From a virus: 64,000 bases of DNA. A program made the translations under genes and the position numbers. Numbering within the stretch: position 1 is the stretch's first letter; each line of letters begins with the position of its first letter. The notes under the pieces are model-generated. The model did no database searches. It was not told where the DNA came from and worked only from the letters and a program-made list of their open reading frames with translations. The stretch is from positions 1 through 64,000 of the IMG/VR virus record IMGVR_UViG_3300025237_000002; one strand, written 5' to 3'. Positions 1 through 64,000 of the stretch are shown here, piece after piece.

Positions 1-40
1 AAATAAGACTATCATTAATTTGGTAGTCTTATTTTTTTGT
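1..40 (+). terminator. Terminator hairpin overlapping the next promoter
   Basis: An 11-bp perfect stem (positions 1-11 with 27-37) is followed by a T-run. The TTTG at 19-22, in the loop, is also the -33 box of the promoter that serves the next gene, so terminator and promoter are merged. The same arrangement recurs at 3896-3935. Confidence 0.75.
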
Positions 41-50
41 CTTATATTTG
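19..50 (+). promoter_or_regulatory. Bacteroidota-type promoter
   Basis: TTTG at 19-22, 20 bp, TATATTTG at 43-50. The start codon at 55 follows almost immediately, so the mRNA has a very short leader. Confidence 0.75.
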
Positions 51-54
51 CAGT

Positions 55-435
55 ATGAGAGATATTAAATTTAGAGTTTGGGAGAAATCTAGGAAAACTA
101 TGATTTATAATGCTATTGAATATGCATTACTAGCCCTTGCGAAGGCTACCCATAGTACAGACAACAAACTTAACCCTATTGGGTTTAGTGAACAAGACTA
201 TGAACACTTTGAAGTGATGCAATTCACAGACATACAAGACAAAAACAGAATTGATATCTATGAAGGTGATATAATGCGAGATAAGAATGGAATTATTTAT
301 AAGGTAGAGTTTAGGTGTGGTGGATTTATAAAATATGGTGATGGTGTTACAACTCCCTTAATCGATTCAATAGGGTGGTTAGAGTGTGAGGTAATAGGTA
401 ACAGACACGAAAACCCTGAACTAATAAAATATTAA
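55..435 (+). CDS. YopX-like protein
   Basis: A 126-aa protein with the layout of the phage YopX family: an N-terminal R-[DE]-I-K-F-R-x-W motif, a central MQFTDIQDKN segment followed by IYEGDI, and a C-terminal EVIGN...ENPEL motif. The family is common in phages and prophages of Bacteroidota and Firmicutes, and its molecular role is unknown. The ATG at 55 was chosen because the upstream TTG at 37 lies inside the promoter. The family assignment is by motif reading only. Confidence 0.75.
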   Translation: MRDIKFRVWEKSRKTMIYNAIEYALLALAKATHSTDNKLNPIGFSEQDYEHFEVMQFTDIQDKNRIDIYEGDIMRDKNGIIYKVEFRCGGFIKYGDGVTTPLIDSIGWLECEVIGNRHENPELIKY

Positions 436-437
436 CT

Positions 438-599
438 ATGAGACGACATAAATTAGTTTCCGAGATATGGAAACACGCAGAGAAACTAAATGCTAATAAA
501 ACCACATTAGTATTTTTACTTTCAACCATGACAGATAAAGCTTTAACTAAATTCCATAAAGAATTTATGGAAAAGTCAGTGCCTTATGACGGAAAATGA
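438..599 (+). CDS. Small hypothetical protein (53 aa)
   Basis: A basic 53-aa protein beginning MRRHKLVSEIWKHAEK, with no recognised domain. It starts two bases after the YopX-like stop and overlaps the next ORF, so it sits in the same transcription unit. Confidence 0.6.
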   Translation: MRRHKLVSEIWKHAEKLNANKTTLVFLLSTMTDKALTKFHKEFMEKSVPYDGK

Positions 600-729
600 G
601 ACAAATATTGAAATACTTCAAGAGCTACAATTTAACGATAGGTGGTTAAGTCATGAATATAAACAGAGTACAGAATATCGAGCTTACTTGGCTCAAGTAG
701 CTAAAGATTTACAAAAATTTTATACATAA
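586..729 (+). CDS. Small hypothetical protein (47 aa)
   Basis: A 47-aa mostly helical protein (MTENETNIEILQELQ...). It overlaps the end of the preceding gene by 14 bases in another frame, which suggests translational coupling. Function unknown. Confidence 0.55.
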   Translation: MTENETNIEILQELQFNDRWLSHEYKQSTEYRAYLAQVAKDLQKFYT

Positions 730-761
730 TTTGGTTATGTGGATTATTTTGAGTATAATTG
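730..761 (+). promoter_or_regulatory. Bacteroidota-type promoter
   Basis: TTTG at 730-733, 20 bp, TATAATTG at 754-761, with the ATG 16 bp downstream at 777. Confidence 0.7.
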
Positions 762-776
762 CGCAAACATTAACAT

Positions 777-1070
777 ATGAGAACTGAAGGTAAAGTGAGT
801 AAAAACAATTCAAAAAAATTTATATTAAACGACACTTGCGATTCAATCAAAGATGTTGTTCATTTAGTTGCAATAGTTTTTCAAACAGCCGACCTATACA
901 CAATAAGTAAAGCTTTAGAGAGAATTGGCTATCCATATGGTGCTTGGGGTGATTTCACAACAAGATTAATGACCGTACATGGATGGTACCTAAAAGCAGA
1001 TAGAGATATTAATAAACTAACGAAGTCTTATGGCGGTGCTGAAGACTATTTCGATTTATTACATAAATAA
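777..1070 (+). CDS. Hypothetical protein (97 aa)
   Basis: A soluble 97-aa protein, not recognised. It is the first gene of a run (777-2278) read from the promoter at 730. The middle looks helical (residues ~20-60) and the C-terminus is acidic and aromatic (GGAEDYFDLLHK). Confidence 0.6.
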   Translation: MRTEGKVSKNNSKKFILNDTCDSIKDVVHLVAIVFQTADLYTISKALERIGYPYGAWGDFTTRLMTVHGWYLKADRDINKLTKSYGGAEDYFDLLHK

Positions 1071-1075
1071 AATAT

Positions 1076-1291
1076 ATGAAAAGTAGTATAAAAGTAGATT
1101 ACGTAAAACTCCCTAATGGTAAATATATTGGGTGGGCAGTAGATTATAAAGCTGTAGTAGTACAAGGCGATGATTTAGTAGATTTAAGAATGAAAATAAT
1201 GACTTCTTTAAAAGCATTATTTTCACATTTTATTGATAAGATAGATGATGATACTTTATCGGTTCATTGTAATGAAAAAAACCTTGATTAA
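1076..1291 (+). CDS. HicB-like small protein (71 aa)
   Basis: A 71-aa protein whose pattern (IKVDYVKLPNGKYIGWAVDYKAVVVQGDDLVDLRMKI) resembles the short beta-beta-alpha fold of HicB or UPF0150 proteins: strands reading 'G.yiGwa.d', then 'vvvqGdtl.eL...i'. No HicA toxin lies next to it and no DNA-binding tail is present, so an antitoxin role is not supported. Its stop overlaps the next ATG. Confidence 0.5.
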   Translation: MKSSIKVDYVKLPNGKYIGWAVDYKAVVVQGDDLVDLRMKIMTSLKALFSHFIDKIDDDTLSVHCNEKNLD

Positions 1292-1491
1292 TGAATAAAG
1301 AGGTAAAAAGACTTTATAACGAAGCATTAGCAAATCAAGAGTTTAATCTTGAATGTAAAGAAGCTGACCCAAGTGGTTATATTAAACCAAATATGTTTTC
1401 TAGCCCAGTGCTTCAACATTTATATGGTATGGCATACTATGGATGGTTAGTAGGTAAGAAAAGATATAAGCACGAAAATTATCATTATTAA
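1291..1491 (+). CDS. Hypothetical protein (66 aa)
   Basis: A 66-aa protein with no recognised domain, overlapping the preceding stop by one base. The C-terminal half is rich in Tyr and Gly (HLYGMAYYGWLVGKKRYKHENYHY). Confidence 0.55.
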   Translation: MNKEVKRLYNEALANQEFNLECKEADPSGYIKPNMFSSPVLQHLYGMAYYGWLVGKKRYKHENYHY

Positions 1492-1508
1492 CAAACAAAA
1501 AATTATAT

Positions 1509-1979
1509 ATGAAACCAATTAAAGGAACAAGAAAAACAAACAAAAAAGAACTTAAAGCAATTGCTAACTATTTAGCAACCGATGCAATGCACCTATACGA
1601 CCAACCTTATCCAACAAACGATGAAGCTTATTCTGCGTATAAAAAGGTGTTGAAAAAACTTACCACAATTACATATGAATTACCAAAAACTGCTGGAGTC
1701 TTAGTAGTGGTAATCAATGTATTCAAAGTTAAAGATAAAGTTTCTGGGCTTTGTTACGATAAATTTGTTGAACAATATCTAATCACTGAAGACGAAGTAA
1801 AAAACGTAACTGATTTGGATTATATTGCATCAGACGAATTCACTGAAGTTCCACTTCCATTTGGTGTCCAATTAATTAACGGTGAAATAGCTATGGTTGA
1901 CGAAAACGGTCCAACTATTATTGATGAGAATCCATGTGCTCGAATCCCATTACCTAGTGATATTAATGAGATTCACTAA
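1509..1979 (+). CDS. Hypothetical protein (156 aa)
   Basis: A soluble 156-aa protein, not recognised. The N-terminal ~50 residues are lysine-rich and helical, followed by hydrophobic strands (AGVLVVVINVFKV) and an acidic C-terminus. It is coupled to the following zinc-ribbon gene by a one-base stop/start overlap. Confidence 0.6.
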   Translation: MKPIKGTRKTNKKELKAIANYLATDAMHLYDQPYPTNDEAYSAYKKVLKKLTTITYELPKTAGVLVVVINVFKVKDKVSGLCYDKFVEQYLITEDEVKNVTDLDYIASDEFTEVPLPFGVQLINGEIAMVDENGPTIIDENPCARIPLPSDINEIH

Positions 1980-2278
1980 TGGAATGTCCTAAATGTTTAA
2001 AGAATTGGGTATGTGGGTGTAAGTCTTGTAAATCGAGACGTAATATGCCTATGTATCGAAGTTCTAAATTAAGCGGTGGGAAATTAGATTGGGAGCAGTG
2101 CCCTTATTGTCGAACCAAATACCATCCAGACCAATTATTGGATTATGAATGGGCTTTGAGGCAAGGTGCTGAAAAAATTACTGGTGACCCACTTGGGGTA
2201 CTCTCTAATATTCAATTAAACGAAATTAGAAAAGAAGCTAGGAAGGGTGAATTGTTAAAACATATATTTAAAACATAA
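1979..2278 (+). CDS. Cysteine-rich putative zinc-binding protein
   Basis: A 99-aa protein with CPKC (residues 3-6), CGCKSC (12-17) and CPYC (42-45), enough to bind one or two zinc ions. The rest is helical. The pattern fits a zinc ribbon, but the target is unknown. Last gene before a new promoter. Confidence 0.6.
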   Translation: MECPKCLKNWVCGCKSCKSRRNMPMYRSSKLSGGKLDWEQCPYCRTKYHPDQLLDYEWALRQGAEKITGDPLGVLSNIQLNEIRKEARKGELLKHIFKT

Positions 2279-2282
2279 AATA

Positions 2283-2314
2283 CTAGGTAGTTTGAATTAA
2301 TTATTGTATATTTG
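2283..2314 (+). promoter_or_regulatory. Bacteroidota-type promoter
   Basis: TATATTTG at 2307-2314, with CTAG (instead of TTTG) 20 bp upstream at 2283-2286. It drives the glutamate-synthase-like gene. Confidence 0.6.
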
Positions 2315-2334
2315 CATAAATAAAAACACATATT

Positions 2335-3810
2335 ATGGAAATATTCAGATTGATAGTTTTAGGAATTTTTGTATACCTCATATACCTCATTATTTATGAC
2401 ATCTTCAATAAGAAACATGCTATAATGAGTAACTTCCCATTGATTGGAAGGCTTAGATACATTTTAGAGAAGATTGGACCAGAATTACGACAATACATTG
2501 TAGCTAGTAATAGAGAAGAAACCCCATTTAATAGACTTTGGCGAAATTACATATACGCATCTTCTAAAGGTGAAAATAATCTAACTGGGTTTGGTTCTGA
2601 CGCTGACTTTAACAAAACAGGACATTTCTTTCTTAAAACTTCTGTATTCCCAGTTAAAAATGATAATGTAACAACAATTCCAAGTGCAAAGATAATAGGC
2701 TCATGTAGAGATAAACCTTATAGACCAAAATCTGTTGTTAATATTTCAGCAATGAGTTATGGGTCATTAGGTAAAAAAGCAACTACGGCAAATAATATTG
2801 GAGCAGACATTGCTGGTGCTTACCATAATACTGGTGAGGGTGGATATTCACCCGAATATCATGGTAATGGGGCAGATGTTGTATTCCATATAGGTACAGG
2901 TTACTTTGGTTGTGGGGATACAGATGAAAATGGTCATAGACAATTTAATATGTGGAAGCTTAAAATGCTTGTTAATCTTAATCCAAATATTAAGATGATT
3001 GAACTTAAGTTATCGCAAGGTGCAAAACCAGGTAAGGGTGGAATACTTCCAGCGAATAAGGTAACACCAGAGATAGCAAAAGCAAGAGGTGTAAAAGTTG
3101 GTGAAACAGTTTATTCACCTTCATATCATAGTGCTTTTGATAATGTACACGATATGGTAAATCTGATTGAAGATATTGCTAACGAAACTGGTTTACCAGT
3201 TGGTATTAAATCGGCAGTTGGAAAGATGATTTTTTGGGATGATTTGGCTAGTTTAATGAATCGCACACACAAAGGTCCAGACTTCATAACAATTGATGGT
3301 GGTGAAGGTGGTACTGGAGCCGCACCAATTGCGTTTACCGATAACATGTCACTTCCACTAAGAGATGGGTTTGCACAAGTTTATAAAACGTTTCAAAAAT
3401 ATCATTTAGTAGATAGAATTACTTGGATAGCTTCGGGAAAGTTGGGTCACCCAACAAGAGCAGCAGTTGCATTTGCAATGGGAGCGGATTTAATCAATAT
3501 AGCAAGAGAAGTAATGATTTCTGCGGGTTGTATTCAAGCGCAACAATGTCACACTGGAAATTGTCCTACTGGTATTGCCACACACAAATGGTGGTTAGAG
3601 AAAGGTTTCAATGTAAAAGATAAATCTGAGAGGGTTGGTCTATTCATTAAAACCCTTGTTAAAGATATTCTTGAAGTAACTAATGCAAGTGGATACACAC
3701 ATCCTTGTGAATTTACAATGGACGATGTGATGTTCAATACAAGTGATTCTTCAAGAATGAAAAGCATGGAAGTGCTTTATGGTTATAAAAAAAATATAGT
3801 TAAAAGGTGA
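2335..3810 (+). CDS. FMN-binding glutamate-synthase-family protein
   Basis: A 491-aa protein of the stand-alone FMN-binding glutamate synthase family, which matches the TIM-barrel synthase domain of GltB. A membrane helix sits at residues ~4-24. The barrel carries SAMSYGSLG near residue 138, the FMN-phosphate-type motif GGEGGTGAAP near 322, and the iron-sulfur-type CHTGNCPTG segment (Cys405 and Cys410). GltB makes glutamate from glutamine and 2-oxoglutarate. The short family lacks the glutaminase domain and its reaction is poorly defined. The ORF is intact with all key motifs, so it is probably active. It has its own promoter and is unusual cargo for a phage. Confidence 0.85.
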   Translation: MEIFRLIVLGIFVYLIYLIIYDIFNKKHAIMSNFPLIGRLRYILEKIGPELRQYIVASNREETPFNRLWRNYIYASSKGENNLTGFGSDADFNKTGHFFLKTSVFPVKNDNVTTIPSAKIIGSCRDKPYRPKSVVNISAMSYGSLGKKATTANNIGADIAGAYHNTGEGGYSPEYHGNGADVVFHIGTGYFGCGDTDENGHRQFNMWKLKMLVNLNPNIKMIELKLSQGAKPGKGGILPANKVTPEIAKARGVKVGETVYSPSYHSAFDNVHDMVNLIEDIANETGLPVGIKSAVGKMIFWDDLASLMNRTHKGPDFITIDGGEGGTGAAPIAFTDNMSLPLRDGFAQVYKTFQKYHLVDRITWIASGKLGHPTRAAVAFAMGADLINIAREVMISAGCIQAQQCHTGNCPTGIATHKWWLEKGFNVKDKSERVGLFIKTLVKDILEVTNASGYTHPCEFTMDDVMFNTSDSSRMKSMEVLYGYKKNIVKR

Positions 3811-3838
3811 AATTCCTAAAAAAATATCAAATAAACTT

Positions 3839-3867
3839 GTTTAAGTGGAATATAAATAGTATATTTG
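3839..3867 (+). promoter_or_regulatory. Bacteroidota-type promoter for a very short transcript
   Basis: CTTG, 20 bp, TATATTTG at about 3860-3867. A terminator begins only ~30 bp downstream (3896) and no credible ORF lies between, so any transcript would be about 60-70 nt. Confidence 0.5.
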
Positions 3868-3895
3868 ATATGCAAATTAATTTTTAAATGTTATG

Positions 3896-3935
3896 AAATA
3901 AGGCTATCAATTATTTGGTAGTCTTATTTTTATTT
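3896..3935 (+). terminator. Terminator hairpin overlapping a promoter
   Basis: A near-perfect stem built from AAATAAGGCTA and TAGTCTTATTT, followed by T-rich DNA. As at the window start, the loop carries the TTTG that serves as -33 box for the next promoter (TACCTTTG at about 3942-3949). Confidence 0.65.
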
Positions 3936-3949
3936 AGTACCTTTGCGAC

Positions 3950-4456
3950 ATGAAAACATTAGTAATACATCCATACGACCCAACTACCGAATTTCTTAAA
4001 CCGATTTATGCGGGTAAGGATTGGACTGTAATAACCGAAAACGCATCCAAGAGATTGATATTTGAGTCTTTAAAGGAGCATGACCGAATCATAATGATGG
4101 GACATGGTACTGGATATGGATTAATCGGATATGGTCGATTGATTATTGAATCTAAATGGGTTTACTTATTAAGAGAAAAATATACTGTATCAATTTGGTG
4201 TAACGCAGATGAGTTCGTATTAAAATATGGATTGAAAGGGTTTTACACTGGAATGATTATTTCTGAATTAGAGGAAGCTATGATGTTTTGCGTTCCAGCA
4301 ACAGGAGCTGAAATTGAAGGGTCTAACACCCTATTCACTGATACAATAACTAAACATATCGATGATATGACTAAAGTCGATGAAATCGTTGCTGACTACG
4401 CCCTTGTGGATACTCCAGTGATAGAATTCAACAAGGCTAGAATATACCATACATAA
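3950..4456 (+). CDS. Hypothetical protein with possible caspase/CHAT-like fold
   Basis: A 168-aa protein, not firmly recognised. It alternates hydrophobic strands and helices. A strand ends in IIMMGHGTG (His52) and the next strand ends in VSIWCNADEF (Cys84). A His after 'hhhxGHG' and a Cys after the next strand is the spacing of the dyad in clan CD peptidases (caspase, gingipain, CHAT). The length is short for that clan. Other alpha/beta folds, such as a flavodoxin-like domain, are possible. Its stop overlaps the start of the SLOG gene. Confidence 0.5.
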   Translation: MKTLVIHPYDPTTEFLKPIYAGKDWTVITENASKRLIFESLKEHDRIIMMGHGTGYGLIGYGRLIIESKWVYLLREKYTVSIWCNADEFVLKYGLKGFYTGMIISELEEAMMFCVPATGAEIEGSNTLFTDTITKHIDDMTKVDEIVADYALVDTPVIEFNKARIYHT

Positions 4457-4857
4457 TGGAAGAAAAATACAGAGTAATAATTGCTGGTGGTAGAGACTTC
4501 GATAACTTCAGAAAGTTGTCAGAGGTTTGTATGTACATGCTAAAAAATAAGAGAAACGTTGAAATTGTTTCTGGTACTTGCAAAGGTGCGGATAAATTAG
4601 GTGAACAGTTTGCAAAATTTGCGGGACATTCATTAAAACAATACCCAGCAAGTTGGGATGAATTGGGGAAAGCGGCTGGCTTTATTAGAAATAAAGAAAT
4701 GGCTGAATACGCTGATGCGTTGATAGTATTCTGGGATGGTAAATCTAAGGGAACTAAGCATATGATTGACCTAGCTAACAAAATGAATTTAAAAGTGAAA
4801 TTGGTTATGTATAGTAATGAAATAGTTAAGGAAGAAATTAAAAAGTGGTGGGAATGA
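4456..4857 (+). CDS. SLOG-family (DUF2493/YAcAr-type) nucleotide-binding protein
   Basis: A 133-aa protein with a SLOG Rossmannoid fold: an N-terminal strand leading into IIAGGRDFDNF, then VSGTCKGADKLGEQFA, then a final ADALIVFWDGKSKGTKHMI. These are the sugar- and nucleotide-binding loops of the DprA/LOG superfamily. Phage DUF2493 proteins probably bind nucleotides or ADP-ribose-like ligands. Given the NAD and ADP-ribose genes elsewhere, a ligand-sensing or processing role is possible but unproven. Confidence 0.8.
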   Translation: MEEKYRVIIAGGRDFDNFRKLSEVCMYMLKNKRNVEIVSGTCKGADKLGEQFAKFAGHSLKQYPASWDELGKAAGFIRNKEMAEYADALIVFWDGKSKGTKHMIDLANKMNLKVKLVMYSNEIVKEEIKKWWE

Positions 4858-5399
4858 TAGATTATAACTTACTAAACGAATCAATAATTCATTATACAGA
4901 TTGTGGTTATACTCGAATAGAAACTCCTTGGCTAGTAACTGATTATGTTGATGCTATTACACGACCCAAAACTGCAATTAAGTATCACATACCTAATAAA
5001 AATAAGAACTTTATCGCAAGTGGTGAACAAGGTTTTTTATATCTTTATTTAAAGCAATATCTTCCTAAGGGTAAATTTCAAACGTTAACACCTTGTTTAC
5101 GTAATGACCCATTTGATTTCACACATACAAAATATTTCATGAAGAATGAATTGATAATCACTGATGATGTTTCAGATTCATCATTAGATTCAATGATTAA
5201 CCATGCTTTAGAATTTTTTAGGACTTATGTGAGTAAATCCGTGGTCCCATTAAAAACTAATGATGGTTATGATTTGATGTTAGATAACATTGAGTTGGGG
5301 TCTTATGGAATAAGGAAGTGTGAATTTTTAACGTGGATTTATGGTACAGGTTGTGCCGAACCAAGAACAAGTAATTTAATAACAAATGGGATATCATAA
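4854..5399 (+). CDS. Class II aminoacyl-tRNA synthetase-like catalytic domain
   Basis: A 181-aa protein starting at the ATG that overlaps the SLOG stop. It reads like a stripped class II synthetase core. YTRIETPWLVTDY resembles motif 1, TPCLRNDPFDFTHTKYFMKNELI resembles motif 2 (R...E with a linking loop), and a C-terminal IELGSYGIR plus GTGCAEPR resembles motif 3. No anticodon-binding domain is present. It may aminoacylate a non-tRNA substrate, act on a phage tRNA, or be a paralogue with another role. Its 3' end is the left edge of the 463-bp tandem duplication. Confidence 0.6.
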   Translation: MIDYNLLNESIIHYTDCGYTRIETPWLVTDYVDAITRPKTAIKYHIPNKNKNFIASGEQGFLYLYLKQYLPKGKFQTLTPCLRNDPFDFTHTKYFMKNELIITDDVSDSSLDSMINHALEFFRTYVSKSVVPLKTNDGYDLMLDNIELGSYGIRKCEFLTWIYGTGCAEPRTSNLITNGIS

Positions 5400-5795
5400 A
5401 GTAGAAATAAAAAAGGGTAAAATCGGTGAATTTTCTAAGATAAGAGAAGAGTTCGAAGAATTACAAGATGCAGTTGGTCAAGACGATTCAGTATTGATAT
5501 TATGTGAAATGTCCGACTTATATGGGGCAATGGAAGAATATCTTAAAAAATGGAATTTAAATATGAACGCATTGGAGATGTTTTCAAATAAAACTAAAGA
5601 AGCGTTTAAAGAAGGTAAAAGATGAGAATAACAAACGGAGCATACATTATAGACAAGAGAGGAAATATTTTAATAACACACCCAACGAATCATGTGAACA
5701 CACTATGGTCAATCCCTAAAGGGTTAACTGATGACGATGAAACCTCGAAGGAAGCTGCTATTAGAGAGGTTTGGGAAGAAACTAATCTTGATTTA
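5333..5795 (+). repeat. Tandem duplication, copy 1 (463 bp)
   Basis: Copy 1 of a direct tandem duplication; copy 2 follows at 5796-6258. It contains the last codons of the synthetase-like gene, a complete MazG-like gene and the 5' half of a Nudix gene. The copies differ at only a few positions, and the differences inside the complete MazG-like ORF are silent. Confidence 0.9.
5386..5625 (+). CDS. MazG-like pyrophosphohydrolase, copy 1
   Basis: A 79-aa all-helical protein with the MazG-type metal signature: REEFEELQDA (EExxE-like) in helix 1 and CEMSDLYGAMEE (E..D) in helix 2. MazG-like enzymes hydrolyse NTPs or modified nucleotides to monophosphates. The protein is identical to copy 2 (5849-6088) despite several nucleotide differences. 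It overlaps the following Nudix start (ATGAG), so the two are probably translated together. Confidence 0.75.
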   Translation: MGYHKVEIKKGKIGEFSKIREEFEELQDAVGQDDSVLILCEMSDLYGAMEEYLKKWNLNMNALEMFSNKTKEAFKEGKR

Positions 5796-5837
5796 GTGGA
5801 TTTATGGTACAGGTTGTGCCGAACCAAGAACAAGTAA
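5622..5837 (+). pseudogene. Truncated Nudix gene (duplication remnant)
   Basis: The first ~58 residues match the intact Nudix protein at 6085-6546, including the whole Nudix box. The duplication junction then replaces the C-terminal half with 13 residues read from the tail of the synthetase gene in another frame. Without the C-terminal strands the fold is probably incomplete. It could still be translated, but is best treated as a remnant. Confidence 0.8.
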
Positions 5838-6258
5838 TTTAATAACACATGGGATATCATAAAGTAGAAATAAAAAAGGGTAAAATAGGTGAATTTTCTA
5901 AGATAAGAGAAGAATTCGAAGAATTACAAGATGCAGTTGGGCAAGACGATTCAGTATTGATATTATGTGAAATGTCCGACTTATATGGGGCAATGGAAGA
6001 ATATCTTAAAAAATGGAATTTAAATATGAATGCATTGGAGATGTTTTCAAATAAAACTAAAGAAGCGTTTAAAGAAGGTAAAAGATGAGAATAACAAACG
6101 GAGCATACATTATAGACAAGAGAGGAAATATTTTAATAACACATCCAACGAATCATGTGAACACACTATGGTCAATCCCTAAAGGGTTAACTGATGACGA
6201 TGAAACCTCGAAGGAAGCTGCTATTAGAGAGGTTTGGGAAGAAACTAATCTTGATTTA
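5796..6258 (+). repeat. Tandem duplication, copy 2 (463 bp)
   Basis: Second copy of the unit at 5333-5795. The junction lies at a shared TTAG/GTGG-like microhomology within the Nudix codons for L-D-L. The right edge continues into the intact Nudix gene. Confidence 0.9.
5849..6088 (+). CDS. MazG-like pyrophosphohydrolase, copy 2
   Basis: The 79-aa protein is identical to copy 1, including the metal-binding EExxE and E..D helices. Upstream of it the duplicated tail of the synthetase-like gene is only a non-coding remnant. Divergence from copy 1 is synonymous only, which suggests both copies are under selection or that the duplication is recent. Confidence 0.75.
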   Translation: MGYHKVEIKKGKIGEFSKIREEFEELQDAVGQDDSVLILCEMSDLYGAMEEYLKKWNLNMNALEMFSNKTKEAFKEGKR

Positions 6259-6546
6259 GAATTGTTTATTAATAAAACAATTTATAGAGATATGGGTAGT
6301 AGAAATTATGGACGTAAAAAGCGTTTAAATGCGCATTTCTTTTATATTGACTTACCACTATCCGAAATGGATTTAAATTTATGGTGTAAAAGTAGATTTG
6401 ACTGTGAGGAAACGGGAGCTAACTTACCTGAGAATGACATAACTAAGTGGGAGACGTTGAAATTTGCAAGAGAGTTCCTACATTATTCACAAAAAGAAAT
6501 ATTGAATAAAGTTGAAATTTTACTTGGTAGTGTGGATTTTAAATAG
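6085..6546 (+). CDS. Nudix hydrolase
   Basis: A 153-aa protein with a perfect Nudix box GX5EX7REVXEEX2NL at residues ~34-56 (G-LTDDD-E-TSKEAAI-REVWEET-NL). This motif binds Mg2+ and positions X-linked diphosphate substrates. Length is typical for the family. Likely substrates are nucleotide-type diphosphates, but specificity cannot be read. It overlaps the MazG-like gene, giving a two-enzyme nucleotide-sanitising cassette. Confidence 0.85.
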   Translation: MRITNGAYIIDKRGNILITHPTNHVNTLWSIPKGLTDDDETSKEAAIREVWEETNLDLELFINKTIYRDMGSRNYGRKKRLNAHFFYIDLPLSEMDLNLWCKSRFDCEETGANLPENDITKWETLKFAREFLHYSQKEILNKVEILLGSVDFK

Positions 6547-6573
6547 TATAATTACCCAAAATACTAAAACAAT

Positions 6574-7965
6574 ATGAATTCAAAAACAAATGAGACGGCT
6601 TTTCCAAGTGCTCCAATATATAACGGTGAAGACACTGGTTATGATAAAGAGGTAAGTGAAAATGAAGTTACGCATCGTGAGGATTACGGTGAAGGAATTA
6701 CGGTTGGTGAAGAAAATCTTTTTGATGAAGGGATTACCAGTAAGAATAATTACAAATCAAAGATTAGTTTTTATGACGAAGTTAATAAGCCAATCATGGC
6801 TATTTTCTTTAGTTTTTTTAATTTACTAAGTCACAAGAGAACCAATGAAGGGTGTGATACTTTTAAAGGTGTTATGTTTAAAGGTATTTTAAACAATGAT
6901 AATACCTACATTGATTATCTTCCTGACCATCCACCGATGGTTTTTGAATATTCGGTATTACTAAACCTTAACGGTAACGATGTATCATTTGTTTTACTAG
7001 CTTTTAAAGAAGGTGGTAAAATTAGAAATATTATTAGATTATCAAGTTTAGATGATGATAATATTAAATCTCAAGTAGCTTATGATAATTTATTCAAGTT
7101 AGCTATAGATTCTTCAAATCTAAAGGGAAGTTACTTAACAATTTCCGATGAATATCTTGAATGGAAAATACGTGAATTGAAAGACATTTCATTTGACGAT
7201 GTATTCTTACCTGATGATTTGATGGAAGATTTACATATGTATGTTAAGTTATTTGAAAAGAAAAATGTCATTTCAAGGTATATGTTGAGTGGTGTTCCAG
7301 GAACTGGGAAAACTGAACTAACACGAGCTGTAAGTAATATTTTAAATCAGAAAGGTGTAACTATAATCAAGACAAACATTTGTAAGATTATAAAAGAGAA
7401 ATTTGAGTTAGCCAAAATATTAGCACCATGTGTTTTAATATTAGATGATATTGATTTATATCTAGGTGATAGAAATCATGGTTCATATAGTCCATTACTA
7501 GGGGCATTTTTAGATATCCTAGATGGTGTGGATAAATTACCTGATAATGTTGGGGTTATTGCGAGTACAAACGCACCACATTTGATTGATTTAGCGGCTC
7601 AAAGACCAGGTAGATTTGATAAGGTTTTATTCTTTGATGAGTTAACACATGATAATATCGAGGGTATCATAAAGAAATCATTAAAAAGTCTAAATAACAA
7701 ATACGGTAATGTAACTGAAGGTGATGTTTCAATATTAACTGATGTTAAGTTGGTGAAGTTCTTTAAAGAATCTGGTATGACTGGTGCATTTATTTATGAA
7801 ATTGTCCAAGACGTTAAAAATAAGTCAGAAATCTTAGAATTACCATTAGATTTAGATAAGATTGTTGCTGATATCAAGAGACGAAACGATGTTTTAGAAA
7901 AGAAATTACAGGCTGTAACCATAGCTAACAAGCTAAAAGGTGAAGGAAAAAAGATGGGATATTAA
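6574..7965 (+). CDS. AAA+ ATPase
   Basis: A 463-aa protein with a poorly conserved ~230-residue N-terminal part (first ~60 residues acidic) and a classic AAA domain. Walker A is GVPGTGKTE (residues ~240-248), Walker B is VLILDDID (~287-294), sensor 1 lies at VIASTNAP (~327), and the arginine-finger region RPGRFD at ~344. A small C-terminal helical domain follows. AAA proteins of this type remodel proteins or complexes. It precedes two coiled-coil proteins and an ABC transporter. By analogy with Vps4 and ESCRT-III it could disassemble the coiled-coil partners, but that is inference. Confidence 0.85.
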   Translation: MNSKTNETAFPSAPIYNGEDTGYDKEVSENEVTHREDYGEGITVGEENLFDEGITSKNNYKSKISFYDEVNKPIMAIFFSFFNLLSHKRTNEGCDTFKGVMFKGILNNDNTYIDYLPDHPPMVFEYSVLLNLNGNDVSFVLLAFKEGGKIRNIIRLSSLDDDNIKSQVAYDNLFKLAIDSSNLKGSYLTISDEYLEWKIRELKDISFDDVFLPDDLMEDLHMYVKLFEKKNVISRYMLSGVPGTGKTELTRAVSNILNQKGVTIIKTNICKIIKEKFELAKILAPCVLILDDIDLYLGDRNHGSYSPLLGAFLDILDGVDKLPDNVGVIASTNAPHLIDLAAQRPGRFDKVLFFDELTHDNIEGIIKKSLKSLNNKYGNVTEGDVSILTDVKLVKFFKESGMTGAFIYEIVQDVKNKSEILELPLDLDKIVADIKRRNDVLEKKLQAVTIANKLKGEGKKMGY

Positions 7966-7983
7966 AAAATAAATGGGAAATAG

Positions 7984-8015
7984 TTTGGTAGTTTGAATTA
8001 TTTTCCTTATATTTG
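7984..8015 (+). promoter_or_regulatory. Bacteroidota-type promoter
   Basis: TTTG at 7984-7987, 20 bp, TATATTTG at 8008-8015. It serves the coiled-coil pair at 8043-9841. Confidence 0.75.
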
Positions 8016-8042
8016 CATAATAATAACATTTAAAACTATAAT

Positions 8043-8783
8043 ATGTCAGAAAAAAAAGGAGGTTTATTTAATAAATTCTTAAACCTAATTTCAGAAGAAG
8101 TGCCAGAGAATGGTACTGTTGTGGAACAAACGAAAAAAGAATCAGCAAAAGCTGAGGGTATTCCAACACAAACATTAGATTTTGAGACTACTGTACCTGA
8201 AAAGTTCAGAAGCAAATCTATTACACCTAGCACAACTACCGTAAGAGGTGGTTTTAATGAAGAATTTTATAATCATCTTCAAGAAGAAATCAAGAAAAAT
8301 GATTTAGAAGGTGCTGATTATTACGAGTTCAGAAAAACCTATGAAGCACTTAGTAAAAACATGGGAGATGTTCAAGCATTAAACGCTTCATTCTCCGCAT
8401 TATGTGCAATGTCACCTAACTTAACGGTTGACCATTTATTAGAAACTGCTAATTTTTATTTAGATTTAGTAAATAAAGAACATGATGGTTTCGAAAATCA
8501 ATTCAACGACAAAATTACTACTGAAATTCATGGAAGACAATCAGCGATTGAAGCTGAGGATGAATTACAAGGAAAAATGACTAAAGAAATCGAAGCTCTT
8601 GAGTTAGAGATTCAAGAAAGTCAAAACAAGCAACAAGGTCTTCAGAATGAGAAAGACGTTGAAGAAGACAAACTTAATAGCGTAAAAGCTAATTGGGATT
8701 TCACTATTGAATTAGTAAAAAATAATATTAACACTGATATCGCCAACATCGGAACACATTTAGTTGGTACTAAAACCGTATAA
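8043..8783 (+). CDS. Coiled-coil protein
   Basis: A soluble 246-aa acidic protein, not recognised. The first ~70 residues are polar and probably disordered, residues ~80-150 helical, and residues ~165-235 form a long heptad-rich coiled coil (EDELQGKMTKEIEALELEI...). It lies two bases upstream of the membrane coiled-coil protein, so the two are probably partners. No signal peptide, hence cytoplasmic. Confidence 0.6.
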   Translation: MSEKKGGLFNKFLNLISEEVPENGTVVEQTKKESAKAEGIPTQTLDFETTVPEKFRSKSITPSTTTVRGGFNEEFYNHLQEEIKKNDLEGADYYEFRKTYEALSKNMGDVQALNASFSALCAMSPNLTVDHLLETANFYLDLVNKEHDGFENQFNDKITTEIHGRQSAIEAEDELQGKMTKEIEALELEIQESQNKQQGLQNEKDVEEDKLNSVKANWDFTIELVKNNINTDIANIGTHLVGTKTV

Positions 8784-8785
8784 TT

Positions 8786-9841
8786 ATGAAAGAAGATTTA
8801 AAACCTTTAAAAAGCTTTTGGGAAAAACCACAAGGAACTGTAGGTATGGTAGGTATAGGAGCCTTAGTATTTGGAGCTGGATGGTTAATCCTTAAGAATG
8901 CTGCGTGGTTAGCGTTAGCAATGTCAAACTTAACTACTGCTGTCTTTATGGGACTTGGTTTATTCGCCATTGCGTGGTTATTAACTGACAAAAAATTTAG
9001 AAACTTAATCTGGTTCCTTTATCAAGGACTGATGGAAAAAGCAACTTCAATATTCATTGAGATAGACCCAATTGGAATTATGAAAACTTACGTTAGTGAA
9101 CTTAATAACAAACGTAGTAAAATGAATGGTTTATTAGGAAAGCTTAAACAAGAGATTGGGAAATTAAAACGTGATATCAAGGATAATAAAACTGAGATAT
9201 CAACTTTAATGACTAAAGCTTCAGTTGCATCAAAATCGGAAGATAAAAGAATGCAAGCTAGAACTAATCTTAATACAAGAAAAGCTGCAAGACGACAAAA
9301 TTCAACTATGAAATTAGTAGATTTATTAATTAAGGTTGAAGGCTTATATAAGAAAATGGACAAGATGTACTACTACTCTGGTATCATGATTGAAGATGTT
9401 GATGACCAAGTAGAAACTATCGAAAGAGAGCGTAAAGTTATACATGCTAGTTATGGAGTGATGAAACATGCACAAAGTATTATCGCTGGTGATGATAACA
9501 AAGCACAAATGTTTGATAGAGCATTAGACTTCGTAGTAGAAGACTTAGGGGCGAAAATGGGTGAAATGGAGAGATTCATGGACTTATCACAAAACTTTAT
9601 GGATGGGGTTGACTTAGACAATGAAGTATTTGAAATGGAAGGTTTAGCTATGTTAGAAGCATGGGAAGGTCAAGACACTTTAAACTTCCTTAACCAAGGT
9701 TCTGTTGATTACTTAGAAGTGATTGACGCTAAAATGCACGCTGATAATGAGAAACCAGAACCAGTATTAGTAGATAAAACCCCTACCAATACGCAACCTT
9801 TAAAGCAAAAAGAAATGGGGAAAACAAACTTTTTTAATTAA
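8786..9841 (+). CDS. Membrane-anchored PspA/ESCRT-III-like coiled-coil protein
   Basis: A 351-aa protein with two membrane helices (residues ~18-38 and ~43-67) followed by a long, highly charged helical region (~90-290). The layout of an extended helical hairpin (SELNNKRSKMNGLLGKLKQ...), more helices, and a Glu-rich distal part resembles PspA/IM30/ESCRT-III proteins, which scaffold membranes. Another possible relative is the XpaC/TelA stress family. Sequence identity to either is not evident by eye. It sits between an AAA ATPase and an ABC transporter. Confidence 0.5.
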   Translation: MKEDLKPLKSFWEKPQGTVGMVGIGALVFGAGWLILKNAAWLALAMSNLTTAVFMGLGLFAIAWLLTDKKFRNLIWFLYQGLMEKATSIFIEIDPIGIMKTYVSELNNKRSKMNGLLGKLKQEIGKLKRDIKDNKTEISTLMTKASVASKSEDKRMQARTNLNTRKAARRQNSTMKLVDLLIKVEGLYKKMDKMYYYSGIMIEDVDDQVETIERERKVIHASYGVMKHAQSIIAGDDNKAQMFDRALDFVVEDLGAKMGEMERFMDLSQNFMDGVDLDNEVFEMEGLAMLEAWEGQDTLNFLNQGSVDYLEVIDAKMHADNEKPEPVLVDKTPTNTQPLKQKEMGKTNFFN

Positions 9842-9844
9842 AAG

Positions 9845-9876
9845 TTTGGTAGAACCAAATAAAAGTTATATATTTG
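9845..9876 (+). promoter_or_regulatory. Bacteroidota-type promoter
   Basis: TTTG at 9845-9848, 20 bp, TATATTTG at 9869-9876, upstream of the binding-protein/OmpA fusion. The AT-rich leader is about 40 nt. Confidence 0.75.
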
Positions 9877-9925
9877 CATAGAAGTAACATTTAAATATTA
9901 ATTAACATTAAAAAAAACAGTAATT

Positions 9926-11488
9926 ATGGCAAGAGCAATTAAACCATCAGGAAAAATCGCAATCGTATTATTGATTGCAGTAGGAGCGTTATTCGCCCTA
10001 TGGTCAACGGACAATTTGAACTTCGCATCTGTATTTCCAGATGAAGATTCGAATTCCGAAACAACTAGTTCAACTAGAAAGGTAAATAAGGACGTACCTA
10101 AAGACGTTCTAACAATAAACGTAGGTGTTGTAACTTGGGGTGGATATGTCGGAGGACAGTATTTCAACGAAGGGTTCGATGCTAATACAAACTCAAGATT
10201 CTATAAAGATTATGGGTTCTTAGTAAACTTTGAAGTTATTGATGACTTTAATGCATCAAGAGCGGCTTGGAAATCAGGTGATATCGATTTACTATGGGCA
10301 ACCACTGGCTCATTCTCAACGGAAGCTCCAGGTTTGAAAGAATTTGAACCACAAATTATATTCCAATCAGATTGGTCTAGAGGTGGTGATGCAGTAGTAG
10401 TACGTAAAGGTATTACAACAGTGAATGATTTAAAAGGTAAAACCATTGCGGTAGCACCTATGACACCATCACATACATTCTTCCTAAACTTATTAGAAGC
10501 GGGAAGTCTTAAACAAACTGACTTAACAGTAATCGAAGTATCTAACGCAATCGATGCGGCTGATATGTTCAAAAATGGACAAGTTGATGCGGCTGTAGTA
10601 TGGTCACCTGACGATATTAGTTGTGTGAATTCAGTAAAAGGTTCTAAAATCCTTCAATCAACTAAACAAGCATCTTATATAATTGCTGATATGTTTATCG
10701 CTAAAAAGAGCTTCGTTAATAGTCACAAGGCTGAGTTAGGTCAATTAGTAACTGGTTGGTTAACTGGTGCGGGTGAAATTAACACAAATGCTGGGTCTAA
10801 AAACAAAGCAGTTCAAATATTAGCGTCTGGTCTTAACATCAGTGAAAGCGATGCACTAGGGTCTATTGACAATGTTAGGTTAACTACATATGGAGATAAC
10901 GTTAATTACTACGGGTTGAACCCTGACTTTAACGGTGTAACAGGAGAGAAAATATATGCTCAAATGTCTCAAAAATATAAGCAAGTTGGTTATTTAAGTG
11001 AAAATACATATTGGAGAACAGTAGGTAATCCTAATATAATTAGAAGTATCACTTTAACTGGTAGTGCTAATTCAGCTGAGGGAAGTGTTAAATTCACTAA
11101 ACCAACAGTAACCATGGCTGACACCAAACTTACAACTGCGGTATCAACTAAACAAGTAACTGTATCATTCCCAACTGGTAGTGCTACATTATCAGAAGAC
11201 TCTAAATATAAAATTGATAGAGAATTTTTAGAAATCGCACAAAACTTTGCTAACGCTAGAATTAGAATTTCAGGTAATACTGATAACACTGGTAGCTATC
11301 AAGGTAACGTAACATTATCAAAACGTAGAGCGCAAGCTGTAGCAAGTTACTTAAGTAATGAGCATGGTTTTGATAGAAACAGATTTGTAGTAGTAGGGAA
11401 TGGTCCTGATTACCCAACTGCATCAAATGGTTCTGCCGAAGGTAGAGCACAAAACAGAAGGACTGACTTTGAATTGATTTCAGAGTAG
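9926..11488 (+). CDS. ABC substrate-binding protein fused to OmpA-like peptidoglycan-binding domain
   Basis: A 520-aa protein with an N-terminal membrane anchor (residues ~9-27). A periplasmic binding domain follows (~55-345) resembling the nitrate/sulfonate/taurine (NMT1/SsuA) class: TINVGVVTWGGYVGG, then DIDLLWATTG, then DLKGKTIAVAPMTPSHTF. A linker leads to an OmpA-family domain (~405-520) with SGNTDNTG, LSKRRAQAVASYL and a final NRRTDFEL, the motifs that grip peptidoglycan. The protein should capture a solute while tethered to both the inner membrane and the cell wall. A strong terminator separates it from the permease gene. Confidence 0.85.
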   Translation: MARAIKPSGKIAIVLLIAVGALFALWSTDNLNFASVFPDEDSNSETTSSTRKVNKDVPKDVLTINVGVVTWGGYVGGQYFNEGFDANTNSRFYKDYGFLVNFEVIDDFNASRAAWKSGDIDLLWATTGSFSTEAPGLKEFEPQIIFQSDWSRGGDAVVVRKGITTVNDLKGKTIAVAPMTPSHTFFLNLLEAGSLKQTDLTVIEVSNAIDAADMFKNGQVDAAVVWSPDDISCVNSVKGSKILQSTKQASYIIADMFIAKKSFVNSHKAELGQLVTGWLTGAGEINTNAGSKNKAVQILASGLNISESDALGSIDNVRLTTYGDNVNYYGLNPDFNGVTGEKIYAQMSQKYKQVGYLSENTYWRTVGNPNIIRSITLTGSANSAEGSVKFTKPTVTMADTKLTTAVSTKQVTVSFPTGSATLSEDSKYKIDREFLEIAQNFANARIRISGNTDNTGSYQGNVTLSKRRAQAVASYLSNEHGFDRNRFVVVGNGPDYPTASNGSAEGRAQNRRTDFELISE

Positions 11489-11499
11489 ATATATTCATT

Positions 11500-11551
11500 A
11501 AAAAAGCGTGAGATTACGTGACATCTGTCTACCCTCTCACGCTTTTTTTTT
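11500..11551 (+). terminator. Strong intrinsic terminator
   Basis: Perfect stem AAAAAGCGTGAGA/TCTCACGCTTTTT with T8, lying between the binding protein and the permease. Some read-through is likely needed for permease expression, giving more binding protein than transporter, a common arrangement for ABC importers. Confidence 0.9.
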
Positions 11552-11562
11552 AAATCTTAAAT

Positions 11563-12357
11563 ATGAAAAAATATTTTAAATTAAGAGGTGAGTTATCAAA
11601 GAAAGCTGAAACATTAATTGGTTTTGGTGGACTTATAGCAATATTGTTGACTTGGTATGGTATTACCAGTAGTGGTCTAGTATCAAAGTCAATCCTACCA
11701 AATCCAGTAGATGTTCTGGCATCATTTAAAACTTTACACTTTGACAAGTTTTTGATTAAGAACACTCTTTATTCATTAAAACTTAATTACCTAGGATATA
11801 TACAAGCTGTGCTTATAGCAATCCCATTAGGGTTTATAATAGGTTTATTTCCATTCTTTAGAGCATTACTATCTAAGTATGTAGATTCAAGTAGATTCAT
11901 CCCCTTAACGGCTTTAACAGGTTTATTCATTGTTTGGTTCGGGATTCAAGATAACATGAAAGTACAATTCTTAGCATTTGGTATTATGGTTTACTTATTA
12001 CCAATCGTAGTGCAACGAATATCACAAGTTTCAGAAGTATATGTACAAGCGGCTCAAACGTTAGGCGGTACTAAATGGCAAATAATTAAACATGTATTCT
12101 TACCAGCAGTTTTGAGTAAGTTATTTGATGACATTAAAGTTATCGTAGCAATTTCATGGACGTACATTATCATTGCAGAAATGGTGAATAGTACAGGTGG
12201 TATTGGAGCAATGATATTCAAATCAGCAAGACAAAGTAGGACCGAAGAAGTATTCGCACTCTTAATTGTTATAGTTGTAATCGGAATCATCCAAGATAAA
12301 TTATTCACATGGGCTGATAAATTAATCTTCCCATATAAACACTTAACCAAAGCGTAA
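11563..12357 (+). CDS. ABC transporter permease (SsuC/TauC-like)
   Basis: A 264-aa polytopic inner-membrane protein with about six helices (first at residues ~18-38). The cytoplasmic EAA loop, VYVQAAQTLGGTKWQIIKHVFLPAVL, near residues 159-185 is the coupling site for the ATPase. Length and loop match permeases of the nitrate/sulfonate/taurine family. It starts 12 bp after a terminator and ends next to the ATPase start. Confidence 0.85.
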   Translation: MKKYFKLRGELSKKAETLIGFGGLIAILLTWYGITSSGLVSKSILPNPVDVLASFKTLHFDKFLIKNTLYSLKLNYLGYIQAVLIAIPLGFIIGLFPFFRALLSKYVDSSRFIPLTALTGLFIVWFGIQDNMKVQFLAFGIMVYLLPIVVQRISQVSEVYVQAAQTLGGTKWQIIKHVFLPAVLSKLFDDIKVIVAISWTYIIIAEMVNSTGGIGAMIFKSARQSRTEEVFALLIVIVVIGIIQDKLFTWADKLIFPYKHLTKA

Positions 12358-12358
12358 T

Positions 12359-13174
12359 ATGGAATTTATAAACGATTTAGCAAAGCCAGACATAATTGAA
12401 TTAAGAGGGATTGAAAAATCCTACGGTCTAGGTGATAAAAAGAAAACAATCATAGAAGGTTTCAACTTCTTAATTGAACGAAATGAAAATATTGTTAACG
12501 GTAAAAGACAAGGACAATTTAAAACGATTCTAGGACCTTCAGGTTGTGGAAAATCAACTGTCCTAAGAATGATTGCGGGATTAACAAAACCGACTAGTGG
12601 TAGTGTTCTAATTGACGAAGTGCCAATAACTGAAAGCCCTAAGATAGGGATGGTGTTTCAAAAATACTCTAATTTTCCATGGTTAACAGTTCTTGAAAAT
12701 GTTGCACTTGGATTAAAATTTCAAGGTATTAATAAGAAAGAACGTCAAGAGAGAGCAATGGAAATGGTTAAATTGGTAGGTCTTGAAGGACATGAAGATA
12801 AGTTCGCTCAATACCCAACCTTATCAGGTGGTCAACTGCAACGTGTAGCGATTGCAAGAAGCCTTGTAGCGAGTCCAAACATATTGTTAATGGATGAACC
12901 ATTTGGTGCATTAGATGTTAAGACAAGGTTGCAGATGCAAGATTTGTTGGTTACTATCTATGAGACATTAAATCCAACTATCATCTTTGTAACGCATGAT
13001 ATCCAAGAAGCTGTATACTTGTCAGATGACATATACATTATGGGTACGGCACCTAGTAAATTTGTAATGCATTATGATATTGCGTTACCATTTAATAGAA
13101 AGGGTATTAAAAGAGACCCAAAATTTATGAAAATTGTAGAACAAATTGAAGACACGATGATGTCTATTAATTAA
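12359..13174 (+). CDS. ABC transporter ATP-binding protein
   Basis: A 271-aa nucleotide-binding subunit with every catalytic motif: Walker A GPSGCGKST (59-67), Q-loop Gln101, signature LSGGQ (155-159), Walker B ILLMDEP (Glu180) and switch His213. The sequence matches the SsuB/TauB/NrtD class and pairs with the adjacent permease. All elements of an active importer are therefore intact within 3.3 kb. Confidence 0.92.
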   Translation: MEFINDLAKPDIIELRGIEKSYGLGDKKKTIIEGFNFLIERNENIVNGKRQGQFKTILGPSGCGKSTVLRMIAGLTKPTSGSVLIDEVPITESPKIGMVFQKYSNFPWLTVLENVALGLKFQGINKKERQERAMEMVKLVGLEGHEDKFAQYPTLSGGQLQRVAIARSLVASPNILLMDEPFGALDVKTRLQMQDLLVTIYETLNPTIIFVTHDIQEAVYLSDDIYIMGTAPSKFVMHYDIALPFNRKGIKRDPKFMKIVEQIEDTMMSIN

Positions 13175-13184
13175 AAAATGAAAT

Positions 13185-13469
13185 ATGTATAGTTTAATAT
13201 ATTTTTTAGTGTTATCTTTGGCGCAGTATCTATTCTACCTTTGGAAAAGGTCAGATTTAAGAGATTACCAAGAGGTGGTAAGTGGTGTGGCAAATTTTAG
13301 TGGTGCTGATAAACATAACGTTTATAAAAGAAGTGTCATTTTTTTAAATAACATGTTAGGTATTTTTAAAGGGTACTTATGGATTCCAGTACTAATTGTA
13401 TTGGTTCTTAATGGTATCGTATCAATTATTATGGGAAGTTTAACGCATTTAATTGTTAGTTTTTTCTAA
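13185..13469 (+). CDS. Small membrane protein of the transporter operon
   Basis: A 94-aa protein with a hydrophobic N-terminus (residues ~1-17) and a second membrane segment at ~65-90. No family recognised. It lies ten bases after the ATPase gene and may be an accessory transporter subunit. Confidence 0.6.
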   Translation: MYSLIYFLVLSLAQYLFYLWKRSDLRDYQEVVSGVANFSGADKHNVYKRSVIFLNNMLGIFKGYLWIPVLIVLVLNGIVSIIMGSLTHLIVSFF

Positions 13470-13550
13470 CAATTATATCGGATGTTTATCATCCAATAAG
13501 TAAGTCCTGAAAACTTCAGGCAAAATAACTAAGTCCTAAAAAATTAGGCA
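13451..13550 (+). repeat. Series of small hairpins, two of them tandem with base-pair changes
   Basis: AATTGTTAG/CTAACAATT (loop T6) ends the membrane-protein gene. GGATG/CATCC follows at 13480-13494. Two near-repeats with the frame AAGTCCT...AGGCA then form CCTGAA/TTCAGG (13506-13520) and CCTAA/TTAGG (13535-13548). The stem sequences of the last two differ while pairing is kept, suggesting selected RNA structure in the leader of the barrel gene. Confidence 0.6.
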
Positions 13551-13571
13551 CAATAATTAAAACAATAACTT

Positions 13572-14213
13572 ATGAGAAATTTAATCTTAGGCTTTTTTGC
13601 CTTATTTATTACAGTGGCAGTTTCTGCCCAAAATTATTCTTATTTCGACAACGATGTGAGATTTTATGATGACAAAGAAATGTTGGGTGACCCAGTGGTA
13701 ACACTTACTCATTTTGGTCAATTCCAAATAACTGAAAGTTTCGGTTTCACGGATTATGCTTCAATTGAAGGAAATGATGCGTATAGCTACGGTCAAGTCT
13801 TATTAGGTGGGTATTATAACTTTGGTAACTTTACTGCTTATGTAATGGCTGGTAAAGAAAGTATTTCTAATGACGTTAGATTTGGATATATGTTATACTA
13901 CACAACTGGAGATGACTTTAGAGCATATGGATTCTATCAACGAAATGGTGACCCATTTGCAAGCGATACTAAAGATAGTGAATGGTACGATGTTATGGCA
14001 CGATTTGCTTTAATATCAAAAACTAAAAACTCAGTATATGTCGGTGGACGTTTTATGACTTATTACGGATTAGGACCAACAGTTAGTGTAAGACAATCTT
14101 TAAGTGATACAAGTAATGTCTATGTAGGATTTACAATGTATAATGATGTTGCTGACGATTACAGTGATGGTGATTGGACTCCAACGCTAACGTTAGCGGT
14201 TGAATTCAACTAA
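13572..14213 (+). CDS. Outer-membrane beta-barrel protein
   Basis: A 213-aa protein with a signal peptide (residues 1-19, cut after VSA). The rest alternates hydrophobic and polar residues in aromatic-rich strands: SYGQVLLGGYYNFGNFTAYVMAG, then VYVGGRFMTYYGLGP, ending in TLTLAVEFN with a terminal aromatic residue as in barrels inserted by Bam. It is likely an 8-10-strand barrel in the host outer membrane. Placed directly after the ABC importer, it could supply the outer-membrane step, or act in superinfection exclusion. Confidence 0.7.
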   Translation: MRNLILGFFALFITVAVSAQNYSYFDNDVRFYDDKEMLGDPVVTLTHFGQFQITESFGFTDYASIEGNDAYSYGQVLLGGYYNFGNFTAYVMAGKESISNDVRFGYMLYYTTGDDFRAYGFYQRNGDPFASDTKDSEWYDVMARFALISKTKNSVYVGGRFMTYYGLGPTVSVRQSLSDTSNVYVGFTMYNDVADDYSDGDWTPTLTLAVEFN

Positions 14214-14233
14214 TAGATAGTAGATAAATAGAA

Positions 14234-14268
14234 ATAAAACCCATGCAAAAAGTGTGGGTTTTTTTTAA
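14234..14268 (+). terminator. Intrinsic terminator
   Basis: Stem AAAACCCA (14236-14243) with TGGGTTTT (14255-14262), followed by T-rich DNA. It ends the transporter/barrel region. Confidence 0.85.
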
Positions 14269-14296
14269 GGGAGTTTTAACTAAAAATACAAAATAA

Positions 14297-15031
14297 TTGG
14301 GAGCAAAAGAAAGTTATCACTTAGACAAAAAACCTTACGGAAATCATAAAATGTATTCAATTAAAGAAGAGTTTTTAGCCCACGTAGATACCAAAAGAAT
14401 GAATTGGTACTTAGATAGAGATTTAGCAATTATGCTGAATGAGAAGGACTTTAGACTAACATTCAAGAGTAAAGGTGATAGGCGTGACGCTGAAACAGCT
14501 TACTATAAATTAGAATTACAAAATAAGTGTGTGGTTTGTGGAAATGAAGATGAACTAACAAAACATCACGTAGTTCCAACTCAATATCGTAAGTACTTAC
14601 CAATGAATTATAAATCTAAAAGCTCATTTGATGTGCTTGTTATATGTTCTGACTGTCATCATGAATATGAAGCAATCGCTGATGTGCTAAAATTAGAGAT
14701 ACTAACTAAATATGGTCTGGAAAATCATTCTAAACAAATGATTAAGATTAAATCATATCATAATACGTTAAGTAATCATTCACAATATCTTTCAGATGAT
14801 AGACGAAGTGAAATGGTTGAATGCCTTGAAACTTATTTCGAGTCAACAATTGAAGAAATTCTAGCTGTTGATGATTATGAGTTCGAGTCAACAACTTATT
14901 TATTAATGAAGAATATTACTGACTATGAGGATTTTGTAATCATGTGGAGAAAGCATTTTATTAAACATGCTAACCCACAACACTTGCCACAAGAATGGAT
15001 TGATGAAATTAATCTTGTAATTAGACAATAA
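14297..15031 (+). CDS. HNH endonuclease-like protein
   Basis: A 244-aa protein with a treble-clef HNH module: CVVCG, then TKHHVVP about 12 residues later, then LVICSDCHHEYEA. The two CxxC pairs bind zinc and the HH pair is catalytic. HNH proteins in phages can be homing nucleases, packaging nucleases or antihost nucleases; no intron lies nearby. Start is TTG at 14297; an in-frame ATG at 14351 (Met19) is the alternative. No strong promoter was seen, so low read-through is likely. Confidence 0.75.
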   Translation: MGAKESYHLDKKPYGNHKMYSIKEEFLAHVDTKRMNWYLDRDLAIMLNEKDFRLTFKSKGDRRDAETAYYKLELQNKCVVCGNEDELTKHHVVPTQYRKYLPMNYKSKSSFDVLVICSDCHHEYEAIADVLKLEILTKYGLENHSKQMIKIKSYHNTLSNHSQYLSDDRRSEMVECLETYFESTIEEILAVDDYEFESTTYLLMKNITDYEDFVIMWRKHFIKHANPQHLPQEWIDEINLVIRQ

Positions 15032-15034
15032 AAA

Positions 15035-15066
15035 TTTGGTAGTGTCACATTAAATGTGTATATTTG
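15035..15066 (+). promoter_or_regulatory. Bacteroidota-type promoter
   Basis: TTTG at 15035-15038, 20 bp, TATATTTG at 15059-15066, with ATG at 15089. Confidence 0.75.
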
Positions 15067-15088
15067 TACCACAATAAATTATAATTTT

Positions 15089-15409
15089 ATGAAATGGACA
15101 ACAACTAATATAATGCTTGCGATATTAATTGCAGCTAGTTTAGTTACCAGCTATAAACTACACCAAGTAGTTAACAGGTACGATGATATGAAAGTTCAAG
15201 TAACTAAAGTAGTCGGTGAAGTAGATGTTAAAATCGATGACTTCAATAAAGTACTTGAAGATTTCACACTCAAATACGGTGATGAAATCGCAGAAGGATT
15301 AAAAGAAGAAGCGGATATCTTAAGAGCTGATGCTGAAAAATACGCTGACTCTCTTAGAGTCAAAGCGAGTACATTTTTAAAAAAAATTAATACTAAAACA
15401 ACAGAATAA
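15089..15409 (+). CDS. Membrane-anchored coiled-coil protein (106 aa)
   Basis: A 106-aa protein starting at the ATG after the promoter. An N-terminal membrane helix (residues ~7-24) is followed by a charged helix to the end. It overlaps the next start by one base, and heads a membrane/lipoprotein operon (15089-16423). Confidence 0.65.
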   Translation: MKWTTTNIMLAILIAASLVTSYKLHQVVNRYDDMKVQVTKVVGEVDVKIDDFNKVLEDFTLKYGDEIAEGLKEEADILRADAEKYADSLRVKASTFLKKINTKTTE

Positions 15410-15678
15410 TGAAAAAATTAATGATTATCGGGATACTATCCCTATTTATGTTTTCTTGTACGGAAAATTCAAGAGCTAAAACCTTTGGTGGAACGGCTAA
15501 ATTAGCAGTTCCTTGCGGGCAGAAAGTTCTAAACATCACTTGGAAAGATAATGAACTATGGTACAGTACTGTACCAATGGAAGCTGGTTATACGCCACGA
15601 GTACACACATTTTCAGAAGAGTCTTCTTGGGGTGTGATGGAAGGAAATTATATAATTACTGAAACTAAATGTAACTAA
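15409..15678 (+). CDS. Putative lipoprotein (89 aa)
   Basis: An 89-aa protein with a type II signal peptide: basic N-terminus, hydrophobic core, then FMFSC with the lipidated Cys at 17. The mature part is small and polar. No acidic sorting signal for surface export follows the Cys (TENSRAK), so either leaflet is possible. Phage lipoproteins often block superinfection; that role is speculative here. Confidence 0.75.
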   Translation: MKKLMIIGILSLFMFSCTENSRAKTFGGTAKLAVPCGQKVLNITWKDNELWYSTVPMEAGYTPRVHTFSEESSWGVMEGNYIITETKCN

Positions 15679-15680
15679 TT

Positions 15681-16226
15681 ATGGAACAGATTCTTGAAAA
15701 TTTAACAGGGTTTATCCTGTTCGGAAGTGTGTTATGGTTTTGGGTATTCACATCAGCATTCTTATTAGTATTATTTTTATCCGACATTTATGAAAACGGT
15801 TATTATGCATTCGTGTCATTTCTAATATTTCTTGGATTTTTACATTTCAAGAGTAATTTAGATTTACTAAGTTTTATTCAATTATATTGGTATACACCTT
15901 TCATATACTTAGGAATTGGAATGATATACGCAATGATTAGAACCTACTTTTATGGTAGAAAACCATATAAACCACCTTTTGTTAATAAAGAGGATAGTGC
16001 TGAAAAAGTAAGAGAATTAAAAAGAGAAGCGTTAAAATCTAAATTAAAAAAGAATGTATTTAGATGGTGGTTCTTATTTCCAATATCATTTATAAATTGG
16101 GTATTATCTGATTTACTAAAAGAGTTCTTCAGTGCAATTTACAGTAAATTGAGAAAGGTATTTGAAGGTATCTTAGATATGGGTATAAATTCAGTTTCAA
16201 CTGAAGATGAAAAAGATTCAGAGTAA
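15681..16226 (+). CDS. Multi-pass membrane protein (181 aa)
   Basis: A 181-aa protein with about three N-terminal membrane helices (residues ~10-35, 40-65, 70-95), a basic stretch, and another hydrophobic segment near 120-140. No family recognised. One-base overlap with the next gene. Confidence 0.6.
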   Translation: MEQILENLTGFILFGSVLWFWVFTSAFLLVLFLSDIYENGYYAFVSFLIFLGFLHFKSNLDLLSFIQLYWYTPFIYLGIGMIYAMIRTYFYGRKPYKPPFVNKEDSAEKVRELKREALKSKLKKNVFRWWFLFPISFINWVLSDLLKEFFSAIYSKLRKVFEGILDMGINSVSTEDEKDSE

Positions 16227-16423
16227 TGAAAAACCTAGAAATCAACATCTTAAAATCTGTAATTAAAAATCTAAAGGATTCTGCCAAAAGTGGTTGGCGA
16301 TATGGAGATTTTGAAGAATGGGCAAATTTTGCTAAGAAGATGAAAAGTACTATTAAAAGTAATGTTTCTGTATTAGAGACGTTATTAGAAGAGAAAGAAG
16401 AAGAGAAAGAAGAAGAGGAATAA
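16226..16423 (+). CDS. Small helical protein with Glu-rich tail (65 aa)
   Basis: A 65-aa protein whose last ~15 residues are almost only Glu and Lys. The N-terminal part is a basic helix. Function unknown. Confidence 0.55.
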   Translation: MKNLEINILKSVIKNLKDSAKSGWRYGDFEEWANFAKKMKSTIKSNVSVLETLLEEKEEEKEEEE

Positions 16424-16425
16424 AG

Positions 16426-16627
16426 AAGTGACTCAATGGTACTTGAGTAAGGGGGACGTAACTGCCTAGGTAATTGTTACGTCTGCGACCAAAAAATTGT
16501 ACTTGGAAGAGTGCCCTCAATCCAAAGGTTGAATTCCTAGATTTCGACTTTGAACAAAAGGGGTTTTTAAGGGACCATATAAATCACCTGGTTTTCCAGA
16601 CGAAGAGAGAAACTTCAGGTCCTTTTT
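16426..16627 (+). ncRNA. Structured non-coding RNA ending in a terminator
   Basis: About 200 nt with no good ORF but clear helices. ACTCAA/TTGAGT forms a 6-bp hairpin near 16432. GACGTAAC/GTTACGTC forms a perfect 8-bp hairpin near 16456-16484. A closing GGACC/GGTCC stem (16572-16622) encloses CTGG-TTTT-CCAG and GAAG/CTTC hairpins and is followed by T5. It could be a stand-alone RNA read from the upstream operon or a 3' UTR structure. I do not recognise the family; tmRNA, 6S and SRP RNA do not fit. Confidence 0.5.
16571..16627 (+). terminator. Branched terminator
   Basis: A GGACC/GGTCC stem encloses two small hairpins and is followed by TTTTT at 16623-16627. Confidence 0.6.
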
Positions 16628-16645
16628 AAAAAAAGTATAAAACAA

Positions 16646-16677
16646 TTTGTATATTAAATAAAATTGTTTTATATTTG
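16646..16677 (+). promoter_or_regulatory. Bacteroidota-type promoter
   Basis: TTTG at 16646-16649, 20 bp, TATATTTG at 16670-16677, followed by an ~40-nt A-rich leader before ATG 16717. Confidence 0.75.
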
Positions 16678-16716
16678 CAGTAACATACACCATTAGGTGT
16701 TAAAAATAAAAATATT

Positions 16717-18552
16717 ATGAAAACAATGTATTTAAAAATTTTCACAATCCTAGTATTCTTAACGGGATTTTCAAACTTATCAGCGCAAGATTTTATATTA
16801 GCACCTAATGGTGTTACTTGTCTATGTCCAACAGCAAGTGTTGGTGATACAGGGGATGTAAATGGAATTACTTATACCAAAAGAACAAGAGAAGATATTA
16901 CAGATGTAAATGCGGATACTACTTGTACGAGTGACATTACAGATATGTCAGAATTGTTTTGGGGTCACACTGATTTTAATGGTGATATTAGTTCTTGGGA
17001 TACGAGTTCTGTGGTTAACATGGAATTTACATTAGCAGATACACAAGTATTTAATCAAAATATAGGGTTTTGGGATGTGAGTTCTGTTACAAATATGAAA
17101 GCATTATTTGCTGGAGCTTCTTTATTTAATCAAGATATTAGTTCTTGGGATACGAGTTCTGTGGTTAACATGGAAGGATTATTTGCAGTTGCATCAGTTT
17201 TTAATCAAGATATAAATAGTTGGGATGTAGGTAATGTTACTAACATGACCAATATGTTTACAATGGCTTCTTTATTTAATCAAGATATAGAGATTTGGCA
17301 ATTCAACTCTAATGTTGAATTTGATAGTTTTGTCAGTAATTCTGGTTTGGATATAAATAATTATAACTCCTTGTTAAATGCTTTTTCAACTCAAAATCTA
17401 ACTAACAAAACATTAAATTCAGATAATTTAACTTATTGTAATATAACCGCTTGGGAAGATTTAGTAAATAATAAAGGTTGGACGATTTCAGGGGATACTT
17501 ATTCTCAAACTATTATCGAAGCACCAAATAATGTGGGTGTTGCACCAGATAGTGGCACTTGTATAGCTACAAATGTAGACCTTGGTACACCTACGATTAC
17601 TAATGCATGTGGAACTACAACAGTTACTAATGATGCGCCATCTGAATACCAAATAGGTGATACCGATATTATTTGGACAGTTGTCGATGAAAATGGTGTG
17701 GAATCAACAGATTTACAAACCGTATCAGTAATAATAGATGTCGATATTGCAGAACTATGTTATGTAAGTAGTGATGATATTGAAGTAACTAAAAATAGAG
17801 TCTTTCTTTTTAATATAGATGGGCTTAATGTTGATAATTATGAAGTGTTAAGAGAAACAACTACGGGTGGTGTTTATGAAACTATTGGTTTTATAGTACC
17901 ACCAGCAAATTCATTTTTGGATAATACATCAAATAACTCTACTCAAGCATATCGTTACAAAGTTCAAACTTTAGATATCTGTGGTACTTTGTCAGAAGAA
18001 TCACCTTATCATAAAACGATTTTATTGCAAAGTAGTATTGCGGCAAATAATACAATAAATCTTAGTTGGACACCATATGTTGGTACTGATTATACAACGT
18101 ATAATATTTTCAAACAGATTAACGGTGGGACTTTTGAATTATTTACTTCAATAGCGTCTACGAATTTAACATATAATGACATTGAAGTGGACTTATCAAT
18201 AAACTCATACGCATATTATGTTTCAATTGATGTCGCTGGTTGTATCGGAACACCATTTATGTCAGAGGCGATTAGGTCAAATCAAGATGGTACGATGATA
18301 CTTGATGTTGTAGACGTTGAACAATTGAAAAAATCTATTATTTTGTTTCCAAATCCATCAAGCTCAATAGTTAACGTTAGTGTTCCTAATGATGTGATGT
18401 TTAATAAAGTTAGTGTAATAAACAATATTGGACAAGTAGTTGCTAAATATAACACTAAGACTTTCAATGTTGAGAGTTTAATAGGTGGTATATATTACAT
18501 AACAATTGAAACCGATAAAGGCGTTTTTACTAAGAGATTAATAAAACGATAA
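16717..18552 (+). CDS. BspA-like surface protein with type IX secretion sorting domain
   Basis: A 611-aa protein. Residues 1-23 are a signal peptide (cut after LSA). Residues ~68-190 hold four or more BspA/DUF285 repeats with the core SSWDTSSVVNM...F.ga..FNQDI. Residues ~255-345 look like a HYR/Ig-like domain and ~350-520 like fibronectin-type folds. The last ~70 residues (ILFPNPSSSIVNVSV... ending GGIYYITIETDKGVFTKRLIKR) match the type A C-terminal signal of the Bacteroidota type IX system. The product should be exported through the host machinery to the surface or medium. BspA repeats bind host or cell-surface partners in other proteins. Confidence 0.85.
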   Translation: MKTMYLKIFTILVFLTGFSNLSAQDFILAPNGVTCLCPTASVGDTGDVNGITYTKRTREDITDVNADTTCTSDITDMSELFWGHTDFNGDISSWDTSSVVNMEFTLADTQVFNQNIGFWDVSSVTNMKALFAGASLFNQDISSWDTSSVVNMEGLFAVASVFNQDINSWDVGNVTNMTNMFTMASLFNQDIEIWQFNSNVEFDSFVSNSGLDINNYNSLLNAFSTQNLTNKTLNSDNLTYCNITAWEDLVNNKGWTISGDTYSQTIIEAPNNVGVAPDSGTCIATNVDLGTPTITNACGTTTVTNDAPSEYQIGDTDIIWTVVDENGVESTDLQTVSVIIDVDIAELCYVSSDDIEVTKNRVFLFNIDGLNVDNYEVLRETTTGGVYETIGFIVPPANSFLDNTSNNSTQAYRYKVQTLDICGTLSEESPYHKTILLQSSIAANNTINLSWTPYVGTDYTTYNIFKQINGGTFELFTSIASTNLTYNDIEVDLSINSYAYYVSIDVAGCIGTPFMSEAIRSNQDGTMILDVVDVEQLKKSIILFPNPSSSIVNVSVPNDVMFNKVSVINNIGQVVAKYNTKTFNVESLIGGIYYITIETDKGVFTKRLIKR

Positions 18553-18555
18553 AAA

Positions 18556-18587
18556 CTTGTTTGTTAAATATATTTGTAGTATATTTG
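18556..18587 (+). promoter_or_regulatory. Bacteroidota-type promoter (tRNA cluster)
   Basis: CTTG at 18556-18559, 20 bp, TATATTTG at 18580-18587, just upstream of the first tRNA-like element. Confidence 0.75.
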
Positions 18588-18598
18588 CAGAGTCAAAA

Positions 18599-18721
18599 TT
18601 CAGGAATGGTAAATTGGTAAAGCACCATGGGGGAACTGTGGGATGTAGGTTCGAATCCTTAAGTATAGTGAAAGCTAAACGACTATGGTAGTATTGTAGG
18701 TTCAAGTCCTACTTCCTGAAC
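18599..18721 (+). tRNA. Chimeric tRNA-like element (123 nt)
   Basis: The ends pair as an 8-bp acceptor (TTCAGGAA/TTCCTGAA). Inside are one D-arm-like GGTAAATTGGTAAAGCACC and two T-arm-like segments (GTAGGTTCGAATCC and GTAGGTTCAAGTCCTAC). The length is well above a normal tRNA and no proper anticodon arm is evident. Most simply, this is two tRNAs fused by a deletion that removed the 3' end of one and the 5' half of the next. An inserted tRNA is the alternative. Confidence 0.4.
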
Positions 18722-18778
18722 AACTAAATGGTTAATAATCAACCATTTAAAAAAAGATTAAAAAAAATGTGATTTTTG

Positions 18779-18810
18779 CTTGTTTATTAAATATATATAT
18801 AGTACATTTG
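18779..18810 (+). promoter_or_regulatory. Tandem promoter 1 upstream of the large RNA
   Basis: CTTG at 18779-18782, 20 bp, TACATTTG at 18803-18810. The initiated sequence (AGAGTCGAAAGAAAGTTATTAT) is repeated after the next promoter. Confidence 0.7.
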
Positions 18811-18870
18811 CAGAGTCGAAAGAAAGTTATTATGGTTAACATAAAACTTTTGAAAATAAATTCAAAAAGA

Positions 18871-18902
18871 CTTGTTTATTACAATATAATGTAGTATATT
18901 TG
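18871..18902 (+). promoter_or_regulatory. Tandem promoter 2 upstream of the large RNA
   Basis: CTTG at 18871-18874, 20 bp, TATATTTG at 18895-18902. It lies in a ~92-bp direct repeat with the preceding promoter, with the same start sequence. Confidence 0.75.
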
Positions 18903-18974
18903 CAGAGTCGAAAGAAAGTTATTATAGTGGTAAGTTATCACAATAAAAACTTTTTTAAATTAAAAGCAAAAAGA

Positions 18975-19006
18975 CTTGTTTATTAAAATAATAAGTTGTA
19001 TATTTG
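18975..19006 (+). promoter_or_regulatory. Tandem promoter 3, proximal to the large RNA
   Basis: CTTG at 18975-18978, 20 bp, TATATTTG at 18999-19006. Transcription would start a few bases before the first hairpin (GTCGTTTA-GAAA-TAGACGAC) of the giant RNA. Confidence 0.75.
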
Positions 19007-19009
19007 CAA

Positions 19010-19930
19010 AGTCGTTTAGAAATAGACGACACGTTCTTAAAAATATTGAAAATAATGGGGTGCTTATACTCCTTCCTCTTCGGGGGATAAGATAAACCTA
19101 GTAATAGGGATAAAGCGATGTATTCAAAGTGCATTGCGTTGAGAAGACTTCTTCGGGAGTTTTAACAATCTATGTAAGCAATTAATCACGAACCATACAT
19201 CGAGGGGCTACTGTCATAGATGAATTGAGTTCACCTCCTAGCTTCGGGGGGTTGAGTTAGAAATAGCAAAAGATGATTAATTAGTTTTTGGTTGAAACAT
19301 GTAAAAAGTGGATAGGCTGAATTCATCATAATTTGTTATGGAATGTTACCTTGAAATGCGGCACCTAACAGAGTCGTAGATTGATAGGAGATGAACCTTC
19401 GGGTGATTCTTTAAATGTAAATCTAATTAATGAAGAAATGACGTGACTGTAAAAAGTTGCAACGGGATGTTGATAGCTAAAGTGCTCAAAAGGCAACACG
19501 CTAGTCAATCGCAAGACACATCCTGTAAGAGAGAGCATCGCTATACAACTAAGGTTAATAGCCTTAATTTTTAATTTGATAAAAATTGTAAAGAGAAAGT
19601 TCTTGTGGACATGGATAAAAAATTAAGTTATTCTACTGAAAAATGTAGATGATGGAGGCTCTCAAGGCTGAAGTTAAAACGAGAGAAGTATCGTTAGTAA
19701 GAGGTGGGAACCTTTGCATCCCTTCCAAGGGAACTAGGTAATGAAAGTTGTTTATATCAATTCATGGTGAGAAAGGTGAAAGCCTAATCGTTCTCTTCGG
19801 AGAATAAAAGAGTTTGCAGTTGCTAATTTAAAACTGTCTTAGTGATACCTACGGACACGAAAGTGAAAGTGTGTGATATAGGGAAACCGAAAACGAAAGG
19901 TATTATAAACGCCCAAACACTCAAGCGTTT
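19010..19930 (+). ncRNA. Giant ornate non-coding RNA (GOLLD/ROOL-type candidate)
   Basis: About 0.9 kb without credible ORFs but rich in RNA structure. It opens with an 8-bp hairpin capped by GAAA (19011-19031). Stems capped by UUCG follow near 19075 (CCTC/GGGG), 19150 (ACTTC/GGAGT), 19397 (ACC/GGT) and 19793 (TTCTC/GAGAA), with an ACCTCC/GGGGGT stem near 19232 and a CAC-GAAA-GTG hairpin near 19857. Length, three tandem promoters and position at the head of a phage tRNA array match GOLLD and ROOL RNAs, which are known to be large, phage-borne and tRNA-linked. I could not align it to either consensus. A novel class is possible. Confidence 0.65.
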
Positions 19931-19934
19931 AATC

Positions 19935-20009
19935 GGGGATGTAGCTTAATAGAGAGCGGCTTGGTTTCAAATCCAAGAGGATGTAGTATCGATTCTACCA
20001 TCCCCACCA
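19935..20009 (+). tRNA. Aberrant tRNA-like element with encoded CCA
   Basis: Acceptor GGGGATG/CATCCCC, then A and an encoded CCA. The D-arm GCTT-AATAGA-GAGC lacks the usual GG. The anticodon arm CTTGG/CCAAG has an 8-nt loop (TTTCAAAT), so the anticodon is ambiguous (TCA or CAA by register). The T-arm is GTAG/CTAC with an 8-nt loop (TATCGATT). These features recur in neighbours at 20383 and 20828. Confidence 0.5.
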
Positions 20010-20059
20010 ATAGACTTGATAAAGCCTCTTCCTTATTGGAACGTAATTAAGTATAGTAT

Positions 20060-20126
20060 GGGTATACAATTAAGGTTCTCACCAACCTTTAAGGTTGTAT
20101 CATAGGTTCAAATCCTTCTATACCCA
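20060..20126 (+). tRNA. Aberrant tRNA-like element (67 nt)
   Basis: A perfect acceptor GGGTATA/TATACCC and a T-arm-like TAGGTTCAAATCCTT. The middle can instead form one long hairpin (ATACAATTAAGGTT with AACCTTTAAGGTTGTAT), and no regular D-arm is seen. The same 3' half (CCTTCTATACCCACTAAA) recurs at 24040-24060. Confidence 0.4.
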
Positions 20127-20137
20127 CTAAAATTAAA

Positions 20138-20209
20138 GAGGTCTCGTCTAATTAAAGATGGTCAGCGTAAGTTGACAGATGTGGTTGGAAACACCATAGT
20201 CTCTAAAGA
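20138..20209 (+). tRNA. Degenerate tRNA-like element
   Basis: AGAGGTC and AGTCTCT pair through 6 bp (two wobbles). GTCAG/TTGAC can form an anticodon-like stem with a 6-nt loop, and GTGGT/ACCAT a T-arm-like stem with loop TGGAAAC. Consensus D- and T-loop bases are missing. Confidence 0.3.
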
Positions 20210-20382
20210 AGTTTAGGTTCGGTAGTCCGATAGTGAAGTACAAACGATAGTTTAACGACAACCTTTATACTAAAATAGTTCTCATTGGCTATTCAATTCA
20301 ATGGGTATGACCCAACTTTAATGTTGGTTGATACTACAAGGGGAGTGTCGTAAAAACCTACAAGTTAGTCGTGTAGCGAAAA

Positions 20383-20451
20383 GGGAATGTCGTCTAATAG
20401 AAGGCAGCTGGCGTGAAGCTGGAAAATGTAGTATCAAATCTACCATTCCCA
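20383..20451 (+). tRNA. Aberrant tRNA-like element
   Basis: Acceptor GGGAATG/CATTCCC. D-region GTCTAATAGAAGGC lacks GG. The anticodon stem CAGCT/AGCTG is perfect but its loop (GGCGTGA) lacks U33. T-arm GTAG/CTAC has an 8-nt loop (TATCAAAT). It shares these departures with the elements at 19935 and 20828. Confidence 0.45.
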
Positions 20452-20661
20452 CTAAAGGATATGCACGAATGCAGTTAAGCGATACCTTTCAAATCGGAGG
20501 AACTGTACAAGGAGTAACTGAAATAGGTTTTCCAAAATAGATTTTTTGAGTAGTGGGTGTAAATACCGTATAAAGGTAAGCAACAAGAAAGAAAAAATAA
20601 TAGTAAATCCTAAGACTTGCGAAAGCTGGTTCAATAACAAATAGTTAGGTAATCTATTAAA

Positions 20662-20752
20662 TGGGGGTATAGCCCACACCTGTCGTGAAGATGGTGAAGT
20701 GGTAACTATGCTGAGAATGTAACTGTGAATGTTGCTACCTCCACAAATTGAG
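20662..20752 (+). tRNA. Possible degenerate tRNA-like element
   Basis: GGGGGTA (near 20662) and TACCTCC (near 20743) can pair as a 7-bp acceptor. The interior shows no consensus D-, anticodon or T-arm. It is listed because it continues the series of aberrant elements. Confidence 0.2.
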
Positions 20753-20827
20753 TTTAGTTTTGCGGTTAAGTTCTCAATTAAATAAAAAACTGGTGGGGTG
20801 TTAAACCCCATCGTAAACGCCCAATTG

Positions 20828-20903
20828 ACACTGGGATAGCTTAGTAAAGAGCAACCCGAAATTATAAGAGGTAGTGTGAGGTATTGAATCCTCAATCAGT
20901 GTT
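20828..20903 (+). tRNA. Aberrant tRNA-like element
   Basis: Acceptor ACACTGG/TCAGTGT. D-arm GCTT-AGTAAA-GAGC matches the one at 19944. T-arm TGAGG/CCTCA is perfect but has the 8-nt loop TATTGAAT. The anticodon arm is unclear. A T-run follows directly and may act as terminator. Confidence 0.4.
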
Positions 20904-20926
20904 TTTTAAAAATAAATGAAAATAAA

Positions 20927-20958
20927 TTAGGATGTTTGAATACTTTTATGTATTTTTG
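20927..20958 (+). promoter_or_regulatory. Promoter of the 33-aa microgene
   Basis: TTAG at 20927-20930, 20 bp, TATTTTTG at 20951-20958. Confidence 0.6.
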
Positions 20959-21008
20959 CATACTTATTATAAACGCACTAAGTGCAAAACGATTAAAAAA
21001 TAGAAATT

Positions 21009-21110
21009 ATGACAACAGTAACGACATATACGAAACAGTATCAACCGAAGGGCGGGAAGCCACAAGGTCAACTGAGTATGCGTTGTTATAACGATGAAGA
21101 AGAAGGATAA
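21009..21110 (+). CDS. 33-aa microprotein within the tRNA cluster
   Basis: A 33-aa ORF beginning MTTVTTYTKQYQPKGGKPQG and ending in acidic DEEEEG. It has an A-rich ribosome-entry region, its own promoter (20927) and its own strong terminator (21139). No homologue is recognised. GC content is higher than in neighbouring genes. The basic-then-acidic layout might bind RNA or a host protein, but that is a guess. Confidence 0.6.
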   Translation: MTTVTTYTKQYQPKGGKPQGQLSMRCYNDEEEG

Positions 21111-21138
21111 GTTCTTAATCATAATAAACAATATAGCT

Positions 21139-21170
21139 AAACCCAGTTGAAATCTTCAACTGGGTTTTTT
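21139..21170 (+). terminator. Strong intrinsic terminator
   Basis: A 12-bp perfect stem AACCCAGTTGAA/TTCAACTGGGTT with T6. It isolates the microgene from the downstream tRNAs. Confidence 0.92.
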
Positions 21171-21235
21171 GCGTTCTATAGGTTTTTCATCACCTGATAA
21201 AAAAGATGAATCTTTGAAATATTGTATTTTTTTAT

Positions 21236-21308
21236 CGGGAAGTATATCAATTGGTAGATTACGTGCTTTGGGAGTACGAGGTTGGAGGTTCGAGTCCTCT
21301 CTTTCCGA
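21236..21308 (+). tRNA. tRNA-Pro(TGG)
   Basis: Acceptor CGGGAAG/CTTTCCG, D-arm with GG, anticodon arm CGTGC-TTTGGGA-GTACG, T-arm GGAGG-TTCGAGT-CCTCT, discriminator A. Complete cloverleaf. Confidence 0.85.
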
Positions 21309-21312
21309 CTTA

Positions 21313-21364
21313 GGGAGACTGTTATTAATTCATAGGACCAATTGTGGTAATCATAGAATTAAAT
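21313..21364 (+). repeat. tRNA spacer hairpin repeat, copy 1
   Basis: Begins GAGACTGTTATTAATTCATAGGAC. TTAATTC pairs with GAATTAA around an inner hairpin ACCA-ATTG-TGGT. Copy 2 (21710-21767) keeps the outer sequence but has a different inner hairpin. Confidence 0.6.
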
Positions 21365-21368
21365 GTAT

Positions 21369-21444
21369 CGGGGTGTGGTGCAGTAGGCGATACACGCCTG
21401 TTTTGGAAACAGGAGGTTCGAGGGTTCGAATCCCTTTGCCCCGA
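21369..21444 (+). tRNA. tRNA-Pro(TGG), second copy
   Basis: Acceptor CGGGGTG/TGCCCCG, anticodon arm CCTGT-TTTGGAA-ACAGG (TGG), T-loop TTCGAAT, discriminator A. The sequence differs widely from the first Pro tRNA, so it is not a recent duplicate. Confidence 0.85.
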
Positions 21445-21521
21445 CAAAAAATAAACTTGTAGTTTAAAATGGCAACAACAAGTATGTATGATAATTAGCT
21501 GAACAGGTACCGTCAGTGAAA

Positions 21522-21597
21522 GGTGTATAGAAAGGGGTTGCAGAATTAGAATGTGTGGTAGAGGACCGCAAGATGTGAGTTCAAATCTCACCAAAGT
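21522..21597 (+). tRNA. Degenerate tRNA-like element
   Basis: A good T-arm (GTGAG-TTCAAAT-CTCAC) and an anticodon-like stem TGTGG/CCGCA whose loop (TAGAGGA) lacks U33. No matching acceptor stem was found, so this is probably a pseudo-tRNA. Confidence 0.3.
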
Positions 21598-21608
21598 TAT
21601 TTTTATAT

Positions 21609-21703
21609 CTACCAATGCACGAGTCGGTTTAAGTGGCTGGGCTTGGACCCCAGTGACAGCTTCATGAGGTTGCTGTCCGTAGGTTCGAATCCTACTTGGT
21701 AGA
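21609..21703 (+). tRNA. tRNA with TGG (Pro) anticodon and long variable arm
   Basis: Acceptor CTACCAA/TTGGTAG, anticodon arm CTGGG-CTTGGAC-CCCAG, reading TGG by position. A 24-nt variable region forms GACAGC/GCTGTC. T-arm GTAGG-TTCGAAT-CCTAC, discriminator A. Long arms normally mark Ser, Leu or Tyr tRNAs. A one-base shift would give GGA (Ser), but the 5-bp stem then breaks. Charging identity is uncertain. Confidence 0.75.
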
Positions 21704-21709
21704 CGAGTT

Positions 21710-21767
21710 GGAGACTGTTATTAATTCATAGGACTGTCAGATACAGTGTATAAGCATAGAATTAAAT
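21710..21767 (+). repeat. tRNA spacer hairpin repeat, copy 2
   Basis: Shares GAGACTGTTATTAATTCATAGGAC and CATAGAATTAAAT with copy 1. The inner hairpin here is ACTGT-CAGAT-ACAGT, different in sequence but alike in shape. Confidence 0.6.
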
Positions 21768-21769
21768 CT

Positions 21770-21843
21770 TGGGATATCGACTAGCGGTCCAAGTCATCTG
21801 GTTTTGAACCAGAAGAGCGAGGGTTCGAATCCCTCTATCCTAA
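21770..21843 (+). tRNA. tRNA-Gln(TTG)
   Basis: Acceptor TGGGATA/TATCCTA, anticodon arm TCTGG-TTTTGAA-CCAGA, T-loop TTCGAAT, discriminator A. Confidence 0.85.
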
Positions 21844-21844
21844 C

Positions 21845-21907
21845 TACCAATATATTGTCTATTTAGTCGATATATTGGCAAAATAGATAACATATTGTCT
21901 ATTTTAT
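21845..21907 (+). repeat. Two spacer hairpins
   Basis: CCAATATAT/ATATATTGG (9 bp) followed by AAAATAGA/TCTATTTT (8 bp). Probably processing or termination structures between tRNAs. Confidence 0.5.
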
Positions 21908-21911
21908 TACT

Positions 21912-21996
21912 GGGGGTGCGCCAAAGTTGGAGAGTTGGGGCGGTCTGTAAAACCGTTGCGTAAGCTGAGTAGGTTCGATTCCTATCACCCCCACCA
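21912..21996 (+). tRNA. tRNA-Tyr(GTA) with encoded CCA
   Basis: Acceptor GGGGGTG/CACCCCC, anticodon arm GCGGT-CTGTAAA-ACCGT, a longer variable region, T-arm with loop TTCGATT, discriminator A followed by genomic CCA. Most other tRNAs here lack encoded CCA. Confidence 0.85.
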
Positions 21997-22006
21997 GTAT
22001 ATATAT

Positions 22007-22079
22007 TCCCTCGAAGCTCAAGTGGACGGGCACCCCGCTTTTAACGGGGAGATTGCGGGTTCGAAGCCCGCTGGGGGAA
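22007..22079 (+). tRNA. tRNA-Lys(TTT)
   Basis: Acceptor TCCCTCG/TGGGGGA, D-arm GCTC..., anticodon arm CCCCG-CTTTTAA-CGGGG, T-arm GCGGG-TTCGAAG-CCCGC, discriminator A. Confidence 0.88.
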
Positions 22080-22124
22080 CTGAGAGAGTTATTACGTTCT
22101 CTTCGACAAGAAAAAACGTAATTT
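22080..22124 (+). repeat. Post-Lys spacer hairpin, copy 1
   Basis: Starts CTGAGAG and contains ATTACGTT/AACGTAAT (8 bp). The spacer after the second Lys tRNA (22494-22536) has the same start and a different but paired stem. Confidence 0.6.
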
Positions 22125-22206
22125 GGGAGTATTGAGCAACTGGTCGCTCAGCAGATTGTAAATCTGTCGCCTTCGGGCATTGTGGGTTCGAATCCCTCTA
22201 TTCCCA
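22125..22206 (+). tRNA. tRNA-Tyr(GTA), second copy
   Basis: Acceptor GGGAGTA/TATTCCC, anticodon arm GCAGA-TTGTAAA-TCTGT, variable-arm hairpin GCC-TTCG-GGC, T-loop TTCGAAT, discriminator A. Confidence 0.88.
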
Positions 22207-22207
22207 C

Positions 22208-22273
22208 TAGAGTTCGTCTAAGCTAAAAGGCATCGCCTGAACGGTGAAAATGTAGGAGAATACCCTATACTCT
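22208..22273 (+). tRNA. Degenerate tRNA-like element
   Basis: AGAGT/ACTCT acceptor-like pairing, D-like GTCTAAGCTAAAAGGC, TCGCC/GGTGA with a 5-nt loop, GTAGG/CCTAT with loop AGAATAC. It parallels the element at 20138. Confidence 0.3.
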
Positions 22274-22280
22274 TAACTAT

Positions 22281-22391
22281 GGCTATAGTACTACGGTGTA
22301 CCATTCGATGAATATATTGAGTTGAATGAGAGTGGATGTGTGAGTGTTACATCACATCTTCGGTTGGGTTCGAATCCCTAGGTAGCCACCA
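22281..22391 (+). tRNA. Atypical long tRNA-like element with encoded CCA
   Basis: GGCTAT/GTAGCC acceptor-like ends, discriminator A then CCA. A long stem GATGTG/CACATC precedes the T-arm. I could not assign an anticodon arm. At 111 nt it is either a class II tRNA with an insertion or a pseudo-tRNA. Confidence 0.4.
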
Positions 22392-22419
22392 GATGTATGT
22401 TTTTGTACATTAATAATAT

Positions 22420-22493
22420 ACCTTCGTAGCTCAACTGGCTAGAGCACCTGACTTTTAATCAGGGGGTTGGGGGTTCGAGTCCCTTCGGGGGTA
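22420..22493 (+). tRNA. tRNA-Lys(TTT), second copy
   Basis: Acceptor ACCTTCG/CGGGGGT, anticodon arm CCTGA-CTTTTAA-TCAGG, T-loop TTCGAGT, discriminator A. Confidence 0.88.
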
Positions 22494-22536
22494 CTGAGAG
22501 GGTTCTATGCTCCCTTAACACAGAAAAAGCATAACT
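22494..22536 (+). repeat. Post-Lys spacer hairpin, copy 2
   Basis: Begins CTGAGAG like copy 1. Stem TATGCT/AGCATA replaces the ATTACGTT/AACGTAAT stem of copy 1, a covarying change. Confidence 0.6.
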
Positions 22537-22608
22537 GCTACCTTAGTATAAAGGCGATTACTCTGCATTTGTAACGCAGAAATCTCGGTTCGATTCCGTG
22601 AGGTAGCT
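22537..22608 (+). tRNA. tRNA-Thr(TGT)
   Basis: Acceptor GCTACCT/AGGTAGC, anticodon arm CTGCA-TTTGTAA-CGCAG (A-C mismatch next to the loop), T-loop TTCGATT, discriminator T. Confidence 0.8.
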
Positions 22609-22692
22609 CCAAAACTACTAACTCATACCGAAAAGTATGTTAATTTGGATGATTATGTATACCACTAATCATCCAAGTGTTAGAACAAATAT

Positions 22693-22765
22693 TGCTCCAT
22701 GGTGTAATTGGTAACACGTCTGTTTTTGGTGCAGAAGAGTGTGGGTTCGAGACCCGCTGGAGTAA
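22693..22765 (+). tRNA. tRNA-Gln(TTG), second copy
   Basis: Acceptor TGCTCCA/TGGAGTA, anticodon arm TCTGT-TTTTGGT-GCAGA, T-loop TTCGAGA, discriminator A. Confidence 0.82.
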
Positions 22766-22772
22766 CAAATAT

Positions 22773-22846
22773 TGCCCTATGGTGTAATTGGTTAACATAC
22801 GAGATTTTGGCTCTCGTGAGTGTGGGTTCGAGTCCCACTAGGGCTT
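22773..22846 (+). tRNA. tRNA-Gln(TTG), third copy
   Basis: Acceptor TGCCCTA/TAGGGCT with an unpaired first position (weak 1-72 pairs are typical of Gln tRNAs), anticodon arm CGAGA-TTTTGGC-TCTCG, T-arm GTGGG-TTCGAGT-CCCAC. Confidence 0.8.
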
Positions 22847-22888
22847 CAAAGGGAGATGTTCACCTAACATCTTTAAAAATAGGTTTAT

Positions 22889-22975
22889 CCCCTCATAGCT
22901 CAGTTGGTTTGGCGAAAGCCTTAGAGCATCCGTCTTTTAAACGGAGGGTCGTAGGTTCGAATCCTACTGGGGGGA
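22889..22975 (+). tRNA. tRNA-Lys(TTT) with hairpin inserted in the D-loop
   Basis: Acceptor CCCCTCA/TGGGGGG, anticodon arm TCCGT-CTTTTAA-ACGGA, T-arm GTAGG-TTCGAAT-CCTAC, discriminator A. The D-loop, otherwise AGTTGGT...TAGAGC, carries an extra ~12 nt that folds as GGC-GAAA-GCC. The rest of the tRNA is intact. Confidence 0.82.
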
Positions 22976-22982
22976 CAATAAA

Positions 22983-23053
22983 CGATGTGTGGTGTAATGT
23001 TAGCACGAGTTCCATTGGGGGACTTAGAAGAGGTTCAATTCCTTTCTCATCGA
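22983..23053 (+). tRNA. tRNA-like element, anticodon unclear
   Basis: Acceptor CGATGTG/CTCATCG (one mismatch), D-arm GTGT/GCAC, anticodon stem AGTTC/GGACT with loop CATTGGG lacking U33, T-arm AGAGG-TTCAATT-CCTTT. Either a decayed tRNA or one with an unusual loop. Confidence 0.45.
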
Positions 23054-23058
23054 CAAAT

Positions 23059-23144
23059 GCGGTGTTAGTGTAATGGACAAATATTCTAGATGAAAACACG
23101 CAACCATTCAGGTTGAGATAGAGGTTCGATTCCTTTATGCCGCT
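23059..23144 (+). tRNA. tRNA-like element with long variable arm
   Basis: Acceptor GCGGTGT/ATGCCGC, variable-arm hairpin CAACC-ATTCA-GGTTG, T-arm with loop TTCGATT, discriminator T. No standard anticodon stem could be drawn (region TTCTAGATGAAAACACG). Confidence 0.45.
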
Positions 23145-23150
23145 CTAAAA

Positions 23151-23312
23151 ATGATTGATATGAAAGAAATGAAATTTAGATATACTGGTGAATTATCTGA
23201 AGAAGCTAAGGTTAAATTAGATAAATTAAAGTTAAGAAAAGAAACAACATTGAAAAACCTACAAGATGATTATGACTCTGGTAAGTTTGACGATGAATTT
23301 AAAAACCTATAA
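23151..23312 (+). CDS. Small hypothetical protein (53 aa)
   Basis: A 53-aa charged helical protein (MIDMKEMKFRYTGELSEEAK...) starting six bases after a tRNA-like element. It probably depends on the tRNA transcript. Function unknown. Confidence 0.5.
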   Translation: MIDMKEMKFRYTGELSEEAKVKLDKLKLRKETTLKNLQDDYDSGKFDDEFKNL

Positions 23313-23321
23313 AATTATGTT

Positions 23322-23513
23322 ATGGATATTGAGAATTATTCAATCGGAGATGTATTAAGGAACAAACAAGGAATTAATGGTAAGGTGATTGGAAAGACGA
23401 TAAATTCAATTAATTTATATCATACAGCTAGAAGTAGTAAAGGTATTAATTGTACTCAATGGTACACATTACAAGACATAATTAAAAATTTTAAACATGC
23501 CGTCATAGTTTAA
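23322..23513 (+). CDS. Small hypothetical protein overlapping a tRNA
   Basis: A 63-aa protein with a beta-rich pattern (YSIGDVLRNKQGINGKVIGKTI), reminiscent of a small barrel that opens with 'G..v....g..G.V'. Its last 15 bases overlap the 5' end of tRNA-Thr(GGT), so processing of that tRNA would cut the mRNA before its stop codon. Confidence 0.55.
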   Translation: MDIENYSIGDVLRNKQGINGKVIGKTINSINLYHTARSSKGINCTQWYTLQDIIKNFKHAVIV

Positions 23514-23571
23514 GTGGTTAGAATCCTAGTGTGGTATATTAGGGGTGTCGCTTCGATTGCGATTGATGGCT
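23499..23571 (+). tRNA. tRNA-Thr(GGT)
   Basis: Acceptor GCCGTCA/TGATGGC, anticodon arm CTAGT-GTGGTAT-ATTAG, T-arm GTCGC-TTCGATT-GCGAT, discriminator T. It overlaps the 3' end of the preceding ORF. Confidence 0.8.
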
Positions 23572-23620
23572 CCACGACCAGCTGATAGTCTGGGATAACA
23601 ATAAATTAAAACTATCAAAA

Positions 23621-23694
23621 GCGAGTAACGCATAAGTGGTGGTGCGCCAGCCTTCCAAGCTGGAATAGAGTCGGTTCGATACCGTCTACTCGCT
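23621..23694 (+). tRNA. tRNA-Gly(TCC)
   Basis: Acceptor GCGAGTA/TACTCGC, D-arm GCAT...GTGC, anticodon arm CCAGC-CTTCCAA-GCTGG, T-loop TTCGATA, discriminator T. Confidence 0.85.
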
Positions 23695-23789
23695 CAAAAA
23701 AGGGGTGCTTTAATATAACCAATGACAATAGCGTTATAAATTGCTGAACTTTCTACCAAATTGATTTTTGTCGATGATATAAGGTAGTT

Positions 23790-23862
23790 GTCCTATTAGT
23801 TTAACTGGATAAAACTGGGGGTGCTAAACCCTCGGATGTGGGTTCGAATCCCATATAGGAAA
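23790..23862 (+). tRNA. tRNA, probable GCT anticodon (Ser codons) without long arm
   Basis: Acceptor GTCCTAT/ATAGGAA with a G-A first pair, D-arm with GG, anticodon stem GGGGG/CCCTC around TGCTAAA. The strict 7-nt loop puts G at position 33; shifting by one gives U33-GCT. T-arm GTGGG-TTCGAAT-CCCAT. The short variable region argues against normal serine identity. Confidence 0.6.
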
Positions 23863-23869
23863 CAATTAA

Positions 23870-24058
23870 GGGTATACTTTTGGTGTGATGAACCGACCCT
23901 CCGAGAATGGAGGTGCTTTAACTAGCTAAGTATTGAAAACGTTGAGAACATAAACTAAAGTATAGATGTACGAATACTGGGTCTGAATTATGTTAGTAGG
24001 CAAGTAAGTGGATACACGACTTCCAATCGGTATCTAGGTTTGAAACCTTCTATACCCA
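23870..24058 (+). tRNA. tRNA-Gly(TCC)-like element, possibly with insertion
   Basis: The 3' part has loop CTTCCAA within GATAC-a-CGA...TCG-GTATC and a T-arm AGG-TTTGAAA-CCT, ending TATACCC. A perfect partner, GGGTATA, lies 180 bp upstream at 23870. A weaker 5' end, GGGTCTG, lies at 23979. Either the tRNA spans 23979-24058, or a ~110-nt insertion (with a CCTCC/GGAGG hairpin) splits it. Confidence 0.4.
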
Positions 24059-24091
24059 CTAAAAACTATTTACTTATATTTAATTTTTTAG

Positions 24092-24099
24092 TATATTTG
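24092..24099 (+). promoter_or_regulatory. Probable promoter -7 box
   Basis: TATATTTG at 24092-24099 with a poor -33 match (ATTT). It precedes the ORF at 24119. Confidence 0.45.
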
Positions 24100-24118
24100 T
24101 TTATAAAAATTAAATATT

Positions 24119-24418
24119 ATGTATGATGAAAAAGTAAGTATGGGAAATAACCCTATGACAGTTAAAAAGTTGTCAGAATTAGAAAATATAATTTCTAACT
24201 TTAAAGTAGAATTAAGTAAATTAAGTGAAAATAATTATGAATTACTTAATAAGGTAGATAAAATGGTTGGTTGCGAACTACAAGATGATTGTGCAGAAAA
24301 ATCAAGTCCAACGGATGAAAATATTGTTGATGTCCTCAACGAATGTATCCGTGAATTAGGTTATAAAAATAATAATTTTAGAGAGCAATTAAGTAGATTA
24401 GGTGGTATTGTTGGATAA
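24119..24418 (+). CDS. Hypothetical coiled-coil protein (99 aa)
   Basis: A 99-aa protein with a heptad region (VKKLSELENIISNFKVELSKL...) and two cysteines in CELQDDCAE. It lies between tRNA groups with its own promoter. Function unknown. Confidence 0.6.
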   Translation: MYDEKVSMGNNPMTVKKLSELENIISNFKVELSKLSENNYELLNKVDKMVGCELQDDCAEKSSPTDENIVDVLNECIRELGYKNNNFREQLSRLGGIVG

Positions 24419-24479
24419 CCATTAAGAATGATTACTGGAGTAGAGTACCTTAATGGTCAGGTTGATAACCTCTACAAAT

Positions 24480-24551
24480 GCGGGAATAGCTCAACGGTAG
24501 AGCGTTAGATTACCAATTTAAAGGTTGTGGGTTCGAATCCCATTTCCCGCC
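24480..24551 (+). tRNA. tRNA-Gly with rare ACC anticodon
   Basis: Acceptor GCGGGAA/TTCCCGC, canonical glycine D-arm AGCTCAACGGTAGAGC, anticodon arm TTAGA-TTACCAA-TTTAA, T-arm GTGGG-TTCGAAT-CCCAT, discriminator C. The body is a typical glycine tRNA, but position 34 is A, giving ACC instead of GCC or TCC. Confidence 0.82.
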
Positions 24552-24560
24552 CAATACAAT

Positions 24561-24646
24561 GCAGTAGTCGCATAGAGGTCGATTGCCCCAGATTTCCAAT
24601 CTGGTAAGATAATATCACATCGCTGGTTCGAATCCAGTCTACTGCT
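24561..24646 (+). tRNA. tRNA with TCC (Gly) anticodon and long variable region
   Basis: Acceptor GCAGTAG/CTACTGC, anticodon arm CCAGA-TTTCCAA-TCTGG, a 17-nt variable region, T-arm CTGG-TTCGAAT-CCAG, discriminator T as in tRNA-Gly 23621. The arm length is abnormal for glycine. Confidence 0.75.
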
Positions 24647-24659
24647 CAACACGAGTTTC

Positions 24660-24693
24660 ATCTGAAACATGTATTTTAAACATGGTTTCAGAC
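24660..24693 (+). repeat. Spacer hairpin
   Basis: TCTGAAACATGT/ACATGGTTTCAGA forms a ~12-bp stem with one bulge between two tRNAs, probably a processing structure. Confidence 0.6.
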
Positions 24694-24709
24694 ATAACTC
24701 AAACATTAT

Positions 24710-24793
24710 GCCTACGTCCCATAGAGGTCGATTGGACTAGATTTGTAATCTAGAATGGAAACATCATCGTGGGTTCGAATCCCTCCGTAGGCT
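24710..24793 (+). tRNA. tRNA with TGT (Thr) anticodon and long variable region
   Basis: Acceptor GCCTACG/CGTAGGC, anticodon arm CTAGA-TTTGTAA-TCTAG, a 15-nt variable region with ATG-GAAA-CAT, T-loop TTCGAAT, discriminator T as in the two other Thr tRNAs. D-arm is nearly the same as in the tRNA at 24561. Confidence 0.78.
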
Positions 24794-24811
24794 CATAAAA
24801 AATACAATTTT

Positions 24812-24843
24812 CTTGTGTAATCCAATTTTTTTCATTATCTTTG
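24812..24843 (+). promoter_or_regulatory. Bacteroidota-type promoter
   Basis: CTTG at 24812-24815, 20 bp, TATCTTTG at 24836-24843. Confidence 0.7.
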
Positions 24844-24860
24844 TAATCTAAATACAAACT

Positions 24861-25124
24861 ATGAGAGGCACACTTGAACCACTTCAATTAGAAGAAGGTA
24901 AGTCTTACAACATTAAGACTTCACATACACACAATTTCAAATCTGGTAAAATTCACATTGATAAGGTTTATCCTAGTCCATGCTACTCTCCTATGGATAG
25001 TATGATTGATAATGCTGAAGATATGGTTGTTTTTAGAATTTGGTCCAAAAGACAACGTTGGGTTTGGTTTGTTTCAACGTATTGGGAAATATGTTTGTAT
25101 AATGATTGGAAATATGAAAAATAA
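24861..25124 (+). CDS. Hypothetical protein (87 aa)
   Basis: An 87-aa soluble protein rich in aromatic residues (RQRWVWFVSTYWEICLYNDWKYEK at the C-terminus). The SYNIKTSHTHNFKSGKIHIDKVY part suggests a small beta-barrel. No homologue recognised. Confidence 0.55.
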   Translation: MRGTLEPLQLEEGKSYNIKTSHTHNFKSGKIHIDKVYPSPCYSPMDSMIDNAEDMVVFRIWSKRQRWVWFVSTYWEICLYNDWKYEK

Positions 25125-25135
25125 TTATTCATACA

Positions 25136-25167
25136 CTTGCACACCTCAAATTAATTTCTTATATTTG
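25136..25167 (+). promoter_or_regulatory. Bacteroidota-type promoter
   Basis: CTTG at 25136-25139, 20 bp, TATATTTG at 25160-25167, with ATG at 25184. Confidence 0.75.
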
Positions 25168-25183
25168 CAATAACATATTAATT

Positions 25184-25486
25184 ATGGTTTATAAAAACAA
25201 TTGCCAGGCTCTTAATTATTACGATGAATTAGGAAGACCTGTATATAAAAATAAACATCAATTCGCAAGTCATGAATTGGCTGTTAAAGCTTGTAAAATT
25301 TATAATCTTAAGGAACAACAAATTAAAAAGTTGGTAACATATAAGTGTAATATTTGTTTTAAATATCATATTGGTAGAAATGGTAATGACATTAAACCTA
25401 AGTATATTAAAAGAATAAAACAAGAAAACATTATAAATCGTAAATCCAAACATCAATTTAAAATAATAGGAAAAATAGAGTTATGA
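25184..25486 (+). CDS. Small basic protein with zinc-ribbon-like half
   Basis: A 100-aa basic protein. YKCNICFKYHIGRNG (residues ~53-67) has one CxxC and a His, suggesting half of a zinc knuckle. The Lys/Arg-rich tail suggests nucleic-acid contact. It overlaps the following gene. Confidence 0.5.
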   Translation: MVYKNNCQALNYYDELGRPVYKNKHQFASHELAVKACKIYNLKEQQIKKLVTYKCNICFKYHIGRNGNDIKPKYIKRIKQENIINRKSKHQFKIIGKIEL

Positions 25487-25839
25487 ATTTTGAAAAATTA
25501 GCAAACAAGGTTATAAAACGTTTAAAAAAAGAAGGTGTAGTATGCTACCTTTGGCATTCAACCGCTAGTGCATACATTCGTTTTCAAGATTGTAGAATGG
25601 GGTCTATTAGACTAGGTGACCATAAAGGTCGTAGCCAATATGGTTATATGTGGAACATACGTAGTGATTTCCCTAAAGGTCATAAGAAATGGCACAAAAT
25701 TGAAGGTAAGTGGAGATTTTATGCGCACAGTGAAAATTGGATTGCGATACTTCCACATATCTTAGAAAGAAAATCAAGAGTTGAACAGTGGGGTGAAAAT
25801 AAACATAAATATTTCATACCTGAACATAAAAAAAAATAA
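25483..25839 (+). CDS. Hypothetical protein (118 aa)
   Basis: A 118-aa protein with N-terminal helix and strands (YLWHSTASAYIRFQDCRMGSIRLGDH). Many Trp, His and Lys residues. No family recognised. Confidence 0.55.
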   Translation: MNFEKLANKVIKRLKKEGVVCYLWHSTASAYIRFQDCRMGSIRLGDHKGRSQYGYMWNIRSDFPKGHKKWHKIEGKWRFYAHSENWIAILPHILERKSRVEQWGENKHKYFIPEHKKK

Positions 25840-25840
25840 T

Positions 25841-26056
25841 ATGAGTGATATGAGATTTAGTATCGAGGAAATTAAGAAGTACATTCTATCACAAGATAGT
25901 ATGGGAGATATTCTTTATAATTTAAACGAAGCGAAAATTATTGAAGCTAATACGATAAGGTGTCCAAATTGTGAAGTAGAAACTTCAGAAACAATGTTGG
26001 AGGTCTTCAATGGTAATTGTGAAACATGCGCTGAGGAATTAGAAGAAGATGAGTAA
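25841..26056 (+). CDS. Small zinc-finger-like protein (71 aa)
   Basis: Begins at the ATG two bases after the previous stop. A C-terminal CPNC...CETC pair, 18-20 residues apart, should bind one zinc ion. The N-terminal half is helical and the C-terminus acidic. Confidence 0.6.
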   Translation: MSDMRFSIEEIKKYILSQDSMGDILYNLNEAKIIEANTIRCPNCEVETSETMLEVFNGNCETCAEELEEDE

Positions 26057-26080
26057 TATGGAAACTAAAAATAAATAACG

Positions 26081-26377
26081 ATGAATAACTCAAAGGAAAT
26101 TGAAAAACTTAAACGAGAAGTTGAAGAACGTAAATTAAAAATTGAGAGTCTTTTGACTAATCAAAATAAATTCGAATCTTTACCAGAGAACTATAAATTG
26201 GCTGAAAAAATTCACAGTAAAACTTGTAGTTGGAATCATACGGATGGTTGTAGTTGGGAATATGAAAATTGGGATGGTAAATTAAGACAATGTAGGAGCC
26301 ATTATGTAGTAATTGCTGATAGGGTATTAAAAAAAGTGCCTTATGAAATGGCTGCAATGACTTTAGATAATATATAA
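26081..26377 (+). CDS. Hypothetical coiled-coil/Cys-containing protein (98 aa)
   Basis: A 98-aa protein whose first ~30 residues form a coiled coil, followed by a Trp/Cys/His segment (HSKTCSWNHTDGCSWEYENWD) that could bind a metal. It shares its last base with the MscL start. Confidence 0.55.
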   Translation: MNNSKEIEKLKREVEERKLKIESLLTNQNKFESLPENYKLAEKIHSKTCSWNHTDGCSWEYENWDGKLRQCRSHYVVIADRVLKKVPYEMAAMTLDNI

Positions 26378-26787
26378 TGAAAATATTTAAAGAATTTAAG
26401 AATTTTGCGGTCAAGGGTAATATGATGGATATGGCTATCGGTATTATCATTGGGGCATCTTTCAACAAGGTTTTAAACATAATGGTAAAGAAGGTATTAC
26501 TTCCACCATTGAGTTACATATCTAGCGGTGTTAACCTAAGCGAGAAGCGTGTAATTCTTCAAAACGCACAAGAAGGTATGGAAGAGATTTCAATCCAGTA
26601 TGGGGCACTTATAGAAGCCTTCATCGATTTCTTTGTAATAGGTCTGGTCCTATTCATTGTGGTTAAAATAATGAATAGAATTAAAGATAAGGCTGACGAT
26701 GTTACAGATTTAACATTCAGAACACCTAAGAACATTCAATTATTATCTAGTATTGAAACTGAATTAAAGAAACTAAACGAAAAATAA
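26377..26787 (+). CDS. mscL: Large-conductance mechanosensitive channel (MscL)
   Basis: A 136-aa protein of normal MscL length. The N-terminal amphipathic helix and first membrane helix read FKEFKNFAVKGNMMDMAIGIIIGASFNKVLN, the family signature. A periplasmic loop follows, then the second membrane helix (~residues 68-92, ALIEAFIDFFVIGLVLFIVVKI) and a basic cytoplasmic helix. MscL opens under membrane tension and releases solutes. In a phage it could protect the infected cell from osmotic stress, or help late-stage lysis. It overlaps the preceding gene, so it belongs to a small-gene operon. Confidence 0.88.
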   Translation: MKIFKEFKNFAVKGNMMDMAIGIIIGASFNKVLNIMVKKVLLPPLSYISSGVNLSEKRVILQNAQEGMEEISIQYGALIEAFIDFFVIGLVLFIVVKIMNRIKDKADDVTDLTFRTPKNIQLLSSIETELKKLNEK

Positions 26788-26788
26788 T

Positions 26789-27214
26789 ATGAGCAAAGAT
26801 TTATATATTCAAAAGGGGTTAGTAGCTAATGAAGAACTATCAGGATTAGATTTTTCAATTAGAGATGACTATGGTTTTGATTGGGATGAAGGTGAATACC
26901 ATGAAATTGATAGAATAATTGATAAAGATATGAAGAATGCTTGGTATGTTGATACCACACCTATAAAAATCGATGATTTAGAAAAGTTAATAACCAAATT
27001 CAAAAAGAAAGGTGCAACACATATGCAAATATCACATCATGGTGACCATCACGGTTATGAGTTCTCTGGATTTAAGGTTGAATTGGCACCGCAAGAACTT
27101 ATCGATAGATATCTTGCTGAACTTGAAAAAAAGAAAGAATTAAGTAAAGAATTAAATAACTTAAGTAAACAAATGACAGTTATTAAAGAAAAATATGATA
27201 ATTTGAAAGTTTGA
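26789..27214 (+). CDS. Hypothetical protein with C-terminal coiled coil (141 aa)
   Basis: An acidic 141-aa protein. The centre has a His-rich strand (GATHMQISHHGDHHGYEFSGFKVEL) and the last ~35 residues form a coiled coil. Function unknown. Confidence 0.55.
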   Translation: MSKDLYIQKGLVANEELSGLDFSIRDDYGFDWDEGEYHEIDRIIDKDMKNAWYVDTTPIKIDDLEKLITKFKKKGATHMQISHHGDHHGYEFSGFKVELAPQELIDRYLAELEKKKELSKELNNLSKQMTVIKEKYDNLKV

Positions 27215-27246
27215 TTTGGTTAAGTCAAATTTTTATAGTATAATTG
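27215..27246 (+). promoter_or_regulatory. Bacteroidota-type promoter
   Basis: TTTG at 27215-27218, 20 bp, TATAATTG at 27239-27246. The -33 box overlaps the stop codon of the preceding gene. Confidence 0.7.
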
Positions 27247-27264
27247 TAAAATAAAATATCACAT

Positions 27265-27462
27265 ATGAAAGAATTTTGCTTAATAATATTATTAGTTTAT
27301 TTTGGTTACAGATTGTTTATGGGGTTTATTGTAGTATACAATTGGAATACTCCTGAAATGATTGAACTGCGAAAAGAAGACGATAACGATGATATTAATG
27401 TATATTACAAAGGTATTATGGAGAATTTAGTATTAATGAGTGTAACATATCTATTATATTAA
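27265..27462 (+). CDS. Small membrane protein (65 aa)
   Basis: A 65-aa protein with an N-terminal membrane helix (residues ~4-24) and a hydrophobic C-terminus (NLVLMSVTYLLY). Function unknown. Confidence 0.55.
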   Translation: MKEFCLIILLVYFGYRLFMGFIVVYNWNTPEMIELRKEDDNDDINVYYKGIMENLVLMSVTYLLY

Positions 27463-27463
27463 T

Positions 27464-27838
27464 ATGGAAGATACATTACCATACAACAAGAAACTACTTC
27501 ATGAAGATGTGAAGTTCCCATTACAATGGGGTAGTGAAGAGTATAAGATGTACGTTTTTGACGCTGATATGAATATGATAGCACAAGTCGATTTAGATAC
27601 ATTTGAAGACCCCGCAGTTATAATTCACCCATTTGCAAAATTACTTGGTAACTATAAAGAATTTACAACCGCTGAAGGTTATCTTAAATTGAAAGATGGT
27701 GATTATCTTGACCCTTCAATTAATAAAGTAATTGGTTGTGTAAGAGGATGGGGAAGGTTACAAAAGTTAAAATCACCAAGAGGTGAAAAGAGGCAAGATA
27801 ACATTGCCGCCTATATTTTAAATGTAATAAACAATTAA
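27464..27838 (+). CDS. Hypothetical protein (124 aa)
   Basis: A 124-aa soluble protein, not recognised. It contains YKMYVFDADMNMIAQVDLD, a strand-turn-strand motif typical of small beta-rich phage proteins. Confidence 0.55.
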   Translation: MEDTLPYNKKLLHEDVKFPLQWGSEEYKMYVFDADMNMIAQVDLDTFEDPAVIIHPFAKLLGNYKEFTTAEGYLKLKDGDYLDPSINKVIGCVRGWGRLQKLKSPRGEKRQDNIAAYILNVINN

Positions 27839-27842
27839 AATT

Positions 27843-28043
27843 ATGAAAGAATTTGTATTTGTTATTATAGAAATTAATGGTCGTGAATGGGGTGCTATTT
27901 TAAAATGGAAACTTAGACCTTGGTATTTAAGAATCTTTTCAATATACAAATATAGTTACCAACCATTTGGGTTATCCAATAAAGTTGAAGAACAAAGAGA
28001 TTTTTATAATAAATATTACTCAGAGATTAGTTTTGATAAATAA
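27843..28043 (+). CDS. Hypothetical protein (66 aa)
   Basis: A 66-aa basic, aromatic-rich protein, not recognised. It is followed by four tandem copies of the 8-mer AAACAAAT or close variants before the next gene. Confidence 0.5.
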   Translation: MKEFVFVIIEINGREWGAILKWKLRPWYLRIFSIYKYSYQPFGLSNKVEEQRDFYNKYYSEISFDK

Positions 28044-28068
28044 ACAAATAAACAAATAAACAATTAAT

Positions 28069-28242
28069 ATGAAAAGAAATAAAATAATAATAACAAAAGA
28101 CGAAACACTTATCAACGATTATCTTGATAATGATTGGATAGTTAAAAGTGTAACGGCTCAACATTTTTCTTATACCACAAGTGTAACAATTACACATTTA
28201 GAAGAAGGTAATTTTTGTTTTCTATTAGAAAAAGATGAATAA
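28069..28242 (+). CDS. Small hypothetical protein (57 aa)
   Basis: A 57-aa protein (MKRNKIIITKDETLI...) overlapping the next gene by 8 bases. Function unknown. Confidence 0.5.
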   Translation: MKRNKIIITKDETLINDYLDNDWIVKSVTAQHFSYTTSVTITHLEEGNFCFLLEKDE

Positions 28243-29122
28243 TTGGATTAAGGAATGGGTGAATATGCCTCATTTTGTTATTCCAACTAGAGATACTGAA
28301 AAGAGGAATCAAATTGATATTACGGATGTTCAAAAGATTGCAGACCTTAACACAAGCAAGCAACCAAAGTATCCAATTTATATAATATCAAAAGGTAGAT
28401 TCAAATACCCACAGACAGCAAGAGCTTTAGAAGGTCTTGGAATTGAATACAAGATAGTTATTGAACCAACTGAGTATGATGACTATTCTGCGGTAATAGA
28501 TAAAGAACGAATATTAATACTACCTTTCAGTGACTTAGGTCAAGGTTCAATACCAGCAAGAAATTGGGTATTAGACCATTCAATAGCTAATGGAGATAAA
28601 AGGCATTGGATATTAGATGACAATCTAAATGGGTTTGGTTATCAAAAAGGAGGTCGGAGAATTACTACAAAGACTAATGGTGATTTGTTTAGGGAGTGTG
28701 AAGACTTTGTAGATAGATATAAGAATATCAAAATTGCTGGAATAAGATATAGGTTTAATCACAATTATGTGAAATCACCTTATTATTTGAACACTCGTAT
28801 TTACTCTTGTATCTTGATGGATAACACCATACAACATAGATGGAGAGGGAAGTATAATGAAGATACCGATTTAAGTTTAAGGGTATTGAAGGATGGAGAT
28901 TGTACGATGTTGTTCACTTGGTGCTATTGCAACAAGGCTGGAACGTTAAGTATGAAGGGTGGTAACACCAATACAGTATATGGAGATACTGATAATAGGA
29001 AAGAATTCGCTGAAAGTTTAAAACAACAACACCCAGATGTGGTAAAAGTTGTTTGGAGATATGAAAGATGGCATCATGAAGTAAACTATAAGGGATTTAG
29101 AGAAAACAAATTAATTAAATGA
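28235..29122 (+). CDS. TET-associated glycosyltransferase (TAGT)-like protein
   Basis: A 295-aa protein matching the TAGT family, first noted beside phage TET/JBP enzymes. Markers are YPIYIISKGRF (residues ~48-58), ARALEGLGIEYKIVIEP, ILPFSDLGQGSIPARNWV (~95-115), the acceptor-site RHWILDDNLNGF (~125-136) and GKYNEDTDLSLRVL (~205). It is probably a GT-A-type transferase adding sugar to a hydroxylated base in phage DNA. No thymidylate hydroxymethylase is in the window; the 2OG-oxygenase-like protein at 60993 may be a partner. Modified DNA would resist restriction. Confidence 0.72.
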   Translation: MNNWIKEWVNMPHFVIPTRDTEKRNQIDITDVQKIADLNTSKQPKYPIYIISKGRFKYPQTARALEGLGIEYKIVIEPTEYDDYSAVIDKERILILPFSDLGQGSIPARNWVLDHSIANGDKRHWILDDNLNGFGYQKGGRRITTKTNGDLFRECEDFVDRYKNIKIAGIRYRFNHNYVKSPYYLNTRIYSCILMDNTIQHRWRGKYNEDTDLSLRVLKDGDCTMLFTWCYCNKAGTLSMKGGNTNTVYGDTDNRKEFAESLKQQHPDVVKVVWRYERWHHEVNYKGFRENKLIK

Positions 29123-29616
29123 TTGAGATTAGAATAAATGATGAACAAAGACAAAGAGCTAGTGAACTATATGAATTTAACGTTTTAAAAGGTTCGGTAA
29201 CAAAAGGAGAAGGGAATGAAGTTGGTGCTCTTGGAGAAATAATAGTATTAGATTACTATGGTGATTCAGCTGAATACGTTGGGGATTATGATTATGATTT
29301 AATAATAAAAGGTAAGAAGGTTGATGTTAAAACTAAGAAACAAAATTTAAGACCAGCTAAACATCATTCTTGTAACATATTCTCATATAATACAAAACAA
29401 AAATGTGATTGGTATTGTTTCGTATTTATACATCAATCATTAAATTTTGGATGGATTATGGGATGGTTAACTAAAGATGATTTTTATAAAAAAGCAATCT
29501 TTAGAAGAAAGGGTGAAGTAGACCCAACATTAAATACTAATTGGAGTTTTAGAGGTGATTGTTACACTATTAAAGTACCTGAATTAGATTTATATAATGA
29601 AGAGATAACAAATTAA
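29119..29616 (+). CDS. PD-(D/E)XK nuclease-fold protein
   Basis: A 165-aa protein with the core of the PD-(D/E)XK fold: an N-terminal helix with GEIIVLDYY, then YDYDLIIKGKKVDVKTKK, giving D...DVK. It could be a small restriction-like nuclease or a resolvase. It overlaps the glycosyltransferase stop by four bases, so the two are co-translated. Confidence 0.65.
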   Translation: MIEIRINDEQRQRASELYEFNVLKGSVTKGEGNEVGALGEIIVLDYYGDSAEYVGDYDYDLIIKGKKVDVKTKKQNLRPAKHHSCNIFSYNTKQKCDWYCFVFIHQSLNFGWIMGWLTKDDFYKKAIFRRKGEVDPTLNTNWSFRGDCYTIKVPELDLYNEEITN

Positions 29617-29822
29617 TTAAAGTAAGTCAGAGATTCTAACGCACTACGGTGAGGAACTTCGAGACACCACAGTTTAAGGTAGGAGACGAAAGTCGCACGC
29701 ACTACCGAGGGTGCAATTCAAACAGACTGAGAGGATGAACTGCTCTATGAGGTCGGGTATGAAGCAAATAGGTAAATGTTAGATTAAAACAGGATTTCGG
29801 GTAAGCTCAACTTACTTTAATT
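29615..29822 (+). ncRNA. Candidate minimal RNase P RNA
   Basis: About 208 nt that fold into an RNase P RNA topology. P1 is 29615-29627 with 29810-29822 (13 bp). P2 is TCTAAC (29635) with GTTAGA (29778). P3 is a tiny CAC-TACG-GTG. A GAGGAAC box (29651) starts P4, which pairs AC and UCGAG with UUCGG and GU (29796-29802) and leaves a bulged U at 29658, like the universal P4 bulge. ACAG (29789) precedes the 3' P4 strand, and AGCAAATAGG (29763) matches the conserved AGCAA...AAAUAGG region. A GAC-GAAA-GTC hairpin and GGGTGCAA fit the specificity domain. The P15-P18 region appears to be missing. The protein partner would come from the host. Confidence 0.6.
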
Positions 29823-29838
29823 AAAATAAAAATACAAT

Positions 29839-30246
29839 ATGAATGATAATACAATTTTAGAACACTATGGTTGGACCATTGAATGTGAATCACCATTTGA
29901 AATACGACATGAAGATGGTTCGTTTGCCAGTGGGCAAGCAGCTTATACAGTTCTAATAGACTTAGTAGAAGACTATGAATGTGAAGTTATTAAGAAACCG
30001 ATTGAATTAACATTTGGACCTGATAATCATTTCGACCCTGTTGCAATAAAACATAACAATAAGGGTGAACGAATTGATTTCGCTAAAACGGTAAGATGGT
30101 TTATTAATAACGCTGAAAATTCTATTGAAAATTCTTACGATGAAGGTGCGCCAAGGCGTGTTGAAATGTATCAGTTATGTAATAGTCTTAGAAATCAATT
30201 AAAGGCTCAATTATCAAAAGAACAAATACGAGAAATTAAATTATGA
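29839..30246 (+). CDS. Hypothetical protein (135 aa)
   Basis: A 135-aa acidic protein, not recognised. Overlaps the ADP-ribosylglycohydrolase start (ATGA), so the two are co-translated and may be functionally linked. Confidence 0.55.
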   Translation: MNDNTILEHYGWTIECESPFEIRHEDGSFASGQAAYTVLIDLVEDYECEVIKKPIELTFGPDNHFDPVAIKHNNKGERIDFAKTVRWFINNAENSIENSYDEGAPRRVEMYQLCNSLRNQLKAQLSKEQIREIKL

Positions 30247-31013
30247 ATAGAGGTTACGGAGCAATATTAGGTGATTTAGCGGGGAAACCCTTTGAAAAGA
30301 AGTTTAGTATTAAGAAAAAGGATATCAAGGTTTACGCTGAAGATACAAACATTACTGATGATTCAGTAATGACATTAGCTACAATGGATGCTATTTTAAG
30401 CAACATTGATTACCAAACAGCATATCGCTATTGGGGTAATAAATACTTTAGTGATTACTATGGTAAATCGTTCAAGCTATGGTTGAAAGACCCAGCTATG
30501 AAGATGGATTCATATGGTAACGGATGTCTTATGAGAATGTCACCAATACCTCATTACTTCCGTAACAATGACTATTCTTCAATCATAGAATCAGTTGGTA
30601 GTTGTACAACTTCTCATAATCATGCATATTCAAGAAAGGCTGTTATTATATTGAATTACATTTATAATATGATTTATGAAGGTAAAACAAAAGTTGAGAT
30701 TTGGGATTGGGTTAAAGAGAATTATCCATTACCTAAACGATTTAATAAGTTTGTAGAGATAGATGCAACCTCACAAGGTACTTTACCTTACGTGTTACAT
30801 TGTTTCTTATCCACTACATCAACACACGCTTGTATTGAAATGGCGATTGGTTATGGTGGTGATACAGATACAAATGCGTCAATTGCTGCTGAATTATCAG
30901 CAACATTTTATGACGATATTTCGAAAGAAGATGTCGAGTATGTTAACAGTCATCTAGATGATTTTCAACTAGATACGTTAACAAGGTTTAATAATGCATT
31001 AAATGAAATTTAG
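30243..31013 (+). CDS. ADP-ribosylglycohydrolase (ARH/DraG family)
   Basis: A 256-aa protein with the family motifs. N-terminal GAILGDLAGKPFE is followed by EDTNITDDSVMTLAT (residues ~29-43), which ligates one metal pair. C-terminal YGGDTDTNASIAAEL (~204-218) supplies the second Asp cluster. ARH enzymes remove ADP-ribose from arginine, serine or other groups using two Mg2+ ions. With the NADAR and macrodomain proteins downstream, it is one of three ADP-ribose-removing families within 4 kb. Confidence 0.88.
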   Translation: MNRGYGAILGDLAGKPFEKKFSIKKKDIKVYAEDTNITDDSVMTLATMDAILSNIDYQTAYRYWGNKYFSDYYGKSFKLWLKDPAMKMDSYGNGCLMRMSPIPHYFRNNDYSSIIESVGSCTTSHNHAYSRKAVIILNYIYNMIYEGKTKVEIWDWVKENYPLPKRFNKFVEIDATSQGTLPYVLHCFLSTTSTHACIEMAIGYGGDTDTNASIAAELSATFYDDISKEDVEYVNSHLDDFQLDTLTRFNNALNEI

Positions 31014-31374
31014 AGAAAATTTAACAGAAAAGTTAATAGAAAAAGAAGTTCAAAAACGAGTAGGATTTAAGGTACAAGCGATAAGAACTCAATTTAAAAT
31101 GGGTTTGGATGCTTCTAAATTAGCTGATAAACATAGTTGGGGACATATACAAACTCGTGGCTTCTTAAAAGCATTTGAGATTGCACATGATATGATGGAG
31201 AAGGAGCTTACTATGGGTACTCCACATGATGGTGATTTTGAAATAAAGATTTGGAAGCGTAAAGAAAAGTTGGTTGATAAACTAACTGATAGACTTTTAA
31301 ATAGAGGTACTAGAGATTATGACCACAAAAAAAGTTTCATTAATGATAGTGTAGAAAATTTTATAGATAATTAA
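31003..31374 (+). CDS. Hypothetical helical protein (123 aa)
   Basis: A 123-aa basic, mainly helical protein. It overlaps the glycohydrolase gene by 11 bases and ends at a strong terminator. Function unknown. Confidence 0.55.
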   Translation: MKFRENLTEKLIEKEVQKRVGFKVQAIRTQFKMGLDASKLADKHSWGHIQTRGFLKAFEIAHDMMEKELTMGTPHDGDFEIKIWKRKEKLVDKLTDRLLNRGTRDYDHKKSFINDSVENFIDN

Positions 31375-31378
31375 ATTA

Positions 31379-31411
31379 AATGGTATAAAGAAATTTATAC
31401 CATTTTTTTTG
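31379..31411 (+). terminator. Strong intrinsic terminator
   Basis: 9-bp perfect stem TGGTATAAA/TTTATACCA with a GAAA loop and T8. Confidence 0.92.
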
Positions 31412-31418
31412 TTTAAAA

Positions 31419-31450
31419 CTTGTTTATGTCAATTATATTGTGTTGTATTG
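31419..31450 (+). promoter_or_regulatory. Bacteroidota-type promoter
   Basis: CTTG at 31419-31422, 20 bp, TTGTATTG at 31443-31450 (weaker -7), with ATG at 31472. Confidence 0.6.
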
Positions 31451-31471
31451 CACAATAAATAAACAAAAATT

Positions 31472-32269
31472 ATGGAACACTTGTATGACTTAAGCGCAAA
31501 CTCAAATCACGTTAAACTTTTTAAATGGCTTTGGGGCGTTGACCCAAGCATTAAATATAAAACCATGTGTCCGTACTTTTGGGCATTTGTAGGTAGTATC
31601 TTAATATTGCCGATTATTCTAGCTGTTAAATTGGTAATTTGGTTAATTAAACCTATTGCTACTTATTACACAACTTACTCTCAGAAGCAAATTGATGACT
31701 ACATCAATGGTCTATGTTTTAAATTAGATTCAAACGCTTATACCGATTATGATTTATACAAAATTCGTAAGTCTAAATGTTATAAAGGAAACCAATATAA
31801 GTTTATGGAGAGTGAAGGATATAAAACTGGTATGTATGATAAGATTGAAGAATCTTATGAGAATTATTTAAGATTATTAAATAGTAGAAAAGCGCAAGCT
31901 AAACAAACATTAGATAAGTTCAAATATGGATTTTTCGGTAAGTCTATAGGTTATATTATTGGTTTAAGTGCATTAACTTTACTTGGTTGGGGAGTACATG
32001 GATTTGTACATTTATTTACTTGGAGTCAATTTGTAACATTTTTAATTGGTCTTGGATGGGTAGTTTTAGGTATTGGTGGATTGGCACTTATTATAGCCTT
32101 AGTTATATGGATTAATGAAAAGTACGCTTGCAACTCTTTCATAAGTAGAATTGTATTCTGGAAACACATCGGTGATTTCTTTAAAGTAATAGGAAATGGG
32201 TTTTTAATTGTGTTTGATATGATTAAAAATGTATATAAGCAAAATTGTCCAATAATTCATTGGGGTTAA
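31472..32269 (+). CDS. Multi-pass membrane protein (265 aa)
   Basis: A 265-aa protein with a membrane helix near residues 40-62, a charged ~80-residue cytoplasmic stretch, two helices near 150-175 and 180-210, and another hydrophobic tail segment near 240. No family recognised. First gene after a promoter and one base upstream of the NADAR fusion. Confidence 0.6.
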   Translation: MEHLYDLSANSNHVKLFKWLWGVDPSIKYKTMCPYFWAFVGSILILPIILAVKLVIWLIKPIATYYTTYSQKQIDDYINGLCFKLDSNAYTDYDLYKIRKSKCYKGNQYKFMESEGYKTGMYDKIEESYENYLRLLNSRKAQAKQTLDKFKYGFFGKSIGYIIGLSALTLLGWGVHGFVHLFTWSQFVTFLIGLGWVVLGIGGLALIIALVIWINEKYACNSFISRIVFWKHIGDFFKVIGNGFLIVFDMIKNVYKQNCPIIHWG

Positions 32270-32270
32270 G

Positions 32271-33074
32271 ATGATAAAGCAATTCAGAGACGAATACGCT
32301 TGGTTAAGTAATATGACCCCTTGTATAATGACATACAAGGGTATTGAATATGCTACAAGTGAACATGCATACATGTCGGCAAAGTCTGATGATATGGAAT
32401 GGAAATCAAGATGTGCTGACAAACAAGTACCAGCAAAGGTAATAAAACGAGAAAGTAAAGATATCATTCTAATAGATAATTGGGAACTCTTTAAGTTCTT
32501 CGTAATGAGTGAGGTGATAGATATTAAATTTTCACTAGAACCCTTTAGAAGTCAATTGTTAGCTACTGGCGATGTTGGTATTGAAGAAGGTAATACCTGG
32601 AATGATTTATTCTGGGGTGTTGACAATTACACTCGTAAAGGTCATAACCATTTAGGGAATATTCTAATGGAGAAAAGAGACCTATTAAACTGTGAAGAAT
32701 CAAATAAAAAAACAAATATGGATATTAAAGATAAAATAGATTTTACAAAATATATGGAGTTGTCAAAACAACTAGATATTAGAGTTGGTATCATAAATGA
32801 TGCTGAAAAAATACCTAAGAGTTTCGGACTTAAATTAACGGTTCAATTCGCATGTGGTGATGATAATCATGTTACCAAGACAGCGTTCACTAACTTAGGT
32901 AAGACACACGAACCTGAAGACCTAATTGGTCTTCAATGTCCATTCATTGTTAACCTTGAACCAAGTGTTATCAAGGGTGTTACCAGTGAGGTAATGATTA
33001 TGGTTGGTGAAGAAATTGGTGGTGGGTTACAAGTTAATCCAAGTAATTATGTATCTGGAGCAAAATTAATGTAA
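32271..33074 (+). CDS. NADAR/YbiA domain fused to CsaA-like tRNA-binding domain
   Basis: A 267-aa protein. Residues ~1-142 are a NADAR (YbiA/DUF1768) domain, with FRDEYAWLSNM, GIEYATSEHAYMSAKS, and a C-terminal WNDLFWGVDNYTRKGHNHLGNILM. Residues ~160-267 match the OB-fold tRNA-binding family of CsaA/Arc1p/EMAP-II (FTKYMELSKQLDIRVGII..., SEVMIMVGEEIGGGLQV). NADAR proteins cleave N-glycosidic bonds, and some remove ADP-ribose from guanine in nucleic acid. The tRNA-binding fusion suggests the substrate is ADP-ribosylated RNA, possibly tRNA. Both domains are complete and in one frame. Confidence 0.82.
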   Translation: MIKQFRDEYAWLSNMTPCIMTYKGIEYATSEHAYMSAKSDDMEWKSRCADKQVPAKVIKRESKDIILIDNWELFKFFVMSEVIDIKFSLEPFRSQLLATGDVGIEEGNTWNDLFWGVDNYTRKGHNHLGNILMEKRDLLNCEESNKKTNMDIKDKIDFTKYMELSKQLDIRVGIINDAEKIPKSFGLKLTVQFACGDDNHVTKTAFTNLGKTHEPEDLIGLQCPFIVNLEPSVIKGVTSEVMIMVGEEIGGGLQVNPSNYVSGAKLM

Positions 33075-33322
33075 TGTTAGAAGAAATTTTAGAAACATAT
33101 GAAGATGAAGAATTATTGATTGCCGATGGTTTTGATGATGCGGTTATTGGTATAGCAACGGACTTCACAGAACCAAGACTAATCTATTCAGTAAACAAAT
33201 GTATTGAAATCTTAATGAGTGATGGTACAACTAGTTATGAAGATGCTATGGACTATTTCACGTTCAATACATCTGGTGCTTGGGTTGGAGATAAAACACC
33301 AATTTGGTGTTGGGATATTTAA
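33074..33322 (+). CDS. Hypothetical acidic protein (82 aa)
   Basis: An 82-aa acidic protein (LLIADGFDDAVIGIATDFTEPRLIYSVNKCIEIL) resembling small phage proteins annotated only as hypothetical. Single-base overlap with the NADAR fusion. Confidence 0.6.
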   Translation: MLEEILETYEDEELLIADGFDDAVIGIATDFTEPRLIYSVNKCIEILMSDGTTSYEDAMDYFTFNTSGAWVGDKTPIWCWDI

Positions 33323-33333
33323 AATAAAGTAAT

Positions 33334-33732
33334 ATGAAAATTTGGATAACATTTAATACTGTATGGAGTTTACAATCTGGTGGGTTGGAGCGGTGTCGGG
33401 TATGGTGGCAAAAACCACAATACGTTTTTATTGATAGAGAGTTCGACTACGATTCACTACCATTTGGTAGCCCTGGTGCGGCAGACCAAACGCAAGGATT
33501 AACTAGGTTGGGTTGGAGATGTTCACAAACCAATGGTAATGAGACAGGTAGTGTAAGTTTAGGTAAGATTTTCGATTATAAGGGTGATATTTGTGAATTG
33601 GTATGGGATAAGCTATGTGAATTCTTTCAAAGCACCGACCTAAGACAATGGGATAAACAAGAAGAAGAATTACAACTAAACTCTAAAGATTTCTTATTAG
33701 AATTAGATGTTGATTTCACTTTAAGTAAATAA
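33334..33732 (+). CDS. Hypothetical protein (132 aa)
   Basis: A 132-aa protein rich in Trp and Gly with no recognised domain. Last gene before a promoter. Confidence 0.55.
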   Translation: MKIWITFNTVWSLQSGGLERCRVWWQKPQYVFIDREFDYDSLPFGSPGAADQTQGLTRLGWRCSQTNGNETGSVSLGKIFDYKGDICELVWDKLCEFFQSTDLRQWDKQEEELQLNSKDFLLELDVDFTLSK

Positions 33733-33734
33733 AC

Positions 33735-33766
33735 CTTGTTTTTATCAATTATTATGTGTATATTTG
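33735..33766 (+). promoter_or_regulatory. Bacteroidota-type promoter
   Basis: CTTG at 33735-33738, 20 bp, TATATTTG at 33759-33766. Confidence 0.75.
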
Positions 33767-33788
33767 TAGTATCTTAAAAAAGAATATT

Positions 33789-34400
33789 ATGATAATACAA
33801 TTAGTAGATAGAAATGAAGGTATGGTTGATGCTTGGACAAGTGAATTTTTTGATTGTAAAGATGTTATCATCTATCACGATGATTTCTTCGCTCCACAAA
33901 CAGACTGCATCGTATCACCAGCAAATTCATTCGGATTTATGGATGGTGGTTTAGATGGTGTAATTACCAAACACTTAGGACCTAACATTCAATTTAATGT
34001 TCAATCTAGAATTGCGAAAACAACAATGAAAGAATTGTTGGTCGGTGAAGCGATGTTAGTTGAAACTGGGAATGATGAGATTCCATGGTGCATTTCAGCA
34101 CCAACAATGAGACTACCAGCAACGAAACTAACGAATACACCAAATGTTTATTTAGCCGCTAAAGCAATTTTTGGTGTATTAAAAAATCTAGAAAATACGT
34201 TTCAAACCATGATTAAAACTGTTACAATTAGTGGATTAGGTACGGGAGTTGGACAAGTACCTTTTGAAATTTGTGCTCAACAAATGAAGTTGGCATATGA
34301 TGAAGTATGGTTAGGTAAAGGTACGTCACCAAAAACTTGGTATGAAGCGTTTGATACACAACAATTACTATACAGTGATATAAATAAAGCAAGAAAATAA
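33789..34400 (+). CDS. Macrodomain protein
   Basis: A 203-aa protein starting at the ATG after the promoter. Macrodomain features are IVSPANSFGFMDGGLDGVI (residues ~44-62), the loop lining the distal ribose, and ISGLGTGVGQVPFE (~153-166), the phosphate-binding loop. Macrodomains bind or remove ADP-ribose from proteins or nucleic acid. DarG-type domains strip thymidine marks left by DarT. It heads the operon macro-Tpt1-Thg1, placing ADP-ribose handling beside RNA repair. Confidence 0.85.
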   Translation: MIIQLVDRNEGMVDAWTSEFFDCKDVIIYHDDFFAPQTDCIVSPANSFGFMDGGLDGVITKHLGPNIQFNVQSRIAKTTMKELLVGEAMLVETGNDEIPWCISAPTMRLPATKLTNTPNVYLAAKAIFGVLKNLENTFQTMIKTVTISGLGTGVGQVPFEICAQQMKLAYDEVWLGKGTSPKTWYEAFDTQQLLYSDINKARK

Positions 34401-34402
34401 TA

Positions 34403-34684
34403 ATGAACCCACAAGAAATTATAGAAAACGATAGAATGTTAAGTGCCATATTAAAAGGTTTAACCGATATGTGGCATTTCCAAGAAGAATTCCTAGCTCT
34501 GATAGTGTTTATCACTAGAGACTTTGATATAGCAAATAATACTGTTGAATACTTTGCTGATGAAGATATAGGTTTAGAAGAAGCATTGTTCCAATCAATG
34601 GATTTAGATGATTTTAAATCTATTTGTTTAAACAGTGAATACTTAGATAACGACAAATGTAAAGAATTAGTAGATGAGTGTTAA
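34403..34684 (+). CDS. Hypothetical acidic protein (93 aa)
   Basis: A 93-aa acidic helical protein, not recognised, overlapping the Tpt1 gene by 11 bases. Confidence 0.55.
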   Translation: MNPQEIIENDRMLSAILKGLTDMWHFQEEFLALIVFITRDFDIANNTVEYFADEDIGLEEALFQSMDLDDFKSICLNSEYLDNDKCKELVDEC

Positions 34685-35213
34685 GAATAACAGTAGATTT
34701 TTGAGTTTGGTTTTGAGACATAAACCTGAAACCATCGGTCTTAAATTAGATAAGAACGGTTGGGTTGATGTTGATGTGTTGTTAACTCAATTAAAAGAAC
34801 ATGACCGTGAAATGACGATGTTAGAATTAACTGAGGTTGTCACCACCAATGATAAGAAGCGTTTCGAGTTTAACGATGAAATGACCATGATTAGAGCGGC
34901 ACAAGGACATAGCGTGAAGGTTGATTTACAACTGAAAACAAAACGTCCACCAATGGAGTTATTTCATGGTACAGTGCCTAGATTCCTACCTGACATTAGG
35001 AAAGGTGGTCTAAAGAAAATGAAACGTCATGCGGTACATCTAAGTGACGATATCAAGACTGCTGAAAAAGTTGGCTCACGTAGAGGTAAAGAAATTATAT
35101 TAACTATTGAAACAGGTGCTATGTATGCGGATGGATTTAAATTCACCCAATCAAAGAACGGTGTTTGGTTAGTAGACAATGTACCAAGTAAGTACATCAA
35201 AATCAAAGAGTAA
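34674..35213 (+). CDS. kptA: RNA 2'-phosphotransferase (Tpt1/KptA family)
   Basis: A 179-aa protein of family length. N-terminal winged-helix lobe: SRFLSLVLRHKPETIGLKLDKNGWVDVD (residues ~7-34; Arg15 and His16 of the catalytic set). C-terminal lobe binds NAD+: ELFHGTVPRFLPDIRKGGLKKMKRHAVHLS (~104-133) and a later RRGKEIILTIE. Tpt1 moves a 2'-phosphate from RNA to NAD+, giving ADP-ribose 1'',2''-cyclic phosphate. Some members ADP-ribosylate RNA ends. It may repair tRNA cleaved by host nucleases or process RNA-linked ADP-ribose; both fit the neighbours. Confidence 0.88.
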   Translation: MSVKNNSRFLSLVLRHKPETIGLKLDKNGWVDVDVLLTQLKEHDREMTMLELTEVVTTNDKKRFEFNDEMTMIRAAQGHSVKVDLQLKTKRPPMELFHGTVPRFLPDIRKGGLKKMKRHAVHLSDDIKTAEKVGSRRGKEIILTIETGAMYADGFKFTQSKNGVWLVDNVPSKYIKIKE

Positions 35214-35362
35214 TGAGTTTTAAACAACAACTCATAAACTTAGAAAAAGAATACCCTATTAAAAATAGGGAATATTGGGTTAAATATGGTAAATTGCAAG
35301 AAGAATTAACAACAAGGCTTAAGGAAATTGACCCAACAATATTCCCAGACAAATTATTTTAA
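35213..35362 (+). CDS. Small hypothetical protein (49 aa)
   Basis: A 49-aa protein (MSFKQQLINLEKEYPIKNREYW...) sharing one base with the Tpt1 stop. Charged and helical; function unknown. Confidence 0.5.
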   Translation: MSFKQQLINLEKEYPIKNREYWVKYGKLQEELTTRLKEIDPTIFPDKLF

Positions 35363-35372
35363 ATTAAATAGA

Positions 35373-35663
35373 ATGAAAAATAATAAATTAGATTTTGTTA
35401 ACGCACAAGAAATGATGGAACAAAATCCAAATACTTTTGAGGCACCAACATTAGATGAATTAAATAATATTCAACTTAATGATTTTGTAAAAGTGAGTAT
35501 TGGTGGTGAAAGATTTTGGGTATGTGTTGGAAAACTTATAACAGATGAAATAATTGAAGGAGTTGTTAATAATGATTTACTTTGTACAGATGTTCATGGG
35601 ATTGAATGTGATGACAAAATCATATTCAATAAGTCCAACATTTTTTCAATTTATGAAGAATAA
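35373..35663 (+). CDS. Hypothetical protein (96 aa)
   Basis: A 96-aa protein starting at the ATG after the previous stop. The pattern NIQLNDFVKVSIGGERFWVCVGKLITDEIIEGVVNNDL suggests a small beta-barrel domain. Function unknown. Confidence 0.55.
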   Translation: MKNNKLDFVNAQEMMEQNPNTFEAPTLDELNNIQLNDFVKVSIGGERFWVCVGKLITDEIIEGVVNNDLLCTDVHGIECDDKIIFNKSNIFSIYEE

Positions 35664-35678
35664 CAAACAGATAAATAA

Positions 35679-36461
35679 ATGAAAAAAGATGATTTAGGGG
35701 ATAGAATGAAAGGTTATGAAGCCGTTACTAAGTACAAGTTGCTTAGAAGAGGTTATACTATGATTAGAATTGATGGTAAGGCTTTTCACACCTATACAAA
35801 AGGTCTTATACGTCCATTTGATATGGGGTTGGTTGAAGATATGGATGCTACTGCTAAGTATCTTTGTAAAGAGATTCAAGGTGCTGTATGTGCATTCGTT
35901 CAATCTGATGAGATTAGTATTTTGTTATGTGATTTTGAAAATAGAAATACAAGCGCATGGTATGATAATTCATTACAAAAAATGTGTAGTGTTTCAGCAT
36001 CATTGGCAACAGCTAAATTTAATCAATTAAGAACTTCAAGAGTTATAAGTGCTGGAAAAATACTAACTGAATTTGATAATATTGTATTAGCTATATTTGA
36101 TTCAAGAGTTTACCAATTACCAGCAAAGTATGAGGTTGAAAACTATATGATTTGGAGGCAACAAGATACTGTTAAGAATAGTATTTCTAGTGTTGCACAA
36201 TCAATGTTTTCACACAAAGAATTGAATGGTAAGAATGGAAACCAGAAGCAAGAAATGATGTTTCAAAAAGATGGTACGAATTGGGATGGTTTTGACCCTA
36301 AGTTAAAGAGGGGTAGAATGATTACAAAAGAGATATATGAGAAGGAACCTGACGTTATTAGAACTAGGTATGTGAGTAACGCACCACCAACATTTACACA
36401 AGATAAGGATTATTTAAATGAATTAATCCCAGATAGAGAAATTAGTAGATTATTAGTATGA
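35679..36461 (+). CDS. tRNA-His guanylyltransferase (Thg1-like)
   Basis: A 260-aa protein with Thg1 hallmarks: GDRMKGYE at the N-terminus, MIRIDGKAFHTYTKG (residues ~28-42; metal-binding Asp after the strand), CAFVQSDEISILL (~72-84; second Asp and Glu) and a KMCSVSASLATAKFN helix. Thg1 enzymes add nucleotides 3' to 5'. Bacterial and phage members (TLPs) can rebuild damaged tRNA 5' ends from a template. With Tpt1 and 2H proteins nearby, a tRNA-repair role is plausible. Overlaps the phosphatase start. Confidence 0.87.
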   Translation: MKKDDLGDRMKGYEAVTKYKLLRRGYTMIRIDGKAFHTYTKGLIRPFDMGLVEDMDATAKYLCKEIQGAVCAFVQSDEISILLCDFENRNTSAWYDNSLQKMCSVSASLATAKFNQLRTSRVISAGKILTEFDNIVLAIFDSRVYQLPAKYEVENYMIWRQQDTVKNSISSVAQSMFSHKELNGKNGNQKQEMMFQKDGTNWDGFDPKLKRGRMITKEIYEKEPDVIRTRYVSNAPPTFTQDKDYLNELIPDREISRLLV

Positions 36462-37243
36462 GAACATTAGTTATAGGTGATATTCATGGAGCTGGCTTAG
36501 CACTTAAACAAGTGTTAGAGCGTTGCGAATTCGACTATGAAAAGGATTTATTGATAACCATTGGTGATATTGTTGATGGTTGGGAAGATTCATTTATGTG
36601 CGTTGAAGAATTACTTAAGATACCAAATAGAATTGATATTATAGGTAATCACGATAATTGGTTTAGGTCATTTATTGACTCAGGAGTTCACGATACGAAT
36701 TGGGGTAACGGTGGTTTATCTACCGCAAAGTCTTACGCAAAGGCTGCTGGTATTGAGTTGTTAGTTCAAAAGCAAACAAATGAATACTTTGAACCAAGTG
36801 ATAAGTTTACTTTGAATTTGAATTCTGGTGATATTCCTGATTCTCATAAGAGTTTCTTTAGAGGTCAACACAAGTACTATAAGGATAATGATAACAATCT
36901 ATTCATCCATGGTGGTTTTGCTCGTAGTTACCCATTAAGAGAGCAAATGGATTATACTTTTATGTGGGATAGACATTTAATCACTCAAGCAATGTCAGCT
37001 AAATCAACTGGTACAAAATTAACATTTGTTGAAGAGTTCAATCAAATATATTTAGGTCATACCGCAACATTAAATTGGAAGACCGATAAACCAATTTATG
37101 CTGATAAGATTTGGAATGTAGATACTGGTGCTGGTGGTGGTGGTAAATTGACGATAATGGATATTGATACCAATAAATATTGGCAATCAGATAACGTACC
37201 TAGTCTGTATCCAGACGATGAACATAATTTAAGAAATAAATAA
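36458..37243 (+). CDS. Calcineurin-like metallophosphoesterase
   Basis: A 261-aa protein with the five-block PPP-type signature: GDIHG (residues 7-11), GDIVDGWED (~36), GNHDNW (~65), a His block at FIHGG (~150), and a final GHTATLNW (~202). Such enzymes dephosphorylate Ser/Thr proteins or cleave Ap4A and other nucleotides. Overlaps the Thg1 stop by four bases, so it may remove phosphates during RNA repair. Confidence 0.85.
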   Translation: MRTLVIGDIHGAGLALKQVLERCEFDYEKDLLITIGDIVDGWEDSFMCVEELLKIPNRIDIIGNHDNWFRSFIDSGVHDTNWGNGGLSTAKSYAKAAGIELLVQKQTNEYFEPSDKFTLNLNSGDIPDSHKSFFRGQHKYYKDNDNNLFIHGGFARSYPLREQMDYTFMWDRHLITQAMSAKSTGTKLTFVEEFNQIYLGHTATLNWKTDKPIYADKIWNVDTGAGGGGKLTIMDIDTNKYWQSDNVPSLYPDDEHNLRNK

Positions 37244-37251
37244 AAAACAAT

Positions 37252-38343
37252 ATGAGTAAAGAAAAAGAATTCCTTAAGGATTATATTAAAACCCCATCAC
37301 CGAGTGGGTATGAAATGCAATTAGGTGGACAAAAGGTGTGGATTGATTATGTATCACAATATGCTAATAGGGTCGAGGTTGATAACTATGGAAATGCTTA
37401 TGCTTATTACGGAAGTAGAATTGTTGAAGATGGTGTTGTTACTAAAAAAAGAAAACCCCACACCGTATTGCTAGACGCACATGCTGACGAAATTGGATTT
37501 TTTGTATTTGATATTACGTCTAAAGGGTTCCTTAAAATCGGTTGTCTAGGTGGAAGTGATATTACAATAGCACCATCATCTAGAGTGAATATATGGACTA
37601 AAAACGGTCCAGTTAAAGGTGTTTTTGGACACCCAGCTATTCATGTACATGGACGTAAATTTGAGGCTAAAAAAGAAGATATGTTTGTTGATATCGGAGT
37701 GTCATCTAAGAAAAAAGTGAGTAAATTAGGTATTGTAGTTGGTGACCCAATCACAATGGTTGACGGTTATATGGAATTAGGTGATTATCACTGTGGTAGA
37801 GCGTTAGATGACAAAATAGGTGGTTATATAACTTCTCAAGTATTACGAAGTTTAAGTGAGAATGAGATAGAATTGTCTTTTGAATTGGTTATCGTTAATG
37901 CAGTTCAAGAAGAAGTTGGATTATATGGTGCTAAAATGGCAGCGCAAAGGGTTAAACCTGACGTTGCAATCGCAATTGATGTTACGCATGACACAACAAG
38001 TCCATGTTATAACCCAAATAAACAAGGTTCTTTAACTGCTGGTAATGGTATTGTTATAATGACAGCACCATCATTACATAAAAAAGTTGTGGAATTATTG
38101 GTTGATACAGCGATTGAGAATAAAATTAAGTATCAAAGAATCGCAAGTGGTGGTTCATCAGGTACAAATGCAGACGCTTATGCATATCCACATGGAATCC
38201 CAACAGCGTTGCTTAAAATGGCAATGAGATATATGCATACAACTGTAGAGACAGTTCATAAAAAAGATGTTAAATCTGCTATTGAATTGCTATATAAGGT
38301 GTTACAAACACCAGAAATAACTGAATCATTTAAGTATGATTAG
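37252..38343 (+). CDS. M42-family aminopeptidase
   Basis: A 363-aa protein with M42 metal motifs: LLDAHADEIGF (residues ~74-84), CGRALDDKIGGY (~182-193) and NAVQEEVGLYGAKMA (~221-235), then IAIDVTHDT. These are the two-metal ligands of TET aminopeptidases, which form large dodecamers that trim peptides. Length is typical, all ligands are present. Rare in phages; the role may be amino-acid recycling. Confidence 0.85.
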   Translation: MSKEKEFLKDYIKTPSPSGYEMQLGGQKVWIDYVSQYANRVEVDNYGNAYAYYGSRIVEDGVVTKKRKPHTVLLDAHADEIGFFVFDITSKGFLKIGCLGGSDITIAPSSRVNIWTKNGPVKGVFGHPAIHVHGRKFEAKKEDMFVDIGVSSKKKVSKLGIVVGDPITMVDGYMELGDYHCGRALDDKIGGYITSQVLRSLSENEIELSFELVIVNAVQEEVGLYGAKMAAQRVKPDVAIAIDVTHDTTSPCYNPNKQGSLTAGNGIVIMTAPSLHKKVVELLVDTAIENKIKYQRIASGGSSGTNADAYAYPHGIPTALLKMAMRYMHTTVETVHKKDVKSAIELLYKVLQTPEITESFKYD

Positions 38344-38390
38344 TTAAATTACCGTCTGTAAGTGGGACCTTAGACACCCACAAAATTATT
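38344..38390 (+). other. Short intergenic hairpin
   Basis: GTGGG/CCCAC stem with a 10-nt loop between the M42 and 2H genes. No promoter boxes are seen, so it may be a processing or mRNA-stability element. Confidence 0.4.
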
Positions 38391-38972
38391 ATGAATAACA
38401 AAGAAATAATTAAAGAAGAATTAAGAAAAAAATTATTATTAGAGAAAAAAGGAGATTCACATAGCTACGGGTGTGTGATGTTATTTTTTGATATTGGAAA
38501 AGGTAACTGGAAAAAGATTCAATCATTGATTGATGATGATGACATTTACACTGAGGAAGGTGACCAAAGTTATGGGAGAGAGAATGAACCTCACGTAACC
38601 ATTTTATATGGTTTACATGATGATATTGAAGACTCTACAATTGAAGCTTTGATTGATGAAATTAAACCGACTAAATTGACGCTTAAGAAAATCTCATTAT
38701 TTGAGAACGATAAGTTTGATGTGGTTAAATTTGATGTAATTGGAGTGAGTGAAGGTAGATTAGGTAAAATGAATGCTAAGTTCGCTGAATTACCTCATAC
38801 AACTGACTTCCCAGACTATCACCCACATGCAACTATTGCATATGTTAAAGCTGGAACAGGTAAGAAATACATTCAAACCCTATCAAGCGAAGACGCAATT
38901 ACTGTTGAATGTAATGACGTGGTATATAGCAAAGCTGATGATACTAAAAACAAATATAAATTGAAGAAATGA
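38391..38972 (+). CDS. 2H phosphoesterase (LigT/Acb1-like)
   Basis: A 193-aa protein with two HxT motifs, PHVTILYGLH (residues ~68-77) and PHATIAYVKAG (~144-154), the defining active site of 2H phosphoesterases. Family members open 2',3'-cyclic phosphates, ligate tRNA halves or, as phage Acb1, destroy the cyclic oligonucleotides of CBASS defence. An N-terminal ~25-residue charged helix precedes the domain. Its context (Tpt1, Thg1) favours RNA-end or ADP-ribose cyclic-phosphate processing, but an anti-CBASS role is equally testable. Confidence 0.82.
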   Translation: MNNKEIIKEELRKKLLLEKKGDSHSYGCVMLFFDIGKGNWKKIQSLIDDDDIYTEEGDQSYGRENEPHVTILYGLHDDIEDSTIEALIDEIKPTKLTLKKISLFENDKFDVVKFDVIGVSEGRLGKMNAKFAELPHTTDFPDYHPHATIAYVKAGTGKKYIQTLSSEDAITVECNDVVYSKADDTKNKYKLKK

Positions 38973-39151
38973 GAGGAAACAAGAGAGTAAGCTATGGTTC
39001 AAATAGGGATGAATATGTGATAATTGAATCATTATCAGATGAAATAAGATTTGCGCAATGTATGAAATTATACAAATCGTTTGGTACCATTGACAAGTTG
39101 GAGGACTCATTAAAGAAAAAGACGTTAAATAAGATAAAACAAACTTTCTAA
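38969..39151 (+). CDS. Small hypothetical protein (60 aa)
   Basis: A 60-aa basic protein (MRGNKRVSYGSNRDEY...), not recognised. ATGA overlap with the 2H gene and one-base overlap with the next. Confidence 0.55.
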   Translation: MRGNKRVSYGSNRDEYVIIESLSDEIRFAQCMKLYKSFGTIDKLEDSLKKKTLNKIKQTF

Positions 39152-39504
39152 TGAGACTAGACTATAAGAAGTTAAATAAAGAATTCCCTAAAGCAACTAT
39201 TTTGTTAGGGGCTTTGATTAATACACCAAATAAGTTAATAAAATTCTTTGACTCAAATGGTGTTAGGGTTTATTTAGGTTACGGAGCCAGTGGTGGAACT
39301 AGTGTTGAAGTTTATCGTAAGAGAACTTCTAAGGAGTTTAAAAAACTAAATCCAAATTCTAACTTAGACGTGAACTGGCAAATGACCAGAGTTGGAATCA
39401 TTAATAGCTTTAGAACTAGAGATGAAGCCTATAAAGTTGGGTTTGAGGAAGCATTCAAACAATTAGAATATTTAATAAATAATAAAGATGAAAACACAAA
39501 TTAA
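39151..39504 (+). CDS. Hypothetical protein (117 aa)
   Basis: A 117-aa protein, mixed alpha/beta (KATILLGALINTPNKLIKFF...). No domain recognised. Overlaps the YqeY gene by 17 bases. Confidence 0.55.
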   Translation: MRLDYKKLNKEFPKATILLGALINTPNKLIKFFDSNGVRVYLGYGASGGTSVEVYRKRTSKEFKKLNPNSNLDVNWQMTRVGIINSFRTRDEAYKVGFEEAFKQLEYLINNKDENTN

Positions 39505-39892
39505 AAACGACATGGTACAAGCCATGAAAGATAAGAATGTTGTCGCTAGAGACATTCTTAGAGTGCTTATGGGTGAAATCCAAAGGGACGAAAATACCAT
39601 TAAAGGTGGTAAAGTTGAAGTAACTGATGAAGCCATTCAAAAGATGGTTAAGAAGTTAATTGAAAGTGTTAAAGAATCTGGTGATAATGGTGAAATTGAA
39701 TTGTTAGAAGGGTATTTACCTCAACAATTAACAAACGATGAGATGATAGGTCACGCTAGAGTGTTCATCGAATCAAATAATCTTAGCTCTCCAAAAGAAA
39801 TGGGACGAGTTATGGGCTACTTTAGTCAAGCATTTGCGGGAACGTATGATGGTAAGGCTTTAAGTGGTATTGTTAAAAATTTATTGACATGA
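39488..39892 (+). CDS. yqeY: YqeY / GatB-tail-like protein
   Basis: A 134-aa protein matching the YqeY family: IKNDMVQAMKDKNVVARDILRVLMGEIQ, then EAIQKMVKKLIESVKES, then IELLEGYLPQQLTNDEM and MGRVMGYFS. It resembles the helical tail of GatB, part of the tRNA-dependent amidotransferase, and probably binds tRNA. Length is slightly below bacterial YqeY (~148). Adds to the RNA theme of the region. Confidence 0.85.
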   Translation: MKTQIKNDMVQAMKDKNVVARDILRVLMGEIQRDENTIKGGKVEVTDEAIQKMVKKLIESVKESGDNGEIELLEGYLPQQLTNDEMIGHARVFIESNNLSSPKEMGRVMGYFSQAFAGTYDGKALSGIVKNLLT

Positions 39893-40302
39893 TAGAACTA
39901 TTAATAGTAATGTACATTATATTTGGTCATTTTATTGCTGATTTTGTTATGCAATCTCGTGAAATGGCTGTCAATAAAAGCTCTAGCACCTATTGGTTGA
40001 CTAGACATATCTTAGCATACGGTAAAACGATGCTCTTTATTGGTTTTATCTTTGTGTTAGTTATGTTCATATTTGGCACAAATTTATTTCATTTAATACC
40101 ATTGATAATAGGATATGTTTTATTGAATATGGGGTTACATTGGGTGACTGATTATTTTACTAGTAAAGAAACTACTAGATTATACTTAAAAGAAAGTAAA
40201 AAAATAGAACCTAATTATCATAATTTTTTTGTTATGATAGGGTTTGACCAATTAATTCATCTGCTCTGTTTAATAGGGACATACGGGTTATTTTATATAT
40301 AA
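39889..40302 (+). CDS. DUF3307 membrane protein
   Basis: A 137-aa protein with four membrane helices and the DUF3307 features GHFIADFVMQSREMAVNKSS at the N-terminus and a LHWVTDYFTSK motif in the centre, ending FDQLIHLLCLIGTY. The family is common in Bacteroidota and phages; function unknown. Confidence 0.78.
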   Translation: MIELLIVMYIIFGHFIADFVMQSREMAVNKSSSTYWLTRHILAYGKTMLFIGFIFVLVMFIFGTNLFHLIPLIIGYVLLNMGLHWVTDYFTSKETTRLYLKESKKIEPNYHNFFVMIGFDQLIHLLCLIGTYGLFYI

Positions 40303-40450
40303 ATATGCAAGTCGTAAACTGAAAAAGGGTTAACAGTAGGTCTTGATACAACCCAGTAACCTTGCGGGGCACATATCCCCAATACACCAAGCCTTTAATA
40401 TGTGTGGTAGGTGAGAAAGCTGTTAGGTATCAGGCTTGTATATTTTTTTA
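40303..40450 (+). ncRNA. Structured non-coding RNA with terminator
   Basis: About 145 nt without an ORF. Stems: GGGTT/AACCC (40327-40354), GGGG/CCCC with loop CACATAT (40366-40380), and CAAGCCT/AGGCTTG (40388-40438), followed by T7 after three bases. It could be a small RNA read from the upstream operon or a 3' UTR structure. No named family fits. Confidence 0.5.
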
Positions 40451-40458
40451 TAAAAATA

Positions 40459-40490
40459 TTAGGTTATATCAATTATATTAAGTATCTTTG
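40459..40490 (+). promoter_or_regulatory. Bacteroidota-type promoter (TTAG/TATCTTTG variant)
   Basis: TTAG at 40459-40462, 20 bp, TATCTTTG at 40483-40490. Nearly the same spacer occurs before the GluRS-like gene at 50541-50572. Confidence 0.7.
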
Positions 40491-40518
40491 CATAGTAATA
40501 ATCAAAAAATAGAAAATT

Positions 40519-40881
40519 ATGTTTTTAGAAATCACTTTTATAATATTCCTTATTATCGGCATCTTTTTAATTGCTACATCTGATTATGAATCACTTGGTG
40601 GATGGGTTTTAATAAGTATTTCGGTATTTGTCGTATTTTTTAATACGATTGAACTTTCAACATCTGAGTATGATTATGAAGTTTTAGTTGCAGAACGAGA
40701 TTCTTATCAATTATCACTAGATGGATTGAGGGCAATAGGTCAAGATTTTGAGACCTTAGCTATAGGTCAGGACATCGTTGATTTTAATAAACTTATCGCA
40801 GTTGAGAAGGTTCAAAATAAATCATGGTTTTATGATATATATATTGACGATAGAATTGACTCTTTACAACCTATAAAATAA
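40519..40881 (+). CDS. Small membrane protein (120 aa)
   Basis: A 120-aa protein with two N-terminal membrane helices (residues ~3-20 and ~25-45) and a soluble acidic C-terminal domain. Function unknown; first gene of the NadM operon. Confidence 0.6.
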   Translation: MFLEITFIIFLIIGIFLIATSDYESLGGWVLISISVFVVFFNTIELSTSEYDYEVLVAERDSYQLSLDGLRAIGQDFETLAIGQDIVDFNKLIAVEKVQNKSWFYDIYIDDRIDSLQPIK

Positions 40882-40997
40882 TGGGAAAAGAAGCCAACAA
40901 CTCAGAGTGCTATTATGCAAAACATCTAAAGAGAATTATATCTGTTATTGAAAACAAAGATTTATTCAAAAATATTAATCAATTTAATCACGAGTAA
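40881..40997 (+). CDS. Small hypothetical protein (38 aa)
   Basis: A 38-aa ORF (MGKEANNSECYYAKHLKR...) sharing a base with the previous stop and lying two bases before nadM. It fits the tight gene spacing but has no recognisable domain. Confidence 0.45.
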   Translation: MGKEANNSECYYAKHLKRIISVIENKDLFKNINQFNHE

Positions 40998-40999
40998 TT

Positions 41000-42034
41000 A
41001 TGGTGGAAATACAAAAAATGATTGACCCAAAAGATTATGAAATCGGAGTTGCAGTAGCTAGATTTCAAGGGAAGAGATTACACGAAGGACATAAACAAAT
41101 GCTTGACCTTATAACTAGTAATCATAATAAAGTGATTATCTTCTTAGGGGTACCTAAAATTAGTAATACGAGAAGAAATCCATTGGACTTTGCAACTCGT
41201 AGGTTAATGATTCAAAAATTATACCCTAATGTGGTAATCCTACCACAACATGACCAACGTTCTGATGAAGTTTGGTCAAGAGCATTAGACGCTCAAATAT
41301 CAACGCCATTCGGAGATGGAAAAGCTTTACTATACGGTAGTAGAGATTCATTCATACCACATTACGAAGGTAAACATACCACAACAATATTAACTGATAT
41401 TCCAAACGTAAGTGGAACTGAACTAAGAGATAAGGTAGCAAGTGAAATTCTTCCTAACTCTAGTTTTAGAGCGGGTGTTATATATGCAAATTATGCACGT
41501 AGACCAGTCACTTATTCAACCGTTGACGTAGCAATACATAACGACAAGGGTCAATTCTTATTGGCTAAAAAACCACACGAGAAGCATTGGCGATTCGTTG
41601 GTGGGTTTGTAGATAGAGAAGATGAGAGTGATGAACAAGCCGTTATTAGAGAGGCTTCGGAAGAAACCAATGGTTGTCACATAGGTAATATAAGATACAT
41701 ATTATCACAAAAAGTTGATGATTGGAGATATCGAAGAGAAGCAGATGGTATTATGACACGTTTATTCCTTACATCATATGTTTTTGGTAATCCTAAAGCA
41801 ACTGATGACCTTGCAAATGGTGGTGATTTGCAATGGCACGATATATCTTACTTCACAGAAGCTAGACGTATTGAAAATGAAATTATGCCTGAACACCAAA
41901 GTTTGATGACTCAATTAATTGAGAAAATCTATACTGATAAAATGGTTCCTAACTTGGGTAGATTCCACGTACCATTTATAGAGGAACGTGACCCTGATGC
42001 TGTAGTAGAAAACACCGAATTTATACCTAAATAA
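41000..42034 (+). CDS. nadM: Bifunctional NMN adenylyltransferase / Nudix hydrolase
   Basis: A 344-aa protein of the NadM-Nudix fusion type. The nucleotidyltransferase half has GVAVARFQGKRLHEGHKQM (HxGH-like His28/His31), ISNTRRNPLDFATRRLMI, and the adenylylation motif SGTELR (~residue 135). The Nudix half has GGFVDREDESDEQAVIREASEETNG (~200-223). It should convert NMN plus ATP to NAD+, and its Nudix domain may cleave ADP-ribose or related compounds. With NamPRT (43808) and PRPP synthetase (52011) it completes NAD+ synthesis from nicotinamide. Confidence 0.92.
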   Translation: MVEIQKMIDPKDYEIGVAVARFQGKRLHEGHKQMLDLITSNHNKVIIFLGVPKISNTRRNPLDFATRRLMIQKLYPNVVILPQHDQRSDEVWSRALDAQISTPFGDGKALLYGSRDSFIPHYEGKHTTTILTDIPNVSGTELRDKVASEILPNSSFRAGVIYANYARRPVTYSTVDVAIHNDKGQFLLAKKPHEKHWRFVGGFVDREDESDEQAVIREASEETNGCHIGNIRYILSQKVDDWRYRREADGIMTRLFLTSYVFGNPKATDDLANGGDLQWHDISYFTEARRIENEIMPEHQSLMTQLIEKIYTDKMVPNLGRFHVPFIEERDPDAVVENTEFIPK

Positions 42035-42035
42035 T

Positions 42036-42887
42036 ATGAAAAATAAGGACACGTTTTTTAATGCTAGAGCGGCAATAGGTTTTATCTTACACAAGATATC
42101 AGATTTCAATTACGAACCAATTAAAGATTATCTTGATAATCTTGATGCCGATGTTGAAGCTGTTAAACTTCGTTTTGGTTTAGGTTTTACACATAAAAAG
42201 GTATATCTTGATTTGTTAGAAATTTATTATAAAGATAGGTGGAATGGACATTTAACCTTATATACATTACTTCACGAGATAGGACATACCCTACGTATTA
42301 AAGAAAATGAAGACCTTTTAAATATATTAGAAACTGATGATTTTGAGGTTTATTTTAATAATGTATTGATTGAAGAAGCGGCTGCACATGAATATGCGGT
42401 TAACCAATTCAAATTACTAACTGGAGTTGAACTTAACGAAGGGCTTGAAGCCTCAATGCCCGATATTAATAGTGACTCATTTAGAGAGGTGATGATGCAA
42501 GTATTTAATAAAAAACAAAACTTTGATTCTTTTGCTGAATTTGGTGAAAGTTTAATCGACAGAGATTTTGTTTTTAAAACTAAAGACCTTTCATGGAATC
42601 AGTATCCTGATGAAGAAAGACATATTAGAGCTTGTATTGCGGGGTCTTACTACAATCCATTTAATATACCTAAAGATAGTGATATGGTTATGTTTAACGC
42701 ATCTACTTTTGAAGGGACTAGGTTTGATGAAAGTACTATGGATGATTATAATGAAAAAGATGTGATGATAATGAACCCATTTAATTCAAAATATATATCA
42801 AAAGTTTCATATGAAAATGGTAAAGTGGTTGAGGCTTTTAGGGTAGAAGATAACGAATGGGTATCAGTTGATTTAAACACATTATAA
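42036..42887 (+). CDS. Putative zincin-type metalloprotease
   Basis: A 283-aa protein with LHEIGHTL (residues ~84-91), the HExxH signature of zinc metallopeptidases, followed ~30 residues later by EEAAAHEYAV, which could supply the third ligand (E.AA.. helix). The C-terminal half is unrecognised. Possibly a host-protein protease. No signal peptide, so it acts in the cytoplasm. Confidence 0.68.
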   Translation: MKNKDTFFNARAAIGFILHKISDFNYEPIKDYLDNLDADVEAVKLRFGLGFTHKKVYLDLLEIYYKDRWNGHLTLYTLLHEIGHTLRIKENEDLLNILETDDFEVYFNNVLIEEAAAHEYAVNQFKLLTGVELNEGLEASMPDINSDSFREVMMQVFNKKQNFDSFAEFGESLIDRDFVFKTKDLSWNQYPDEERHIRACIAGSYYNPFNIPKDSDMVMFNASTFEGTRFDESTMDDYNEKDVMIMNPFNSKYISKVSYENGKVVEAFRVEDNEWVSVDLNTL

Positions 42888-42888
42888 T

Positions 42889-43095
42889 ATGGCATTAACT
42901 TGGGAACAAATACAAGGTAAATTAAAAGCCTTTGATAAAAAGGATATAATAATATATGATGATAACCATGATGATGGTAATCAATTTATAAGTGTAGCAC
43001 ATAAGAAGGTAATTCAATTTAAAATTAGAAGACCTTTTATGAATAAATTAAAGCGTTCTGGCTACAAAATAGAAAGACGTGAAATAGAAAAATAA
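42889..43095 (+). CDS. Hypothetical protein (68 aa)
   Basis: A 68-aa basic protein, not recognised, one base after the zincin gene. Confidence 0.55.
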   Translation: MALTWEQIQGKLKAFDKKDIIIYDDNHDDGNQFISVAHKKVIQFKIRRPFMNKLKRSGYKIERREIEK

Positions 43096-43098
43096 ACA

Positions 43099-43464
43099 AT
43101 GGATTTTGACAACAATATTAAAATATTAGATAAATTATTTACAAGGGTATTTGCAAACAAAAAAAGTAAGTGGAATGAATTTAGAAAATTTCATAAATTC
43201 GTCATTGATAACCTCAGTGTTGAATTATGTGATAATTTAGGTTCAATGAGTAATATCTGTAAAGTACATAATACATATTCATTGCAATTTACAGCGAAAG
43301 ATTATCTTTGGTGGGGAATGCAAAACTATAAAAAATTGAATTTATATTCAATTGATAAATTTAAAAAGGACGTGTATAATAAAATCACTCAAATGGTGGA
43401 TGATTTAAATAACGAAGATGTGACAATGGAAGTTGCTGAAGAATTATTAAAAAAACTGAGGTAA
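43099..43464 (+). CDS. Hypothetical protein (121 aa)
   Basis: A 121-aa mostly helical protein, not recognised. Precedes a promoter. Confidence 0.55.
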   Translation: MDFDNNIKILDKLFTRVFANKKSKWNEFRKFHKFVIDNLSVELCDNLGSMSNICKVHNTYSLQFTAKDYLWWGMQNYKKLNLYSIDKFKKDVYNKITQMVDDLNNEDVTMEVAEELLKKLR

Positions 43465-43488
43465 TTAAAATAAAAAGTTGTATCTTTG
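43457..43488 (+). promoter_or_regulatory. Probable promoter (TATCTTTG)
   Basis: TATCTTTG at 43481-43488; the -33 box is poor (TGAG). ATG follows at 43507. Confidence 0.5.
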
Positions 43489-43506
43489 CATTAACAAACA
43501 AATACT

Positions 43507-43803
43507 ATGAAATTACCTTATTACTCAAAAGAAGAAAAGAAGAATATATTGGAAGGTATGGGTTATACAGTCGAAACCATTAAAACGTTTCGTAGTGAGA
43601 ACGCATATCATAATAGAGTTGAATACACTGACACCACATCAACAGTAGCTTATAAGCCTACTACAATTAACATAGATGACTTTAAAGATAAAGAAATTTA
43701 TAAGGTGGAACAAAAAATTGGACTTAAAAATGTTTTTGAAGGGCTAGGTGAACTAGCTATGAAAACACTAATAACTAGACAAATTATTAACAATAACGTA
43801 TAA
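43507..43803 (+). CDS. Hypothetical protein (98 aa)
   Basis: A 98-aa protein, not recognised, four bases upstream of the NamPRT gene and therefore probably co-expressed. Confidence 0.55.
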   Translation: MKLPYYSKEEKKNILEGMGYTVETIKTFRSENAYHNRVEYTDTTSTVAYKPTTINIDDFKDKEIYKVEQKIGLKNVFEGLGELAMKTLITRQIINNNV

Positions 43804-43807
43804 CATA

Positions 43808-45475
43808 ATGGAGAAAGAAAGAGGAATCACAATTAGTTCTGTAAATGAAGTGGTATTACCACAAAGAAAAGTCTTTGACACACCAAGACTATTACAAGCT
43901 GATGCTTACACTGTAGGTTCAGATGGTTTTCAATCTGTGAAAGCTAAAGAGAAATCAACTTATTATATTGTCTTCCGTAGACAACTATCAACAGTAAACC
44001 CAACCTTATATAATAAGGGTGACGATAGAATGATATTTGAAGGTCTAGGAACTTATTTAGAAAAATTATTCTACAAACCAGTTACTCACGAAGAAATTGA
44101 TACCGCTAAAGAATTCTTGAAAACGTTCAAAGCGACTTCATTAGGATTAGCTGAGTATGCTTTTCCTGAAGCTATGTGGCGTAGAGTAGTAGACGAATTC
44201 AATGGTAGACCACCAATCAAAATTAAGGCAATGCCTAACGGTTCTGTGGTTTATCCTAACGAACCAATCATACAAATAGAATCAATGGTTAACGGTATGG
44301 GTGAACTAGCCGCTTGGTTTGAGTCAACACTTCTTAAAGTGTGGGCACCTTCTGAACGTGTTACCCAAAACGAACATTGGTTATCTAAGTTGAAAAATAT
44401 GCTTAGAAAGGTTTATGGTACTACCATGAGCGAAGAAGATATTCACTTCAAAGCATCTCTTATGCTAACAGATTTCGGTGATAGAGCTGGAATGACAAAC
44501 GAAGAAAGTGAAGTATTAGGTATGGCTCACTTGTATACATTTCCAGGAACTGATAACTGCCAAGGAGCATATCAAGCATGGGAAAATGCGGGAAGAGTTC
44601 CAATCGGAAGTTCAGTTAATGCACTAGCACATAGAAATATACAAGCGTATGACGTAGAGAATGACTGTTATGAAGCGATTTATGATTTCTGTCAAAACGG
44701 AGAATTCATTTCAATGGTTTCTGACTGTTACGATTTCTACACTGCGAATGAAAAATACATACTACCTCTTGCTAAAAGAAGTATTGCGGAAGGTAACAAT
44801 AAGGTAGTTGTTTCAAGACCTGATTCAGGTAATGCGAAAGAACAAGTACTTTGGTTATGTAGATTAGCTGTAAGAAATGGTTTATACACAACTCAAGTTA
44901 TCGATGGTGTTGAATGGAAATTCGCCACATCACTTAGATTTATTGAAGGTGATGGAATGACGTGGGCTGATATGTGGGAAATCATTGAAGCTTTATTAGA
45001 AGCTGGATTTGCACCTGACGCTTGGGGATTATTCGGAGTAGGTGGTGGATTAAGAAACCCACTTAAACGTGATAACACTTCAGCAAAATATGCTTTATGT
45101 GCAAAAGGAGATGACAACGAAGGAGTTGTTAAATTCTCAGATACCCTAGGAAAGACAACACTTCCAGGACCTTTTAAAATCCTAAGAACACCTTGGGCTT
45201 TAGAAAATAAGGAAACAATCGTATTTGAACATGAAGATGGTGACGATGCAATGGTGGTTTACTTCGATGGTAGTAACATTTGGAAACCATTTGGAGTAGG
45301 ACAAGATGATAACTTCTTGGTCACTAGAGACAGAATAAGAACACAATGGGATTCAATGCCATTGAACCTTACAACTGCTACAAATCATAATTATCCAGCT
45401 TCAGAGGCTATTCTAAATGAGCGTAGAAGATTACTTAAAATTCATGCTCCTAAGAAACAAGCTAAAAACTATTAA
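43808..45475 (+). CDS. nadV: Nicotinamide phosphoribosyltransferase
   Basis: A 555-aa protein of the NamPRT (NadV/PBEF) family. Markers are LQADAYTVGSDGFQSVKAKEKSTYYIVFRRQLS near the N-terminus, RAGMTNEESEVLGMAHLYTFPGTDN (~residue 220), VVSRPDSGN (~335-343) and WGLFGVGGGLRNPLKRDNTSAKYALCAKGD (~400-429), which line the PRPP/NMN site. It couples nicotinamide and PRPP to NMN. Longer than most bacterial NadV (~470 aa), mainly through an N-terminal and central extension. Supplies NMN to NadM; PRPP would come from the phage Prs. Confidence 0.92.
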   Translation: MEKERGITISSVNEVVLPQRKVFDTPRLLQADAYTVGSDGFQSVKAKEKSTYYIVFRRQLSTVNPTLYNKGDDRMIFEGLGTYLEKLFYKPVTHEEIDTAKEFLKTFKATSLGLAEYAFPEAMWRRVVDEFNGRPPIKIKAMPNGSVVYPNEPIIQIESMVNGMGELAAWFESTLLKVWAPSERVTQNEHWLSKLKNMLRKVYGTTMSEEDIHFKASLMLTDFGDRAGMTNEESEVLGMAHLYTFPGTDNCQGAYQAWENAGRVPIGSSVNALAHRNIQAYDVENDCYEAIYDFCQNGEFISMVSDCYDFYTANEKYILPLAKRSIAEGNNKVVVSRPDSGNAKEQVLWLCRLAVRNGLYTTQVIDGVEWKFATSLRFIEGDGMTWADMWEIIEALLEAGFAPDAWGLFGVGGGLRNPLKRDNTSAKYALCAKGDDNEGVVKFSDTLGKTTLPGPFKILRTPWALENKETIVFEHEDGDDAMVVYFDGSNIWKPFGVGQDDNFLVTRDRIRTQWDSMPLNLTTATNHNYPASEAILNERRRLLKIHAPKKQAKNY

Positions 45476-45476
45476 G

Positions 45477-45797
45477 ATGGAACATAACGAAATTATTAAA
45501 ATCATTAACAGAAAAGTTAATTGGGAATCAAAAGAGTTAGTTAAACTAATTAAATCAGAATCAGAAAATCAAATTAAAATCAGTTTTTGTCATATTGGTG
45601 GTTATGAACTTTTAAAAGATGGGACAAAAACCGAAATCTGTACGTCATTAGAACAGGTTCAAGGTATGTTATATAATTCAGATATTGAATTTGATGAAAG
45701 TATTAAAGACCCATATATATTGGCTGATAAATATGGTGATGAATGGGGTGAAGGATATAATGATGGTGGTGGTAGTGGATGGATTGAGTGGGAATAA
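45477..45797 (+). CDS. Hypothetical protein (106 aa)
   Basis: A 106-aa acidic protein beginning at ATG 45477, two bases after the NamPRT stop. Gly/Trp-rich C-terminus (GGGSGWIEWE). One-base overlap with the next gene. Confidence 0.55.
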   Translation: MEHNEIIKIINRKVNWESKELVKLIKSESENQIKISFCHIGGYELLKDGTKTEICTSLEQVQGMLYNSDIEFDESIKDPYILADKYGDEWGEGYNDGGGSGWIEWE

Positions 45798-46003
45798 TGA
45801 ATTGGATTAAGTTTATAGAAGATGATTCCAGTACATATCCCGAAGAAGGTGTTGATGTGTTAGTAAGTGATGGTAAACGTCATGACGTTGCTTGGTATAT
45901 AATGAGTGGTGACTATAAATGGCTTAAAGATGACGTACTAAACGATGATGTAAATGATTTTAAAGATTTCATTATCACTAAGTGGTCATATATAAATGAA
46001 TAA
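45797..46003 (+). CDS. DUF551-like small protein
   Basis: A 68-aa protein whose pattern (W..F.......YPEEGVDVLVSDGKRHDVAWY, then ITKWSYIN) resembles DUF551, with the opening 'W..v....P.....VLv' and closing 'vThW..lp'. Function unknown. Confidence 0.5.
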   Translation: MNWIKFIEDDSSTYPEEGVDVLVSDGKRHDVAWYIMSGDYKWLKDDVLNDDVNDFKDFIITKWSYINE

Positions 46004-46005
46004 TT

Positions 46006-46584
46006 ATGGAAGAAATAATACTGATATTAGAAACGAGTAAAGGATTCACAAAAATGAATACCACTATGAATAAAGTATGTGGTATTTTAAATACTATTGG
46101 CGACCTTAAGAATTGGCAAGTTATTAATCGTTACTCCAACACCAAGCATGACCTTATCAAGACAATTGATAGAGAATATATGCACATGAGAAAGAAAGGT
46201 TGGGATAGAATATTTTTATTCTTTGATTTACATGGAACTGTAATCAAACCTAATTATGAAGAGGGTAATGTGGAATTGAACTATTATCCCTATGCTAAGG
46301 AAACTCTTCAATTATTAACTGGTAGAGCTGACCTAGATTTAAACATCTATACTTGCTCACATCAACATGAAATAGTTGAGTATCAAAGACTTTTTAAATT
46401 GGATGGTATTCACTTCAAGTATGTGAATGAGAATCCTGATGTACAAAGTAATGGATATGGTAATTACGACATTAAACCTTATATGAATGTAATGTTTGAA
46501 GATAAGGCTGGGTTCTTCGGTGAAACCGATTGGGAACCAATATACAATCATTTTAAAGGTATATATGGAGAAAATAGTTTATGA
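46006..46584 (+). CDS. HAD-like phosphatase
   Basis: A 192-aa protein with the HAD motif I variant FLFFDLHGTV (residues ~66-75; nucleophile Asp followed by an LH in place of xD) and a later MFEDKAGFFG motif. An N-terminal ~55-residue extension is helical. The substitution of the second Asp makes phosphatase activity uncertain. Confidence 0.65.
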   Translation: MEEIILILETSKGFTKMNTTMNKVCGILNTIGDLKNWQVINRYSNTKHDLIKTIDREYMHMRKKGWDRIFLFFDLHGTVIKPNYEEGNVELNYYPYAKETLQLLTGRADLDLNIYTCSHQHEIVEYQRLFKLDGIHFKYVNENPDVQSNGYGNYDIKPYMNVMFEDKAGFFGETDWEPIYNHFKGIYGENSL

Positions 46585-46924
46585 TATTAATGAGGTGTTA
46601 GAGGAATACGAATGTGATTGGAGGTCAGTTTTAGAATTGAAAAACCCAACATTATTTTTCCATGAATACCCAACTAAAGATACTGATTGGGATGATGTCT
46701 ATCGAGATATGTCAGGTTGGAATGGTGCTTACGTTGGTTCAGTTTATCTTAAACTTGGTATTAAGAGAATGGATGGATGGATGTGTAAAGAGATTATGAA
46801 AGGTGAAGAAGAATCCAAGTATACAAAAGAACAAATGGAATATATGATAAAGTATAACCCACATGTTCACCCAATAATAAAAACTAATTTACTTGAAAAC
46901 TTACAAACAATTTGGAATATATGA
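46565..46924 (+). CDS. Hypothetical protein (119 aa)
   Basis: A 119-aa protein starting at ATG 46565 inside the end of the HAD gene. Not recognised. ATGA overlap with the next ORF. Confidence 0.55.
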   Translation: MEKIVYDINEVLEEYECDWRSVLELKNPTLFFHEYPTKDTDWDDVYRDMSGWNGAYVGSVYLKLGIKRMDGWMCKEIMKGEEESKYTKEQMEYMIKYNPHVHPIIKTNLLENLQTIWNI

Positions 46925-47073
46925 ATGAAATTAAAGGTGGTGACGGTGTTTTAATAGTGGAACATTCTGGTTATTTTAAGGTATATGATTATGGTGATGA
47001 CTTATATATATTTTTAGGTCCAGATAAACAGAGTTTAAGAGATTTTACAATAAAAGAAATATATAATGAGTAA
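46921..47073 (+). CDS. Small hypothetical protein (50 aa)
   Basis: A 50-aa protein (MNEIKGGDGVLIVEHSGYFKVYDYG...) with a beta-rich pattern. Overlaps both neighbours by 4-8 bases. Confidence 0.5.
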   Translation: MNEIKGGDGVLIVEHSGYFKVYDYGDDLYIFLGPDKQSLRDFTIKEIYNE

Positions 47074-47260
47074 AACAGCTAGAATTGAATTAGAAAATAT
47101 TAAATGTTCTGATGGTTGGACTGGATTAGCCAACGATTTAGGGTATTCAAACGAAGATGCTAGAGACATTTTCGAATACGGGGAATATGGACATATTACC
47201 ATTGAAGTTGATGAGAATTTAAATATCATTGGCGGTAAAATACATCCATTTAAAAAATGA
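47066..47260 (+). CDS. Small hypothetical protein (64 aa)
   Basis: A 64-aa acidic protein (SKTARIELENIKCSDGW...). Not recognised. ATGA overlap with the next gene. Confidence 0.55.
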   Translation: MSKTARIELENIKCSDGWTGLANDLGYSNEDARDIFEYGEYGHITIEVDENLNIIGGKIHPFKK

Positions 47261-47613
47261 GTGATATAGTACATTATAGAGGTATTCTATATGAGGTTCA
47301 CCCTCAAAACAACGAGACCATTCAAGAAACGGCTGAGAGATTATTCAATGAGGGAGGTCATAAAGTAAGTGATTATTCCAAAGAATTTTATAGGGGTGAT
47401 TGGGTAAGAACACTATGCGCATATGCAGAAAATTACTTCCTATTCAATTATAAACTATATATAATAAAAAAAGAGGAACTAGACCCAAATGATGATATTA
47501 TCAGTGCTTCATTCAACGAAGATGGTTCTATTGATTTTGAACTTAAATACTATAATGGCGGTGCTAGTATGCAAGAAGCATTAGAATCTGCCATGAAAAA
47601 ATTAAATCTATGA
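47257..47613 (+). CDS. Hypothetical protein (118 aa)
   Basis: A 118-aa protein, not recognised. The C-terminus (GGASMQEALESAMKKLNL) is helical. ATGA overlap with the RlmN-like gene. Confidence 0.55.
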   Translation: MSDIVHYRGILYEVHPQNNETIQETAERLFNEGGHKVSDYSKEFYRGDWVRTLCAYAENYFLFNYKLYIIKKEELDPNDDIISASFNEDGSIDFELKYYNGGASMQEALESAMKKLNL

Positions 47614-48554
47614 AAAAATTCGAAGCCGTTAAAGCAATTCAAAGTACTGATGAGAACGTAATGAAATTCGTTTTCACAACCAAAAACGCTGTTGCTGAAG
47701 CAGTGTTGTATAAATACCCGACCTATGAAAAAAGAACGGTAATCTGTTGCTCAACCCAAAGTGGTTGTCCAGTAGGTTGTCGATTTTGTGGTACAGGTGA
47801 CTTCTTTGTTAGGTCATTGAAAGCCGATGAAATTGTTTATCAAGTTGACCATTGTTTAGAGAGTCAAAGTGTTGATGCTAGTAAGATTCAGAATTTCCAA
47901 ATTATGGTTATGTCAATGGGTGAACCAATGCTTAACTATAAGGAGTTAGAGAAAGCTTTTCGTATTTTAAATGAAAAGTATCCACAAGCTAAATTATTAA
48001 TCAGTACAGTAGGTCCAAAGGTGAATTACGAACCTCTTATGGCTCTTGCTGAAGAAATAGATACCATTGGATTACAATTTTCTGTACATGAAAGCACCGA
48101 TGAAAAAAGAGATGCTTTAATCCCATTCAAGAGTAAACTTACCCTTGAAGAAATATCAATGGTTGGTGAAGTGTTTTTAGCTCGTACAGGTCGTAAACCA
48201 TTTTATAATTACTGCGCTCATGATGACAATTCGTCAGATGAAGATGCTGATAGAATTACCGAATTGTTTAACCCTGATGTTTTTGAGGCGACCATTTCAG
48301 TAATTTGTGAAAAAGATGAAAGTGTTTCGGCATCAAATATAAGGCAACAAACCCTAGCCAATGACTTCAACCAAAAACTAACCGATAGAGGGTTCTCAAC
48401 AAGAACATTTGACCCAGCTGGTCAAGATGATATTGGTGGTGGTTGTGGGCAATTATGGTTTGTTCAAGATTGGATGAAAAAGAATCCAGAATATGCGAGA
48501 AAATCAGTAGGATTTGGATTGGAAGATATTCATGCACCACAAGAACTAGAATAA
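47610..48554 (+). CDS. RlmN-like radical SAM RNA methyltransferase
   Basis: A 314-aa protein with the radical SAM motif CPVGCRFC (Cys53, 57, 60), a VMSMGEPMLNYKEL motif and a C-terminal GGGCGQLW, whose Cys corresponds to the resolving cysteine of RlmN/Cfr. RlmN methylates C2 of A2503 in 23S rRNA and A37 of some tRNAs; Cfr methylates C8. About 40 residues shorter than bacterial RlmN at the N-terminus, losing the helix-hairpin domain. The likely target here is tRNA from the phage cluster or host ribosomes. Confidence 0.82.
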   Translation: MKKFEAVKAIQSTDENVMKFVFTTKNAVAEAVLYKYPTYEKRTVICCSTQSGCPVGCRFCGTGDFFVRSLKADEIVYQVDHCLESQSVDASKIQNFQIMVMSMGEPMLNYKELEKAFRILNEKYPQAKLLISTVGPKVNYEPLMALAEEIDTIGLQFSVHESTDEKRDALIPFKSKLTLEEISMVGEVFLARTGRKPFYNYCAHDDNSSDEDADRITELFNPDVFEATISVICEKDESVSASNIRQQTLANDFNQKLTDRGFSTRTFDPAGQDDIGGGCGQLWFVQDWMKKNPEYARKSVGFGLEDIHAPQELE

Positions 48555-48559
48555 ATCTT

Positions 48560-49093
48560 ATGTTAGATAAATTAAAACAAATAGAGAGTAAAGAATTACG
48601 TGACCTTTTATTGGACTCTGATAACTGGAATACGTTAGATGTGGACTATACACCACCTCGTGTTGAGAGATTATGGATGCAATATGACGATGAACATCGA
48701 TTATTGATACATAAGATTCATCCATGTACCAAAGAGGAAGCGTTATTTCACCCACACCCTTGGAAATCAGCGGTTCACGTACTACCAGTTGGTGGTGGAT
48801 ATGGACATAGTGTTGGTGTTATGAATATGTTTGGTGATAAACATATTCATTGTGAAATGGAGGTTCATGGTGAGATGTATTACGAGATGTTAAAACAGGT
48901 TACTTGTCATTCAGTTAGACCAATAGGTTTTCCAGTTTATACAGTAATGTTGATAGGTAAACCAATCTGGAAATGCAATGAGGAAACGTTTCAATATACC
49001 CTAAAAGTTAAGCCAACTGATTTGAAACCTTTAAACGATAAAGCTAAAAAAGAGCTTTTAGAAGTGGTAAGCAAACACTTTCAATTTAGATAA
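48560..49093 (+). CDS. Hypothetical protein (177 aa), cupin-like
   Basis: A 177-aa protein starting at ATG 48560, five bases after the RlmN-like stop. It has a His-rich core (FHPHPWKSAVHVLPVGGGYGHSVG, then GDKHIHCEMEVHGEMYYEM), which resembles a metal-binding cupin barrel. Function unknown. Confidence 0.5.
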   Translation: MLDKLKQIESKELRDLLLDSDNWNTLDVDYTPPRVERLWMQYDDEHRLLIHKIHPCTKEEALFHPHPWKSAVHVLPVGGGYGHSVGVMNMFGDKHIHCEMEVHGEMYYEMLKQVTCHSVRPIGFPVYTVMLIGKPIWKCNEETFQYTLKVKPTDLKPLNDKAKKELLEVVSKHFQFR

Positions 49094-49101
49094 AATAAGA
49101 T

Positions 49102-49458
49102 ATGAAAAAATTTATAGTAGTAATTAAACAACATGGTGAAGGTTGTGGCTATATGATAGCTTGCGGTCAAAAGACAGTTGAAATAGAGGCTAAGGATATC
49201 GAACAAGCTGGTCAGAGATTCATTTCAATGATGAGATGTTTTGAGGATGATGACGTATCTTGGACTAAAGATTATGGTGGTTATTATGATGAAAATTCAT
49301 TAGAAAGTGCTGTTATACATGAGGTTATTGATACTAAAAAAATTGACACTGCTGGTGTTTATGCAGCGTTAGTAACTGAGGAATGTAAAGCATTAGTTGC
49401 TGAACAAAATAAGGCTGAAAAGGTAGAGTATGAACGTTTAAAAAAGAAATTTGGATGA
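49102..49458 (+). CDS. Hypothetical protein (118 aa)
   Basis: A 118-aa protein with a strand-rich N-terminus (KFIVVIKQHGEGCGYMIACGQ) and helical C-terminus. Overlaps the next gene by four bases. Confidence 0.55.
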   Translation: MKKFIVVIKQHGEGCGYMIACGQKTVEIEAKDIEQAGQRFISMMRCFEDDDVSWTKDYGGYYDENSLESAVIHEVIDTKKIDTAGVYAALVTEECKALVAEQNKAEKVEYERLKKKFG

Positions 49459-49838
49459 AAAATATATTTAAGAATAACTTTGGATTAACTAAGTCTAAAT
49501 TTAAAGGAAGTGGTAAAAGTACTATCTCAATAAATGGTAAATCCTATGTTGGAAATAACGTTACCGTTGCTGGTAATAAGGTCTACATCGATGGTAAATT
49601 ATCGGACGGTGAAGAGTCTAAAGAAATCACTATTATTGTTGATGGAAACATAGATAAATTAGATGTTGACGTAGCTAATCAAATTAGAGTTAATGGTGAT
49701 GTTAAATCACTTAAAACAACTTCAGGTGATGTAGAGGTTTATGGTAATGTTGATGGAAACGTTAAAACTATGAGTGGTGACGTAGAATGCAAATCGATTG
49801 CTGGTGACGTAGAAACAATGAGTGGAGATATAAATTAA
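49455..49838 (+). CDS. Repetitive beta-solenoid-like protein (127 aa)
   Basis: A 127-aa protein with short repeats of the form GDVExxxxxGDVxxMSG: QIRVNGDVKSLKTTSGDVEVYGNVDGNVKTMSGDVECKSIAGDVETMSGD. These read like rungs of a beta-helix, as in DUF4097 or bactofilin-type domains. No signal peptide. Might polymerise or cap a structure. Confidence 0.6.
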   Translation: MKNIFKNNFGLTKSKFKGSGKSTISINGKSYVGNNVTVAGNKVYIDGKLSDGEESKEITIIVDGNIDKLDVDVANQIRVNGDVKSLKTTSGDVEVYGNVDGNVKTMSGDVECKSIAGDVETMSGDIN

Positions 49839-49843
49839 AGAAA

Positions 49844-50533
49844 ATGAAAATAGCCGTATTTACTGGAGCTGGAATCAGCCAAGAAAGTGGGATAGCCACT
49901 TATAGAGACCATGAAGATGGTATGTGGTATGAGTATCATACTGAGGAAGTTGCAAGCGCAGAAGCTTGGAAGAATACACCTGAAAAGGTATTAGAATTTC
50001 ATAATGTTATGCGTGGAAAGTGTCGTAATGTAGAAGCTAATATAGCCCACGAAGCTCTAGCTAAACTTGAAGAGAAACACGAGGTTACGATTGTAACCCA
50101 AAACGTTGATGACTTACACGAGAAAGGTGGTTCAACCAACGTATTACATATTCATGGTGAGATAATGAAAGGTAGAGATAGCTTTGATAAAATATTAGAC
50201 CTTGAAGGTGATTTGAATATAGGTGACAAAGATGAATATGGTGAACAAATCCGACCACATACCGTTTTATTCGGTGAAGAACCATTTCATTGGTTTGAGG
50301 CTTTGAATGCAATCAACGATGCTGACGTATTTTTGATTATAGGAACATCATTCTCAATAGGTTACACAATGTTCATATTAGGTGCTTGTAAGTCTGATTG
50401 TAAAGTGATTTACATTGACCCTAAACCAGATTTAGGTATTCACCATGCTGGTAGTGATGATGTTGAGTTGATATATGCTAAGGCGACTAAAGGAGTGCCA
50501 GCAACAGTAGATAAATTAATGAAAAATACTTAA
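49844..50533 (+). CDS. Sir2-family NAD+-dependent protein
   Basis: A 229-aa sirtuin: FTGAGISQESGIATYRD (residues ~6-22) binds NAD+, TQNVDDLHEKGG (~84-95) and LHIHGE (catalytic His near 100) follow, then RPHTVLFGEEPFHW and IIGTSFSIGYTM. The zinc CxxC pairs of classical deacylases are absent, so the structural zinc is lost. It may deacylate or de-ADP-ribosylate, or consume NAD+. In the setting of NAD+ synthesis it may be a regulator. Confidence 0.87.
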   Translation: MKIAVFTGAGISQESGIATYRDHEDGMWYEYHTEEVASAEAWKNTPEKVLEFHNVMRGKCRNVEANIAHEALAKLEEKHEVTIVTQNVDDLHEKGGSTNVLHIHGEIMKGRDSFDKILDLEGDLNIGDKDEYGEQIRPHTVLFGEEPFHWFEALNAINDADVFLIIGTSFSIGYTMFILGACKSDCKVIYIDPKPDLGIHHAGSDDVELIYAKATKGVPATVDKLMKNT

Positions 50534-50540
50534 CGATTCG

Positions 50541-50572
50541 TTAGGTTATATCAATTATGTTTAGTATCTTTG
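50541..50572 (+). promoter_or_regulatory. Bacteroidota-type promoter (TTAG/TATCTTTG variant)
   Basis: TTAG at 50541-50544, 20 bp, TATCTTTG at 50565-50572, with ATG only five bases later (50577), so the mRNA is nearly leaderless. Confidence 0.7.
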
Positions 50573-50576
50573 TCGT

Positions 50577-51446
50577 ATGAAACACATCGTAAGAATTGCT
50601 CCGTCACCGACTGGACAATTACATATAGGAACATTAAGGACTGCGTATTTTAATTGGTTGATAGCCAATCAAAATCCCGACAGCACATTCATTGTGCGAA
50701 TCGATGACACAGATTTATCTCGTTCTCAAGATGACCTCATTCAACCAATATTTGATTCCTTAACCAGTTATGGTTTAAAATGGGATTTAACATTCAGACA
50801 ATCAAGTAGATTTAGTCGATACCAAGATTTGGCACAAGACTTAATCAACAGTGGTAAAGCTATTAGAAGTGATGGTGCCGTTATGTTAAATAATGTACAC
50901 GCATATAGTTTAGATGCTGATGATGCAGATTTAAAATGGACTGATACCATCACAGGACCTAAAACTAAGATATCACCAGATTTGGGTTTCTTAATAAGAA
51001 ACCAAGTGATTATCAAAAGTGATGGTTCGCCAACATATAATTTCGCAAGTGCGGTTGATGATATGGATTATGGTGTAACTTGGATTGTTAGAGGTACTGA
51101 CCATATAGTTAATACCTATAAGCAAGTAATCTTCTTTAACTTATTTGGAAAGCCATTACCATTATTTACACACGTAGGTTTGGTTTGTCATCCATCAGGA
51201 AAGAAGGTATCAAAGAGAGATAGTGATTCAATGGATTTATCACAATACATCCCTGATGCATTATTAAACTACGTATTACGACTTGGATGGTCACCAAGTC
51301 AAGACGACAAAACTAATAATATAATTCCAATGGACAAAGCAATTAACTTGTTTTTATCTGGTGGTAAAATGAGAGCACCTAACAGTAAATTAGATTTAAC
51401 TAAATTACAATGGTACAATAAAAAATACACAAATGGCAATAATTAA
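50577..51446 (+). CDS. Truncated glutamyl-tRNA synthetase-like enzyme
   Basis: A 289-aa class I synthetase core: RIAPSPTGQLHIGTLRTAYFNWL carries the HIGH motif (residues ~7-29), RGTDHIVNTYKQ binds the amino acid, and HPSGKKVSKRDS (~205-216) is the KMSKS loop. The C-terminal anticodon-binding domain of GluRS is missing, as in Glu-Q-RS (YadB), which glutamylates queuosine on tRNA-Asp. The intact KVSKR loop is closer to GluRS than to Glu-Q-RS. It might charge phage tRNA-Gln or tRNA-Glu without reading the anticodon. Confidence 0.85.
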   Translation: MKHIVRIAPSPTGQLHIGTLRTAYFNWLIANQNPDSTFIVRIDDTDLSRSQDDLIQPIFDSLTSYGLKWDLTFRQSSRFSRYQDLAQDLINSGKAIRSDGAVMLNNVHAYSLDADDADLKWTDTITGPKTKISPDLGFLIRNQVIIKSDGSPTYNFASAVDDMDYGVTWIVRGTDHIVNTYKQVIFFNLFGKPLPLFTHVGLVCHPSGKKVSKRDSDSMDLSQYIPDALLNYVLRLGWSPSQDDKTNNIIPMDKAINLFLSGGKMRAPNSKLDLTKLQWYNKKYTNGNN

Positions 51447-51792
51447 ATTTAACCTTGAAGCTAAACATCTAATCTTACTAAAGTTTTTAGATTGGGAACT
51501 CATCAAAGATGATAATAATAAACTAAGTACAGTAATTGAAGAAGGGGCAACAACACCATTTGGTGGAATTAGCTTGGTTGAAGATATTGGTGTTATGATT
51601 TTTGGTAAACCAGAGGGTGACTTTGACCCAATTAATGAATATGGAACTCAATACTCTGACGAACAAGAGCGTGAGATTGGAAGGTTATTTTCAGAATTAC
51701 CGATGGCATTGGAGATAGTTTTATTTCTTCAGACATTTGAAGTTGGGGTTTACAAAAGAAAGTGGAACCTTAAAAATTGGAAAAAGATATGA
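51433..51792 (+). CDS. Hypothetical protein (119 aa)
   Basis: A 119-aa protein, not recognised, overlapping the GluRS-like gene by 14 bases. The TTPFGGISLVEDIGVMIFGKP segment suggests mixed alpha/beta. Confidence 0.55.
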   Translation: MAIIKFNLEAKHLILLKFLDWELIKDDNNKLSTVIEEGATTPFGGISLVEDIGVMIFGKPEGDFDPINEYGTQYSDEQEREIGRLFSELPMALEIVLFLQTFEVGVYKRKWNLKNWKKI

Positions 51793-51995
51793 AAATAAAT
51801 AATTGTATGAATTGTGGAACAGAGCAACAACTAGTAGATGTTGACGAGTTTTATTGTGAAAGATGTGGGGCTAATAATCGAGCTGATGGGTGGTGTGAAC
51901 AACCTGACCCACAAGAGTCTGAAAGACAACAAGATTTTTATGATAATGGACACGATTATAGAGACAAACAAGATTTTGAAAGAGGTAGAAATTAA
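51789..51995 (+). CDS. Small zinc-ribbon protein (68 aa)
   Basis: Begins at ATG 51789. CMNCG and, 15 residues later, CERCG form a clear zinc ribbon. The C-terminus is acidic and Gln-rich. Could be a regulator or a linker. Confidence 0.65.
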   Translation: MKINNCMNCGTEQQLVDVDEFYCERCGANNRADGWCEQPDPQESERQQDFYDNGHDYRDKQDFERGRN

Positions 51996-52010
51996 TTTTA
52001 AATAAGATAT

Positions 52011-52973
52011 ATGAAAATAGATTCAGTAATTATTAATTTGAACCAAAGCGATAGTCTTATCAATAAAGTCTATGAACGATTAGCTGCAATGAGACATAAA
52101 GTACCAATGGGTAAAGCCAACATTCAGGTATTTTCTGATGGTGAAACTTGCGTTGATTTCTCAACACCAGTTCGTGGTAAAAGAGTTTTCTTAGTGACAT
52201 CACCTAATTCACCTTTAAAACGTGAACAATTGAATTTTGCAATTGATGCTGCTAGAAGAGCAAGTGCGGTTGAAATAATTCCTATCTTACCATATTTTCC
52301 ATATGCTAGACAAGATAAACGTGACCAACGTAGAGGACCAATAGGTGCTAGGGTTTACGCTGATTCATTACAAGATGTTGGCGCAACGTCAATCATCACA
52401 TTTGATTTACATTCAGACCAAATAGAAGGTTTCTTCAAAATACCTGTAATTCATTTAAGAGGTAAGTATTTGTTCTGTGAATTTATACACGAAATTAGCG
52501 ATGTTAACACCGTTTTATGTTCACCCGATGCTGGTGGGTTAAAACGTGTTAAAAAGATTAGAGACCGTATATATGAGAAGTATGATAACAAAATGTCATT
52601 CGTTTCAATAGACAAAACTAGAACACAAGCCAATAAGACTGATAGTGTTGAAATATTAGGTGAGGTTAAAGGTAAAAATGTTATCATGATTGATGATATG
52701 TGTGATACTGGTGGTACTTTGATTAAGGGTGCTGAGGCTTTGATAAACGCTGGGGCAACTTCAGTAAAAGTACTAGTAACTCACGCAATATTAAGTGGTG
52801 ACGCAAGTCTTAACTTGGGTGCATCAATAATAGAACAATTTATATGTTCAGATTCACTTACCCATAGGGGTGTAGGTTCTGATATGGACGGAAAAATGAA
52901 AGTAATATCAACTGCAACTGACTTAGCAAATGCTATTGTTAGTATCAATGTTGATGGAAGTATAAACCGATAA
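52011..52973 (+). CDS. prs: Ribose-phosphate pyrophosphokinase (PRPP synthetase)
   Basis: A 320-aa protein of normal Prs length. Active-site flag and loops: FSDGETCVDFSTPVRG, IPILPYFPYARQDKRDQRRGPIGARVYAD, FDLHSDQIEGFF (His and Asp metal ligands), SPDAGG, and the PRPP loop MIDDMCDTGGTL (~226-237). Makes PRPP from ribose 5-phosphate and ATP, the co-substrate for the phage NamPRT. Confidence 0.94.
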   Translation: MKIDSVIINLNQSDSLINKVYERLAAMRHKVPMGKANIQVFSDGETCVDFSTPVRGKRVFLVTSPNSPLKREQLNFAIDAARRASAVEIIPILPYFPYARQDKRDQRRGPIGARVYADSLQDVGATSIITFDLHSDQIEGFFKIPVIHLRGKYLFCEFIHEISDVNTVLCSPDAGGLKRVKKIRDRIYEKYDNKMSFVSIDKTRTQANKTDSVEILGEVKGKNVIMIDDMCDTGGTLIKGAEALINAGATSVKVLVTHAILSGDASLNLGASIIEQFICSDSLTHRGVGSDMDGKMKVISTATDLANAIVSINVDGSINR

Positions 52974-52976
52974 AAT

Positions 52977-53168
52977 ATGATGTGGAAAATACCAAAAATG
53001 TGGAGGTGGAGAATAAATAAAATTTGGACAGATTTTTGGTATAATTATCATCCAGACCCAAATCCAAAATATGGTGGAAGAAGCCGTAGTTATTATACTT
53101 TTAGAGAATCAAGACTTGCATTAGTGATAGCAATAATAACAATGGTAATAATAATATTTACACTATGA
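52977..53168 (+). CDS. Small membrane protein (63 aa)
   Basis: A 63-aa basic, Trp-rich protein with a single C-terminal membrane helix (residues ~46-63), giving a tail-anchored topology. ATG overlap with the next gene. Confidence 0.55.
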   Translation: MMWKIPKMWRWRINKIWTDFWYNYHPDPNPKYGGRSRSYYTFRESRLALVIAIITMVIIIFTL

Positions 53169-53377
53169 AAACATTTAATTTAAGAATTTTATTCCCATCA
53201 TCGAATAAGTATAAAACTGGTAAGTCATACACTGAGAGCATTTATGCTACGAATGTGCGTTATCATGACACACATTTAGAATTTTGGGATAACGAATCAC
53301 AATGTGTAATAGCTTCATACCCATCACAATATACTATTATAGAAAGTATTGAAGATGATGATATGGACACAAATTAA
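53165..53377 (+). CDS. Hypothetical protein (70 aa)
   Basis: A 70-aa beta-rich soluble protein, not recognised. Confidence 0.55.
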   Translation: MKTFNLRILFPSSNKYKTGKSYTESIYATNVRYHDTHLEFWDNESQCVIASYPSQYTIIESIEDDDMDTN

Positions 53378-53382
53378 ACGAT

Positions 53383-53619
53383 ATGGAAGTACATGAATTG
53401 ATTGCAAAATTACAAAAATGTGACCCTCACGCAACGGTCATAAGAACATCATCTAATTTTGAATTGAATGGTGCTAGTGTTAAAGCTAGTGGTGTTCATG
53501 AAAGTAAAACTGGTGAGAAGCGTCAAACGAATTGTCGTGATGCTTTTGATGGTACAGAATACACTACCGAAACTTGGAGTACCTTTGGTGGCGAAGAATC
53601 GATAATTTCAATAAGTTAA
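53383..53619 (+). CDS. Hypothetical protein (78 aa)
   Basis: A 78-aa protein. MEVHELIAKLQKCDPHATVIRTSSNFELNGASV resembles the 'L...L...dpda.V' opening common in small phage proteins. Function unknown. Confidence 0.55.
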   Translation: MEVHELIAKLQKCDPHATVIRTSSNFELNGASVKASGVHESKTGEKRQTNCRDAFDGTEYTTETWSTFGGEESIISIS

Positions 53620-53640
53620 CAGTAAAATTAGTACAAACAA

Positions 53641-54642
53641 ATGAGTAGGAGAAATAAATTAATACAAGAATTAGAATTCTCTATTAGAAAAGCTAGGGGT
53701 AACCCACATCTTTCAAAGCTGCAATTAGATATGATTGATGTATCTGAAAAAGTATTAAACAATTATAAAGGAATTGAAGCTATTGAAGCTGAACTTGTGC
53801 AGAAAAAAATGGCTAAAAAATTTGGAGTACAGAAAACAAACAAACAAATGAATAATTTAATAGGTGTTAGTGGTAAAATAAAGGATGGAAAAGACCTTGT
53901 AGGAGAAATGCTTCTATATATAGGTGATAATGTTGGTGAGCCAACATACGAAGGGTTTGAACTGTATGTTAATTTGGACCCAAGATATACAATTAAGAAG
54001 TGTGCGGATAAACTTAAAGATGCCATATGTGTGATATTAGGATGCACAAGAGCACAGCTTGAAGATAGAGATTATAAGGAAAAGGAATTGAGTGAAGAAT
54101 GGTGGTGCTACCAATTAGGTGATGGTACGCTACTACCAAGAGGGTACTACCCCAATAAACCCGATAATGATATGTGTGAAGAACGATATCTAGTTAAATT
54201 AACACCTAGAAAAATACTACAAATATTTGGTACTCAAGGTGGTAGAATGGTAGTTCATCCTAACATATGGGTCAACGCATTATTTGCTGATTATAATTCT
54301 TATTCGGCTAGAGGTAGTGAATATGAATTTGAGAAATCACATTGGATTATAACGGATATTAGGTTTCCAGAGAATGAAGGTAAAGCCGTATCAAGTAGAG
54401 GTGGTTTGCTGATTGGAATTAAGAGATTATTTAATTTAAGATTTCCAGAATATACAGAATTAAACGATGCGGAGGGTTATGATATCCCTGAAGAATTGGG
54501 GGTAGTTAATCCTGAGTTATATAAAAACTTAATGCATGAATCAGAAACTTCAATGGGTGACCATAGTTGGTGTGATGTAATTATTGAAAATAATGGAACT
54601 ATTGAAGAATTATTTAATAACGTTTTAAAAGCAGTACAATGA
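53641..54642 (+). CDS. Deoxynucleoside monophosphate kinase-like protein
   Basis: A 333-aa protein with a ~75-residue helical N-terminal extension and a P-loop kinase core. The P-loop region IGVSGKIKDGKDLVGEML (residues ~78-95) has Asp where Ser/Thr is usual. Later RKILQIFGTQGGRMVVHPNIWV (~193-214) and WIITDIRFPENEGKAV (~238-253) match phage dNMP kinases (T4 gp1 type). Phosphorylates dNMPs for phage DNA synthesis, possibly including modified dNMPs. Confidence 0.78.
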   Translation: MSRRNKLIQELEFSIRKARGNPHLSKLQLDMIDVSEKVLNNYKGIEAIEAELVQKKMAKKFGVQKTNKQMNNLIGVSGKIKDGKDLVGEMLLYIGDNVGEPTYEGFELYVNLDPRYTIKKCADKLKDAICVILGCTRAQLEDRDYKEKELSEEWWCYQLGDGTLLPRGYYPNKPDNDMCEERYLVKLTPRKILQIFGTQGGRMVVHPNIWVNALFADYNSYSARGSEYEFEKSHWIITDIRFPENEGKAVSSRGGLLIGIKRLFNLRFPEYTELNDAEGYDIPEELGVVNPELYKNLMHESETSMGDHSWCDVIIENNGTIEELFNNVLKAVQ

Positions 54643-54854
54643 TAGACATGAAACCATTTCCATATGTATTACCTTTAGATAAACATACTGACTTTGAAAA
54701 ATATATTATTTTAGAACAAATTAAAGTTTTAGAGCCATTAGGTTTTACTGAATTAGAAATGTTAGATGGATTTAGTGGATTATCAGATGTTTATACGTTT
54801 GAACAATTAAAAGAACTTTGTAAAGATTGGAATAAATGGGAAAAAGAATTATAG
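54639..54854 (+). CDS. Hypothetical protein (71 aa)
   Basis: A 71-aa acidic helical protein, not recognised, overlapping both neighbours. Confidence 0.5.
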   Translation: MIDMKPFPYVLPLDKHTDFEKYIILEQIKVLEPLGFTELEMLDGFSGLSDVYTFEQLKELCKDWNKWEKEL

Positions 54855-55063
54855 TAATAGGTGGTGGGACATTTGAACCCATCAGGAATCATTTAAGTTT
54901 ATGCGCACCAGCATTTGGTGTTACAGCTAGACATATACATAAACGTTTAGAGGGTGCTGAATTACACTTGACTAAGATGTGTGATTGGCGTTCACCGTTG
55001 GTGACCAATGATGACGTTGAAGAGTTTATTGATGAATTAATTGAAGATAAAACCGTTGGATGA
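54836..55063 (+). pseudogene. CoaB-like N-terminal fragment (frameshifted)
   Basis: 75 aa beginning GKRIIVIGGGTFEPIRNHLSL, the phosphate- and dinucleotide-binding start of the phosphopantothenoylcysteine synthetase (CoaB) fold. The reading frame ends inside a 28-bp tandem duplication (55034-55089). Reading past one repeat unit restores the frame into the next ORF, so 54836-56081 is one gene broken by the repeat. A sequencing or assembly error is possible. Confidence 0.75.
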
Positions 55064-55089
55064 ATTAATTGAAGATAAAACCGTTGGAA
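55034..55089 (+). repeat. 28-bp tandem duplication causing a frameshift
   Basis: Two head-to-tail copies of a 28-bp unit that begins GATGAATTAATTGAAGATAA. Since 28 is not divisible by 3, one extra copy shifts frame. Both ORFs encode the same DELIEDKTVG stretch at the repeat. Confidence 0.9.
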
Positions 55090-56081
55090 CTATCGTAATG
55101 AATGTAGCTTTATGTGATTTTAAAGCGTTACCGATTGATGAGAATGAGAATGGGTGGCATGGTAAACGTTTAAAGACATCTGAGGGTGATTTAACGATTA
55201 CTTTAACCCCAACTGATAAAATCATAAGTAAGATTAGAAAGGCACGCCCTGACATCTTCCTTGTAGGTTTTAAGACAACAACCAATGAAACGTCAAACGA
55301 CCAATTTCTTATTGCGTTGAAGATGATGAAGTCATCCAAATGTAACTTGGTGTTGGCAAATGATACGGTTACTAGAAACAATATGATTATCACTCCAGAA
55401 GAAACTATCTATGGTGAAACTGTTCTTAGATATTCAGTAATTGAAGAGTTGTGTGAGATGATTGAAATGAGGCAGAGTCTTACGTATCATAGAGGTGAGT
55501 TTATTGTAGGTAAAGATATTCCATTTGAAAATGCACCTGAAAACTTTAAAGAGGTTATGGGATTTTTACTTGATAATGGTGGTTATATAGAGAATAATGG
55601 CAATGGGTTCACACCAGGTCATTTTTGCTATAGAAGTGATGTATTTGAATCCAATGATTTTATATCTTCACAAAGACTTGTCAATCATAATGATGTGAGA
55701 GAAAATGGGATGACCTATGTAACAACTGCTGGAATGTGTAAATCTTTCACGTATTTAGGAAGTAAAAAAGCTTCAGTTGGTGCTAGAAGTCAAGCGTTAT
55801 TACTTAGTGAGAATCCAGAGTATGACTTTATTGTACACACTCACAACCCATTAAAGAAAGATAGTTTAATCCCTATAACACCACAGAAACCATTTCAATG
55901 CGGTTCTATAGAATGTGGTGTAAACACATTGAATCATTTAGGTGATTTCAACGATAGAAATATCAAAGCTGTGTTCCTAGAAAAGCATGGTATTAATATG
56001 TTGTTTAAGAAAACAACAAAATCTGAGGACGTAATAGAATTCCTCAAAAATAATATAGAATTAGGAGTGAAAATACGGTAA
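55041..56081 (+). CDS. CoaB-like C-terminal part fused to class II aldolase/adducin-like domain
   Basis: A 346-aa ORF. The first ~115 residues continue the CoaB-like fold (VGTIVMNVALCDFKALPID, ...RPDIFLVGFKTTTNE, the latter matching VGFAAET of CoaB). Residues ~190-340 resemble class II aldolase/adducin proteins: FIVHTHNP with the metal-binding HxH, FQCGSIECGVNT, and LEKHGIN. Together with the upstream fragment the ancestral protein was about 410 aa. Substrate unknown; nucleotide-sugar or CoA-related chemistry is possible. May start at the internal ATG 55041 or be a remnant. Confidence 0.65.
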   Translation: MKIKPLDELIEDKTVGTIVMNVALCDFKALPIDENENGWHGKRLKTSEGDLTITLTPTDKIISKIRKARPDIFLVGFKTTTNETSNDQFLIALKMMKSSKCNLVLANDTVTRNNMIITPEETIYGETVLRYSVIEELCEMIEMRQSLTYHRGEFIVGKDIPFENAPENFKEVMGFLLDNGGYIENNGNGFTPGHFCYRSDVFESNDFISSQRLVNHNDVRENGMTYVTTAGMCKSFTYLGSKKASVGARSQALLLSENPEYDFIVHTHNPLKKDSLIPITPQKPFQCGSIECGVNTLNHLGDFNDRNIKAVFLEKHGINMLFKKTTKSEDVIEFLKNNIELGVKIR

Positions 56082-56082
56082 C

Positions 56083-56238
56083 ATGAGTGAGTTTACAAGA
56101 GAAGAATATCAGAATCATTATGATAATATTACAGATGAAATTAAAGCATTAAATAAGAAAAAAAAAGTGTGGGTTGACCACGTTGAATCTAAAGGTTTTG
56201 ATTTAATAAAAGGTGAATTTGTGAAGCAAAAAAAGTGA
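56083..56238 (+). CDS. Small coiled-coil protein (51 aa)
   Basis: A 51-aa helical protein (MSEFTREEYQNHYDNITDEIKALNKKKKVW...), starting one base after the previous stop. Function unknown. Confidence 0.55.
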   Translation: MSEFTREEYQNHYDNITDEIKALNKKKKVWVDHVESKGFDLIKGEFVKQKK

Positions 56239-56239
56239 T

Positions 56240-56512
56240 ATGGATAAAATAGAAACAGATTTTTATAAGAAATATGTGGGTAATTACGCTAAGAGATTTT
56301 ACACTCCATTTAAAGAAGAAAACATATTAAAAATAGTTGGATTTAAAATGGATAAAGGTGAAGCATTTATTGAAGTTGAGCAAGAAGGAAATAAATGGTT
56401 CTGGGATATGGACGATAGTGTTATCATAACAAATGAGCCATTAGAAGAAGATATCGACAGGGTTGCAAATGTCAAACATTTGCAATATAATGGTTGGAAT
56501 CCATTTCAATAA
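56240..56512 (+). CDS. Hypothetical protein (90 aa)
   Basis: A 90-aa protein, not recognised. Likely SH3-like strands (NILKIVGFKMDKGEAFIEVEQEGNKWFWDM). Confidence 0.55.
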   Translation: MDKIETDFYKKYVGNYAKRFYTPFKEENILKIVGFKMDKGEAFIEVEQEGNKWFWDMDDSVIITNEPLEEDIDRVANVKHLQYNGWNPFQ

Positions 56513-56551
56513 AAATGATAAAAACCTTGATTTTAATGGTCTTTTACTAGA

Positions 56552-56573
56552 TTTTTTGATATTTATAGTATAG
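56552..56573 (+). promoter_or_regulatory. Second promoter-like motif, copy 1
   Basis: TTTTTTGATATTTATAGTATAG, closely matched at 58922-58944. It lacks the TATATTTG/TTTG layout. Possibly a late or phage-sigma promoter. The following gene starts at 56604. Confidence 0.5.
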
Positions 56574-56603
56574 GGAATTAACAACAAAAACAGTTTTAAA
56601 TAT

Positions 56604-56873
56604 ATGAAATTATTAGTCATTATGGATAGCGATGGGCACTTCAAAGTCGCACATCCAACCGATAGGAAAGCAACAGTTAAATTATTACAAGACATCAGCG
56701 ATGGTGATTACTATCACGATATCGTTGGTAGCTATGATGATATCGAATATGTTGATATGTGTTGTAAAGATTGGAACGATTTCATAAGTGAATTCATTCA
56801 AAGAGGTACGTTAGAATATGTTGAAATATCTGATACTGTACCAGTTGGATGTAAATGTGAAAAAACATCATAA
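56604..56873 (+). CDS. Hypothetical protein (89 aa)
   Basis: An 89-aa acidic alpha/beta protein (MKLLVIMDSDGHFKVAHP...), with a Cys-rich tail (VGCKCEKTS). Expressed from the second promoter class. Function unknown. Confidence 0.55.
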   Translation: MKLLVIMDSDGHFKVAHPTDRKATVKLLQDISDGDYYHDIVGSYDDIEYVDMCCKDWNDFISEFIQRGTLEYVEISDTVPVGCKCEKTS

Positions 56874-56944
56874 TAAATTAGATTTAACCAAAAAATAATC
56901 GTAAATTTACATTTACTTTAACAAAAAAAATACTATATTAAGAT

Positions 56945-57487
56945 ATGAATAAAAATGAAATTACAAAAGTTTCTGTCTTCGACTTTGACGGAACTTTAAT
57001 AGATACTACAATGCCTGAAATTGGTAAAGAGATGTGGAAAAAAGCCACTGGCGAAGACTTCCCTCACAAAGGGTGGTGGTCTAAGCGAGAGTCTTTAGAT
57101 ATTAACATTTATCCTAACAATGTCTTTGATGATATCCTAGCAGAATTCAACAAAGCCAAAGGTAATGCAAATACGTTTGTTGCCTTATGTACAGGTAGAA
57201 TTACACCATTAACAAATCAAGTAAAAGCCATCTTAGATAAACATAATTTGGTATTTGATGATGTTGTATTGACTGGTGATAAAAGGTTTAACAATGGTGC
57301 TAGTGATACATTAACATTTAAAATAAATTATTTATCATCTTTGCAAGACCAATTCCCTAATTTAGAGATGATTGAGTTCTTTGATGATAGAGACCATCAC
57401 CAAGCGACATTCCAACAATGGGGTAAGTTGCAACCAATACCAGTACATATTCATCACGTTCAACGTGATAGTGATAGCAGTCATTAA
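56945..57487 (+). CDS. HAD-superfamily (SAK RNA-repair-like) protein
   Basis: A 180-aa protein with HAD motif I VFDFDGTLIDT (residues ~10-20), motif II-type LCTGRITPL, and motif IV EFFDDRDHH (~153). The order and TGR-x-TPL element resemble phage 'Swiss Army Knife' RNA-repair-like HAD proteins, which may remove terminal phosphates from nucleic acid. Three tandem mini-hairpins begin at its stop codon. Confidence 0.75.
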   Translation: MNKNEITKVSVFDFDGTLIDTTMPEIGKEMWKKATGEDFPHKGWWSKRESLDINIYPNNVFDDILAEFNKAKGNANTFVALCTGRITPLTNQVKAILDKHNLVFDDVVLTGDKRFNNGASDTLTFKINYLSSLQDQFPNLEMIEFFDDRDHHQATFQQWGKLQPIPVHIHHVQRDSDSSH

Positions 57488-57550
57488 TCAGTACGTAAGT
57501 ACACCATTAATCAGTACGTAAGTACACCATTAATCAGTGCGTTAGCACAT
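57482..57550 (+). repeat. Three tandem 23-bp mini-hairpin repeats
   Basis: Units at 57482-57504, 57505-57527 and 57528-57550. Each has ATTAATCAG then a 4-bp hairpin: GTAC-GTAA-GTAC twice, and GTGC-GTTA-GCAC in the third. The third keeps pairing through paired base changes, and all loops are GNNA type. They sit in the leader of the sigma-factor gene. Confidence 0.75.
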
Positions 57551-57576
57551 CCCCAAATCAAAGAAAAAATAAACAA

Positions 57577-58434
57577 ATGAAACAATTTAAAATTCAATCG
57601 ACTATTACTAGTCGAGGTACCAATGCATTAAAAGCTTATTTTAATGATATCAAGCAAATCAAAATACTAACATCAGAAGAAGAATACGAAATTGCTTACC
57701 TAGCTCATGAAGGTGATGAAAAAGCTAGGCAAGACCTTGTAAGACATAACCTACGTTTCGTAGTATCTGTTGCAAAACAATACGAAACATCAACCCTAAA
57801 ACTTGAGGATTTAATCAATGAAGGTAATGTTGGTTTAGTGATTGCATCAACGAAATTCGACCCTTCAAGAGGTTTTAAGTTTCTATCATACGCTGTATGG
57901 TGGATTAGACGTTATATCTTAGCTTACATATCTGATAACGGTAAAACTATCAGAATTCCTAACAACAAAATCAACATCATTACTAAACTTAAAAGTAAGT
58001 ATGTTGCGTTAGAACAAAGGTTACAACGTGAACCAAGCTATAACGAACTTGTAGAGTACGTTAGCCCTGATTTTAACGAAGATGAAGTACATTACTTTTT
58101 TATGTCAAGAGATAATTACACCTCATCATTAGATGCACAAGTTGGACATGATGACTTTGGTAGCAATACTTTAGCTGATACAATTGAAGATAATACTGTA
58201 ATTAAGACTTCACACTATGTAGACGAACTAGATAGTGAATATAGAAAAAATACGATGCTAAACCTATTGGATAAAGACATTGAAAGAGAAGTTATTAGGT
58301 TAGCGTTTGGTTTAGATGGTCAATCACCATTACCATTAAAAACCATTGCGTTCTTATTAGGAGTTACTAGTGAGAGAGTTAGACAAGTTAAAGAAATATC
58401 TTTAAGACAATTAAAAATAAAACTAAGTAATTAG
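57577..58434 (+). CDS. RNA polymerase sigma-70 family factor
   Basis: A 285-aa protein with regions 1.2 to 4.2. ALKAYFNDIKQIKILTSEEEYEIAYLAHEGDEKARQDLVRHNLRFVVSVAKQY is region 1.2-2.1, GFKFLSYAVWWIRRYILAYISDNGKTIRIP is 2.3-2.4/3.0, and region 4 reads PLPLKTIAFLLGVTSERVRQVKEISLRQLK (helix-turn-helix). Region 1.1 is lacking. It resembles the primary sigma of Bacteroidota, so the phage may have captured a host-type sigma. It could read host-like promoters or the second motif class. Confidence 0.9.
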   Translation: MKQFKIQSTITSRGTNALKAYFNDIKQIKILTSEEEYEIAYLAHEGDEKARQDLVRHNLRFVVSVAKQYETSTLKLEDLINEGNVGLVIASTKFDPSRGFKFLSYAVWWIRRYILAYISDNGKTIRIPNNKINIITKLKSKYVALEQRLQREPSYNELVEYVSPDFNEDEVHYFFMSRDNYTSSLDAQVGHDDFGSNTLADTIEDNTVIKTSHYVDELDSEYRKNTMLNLLDKDIEREVIRLAFGLDGQSPLPLKTIAFLLGVTSERVRQVKEISLRQLKIKLSN

Positions 58435-58462
58435 TATATCTCAATAAATTTTATTATCTTTG
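58431..58462 (+). promoter_or_regulatory. Bacteroidota-type promoter (TTAG/TATCTTTG variant)
   Basis: TTAG at 58431-58434 overlaps the sigma-factor stop codon; 20 bp; TATCTTTG at 58455-58462. ATG at 58470. Confidence 0.7.
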
Positions 58463-58469
58463 TCCCTAT

Positions 58470-58901
58470 ATGAAAGAACTACTTAAATATAGGGACAATT
58501 CTTATTTTAACGATACTGACTACTTCTTAGCGGATAGTGGGCTTAGCTCGTTTTACCTAACTACTTTAGAATTATATAAAAGTAATTGGTATCCTAAAGA
58601 ACATATGGCTTTTAGTGGTGGAACTCTATACCCTAATGGTTATTGGTATCCGTCAAATCGATGGTATAATAACGGTTGTACCCAAGTTAATATGGCAACC
58701 ACAAGAACGTTAAATTGTAATGAACTTCTTGGAAGAGAGGTTGAATATAAGGGTACTGGAATAAAAGGTACTATCACTAAATTCTTATTACATAACATGG
58801 GTGTTAATTGGTATCAAGGTCAAGGCGACCTTAAGCGGAAGTTTGGTATGCCTACTTTCTGGAATGAACCAAAGTATTTAGAATTAACACAAAATTTCTG
58901 A
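58470..58901 (+). CDS. Hypothetical protein (143 aa)
   Basis: A 143-aa protein rich in Tyr, Trp and Asn (GGTLYPNGYWYPSNRWYNNGCTQ), not recognised. Nearly leaderless after its promoter. Confidence 0.55.
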   Translation: MKELLKYRDNSYFNDTDYFLADSGLSSFYLTTLELYKSNWYPKEHMAFSGGTLYPNGYWYPSNRWYNNGCTQVNMATTRTLNCNELLGREVEYKGTGIKGTITKFLLHNMGVNWYQGQGDLKRKFGMPTFWNEPKYLELTQNF

Positions 58902-58921
58902 TTTTATAAGCTTTTTCTCGC

Positions 58922-58944
58922 TTTTTTTCATATTTATAGTATAG
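58922..58944 (+). promoter_or_regulatory. Second promoter-like motif, copy 2
   Basis: TTTTTTTCATATTTATAGTATAG, sharing ATATTTATAGTATAG with 56552-56573. Gene start follows at 58970. Confidence 0.5.
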
Positions 58945-58969
58945 ACTCAATGAGTTAAAAGTTATAAAA

Positions 58970-59356
58970 ATGAAAAAAAACGAGATAAAGAAAGTATTAC
59001 GAGAAAATACAATAGGTCTGGAAGAAAAATCAGCACCTAATAGACATATTAACCACGCCATTAGCACTAAAACTAATGACGATGCTCAATCAGATAATGA
59101 ATATGAGAAAATAGTTAAGTTATTAGATAATGACTTGATTAACCACGCTGCAATTGGGCGTAGAATGAAAGGTGATGAATGGGGAGGTAATAGTGAAGCT
59201 ACTAATAGGTCCAAATTCAGAAAGAAAGTTAAGAGAATGCAAAATGATGAAGGTGGTACATACCACTTTGATGAAGATGAATTATCACAAGTCCAAAAGA
59301 TTCTGATGAACTTTTCTTCAACCATAAGTCATTCAATAGGTAGAGAAGGGAAATAA
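58970..59356 (+). CDS. Hypothetical protein (128 aa)
   Basis: A 128-aa basic, mostly helical protein. The MKKNEIKKVLRENTIGLEEK opening resembles the leader-like N-termini seen on some phage virion proteins, but no structural domain is visible. Confidence 0.6.
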   Translation: MKKNEIKKVLRENTIGLEEKSAPNRHINHAISTKTNDDAQSDNEYEKIVKLLDNDLINHAAIGRRMKGDEWGGNSEATNRSKFRKKVKRMQNDEGGTYHFDEDELSQVQKILMNFSSTISHSIGREGK

Positions 59357-59722
59357 TTGGATAAACGTTTGAATACCCAAGACATTAAAAGTCTAATCGA
59401 TAATATCCATAAGACTTTTGACCAACTGAAAAAACTTAGACTCCAAGCTAAAAATGAACTATCCCAAATTGATAAAGAACTGTCAAATCATTATCATAAT
59501 ATAGAGGGAACTAGTATAGAATATATGACCGACTCGCATTTAATGGTCATGAAACTAAAAGATATCTTATACCAGCGAAGAGAAGCTAAGATTAACCATA
59601 CGTTGTTAGAATCATTCGTATCTGCGCTAGAAAGACCCATGGACAAAACCAAGAAGCGGTCTACAGAAATCGTCAATAAACATGACGAGATTATTAAAGA
59701 AATAATAAAAAGAGCCAAATAG
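59357..59722 (+). CDS. Coiled-coil protein with TTG start (121 aa)
   Basis: A 121-aa coiled-coil protein. TTG at 59357, directly after the previous stop, is chosen because the first in-frame ATG lies ~55 residues in (59524), after much of the coiled coil. Function unknown. Confidence 0.6.
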   Translation: MDKRLNTQDIKSLIDNIHKTFDQLKKLRLQAKNELSQIDKELSNHYHNIEGTSIEYMTDSHLMVMKLKDILYQRREAKINHTLLESFVSALERPMDKTKKRSTEIVNKHDEIIKEIIKRAK

Positions 59723-59733
59723 AAGAAATTTTA

Positions 59734-59765
59734 TTTGGTTTTTTCGTTTTTAATACGTATCTTTG
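59734..59765 (+). promoter_or_regulatory. Bacteroidota-type promoter
   Basis: TTTG at 59734-59737, 20 bp, TATCTTTG at 59758-59765, with ATG at 59782. Confidence 0.75.
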
Positions 59766-59781
59766 TGAAAACTAAAATATT

Positions 59782-60027
59782 ATGACAGAACAAGCATTTG
59801 GTGCAATGGGAATTATTTTTACAATAGCAATGGGAATTATACTACTTGTTGGATTTATAGCCGATACAGGAAAACCCAACACTTGGGAAAATTTATACAC
59901 TTCTTATTTAGGTGGTAGAAACCAGACGTTGAAGATTAAACTTCAAATGATGGAGGAAGAAACCAAACAAATGGAGGAAGAAACCAAACAAATGGCTCTA
60001 ACCATAGGTGATTCGATAGGAGATTAA
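59782..60027 (+). CDS. Single-pass membrane protein with tandem repeat (81 aa)
   Basis: An 81-aa protein with a membrane helix (residues ~6-29) and a cytoplasmic coiled coil holding two copies of the heptad MEEETKQ from a 21-bp tandem repeat near 59949-59990. Confidence 0.6.
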   Translation: MTEQAFGAMGIIFTIAMGIILLVGFIADTGKPNTWENLYTSYLGGRNQTLKIKLQMMEEETKQMEEETKQMALTIGDSIGD

Positions 60028-60044
60028 AAATAAACCAGGTTTTA

Positions 60045-60076
60045 TTAGGTTTGTATGTTTATTATCCTTATATTTG
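60045..60076 (+). promoter_or_regulatory. Bacteroidota-type promoter
   Basis: TTAG at 60045-60048, 20 bp, TATATTTG at 60069-60076, with ATG at 60106. Confidence 0.7.
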
Positions 60077-60105
60077 TACCATAATAACAATAAAACATTA
60101 AAATT

Positions 60106-60600
60106 ATGAAAACTGATTCTTTAGAATTTAACACAATCAAAACGATTAAAGTTATCCAAAAGGATGGTATGCTTCAAAAAGTATACAATGCTAAAACAGA
60201 TAACTTTAACTTTACGAAATTATTAAGTGAAGCTGAAGCCAATACGTTAGCTGATGAAACAATTAAAACACTTAACGACATTTATGTATCAATCATATTG
60301 ATTGACGATGCTCAATTCGATGTGTATGAGAAAATAAATGGAACTCGAACTACACCTAGACGATATGGTAAAAACCAAATCAAGGTTGATGTTGAAGCAC
60401 AAGGTGGTATACCAACATCAGCACAAGAGTCAATGTTGTTATTAGGTGATTTAAAAGCTATGACATCGACTTTACTTAACAGAGGTGTATCTGATAGATA
60501 TAAAGGAACTGTGAACTTCTCAGATGCTGACCACCGTAAAATCAAATCAGCTATTAGAGAGTTGAAAAAGAGTTTGTTACCAGTACTTAAATCTAAATAA
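60106..60600 (+). CDS. Hypothetical protein (164 aa)
   Basis: A 164-aa soluble protein, not recognised, with helical C-terminal half (DADHRKIKSAIRELKKSLLPVLKSK). Own promoter. Confidence 0.6.
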   Translation: MKTDSLEFNTIKTIKVIQKDGMLQKVYNAKTDNFNFTKLLSEAEANTLADETIKTLNDIYVSIILIDDAQFDVYEKINGTRTTPRRYGKNQIKVDVEAQGGIPTSAQESMLLLGDLKAMTSTLLNRGVSDRYKGTVNFSDADHRKIKSAIRELKKSLLPVLKSK

Positions 60601-60601
60601 G

Positions 60602-60820
60602 ATGAAAGCAATTTTAAATAAAGTTAAAGATAACCAAGAAAGTAATAAGAACTCCTTATTACTAATGAGAAGGCATAATAGAATATTAATCCCTTCAATA
60701 TTTAACATAACGTTTTATTCATGTTTTATATATCAAGAATTATATATTCTTAAATATATTTGGATAGCTAACGATAATATTAAAATATTAGATAATTTAA
60801 TTAATAGTTTAAATAAATAA
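60602..60820 (+). CDS. Small membrane-associated protein (72 aa)
   Basis: A 72-aa protein with a hydrophobic segment (residues ~30-55, LIPSIFNITFYSCFIYQELYIL). Not recognised. Confidence 0.5.
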   Translation: MKAILNKVKDNQESNKNSLLLMRRHNRILIPSIFNITFYSCFIYQELYILKYIWIANDNIKILDNLINSLNK

Positions 60821-60822
60821 TT

Positions 60823-60993
60823 ATGAAATATAAATTCACTTCAATGTTCTTCGGTCTAACAGTATTTTTTGGGTTAGGAGTAATTGATAAAATAGTTGCA
60901 CAAACTATTTGGGATGGTTTTGATGTTGTTTTTACAATATTTTTTTCTATCTTTAGTGCAATTACTTTCTATAATTATAAAAACGCTAGATAA
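60823..60993 (+). CDS. Small two-helix membrane protein (56 aa)
   Basis: A 56-aa protein with hydrophobic segments at residues ~8-26 and ~33-50, two bases after the previous gene and sharing a base with the next. Function unknown; size fits a holin-like or regulatory membrane peptide. Confidence 0.5.
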   Translation: MKYKFTSMFFGLTVFFGLGVIDKIVAQTIWDGFDVVFTIFFSIFSAITFYNYKNAR

Positions 60994-61685
60994 TGATAAC
61001 AACTAACTTAAGGGATAGAGCATATAATGCACTTAATCTAAGACAATATTCAGAATTGAATGTAGTTGATGAATTAGGACCTCTTAACTTAGTTGTACCA
61101 TCGGAAAGACAATATGTCTTAAGAATACTAATCAAACGTACATTTGGTGAATTCCAAATCCCAACAGAATTAGAATGGGTTAGACCATTTATAAATACAA
61201 CTAAAGCTCACCAAGACAGAATAGGGGTTAAGCAACCATTTGTATATCTTACGGTAAGAAACGGTCTTGTGGAGTCTGTAACCGATGATGAGTGGCACGT
61301 AGATGGTTTTTCACAAACCATTACTCACTTACCCGAACAAAATTACCTATGGACTGATGTACTACCAACTGAATATATTGAGAAAACATTTAATTTTCCT
61401 GATAACTTCGATAGTGCTAAACATAACGTTCATGACTTCTTCCAACGTAGAATAACAACGGATGAAGTGCTAACTATGAAAGCCAAAAACGTATATGGTT
61501 TTGACCCATATGTTATTCATCGAAGACCTAAAATTAGTGCTGGAACTCAAAGATGTTTCTTAAGAGTATCTTACACACCAATTGAGATTGAAGACATTAA
61601 TAATACCTTCAATGACTTATTACCAACAGCTTATGTAAGAGATGGTGTGAAAGCATTTAGAGATAAATTAGTAAGTTATGATTAG
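60993..61685 (+). CDS. 2-oxoglutarate/Fe(II) oxygenase-like protein
   Basis: A 230-aa protein with WHVDGFS (HxD, residues ~103-109), and about 80 residues later YVIHRRPKISAGTQRCFLRVSYTPIEI, supplying the distal His and the 2OG-binding Arg on a final strand. The order HxD...H...R fits the double-stranded beta-helix oxygenases, which hydroxylate bases, proteins or small molecules. With the TAGT-like glycosyltransferase (28235) it may form a DNA-modification pair, though the genes lie 32 kb apart. Confidence 0.6.
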   Translation: MITTNLRDRAYNALNLRQYSELNVVDELGPLNLVVPSERQYVLRILIKRTFGEFQIPTELEWVRPFINTTKAHQDRIGVKQPFVYLTVRNGLVESVTDDEWHVDGFSQTITHLPEQNYLWTDVLPTEYIEKTFNFPDNFDSAKHNVHDFFQRRITTDEVLTMKAKNVYGFDPYVIHRRPKISAGTQRCFLRVSYTPIEIEDINNTFNDLLPTAYVRDGVKAFRDKLVSYD

Positions 61686-61824
61686 ATATAAATTAATGAG
61701 ATTGTGGTTTAAAATTAGATACCACAAAATATTTAGAAGCAAAGAAGAAAAGCTGCGAAGGAAGCAAAATGCTCTAGCACTTTACAACGAAATTATGAGT
61801 GAAAAATTTAGTGATAAAAAATAG
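61678..61824 (+). CDS. Small basic protein (48 aa)
   Basis: A 48-aa very basic protein (MIRYKLMRLWFKIRYHK...), overlapping the oxygenase end by 8 bases and ending in TAG. Function unknown. Confidence 0.5.
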   Translation: MIRYKLMRLWFKIRYHKIFRSKEEKLRRKQNALALYNEIMSEKFSDKK

Positions 61825-61835
61825 ATACGAATTTA

Positions 61836-61867
61836 TTTGCATATGTCGATAAAATTTCGTATATTTA
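61836..61867 (+). promoter_or_regulatory. Bacteroidota-type promoter
   Basis: TTTG at 61836-61839, 20 bp, TATATTTA at 61860-61867 (last base off consensus), with ATG at 61893. Confidence 0.65.
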
Positions 61868-61892
61868 CATATAAGAGTTAAATACTAATATT

Positions 61893-62255
61893 ATGCCAAC
61901 ACAAGGAGAAAGACAAAATTACCAATGGAGACCGAATGATAATTCGTCTACCACAAGGTTAAGATATGACTTGGAAGCTGAACATTGGTTAACCTCAATA
62001 AAATCAACATCTTCAAGAAGAGGTTCAGGTGGAAGTGGAAGTTTTGCGTTTTTATTCACGTTCTTCGCTTTAGCCTTCAATCTTTTGAACATACTCGTTC
62101 TTGGAATAACAATGTTATTCAAGTGGATGTTCGGACTTAACAAAAAGACTTCAAGGGTTGTTACCCATGAAGGTGTACGTGAAAGAATGTTAACACCTGA
62201 AGAGGTTGACGAAATAAATAGAACCCAAACACCAACAAGTATATATGAGAATTAA
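61893..62255 (+). CDS. Membrane protein (120 aa)
   Basis: A 120-aa protein with one or two membrane helices (residues ~50-83) after a polar N-terminus. Not recognised. Confidence 0.55.
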   Translation: MPTQGERQNYQWRPNDNSSTTRLRYDLEAEHWLTSIKSTSSRRGSGGSGSFAFLFTFFALAFNLLNILVLGITMLFKWMFGLNKKTSRVVTHEGVRERMLTPEEVDEINRTQTPTSIYEN

Positions 62256-62574
62256 AGGAACTTTATTTGATGAGTTAGGAAACTCATATCTAGCCGATAA
62301 TGTTGATATATATGTTGGTGAAATGAAAGATAGATTATTGGTTGTAACCTATATGAACACAATCCATTTTCATGAAATTGAACTAGATACTATGAAAACT
62401 CTAGTCAAAGAAGGTGTGATTGATACAATTGATGAAGATTACAATCCTAGTCTAACTCTAAGCGCAATAGATTCAATGAGGGAAGAAATCATTGAACGAT
62501 TCGATGAAGATTACCATGAGCATGTGATAGAACAACTTAAAAAGAAAATTTTAAAAGCTAAAAAAAATGGATAA
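62245..62574 (+). CDS. Hypothetical acidic protein (109 aa)
   Basis: A 109-aa acidic protein with N-terminal strands and C-terminal helix. Not recognised; overlaps both neighbours. Confidence 0.55.
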   Translation: MRIKGTLFDELGNSYLADNVDIYVGEMKDRLLVVTYMNTIHFHEIELDTMKTLVKEGVIDTIDEDYNPSLTLSAIDSMREEIIERFDEDYHEHVIEQLKKKILKAKKNG

Positions 62575-62749
62575 CGATTGGGGAGATAATACTGGAAAAA
62601 GAGTAGAGATTGATGGTGTAAGTCATTTATTAATACCCGAACAATCAACGGTTGTTAGCAAAGAAGGTGAATTTACGATGTATGATGACACACAAGGTCA
62701 TTGTGCGCTATGTGGACGTATAACTTGTAAACAAACATGTTTTAAATAA
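62567..62749 (+). CDS. Small Cys-rich protein (60 aa)
   Basis: A 60-aa protein ending CALCGRITCKQTCFK, which could bind one zinc. Not recognised. Confidence 0.55.
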   Translation: MDNDWGDNTGKRVEIDGVSHLLIPEQSTVVSKEGEFTMYDDTQGHCALCGRITCKQTCFK

Positions 62750-62919
62750 TGGATGCATTTCTACACTTATTAGGGTTATGTGGTGACACTCACTCACATT
62801 TCGACCTTATCGACTTACTCATCATCTTAGGTGGTGGTGGAGCTGGATTAGTTACAATTAAATTATACTACAGAACCGTGATATACATGGTTAAAGATTA
62901 CATTAAAAAAATATTATGA
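62749..62919 (+). CDS. Small membrane protein (56 aa)
   Basis: A 56-aa protein with one membrane helix (residues ~22-40, DLLIILGGGGAGLVTIKLYY). One-base overlap with the preceding stop and ATGA overlap with the next gene. Confidence 0.5.
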   Translation: MDAFLHLLGLCGDTHSHFDLIDLLIILGGGGAGLVTIKLYYRTVIYMVKDYIKKIL

Positions 62920-63683
62920 ATAAAATATACGGGGAAAATAGTGACAACGGACCTGAAGGTTCAACAGCAATAGGAAATGAAGTGGGTGCTGATAACATAG
63001 AAGATAAGTTTGTAAATGAAGTGTGTAACTTGGTTACAGAGATACTTGAAATTGGTTGGAAAGATAGAACTGTTTTTAAAGCAGTCCTAAAGAAAGCAAT
63101 TGGTAAAGATATTGATTCTAGTAATCGAGAAGATGGACTATTACAACAACATGGTGCCTATGTCTTAGATAAAGCGTCTAAACGAATTATTGATGAGTTA
63201 GAATTGGTTGACGTAAAGGTTAACCATGAGTATGCCGCACACGCTAAATTTGCTGATATAGTAAAAGCAATTAAAGCTAAGCTTGACGAACCATCGTTAA
63301 AAGTTGAAGAGCTTGATACTGAGGAATTTGCGGAGAAATTATTAGAGAAATATGGTCCAGAGTCTATATTTCAATTAGCTAAGTTGTTAATTAAAATTGC
63401 GAATGACGATGTTAATTTAGCTATTTCACAATCAATCTCAAGCCCAATGGCTGTTGATTATAGAGATGATAAAGTTAGGCAGAAAGAAGATGTAAAAAAG
63501 AAGAAATCGGATATTAAACCACCTAATATCATGCATTTGGTAGCTACTTATAAAGCTAGAATCTTAACTCTACAAAATAAAGATTTATCGAGTATTTCAG
63601 AATACAACGGAATAAAGATTGAAATTAATACTCTTCAAGGTGTGGTTGATAACCTATCCAGTTGGATTGTTTATAATTATTAA
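62916..63683 (+). CDS. Hypothetical helical protein (255 aa)
   Basis: A 255-aa mainly helical acidic protein, not recognised. The middle (KVEELDTEEFAEKLLEKYGPESIFQLAKLLIKI) and the C-terminal region (TLQNKDLSSISEYNGIKIEINTLQGVVDNL) contain likely coiled coils. Confidence 0.6.
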   Translation: MNKIYGENSDNGPEGSTAIGNEVGADNIEDKFVNEVCNLVTEILEIGWKDRTVFKAVLKKAIGKDIDSSNREDGLLQQHGAYVLDKASKRIIDELELVDVKVNHEYAAHAKFADIVKAIKAKLDEPSLKVEELDTEEFAEKLLEKYGPESIFQLAKLLIKIANDDVNLAISQSISSPMAVDYRDDKVRQKEDVKKKKSDIKPPNIMHLVATYKARILTLQNKDLSSISEYNGIKIEINTLQGVVDNLSSWIVYNY

Positions 63684-63689
63684 ACAAAA

Positions 63690-63721
63690 TTAGGTTTATA
63701 AGTTTATTATCATTATATTTG
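63690..63721 (+). promoter_or_regulatory. Bacteroidota-type promoter
   Basis: TTAG at 63690-63693, 20 bp, TATATTTG at 63714-63721. Confidence 0.75.
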
Positions 63722-63741
63722 CATCATAAAAAATAACAATT

Positions 63742-64000
63742 ATGCACGTAACCTTACAAATACTACATAGCGAAGAATACTTCCAACAAATGGATAGAGA
63801 AATCGATTGGGATGAAACTAATGACCCCAAAAAAGTATCGCTTGCACAAGCTGACCTTATCTTTAAGATTCTTACTTGTGAAGCATCTATATTCCTATTA
63901 CGTAGAGCAACTGGTTCAGATGGTGGAAACGTAGATATTATGGTGGGAGTCAGAAGAGATTTTATCAAAGAATATGAGAAATCATATGAACCATATAACT
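63742..64000 (+). CDS. Hypothetical protein, partial at window end
   Basis: An open frame of at least 86 codons (MHVTLQILHSEEYFQQMDR...) beginning after the promoter at 63690 and continuing past the window. Not recognised. Confidence 0.65.
   Translation, partial: MHVTLQILHSEEYFQQMDREIDWDETNDPKKVSLAQADLIFKILTCEASIFLLRRATGSDGGNVDIMVGVRRDFIKEYEKSYEPYN

Follow-up and report, generated by a model that had tools for sequence, protein, structure and literature searches.

A putative type IX secretion cargo gene beside an ABC/OmpA module in a Lak-related huge phage of marine-type Bacteroidota

Results

A phage-encoded protein with the export signals of type IX cargo

We find that a virus infecting marine-type Bacteroidota probably encodes a cargo protein for the type IX secretion system (T9SS) of its host. 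The gene lies in the 64,000-nucleotide stretch analyzed here, referred to as the window, which comprises bases 1-64000 of a 110,535-base IMG/VR virus record. We base this reading on a signal peptide, BspA repeats and an intact type A C-terminal sorting domain (CTD) in the protein, on a homologue in Flavobacteriaceae, on the pattern of SprA occurrence and on purifying selection. In the T9SS route, proteins are exported by Sec and translocated by SprA, after which PorU cleaves the CTD and the product is attached to A-LPS or released. The phage protein would thus be made during infection and leave the cytoplasm by Sec, would cross the outer membrane through SprA with its CTD as guide, and would be tethered on the surface or released once PorU had removed the CTD. 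An open reading frame coding for 611 aa is present at 16717-18552, where the sequence-only reading had placed it, and the features of the gene and its product are as follows.

16717..18552, + strand: candidate T9SS cargo gene (signal peptide, N-terminal C-x-C region, BspA/DUF285 repeats, HYR-like domain, two FN3-like domains, type A CTD)
16717..16785, + strand: predicted signal peptide, residues 1-23 (LSA before QDF), from sequence inspection and a near-identical leader in the bacterial homologue L173
16975..17340, + strand: BspA/DUF285 (PARCEL) repeats, residues 87-208, from PF03382, TIGR02167 and the repeat register
17737..18291, + strand: FN3-like pair, residues 341-525, from the sequence with weak structural support; the best-conserved part between two phage copies (84-87% aa)
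18343..18549, + strand: type A T9SS C-terminal sorting domain, residues 543-611, from TIGR04183 and PF18962 matches over cut-off
16646..16677, + strand: putative Bacteroidota-type promoter (TTTG ... TATATTTG) upstream of the cargo gene, a pattern match

The leader (MKTMYLKIFTILVFLTGFSNLSA, followed by QDF) has a K-rich start, a hydrophobic core and LSA before Q; judged by eye, it is a standard Bacteroidota-type Sec signal peptide, in agreement with the one proposed from the sequence. HMM scans matched the repeats to PF03382 at 163.8 bits (cut-off 25) and to TIGR02167 at 49.9 bits, and five repeats starting at residues 87, 112, 137, 162 and 187 keep a regular 25-residue spacing, which bears out the BspA assignment. 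For the proposed type A CTD, the lack of a match to CTD models had been named beforehand as a refutation, and two independent models matched: TIGR04183 at 38.5 bits (E = 8.6e-10, residues 543-611, model positions 1-72 of 72, cut-off 23) and PF18962 at 35.7 bits (curated cut-off 27). TIGR04131, the model for type B CTDs, gave no match in the protein. The CTD sits at the very C-terminus, ending at residue 611 of 611, and the protein is the single TIGR04183 match in the record. At 38-50 bits, the CTDs of the phage cargo copies score below those of the strongest bacterial cargo, which reach 72 bits.

The middle of the protein had been described as Ig-like domains. By sequence inspection, an Ig-like (HYR-like) domain is indeed present at residues about 265-340, but it is just one, and the rest consists of two FN3-like domains (about 341-525). 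No Pfam model matched residues about 265-525. In the AlphaFold model, residues about 41-340 are well predicted, 342-439 poorly and the CTD moderately well, and Foldseek searches with this model returned weak matches to FN3 scaffolds and adhesins, mostly generic beta-sandwich chains.

These features bear on whether the protein could instead be a virion component, for instance an adhesin of the tail or baseplate, a role that BspA/DUF285 proteins may have in certain jumbo phages. Similar repeats occur in 109 phage records, and in the 462-kb uncultured huge phage LR756500.1 a DUF285-like protein that has neither signal peptide nor CTD lies among apparent tail genes. CTDs over cut-off were present in 3 of 50 records picked by BspA repeats, so most viral BspA proteins are not T9SS cargo. 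The protein studied here, however, carries both a signal peptide and a CTD, its full architecture occurs in bacteria, and its gene stands away from any structural gene found, with transport and tRNA genes as neighbors; once secreted, moreover, it would be unavailable for virion assembly. We therefore regard a virion role as very improbable.

Bacteroidota promoters follow a known -33/-7 consensus, from which we derived the pattern TTTGTNNNTTN{6,14}TANNTTTG. This pattern, hand-written after the site at 16646..16677 had been seen, yields 3 matches in the 64-kb window compared with 0.38 expected. Between the cargo gene and the tRNA array, 18553-21235 is a 2.7-kb stretch with few ORFs, in which repeated promoter-like units (TTGTTTATT...TATTTGCAG) were seen by eye. 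Directly downstream of the cargo gene, a 121-base tRNA-like match (18600-18720; Rfam, 30.8 bits) contains about 45-50 inserted bases and a stretch resembling a second T-arm.

Bacterial homologues and selection between phage copies

Judging from its homologues, the cargo is a captured host-type surface protein of bacterial (flavobacterial) origin. An alignment-based scan of bacterial genome contigs found homologues, although the single cargo protein as query returned nothing, and the family is represented in Flavobacteriaceae, among them Psychroflexus, Planktosalinus and Nonlabens. The homologue L184 (JAQWJJ010000009.1), from a Flavobacteriaceae MAG, spans residues 22-611 (E = 3e-141), carries DUF285 and PF18962, and comes from a chromosomal contig on which uvrB and sucC lie close by. 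BspA-CTD surface proteins of this type share the domain order of the phage cargo (C-x-C region, DUF285, HYR-like, FN3-like, CTD), whereas L184 differs from the phage protein in its chromosomal location, an additional N-terminal cupredoxin domain (PF00127) and a larger number of repeats. SprA (2400-2900 bits) and 35-88 TIGR04183 CTD proteins were found in all eight homologue-bearing bacterial genomes tested. In the virus records tested, SprA was absent from four of four and each held one CTD protein; thus the phage brings the cargo and not the machine.

In a tree of the N-terminal 190 aa, the window copy falls beside the bacterial L173, apart from the other phage copy, with 93/94 support that is below the tool's 95/80 star. 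On this placement, and with support at that level, host capture is likely to have occurred more than once or with mosaic exchange. Full-length relatives of the cargo with 62-64% identity are found on two other IMG/VR contigs, which are near-identical to each other and were counted as one relative, L002. Between the window and L002 copies, dN is 0.271 and dS 0.692 (dN/dS about 0.39), and selection has therefore kept the protein: the cargo gene is under purifying selection between phage copies. In the FN3-like part, dN/dS is 0.16-0.22. Both dN and dS are unusually low in this part (FN3b dS 0.315 vs about 0.8 elsewhere), a pattern suggestive of recombination.

The same data address the idea that the gene is a host-derived passenger with no role for the phage. 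Its clear bacterial origin and the grouping of its N-terminal part with a bacterial sequence, at that sub-star support, would fit such a history; purifying selection between phage copies, with the lower dN/dS in the FN3-like part, speaks against it, as do the intact frame, the gene's own promoter-like site and the substitution of other CTD proteins for this cargo in relatives. We consider a mere passenger quite unlikely.

The ABC/OmpA module adjoining the cargo slot

The cargo gene lies downstream of a set of transport and envelope genes.

9926..11488, + strand: ABC substrate-binding domain fused to OmpA with an N-terminal membrane anchor (SBP-OmpA), in the conserved module adjoining the cargo slot
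11563..12357, + strand: ABC importer permease (NitT/TauT type), 86% to L020 and 64% to L021
12359..13174, + strand: ABC importer ATPase, 85% to L020 and 63% to L021
13572..14213, + strand: exported, probably outer-membrane beta-barrel protein, with a signal peptide by inspection and about 12 predicted strands
14297..15031, + strand: HNH-type protein (weak match), kept near the L020 (60%) and L002 (42.5%) loci
15409..16226, + strand: lipoprotein-like (89 aa) and membrane-protein (181 aa) genes flanking the cargo slot, conserved in L020

The stretch 6574-13174 is a module of huge phages consisting of an AAA+ ATPase, two coiled-coil/membrane proteins, SBP-OmpA, the ABC permease and the ATPase; it constitutes a phage-borne ABC importer with a peptidoglycan-binding SBP. 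Lak megaphage records contain the module, as do about 20 IMG/VR contigs of closer huge phages. The SBP-OmpA gene matches 15 of 15 listed Prevotella phage Lak records (about 40% over 85% length). Around it, the coiled-coil/membrane genes, the permease and the ATPase can be recognized in an unchanged order in Lak and on other huge-phage contigs. Our literature search on Lak and jumbo-phage ABC modules returned nothing relevant.

The phage identity claimed in the sequence-only reading is upheld by the origin of the record, its gene content and this kinship with Lak megaphages. Phage-type genes in the record include a beta-glucosyl-HMC-alpha-glucosyltransferase, a dNMP kinase and a phage-type sigma factor, and the record also encodes enzymes of NAD salvage and a large array of tRNAs. 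The scan of record proteins identified neither a capsid nor a terminase gene, which makes it probable that the record is a fragment. Both points would also fit bacterial DNA misassembled or misclassified as virus. Such an error is exceedingly improbable, given a neighboring module akin to that of complete circular Lak megaphage genomes, the glucosyltransferase, kinase, sigma factor and tRNA array, the synteny with other viral contigs and the absence of SprA from the record.

The tRNA array includes a tRNA with anticodon CTA at 23790-23863 (an amber suppressor, called tRNA-Pyl). Prompted by this tRNA and by the recoded Lak phages, we considered TAG recoding in the record and rejected it: TAG is an ordinary stop, and read-through yields short junk. 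Genes for a cytidylyltransferase/Nudix protein (41000-42034), a nicotinamide phosphoribosyltransferase (43808-45475) and a PRPP synthetase (52011-52973) likely form an NAD+ reconstitution set, which perhaps counters NAD-depleting defences. At 2335-3810, the phage encodes a glutamate-synthase FMN domain (PF01645, 257 bits) on its own, in a protein whose N-terminal part includes a membrane segment.

Different CTD proteins in or near the cargo slot of related phages

L020 (record G003), the closest syntenic relative, shows a gene-by-gene match to the window between 4456 and 16226, at 40-86% identity (SBP 73%), and its slot is filled by an unrelated 554-aa glucose/sorbosone-dehydrogenase-like (GSDH-like) CTD protein. 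L021 (G004; SBP 57%) holds another CTD protein, of 317 aa, 4.9 kb past the SBP gene, and L067 (G045) a DUF4832-CTD protein 4.5 kb from the SBP gene. The CTD cargo at or close to this position thus differs between related phages, which makes the slot look like a site of exchange. L020 also encodes a second exported protein (2939-3493, 184 aa) that has no Pfam match and ends in a CTD-like tail lacking the PNP motif, possibly a degenerate CTD.

In 5 of the 8 records that bear a CTD, the CTD gene lies <10 kb from the SBP gene, compared with 1.6 expected (P = 0.006), a count that includes the discovery record and in which G003 is not independent of the window; leaving out the discovery record and the record found through the cargo protein gives P = 0.06. 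The link between CTD cargo and the ABC module is thus modest. Among 50 records picked by SBP, many of them fragments, CTDs over cut-off were present in 6 and absent from 44, and HMM scans found none in the three Lak genomes checked. As most of these related huge-phage records and the three Lak genomes are without a CTD over cut-off, the trait is not required.

LR756500.1 encodes a further, unrelated T9SS CTD protein (L011 1498-2607; 369 aa, 37.1 bits), to which the CTD match in IMG/VR record G036 is equal in frame length and score. A tblastn search of 50,697 phage records with the cargo CTD returned nothing and is insensitive, since the HMM found the CTD in LR756500.1; a hand-written CTD consensus, likewise an insensitive test, retrieved one 4.4-kb record from the same set.

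The proximity of CTD and SBP genes, which lie within 8 kb of each other in five of the eight records, could also mean that the cargo forms the outermost link of an uptake chain, encoded by the phage, that raises the nutrient supply to the infected cell, with the CTD protein outside, the barrel protein (13572-14213) in the outer membrane, SBP-OmpA in the periplasm and the permease and ATPase inside. In L002, the BspA cargo gene lies within the ABC gene run itself, between an exported barrel-like gene and the permease. The cargo proteins are, however, mutually unrelated (BspA, GSDH, DUF4832), which fits one dedicated role poorly, and the structure model of the barrel-like protein is of low confidence (pLDDT 37), too poor to use. 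In addition, the importer parts of the window and L002 are just 24-34% identical, far below their BspA cargo, so cargo and importer do not co-evolve. Overall, we judge an uptake chain unlikely.

Discussion

As host T9SS cargo, the protein would act on the surface of the infected cell. There, its BspA/Ig/FN3 stalk may cover or alter the surface, either masking receptors and excluding competing phages or changing attachment or gliding, a role that we put forward tentatively. Within it, we prefer receptor masking and the exclusion of rivals, because T9SS/gliding mutants of F. columnare (sprA, gldM and gldN) are phage resistant (PMC9233685), which means that T9SS-dependent surface components matter for infection there, and because the same role has been proposed for Cryophage cargo. 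Its role might instead be adhesion or nutrient capture. More doubtful is a broader scheme in which huge Bacteroidota phages maintain a dedicated site for cargo exchange next to the conserved ABC/OmpA envelope module. Through it, they would install one of many interchangeable T9SS proteins on the infected cell, as one element of a remodelling of the entire envelope by the phage.

Phage genes that exploit the T9SS had been called seldom described; they are indeed rarely reported, but precedents exist (PMC7468147, 2020; PMC6949934, 2019). Cryophage carries type A sorting-domain genes that are highly variable between relatives at set places, and its authors proposed that the phage hijacks the T9SS of its host, with superinfection exclusion as a result (Bellas et al. 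2020, PMC7468147). The present record is alike in holding a CTD gene that varies among relatives; the Cryophage cargo, in contrast, comprises an endoglucanase, a GH39 and a PA14 protein, whereas the cargo here is a BspA/HYR/FN3 protein, encoded next to the ABC-importer module of a huge phage related to Lak. T9SS sorting domains were also seen in BACON-domain gut phages (2019; PMC6949934), Bacteroidota phages in which one such protein is likewise fused to a repeat domain, but there the repeats are carbohydrate-binding BACON domains, the genes lie near head genes and the phages come from the gut. BspA/DUF285 proteins of the jumbo phages Vibrio phage pir03 (ORF 287, PMC7765460) and Synechococcus phage ACG-2014f belong to the same repeat family; their hosts are not Bacteroidota, and tblastn with the cargo CTD found no T9SS CTD in them.

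The case is therefore a well-supported new example of phage T9SS cargo and not a new kind of system. What is new is a BspA/FN3 cargo traced to a flavobacterial protein, its setting in a Lak-related huge phage beside an ABC/OmpA module, and a clean syntenic swap of cargo. Secretion data for phage T9SS cargo proteins were not found in the papers searched, and phage use of the host type IX system is known from sequence alone, in few genomes. This cargo gene offers a concrete test case for whether phages dress the cells they infect, for example against rivals that need T9SS-dependent surface components.

What the first reader, a model, noticed from the sequence alone, without database searches (positions are those of the whole stretch)
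29615..29822. Phage-encoded minimal RNase P RNA candidate
The sequence builds P1 (13 bp), P2, a 3-bp P3 with UACG loop, and P4 with a bulged U in the same place as the universal catalytic bulge. Conserved boxes GAGGAA, GGGTGCAA, AGCAAATAGG and ACAG occur in RNase P order. P15-P18 seem to be lost, giving one of the smallest RNase P forms. I know of no well-described phage RNase P RNA. It would act on the phage's many tRNA precursors.
Basis: partly seen in the sequence, partly recalled or inferred. Interest (0 to 1): 0.92.

Follow-up and report, generated by a model that had tools for sequence, protein, structure and literature searches.

The report
Phage-encoded miniature RNase P RNA
This large bacterial virus, like about 50 related virus records, carries its own stripped-down copy of RNase P RNA, the catalytic RNA that nearly all cells use to trim transfer RNAs, and a few of these viruses also carry the matching protein, so viruses appear to bring an RNA enzyme thought to belong only to cells and organelles.

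Summary
The finding holds. Window 29615-29822 (+) is a ~208-nt RNase P RNA. A covariance model built from eight other phages finds it at 152.8 bits, E=3.8e-35; the next match scores 14.8. Relatives occur in 49 other virus records (about 41 distinct sequences in all), including six of seven tested huge-phage records (462-735 kb) and the cultured Stenotrophomonas phage DLP_6. Compensatory changes support P1, P2, P4, P5, P7 and a P15-like stem (96% paired). P4, left out of the model, covaries, with its bulged U in 30/30. Relatives match Rfam RNase P models at E down to 1e-14, yet below gathering cutoffs, so routine annotation misses them. The phage model's only hit in eight cellular genomes is a genuine rnpB. 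The RNA often sits within 20 nt of phage tRNA genes, and three phages also encode RnpA.

Correction: P15 is not lost; a P15-like hairpin followed by GGU remains. P18 and nearly the whole specificity domain are gone (29 nt across P7).

Activity is inferred, not shown. I found no report of a phage RNase P RNA in the open literature held here. It is a new structural variant of a known ribozyme, in a new kind of carrier.

The parts
29615..29822 (+). phage RNase P RNA gene (whole element, P1 to P1)
   Evidence: R2 (built without the window) 152.8 bits, E=3.8e-35 for 29618-29819; Rfam RNaseP_arch 18.9 bits, E=0.00097 for 29620-29817
29615..29627 (+). P1, 5' strand (pairs with 29810-29822, 13 bp)
   Evidence: sequence; 10 modelled pairs, all with double changes, 94.8% paired in 30 sequences
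29635..29640 (+). P2, 5' strand (pairs with 29778-29783)
   Evidence: 99.4% paired, 5 of 6 pairs with double changes
29642..29651 (+). P3, CAC-UACG-GUG; larger and branched in LR745206 and L003
   Evidence: sequence; only the closing C-G could be counted across members
29651..29656 (+). CR-I box GAGGAA
   Evidence: sequence; conserved in members as GAGRAA
29656..29663 (+). P4, 5' strand, with the bulged U (29659 by homology; 29658/29659 ambiguous in this sequence)
   Evidence: bulged U in 30/30 distinct sequences; P4 98.5% paired, 6 of 7 pairs with double changes, P4 not in the search model
29665..29668 (+). P5, 5' strand (CACC; pairs with 29710-29713)
   Evidence: 100% paired, 4 of 4 pairs with double changes
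29678..29706 (+). vestigial specificity domain, 29 nt: P7 (29678-29682 / 29702-29706) enclosing the hairpin GAC-GAAA-GUC (29685-29694)
   Evidence: P7 96.6% and inner hairpin 98.9% paired with double changes; the GGAG...CGTT pattern hits 20 viral contigs, all confirmed, and 13 cellular contigs, none confirmed
29710..29713 (+). P5, 3' strand (GGTG)
29713..29725 (+). CR-IV-like box GCAAUUCAAACAG (bacterial GCAAGxCCAAAUAGG)
   Evidence: aligned to that box by the Rfam models
29725..29754 (+). P15-like hairpin: GACU/GGUC (29725-29728 / 29751-29754) and AGAG/CUCU (29730-29733 / 29743-29746)
   Evidence: 84% and 93% paired with double changes; the model register is off by one in part of the family
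29756..29758 (+). GGU motif (candidate partner of the tRNA 3' RCC)
   Evidence: a GGU lies upstream of the CR-V box in 32/32 sequences examined, in most right after the P15-like stem
29769..29778 (+). CR-V upstream box UAGGUAAAUG (bacterial UAGAUGAAUG)
29778..29783 (+). P2, 3' strand
29788..29794 (+). CR-V box AACAGGA (bacterial ACAGAA)
29796..29802 (+). P4, 3' strand (UUCGGGU)
29810..29822 (+). P1, 3' strand
19935..24794 (+). phage tRNA genes (about 20), likely substrates; same strand, nearest one 4.8 kb upstream of the RNA
   Evidence: ARAGORN and Rfam tRNA

Best explanation
It is a phage-encoded RNase P RNA that keeps the catalytic domain (P1-P5, P4 with the bulged U, CR-I, CR-IV, CR-V and a P15-like stem with GGU) and has replaced the specificity domain with a 29-nt P7 hairpin. 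It is probably made as part of a phage transcript; no promoter or terminator of its own was seen in the window. It binds an RnpA protein: the host's in most members, the phage's own in some. The holoenzyme cuts the 5' leaders off the phage's own pre-tRNAs. P4 and the CR-I/CR-V purines hold the catalytic Mg2+, GGU can pair with the tRNA 3' RCC(A), and loss of the specificity domain shifts recognition to the acceptor stem and the leader. Shown here: sequence, fold, covariation, homology to cellular rnpB, phage carriage, association with tRNA genes, co-occurring rnpA in some genomes. Inferred: expression, protein binding, cleavage, substrates.
For: A model without the window finds it at E=3.8e-35. 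96% of cells are paired, 39 of 44 pairs show double changes, and P4, not modelled, is 98.5% paired with the bulged U in 30/30. Rfam: L022 vs RNaseP_arch E=1e-14, L028 vs RNaseP_bact_a E=4e-12, LR756502 E=4.5e-6. The phage model R2 over eight cellular genomes gives one hit, that cell's own rnpB (RF00010 186.6 bits). rnpA: TIGR00188 over its cutoff in LR756502 and LR745206, PF00825 over its cutoff in a 476-kb contig that carries the RNA. The nearest tRNA is on the same strand in 30/30 loci that have tRNAs in the DNA held, 14 of them within 20 nt. RNA-end and tRNA enzymes lie nearby: KptA, Thg1, a class-I E/Q tRNA synthetase. The catalytic domain of E. coli RNase P RNA cleaves without its specificity domain, with reduced efficiency, and an archaeal catalytic domain lacking P18 is active (PMC5839562).
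Against: There is no biochemical or expression data. The E. coli catalytic domain alone was about 100-fold slower on a model substrate (PMC5839562). Only 4-5 of 21 window tRNAs encode CCA, so the GGU contact would need CCA added first. In the window the nearest tRNA is 4.8 kb away. Some plastid RNase P RNAs keep the conserved core but are reported functionally defective (PMC4264200). The window's record (110.5 kb) and most others show no rnpA, although many are fragments. LR756500 has a poorer P4.
Confidence: 0.85

Rival explanations
1. It is a decoy: it folds like RNase P RNA to capture host RnpA or pre-tRNA and so slows host tRNA processing, without catalysing cleavage.
For: Most carriers have no rnpA of their own, so the RNA would meet host RnpA. 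The specificity domain is gone.
Against: P4, its bulged U and the CR-I/CR-V bases at the metal site stay under selection, which a pure decoy would not need. Three phages with the RNA also encode RnpA. The RNA sits in tRNA clusters of phages that themselves need tRNAs.
Confidence: 0.06
2. It is an active RNase P with other main substrates, such as phage mRNAs, polycistronic junctions or tmRNA precursors (an MRP-like specialisation).
For: The T-loop-reading domain is lost, which loosens the need for a full tRNA. Some carriers encode tmRNA close by (L055, L122, L022). In the window the RNA lies between protein genes, 4.8 kb from the tRNAs.
Against: 14 of 30 loci have a tRNA within 20 nt, always on the same strand. 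A GGU motif, the tRNA 3'-end contact, is found in 32/32.
Confidence: 0.06
3. It is a degenerate host rnpB captured by chance and decaying.
For: It is much shorter than cellular rnpB and below Rfam gathering scores.
Against: Dozens of distinct sequences keep pairing with compensatory changes. The short form is shared by widely diverged phages and was not found in 84,980 cellular species by its specificity-domain pattern.
Confidence: 0.02
4. It is an unrelated structured RNA whose motifs resemble RNase P by chance.
For: The window alone scores just 18.9 bits against Rfam.
Against: E-values of 1e-11 to 1e-14 for relatives, and retrieval of cellular rnpB by the phage model.
Confidence: 0.01

Closest known systems
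Bacterial type A RNase P RNA (RF00010, rnpB)
   Same: Order and identity of P1, P2, P3, P4 (bulged U), P5, P7, CR-I, CR-IV, CR-V and GGU after the P15-like stem; the 735-kb phage LR756501 and DLP_6 keep a P18-like stem before the CR-V box.
   Different: The specificity domain (P8-P14 with its T-loop-reading loops) is replaced by a 29-nt hairpin; no P6/P16/P17 seen; about 190-290 nt in the family against 314 nt for the Bacteroidales rnpB in L146; carried by phages.
Pyrobaculum minimal RNase P RNA (type P/T; Lai 2010 as cited in PMC4919922)
   Same: Catalytic domain nearly alone; almost the entire specificity domain missing.
   Different: Archaeal, with archaeal proteins. The phage RNAs keep a conserved P7 hairpin and go with a bacterial-type RnpA where one is encoded. 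Likely convergent reduction (inference).
Archaeal RNase P RNA (RF00373)
   Same: Best Rfam match for the window and several relatives; archaeal forms also lack P18.
   Different: Far below the gathering score; the match spans the catalytic-domain parts, with most of the specificity domain skipped.
Extra rnpB copies in Mycobacterium austroafricanum and M. sp. YC-RL4 (PMC9569102)
   Same: Additional, probably horizontally acquired RNase P RNA with an altered specificity domain, near an endonuclease gene.
   Different: In cellular genomes; reported there as unexplained copies. Not compared by sequence here.
HDV-like theta ribozymes of gut phages (PMC10879173)
   Same: A phage-encoded catalytic RNA linked to phage tRNA maturation.
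   Different: A different, self-cleaving ribozyme linked to tRNA 3' ends; the present RNA would by homology be a trans-acting 5' enzyme.
E. coli RNase P catalytic domain without specificity domain (PMC5839562)
   Same: Shows that this reduced architecture can cleave, and that P18 is dispensable when the specificity domain is absent.
   Different: An engineered truncation, not a natural RNA.

Membership tests
RNase P RNA (rnpB-like ribozyme) | P4 helix formed by CR-I and CR-V, with covariation | tested here: met
   98.5% of cells paired, 6 of 7 pairs with double changes over 30 sequences; P4 was not part of the search model
RNase P RNA (rnpB-like ribozyme) | Universal bulged U in P4 | tested here: met
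   U in 30/30 distinct sequences at the canonical position
RNase P RNA (rnpB-like ribozyme) | P1, P2, P5, P7 in the RNase P order, P2/P4 pseudoknotted | tested here: met
RNase P RNA (rnpB-like ribozyme) | Conserved boxes GAGGAA, GCAA..CAAA, UAGAUGAAUG, ACAGAA | tested here: met
   (window: GAGGAA, GCAAUUCAAACAG, UAGGUAAAUG, ACAGGA)
RNase P RNA (rnpB-like ribozyme) | Statistical match to the Rfam RNase P clan | tested here: met
   Window E=0.00097; relatives E=4.5e-6, 5e-7, 4e-12, 1e-14. None reaches a family gathering score
RNase P RNA (rnpB-like ribozyme) | Phage model retrieves cellular rnpB | tested here: met
   R2's only hit in eight cellular genomes is rnpB, RF00010 186.6 bits
RNase P RNA (rnpB-like ribozyme) | Cleaves pre-tRNA 5' leaders | not testable with these tools
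   needs an in vitro assay
Bacterial type A (RF00010) | Specificity domain with P8-P14 and T-loop-reading motifs | tested here: not met
   29-nt hairpin instead; the alignment to RF00010 skips this part
Bacterial type A (RF00010) | P15 with GGU motif | tested here: met
   P15-like stem covaries; a GGU in 32/32
Bacterial type A (RF00010) | P18 with tetraloop | tested here: not met
   absent in the window; a P18-like stem present in LR756501 (AAGUC-GAAA-GACUU) and DLP_6
Bacterial RnpA partner | TIGR00188/PF00825 protein in the same genome | tested here: inconclusive
   met in LR756502, LR745206 and a 476-kb contig; no match in the window's 110.5-kb record, a fragment, nor in other carriers, including DLP_6, LR756501, LR756500, LR756508, LR756511
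Pyrobaculum-type minimal RNase P RNA (RF02357) | Match to that Rfam model | tested here: not met
   no match listed at E<=10 in the 261-nt region; only the best match of a clan is kept, so it scored below RF00373 at best

The most novel reading that the evidence does not exclude
A virus-specific class of RNase P: a catalytic-domain-only RNA with a new miniature P7 hairpin, spread widely among large phages, in some of them paired with a phage-encoded RnpA to form a complete viral RNase P holoenzyme that matures the phage tRNAs independently of host rnpB.
Probability: 0.7. Interest if true: 0.93.

Novelty: new variant of a known kind. Interest (0 to 1): 0.88.

Why it matters
RNase P RNA is one of the few ribozymes found in nearly all cells, and the reviews read here list it only for cells and organelles. 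Finding it in about 50 phage records, one of them a cultured phage, adds RNA-catalysed tRNA maturation to what phages carry. It gives a natural series of specificity-domain loss (P18 kept in some, lost in others) for testing how RNase P recognises substrates. It also poses a testable question: why a phage with many tRNAs does not rely on host RNase P. Rfam's gathering cutoffs miss every member tested, so a new model would let the family be annotated across viromes.

Tried and rejected
RF00010 search of the window's record at standard settings: nothing. Rfam gathering scan of the window: only tRNAs. BLASTn with L073 in phages and L071 in plasmids: no match. The first two pattern scans were too tight. 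I first placed the P4 bulge one base early, which made it look variable (U/C/G/A); shifting to the homologous register gave U in 30/30, so the apparent breach was my alignment error. Thirteen cellular contigs matching the specificity-domain pattern were rejected by the model. Records without the RNA: T4, PAU, PTm1, Moby, and also the huge phage LR756504. Six of eleven accession look-ups and one search with 'of' failed for technical reasons. Considered and rejected: an intrinsic terminator made of P1 (none found) and a pseudogene (see rivals). Papers: no phage RNase P RNA in the open full-text library; subscription papers and preprints were mostly not searchable, so priority is not proven.

Full report
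What was checked. It lies between two same-strand protein genes of unknown family (29119-29616 and 29839-30246) in a 110,535-base virus record. Routine annotation misses it: the Rfam gathering scan reports only tRNAs. The permissive scan of the region gives RNaseP_arch at 18.9 bits, E=0.00097.

Relatives. BLASTn found the RNA in two phage records of 642 and 635 kb (LR756502, LR745206). A covariance model (R1) from the window, these two and an IMG/VR contig (L003) then found it in LR756501 (735 kb, E=4e-15), LR756500 (462 kb, E=4e-12), LR756508 (484 kb, E=4e-7) and LR756511 (595 kb, E=1e-19). Permissive DNA patterns plus R1 gave 29 further IMG/VR records (four of them only at E 0.0015-0.01) and 12 more. 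The cultured Stenotrophomonas phage DLP_6 carries it in an unannotated gap of its tRNA cluster, 7 nt before tRNA-Arg; its description lists 30 tRNAs and no RNase P (PMC5349666). In total 50 records including the window's, about 41 distinct sequences. T4, PAU, PTm1, Moby and the 636-kb LR756504 gave nothing.

Structure. Over 30 distinct sequences the structure pairs in 96.0% of cells (shuffles 62.9%, slid copies 30-45%), with 392 double-change cells (shuffles 103) and 39 of 44 pairs affected. P4 is a pseudoknot and was not part of R1's structure, so it is the cleanest test: 98.5% paired, 6 of 7 pairs with double changes, bulged U in 30/30. Caveat: parts of the conserved boxes were in the search patterns, so their conservation is partly selected for; the helices P1, P2, P4, P5 and P7 were not. 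Members have P5, P7, an inner hairpin under P7 and a P15-like stem followed by GGU (a GGU in 32/32). LR756501 and DLP_6 still have a P18-like stem before the CR-V box; the window lacks it. The specificity domain is 29 nt in the window.

Is it RNase P RNA? A model from eight other phages (R2) finds the window at 152.8 bits, E=3.8e-35, the next match being 14.8 bits; the rows of R2 were aligned with R1, which had seen the window. Relatives match Rfam RNase P models: L022 RNaseP_arch E=1e-14, L028 RNaseP_bact_a E=4e-12, L071 5e-7, LR756502 4.5e-6. In reverse, R2 over eight cellular genomes gives one hit (E=0.009), which is that Bacteroidales genome's own rnpB (RF00010, 186.6 bits, E=5e-60). So homology is shown both ways, while no member tested reaches an Rfam gathering score.

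Is it cellular? The same specificity-domain pattern hit 20 viral contigs, all confirmed by R1, and 13 contigs among 84,980 bacterial and archaeal species, none confirmed. The miniature form therefore looks phage-specific, within the limits of that pattern.

Function. Of 41 loci examined, 30 have tRNAs in the DNA held; the nearest is on the same strand in all 30 and within 20 nt in 14. In L086 the RNA sits between two tRNAs, 2-5 nt from each. The window has about 20 tRNAs upstream on the same strand, though 4.8 kb away. LR756502, LR745206 and the 476-kb contig behind L039 also encode RnpA (PF00825; TIGR00188 over its cutoff for the two tested; nearest solved structure B. subtilis RnpA, E=4e-6), with the RnpA signature KKFKRAVDRNRVKRLMRE. 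A 24.9-kb viral contig also has rnpA. PHROGs gave no convincing family for it. Other carriers lack rnpA, so host RnpA is the likely partner there. The E. coli catalytic domain without specificity domain is active, though slower, and does not need P18 (PMC5839562), so the phage architecture can be catalytic. Inferred: the holoenzyme trims phage pre-tRNAs. Not shown: expression, cleavage, substrates. Tension: only 4-5 of 21 window tRNAs encode CCA.

Known context. Reviews list RNase P RNAs in cells and organelles, with a reduced form in Pyrobaculum that lacks nearly the entire specificity domain (PMC4919922; PMC12974513). Unexplained extra rnpB copies, probably horizontally acquired, were noted in mycobacteria (PMC9569102). 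The survey of huge phages reports tRNAs and translation genes but its main text has no mention of RNase P (PMC7162821). No paper found in the open library describes a phage RNase P RNA. Verdict: a real, widespread, phage-borne RNase P RNA of a new reduced type; function very likely but untested.

Noticed in passing
L006 1498-1803 (LR756502), L007 1501-1812 (LR745206), L112 1498-1797 (476-kb contig), L021 1453-1734: Phage-encoded RNase P protein (RnpA) genes with a conserved RNR motif; next to a ClpP-like protease gene in L007 and L112. No PHROGs family covers them convincingly.
   Followed up: partly
L022 426-1037; L055 1261-1644; L122 6637-7002: tmRNA genes in the same phage contigs; the one in L022 directly abuts a group I intron match at its 3' part.
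   Followed up: no
window 34674-35213 and 35679-36461: KptA/Tpt1 RNA 2'-phosphotransferase and Thg1 tRNA-His guanylyltransferase near the RNA; in the 462-kb phage (L015) a kptA-like gene lies directly upstream of the RNA.
   Followed up: partly
window 30243-31013 and 33756-34400: ADP-ribosylglycohydrolase and Macro-domain genes: an ADP-ribose-removal set close to kptA.
   Followed up: no
window 5386-5837 and 5849-6546: Tandem duplication of a small gene and a NUDIX-like gene, the first copy of the latter truncated.
   Followed up: no
window 21236-24794: Dense tRNA cluster with several copies per anticodon (Gln-TTG, Pro-TGG, Lys-TTT), a CTA (amber) anticodon tRNA at 23790, and few encoded CCA ends.
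   Followed up: partly
window 26377-26787, 50577-51446, 57577-58434, 28235-29122: Host-like genes: MscL channel, class I (E/Q) tRNA synthetase catalytic domain, sigma-70 factor, and a TET-associated glycosyltransferase (DNA base modification).
   Followed up: no
L014 1375-1410 (minus strand), LR756501: A terminator-like stem followed by a T run lies just after the RNase P RNA in the 735-kb phage, so it may end a transcription unit there.
   Followed up: no
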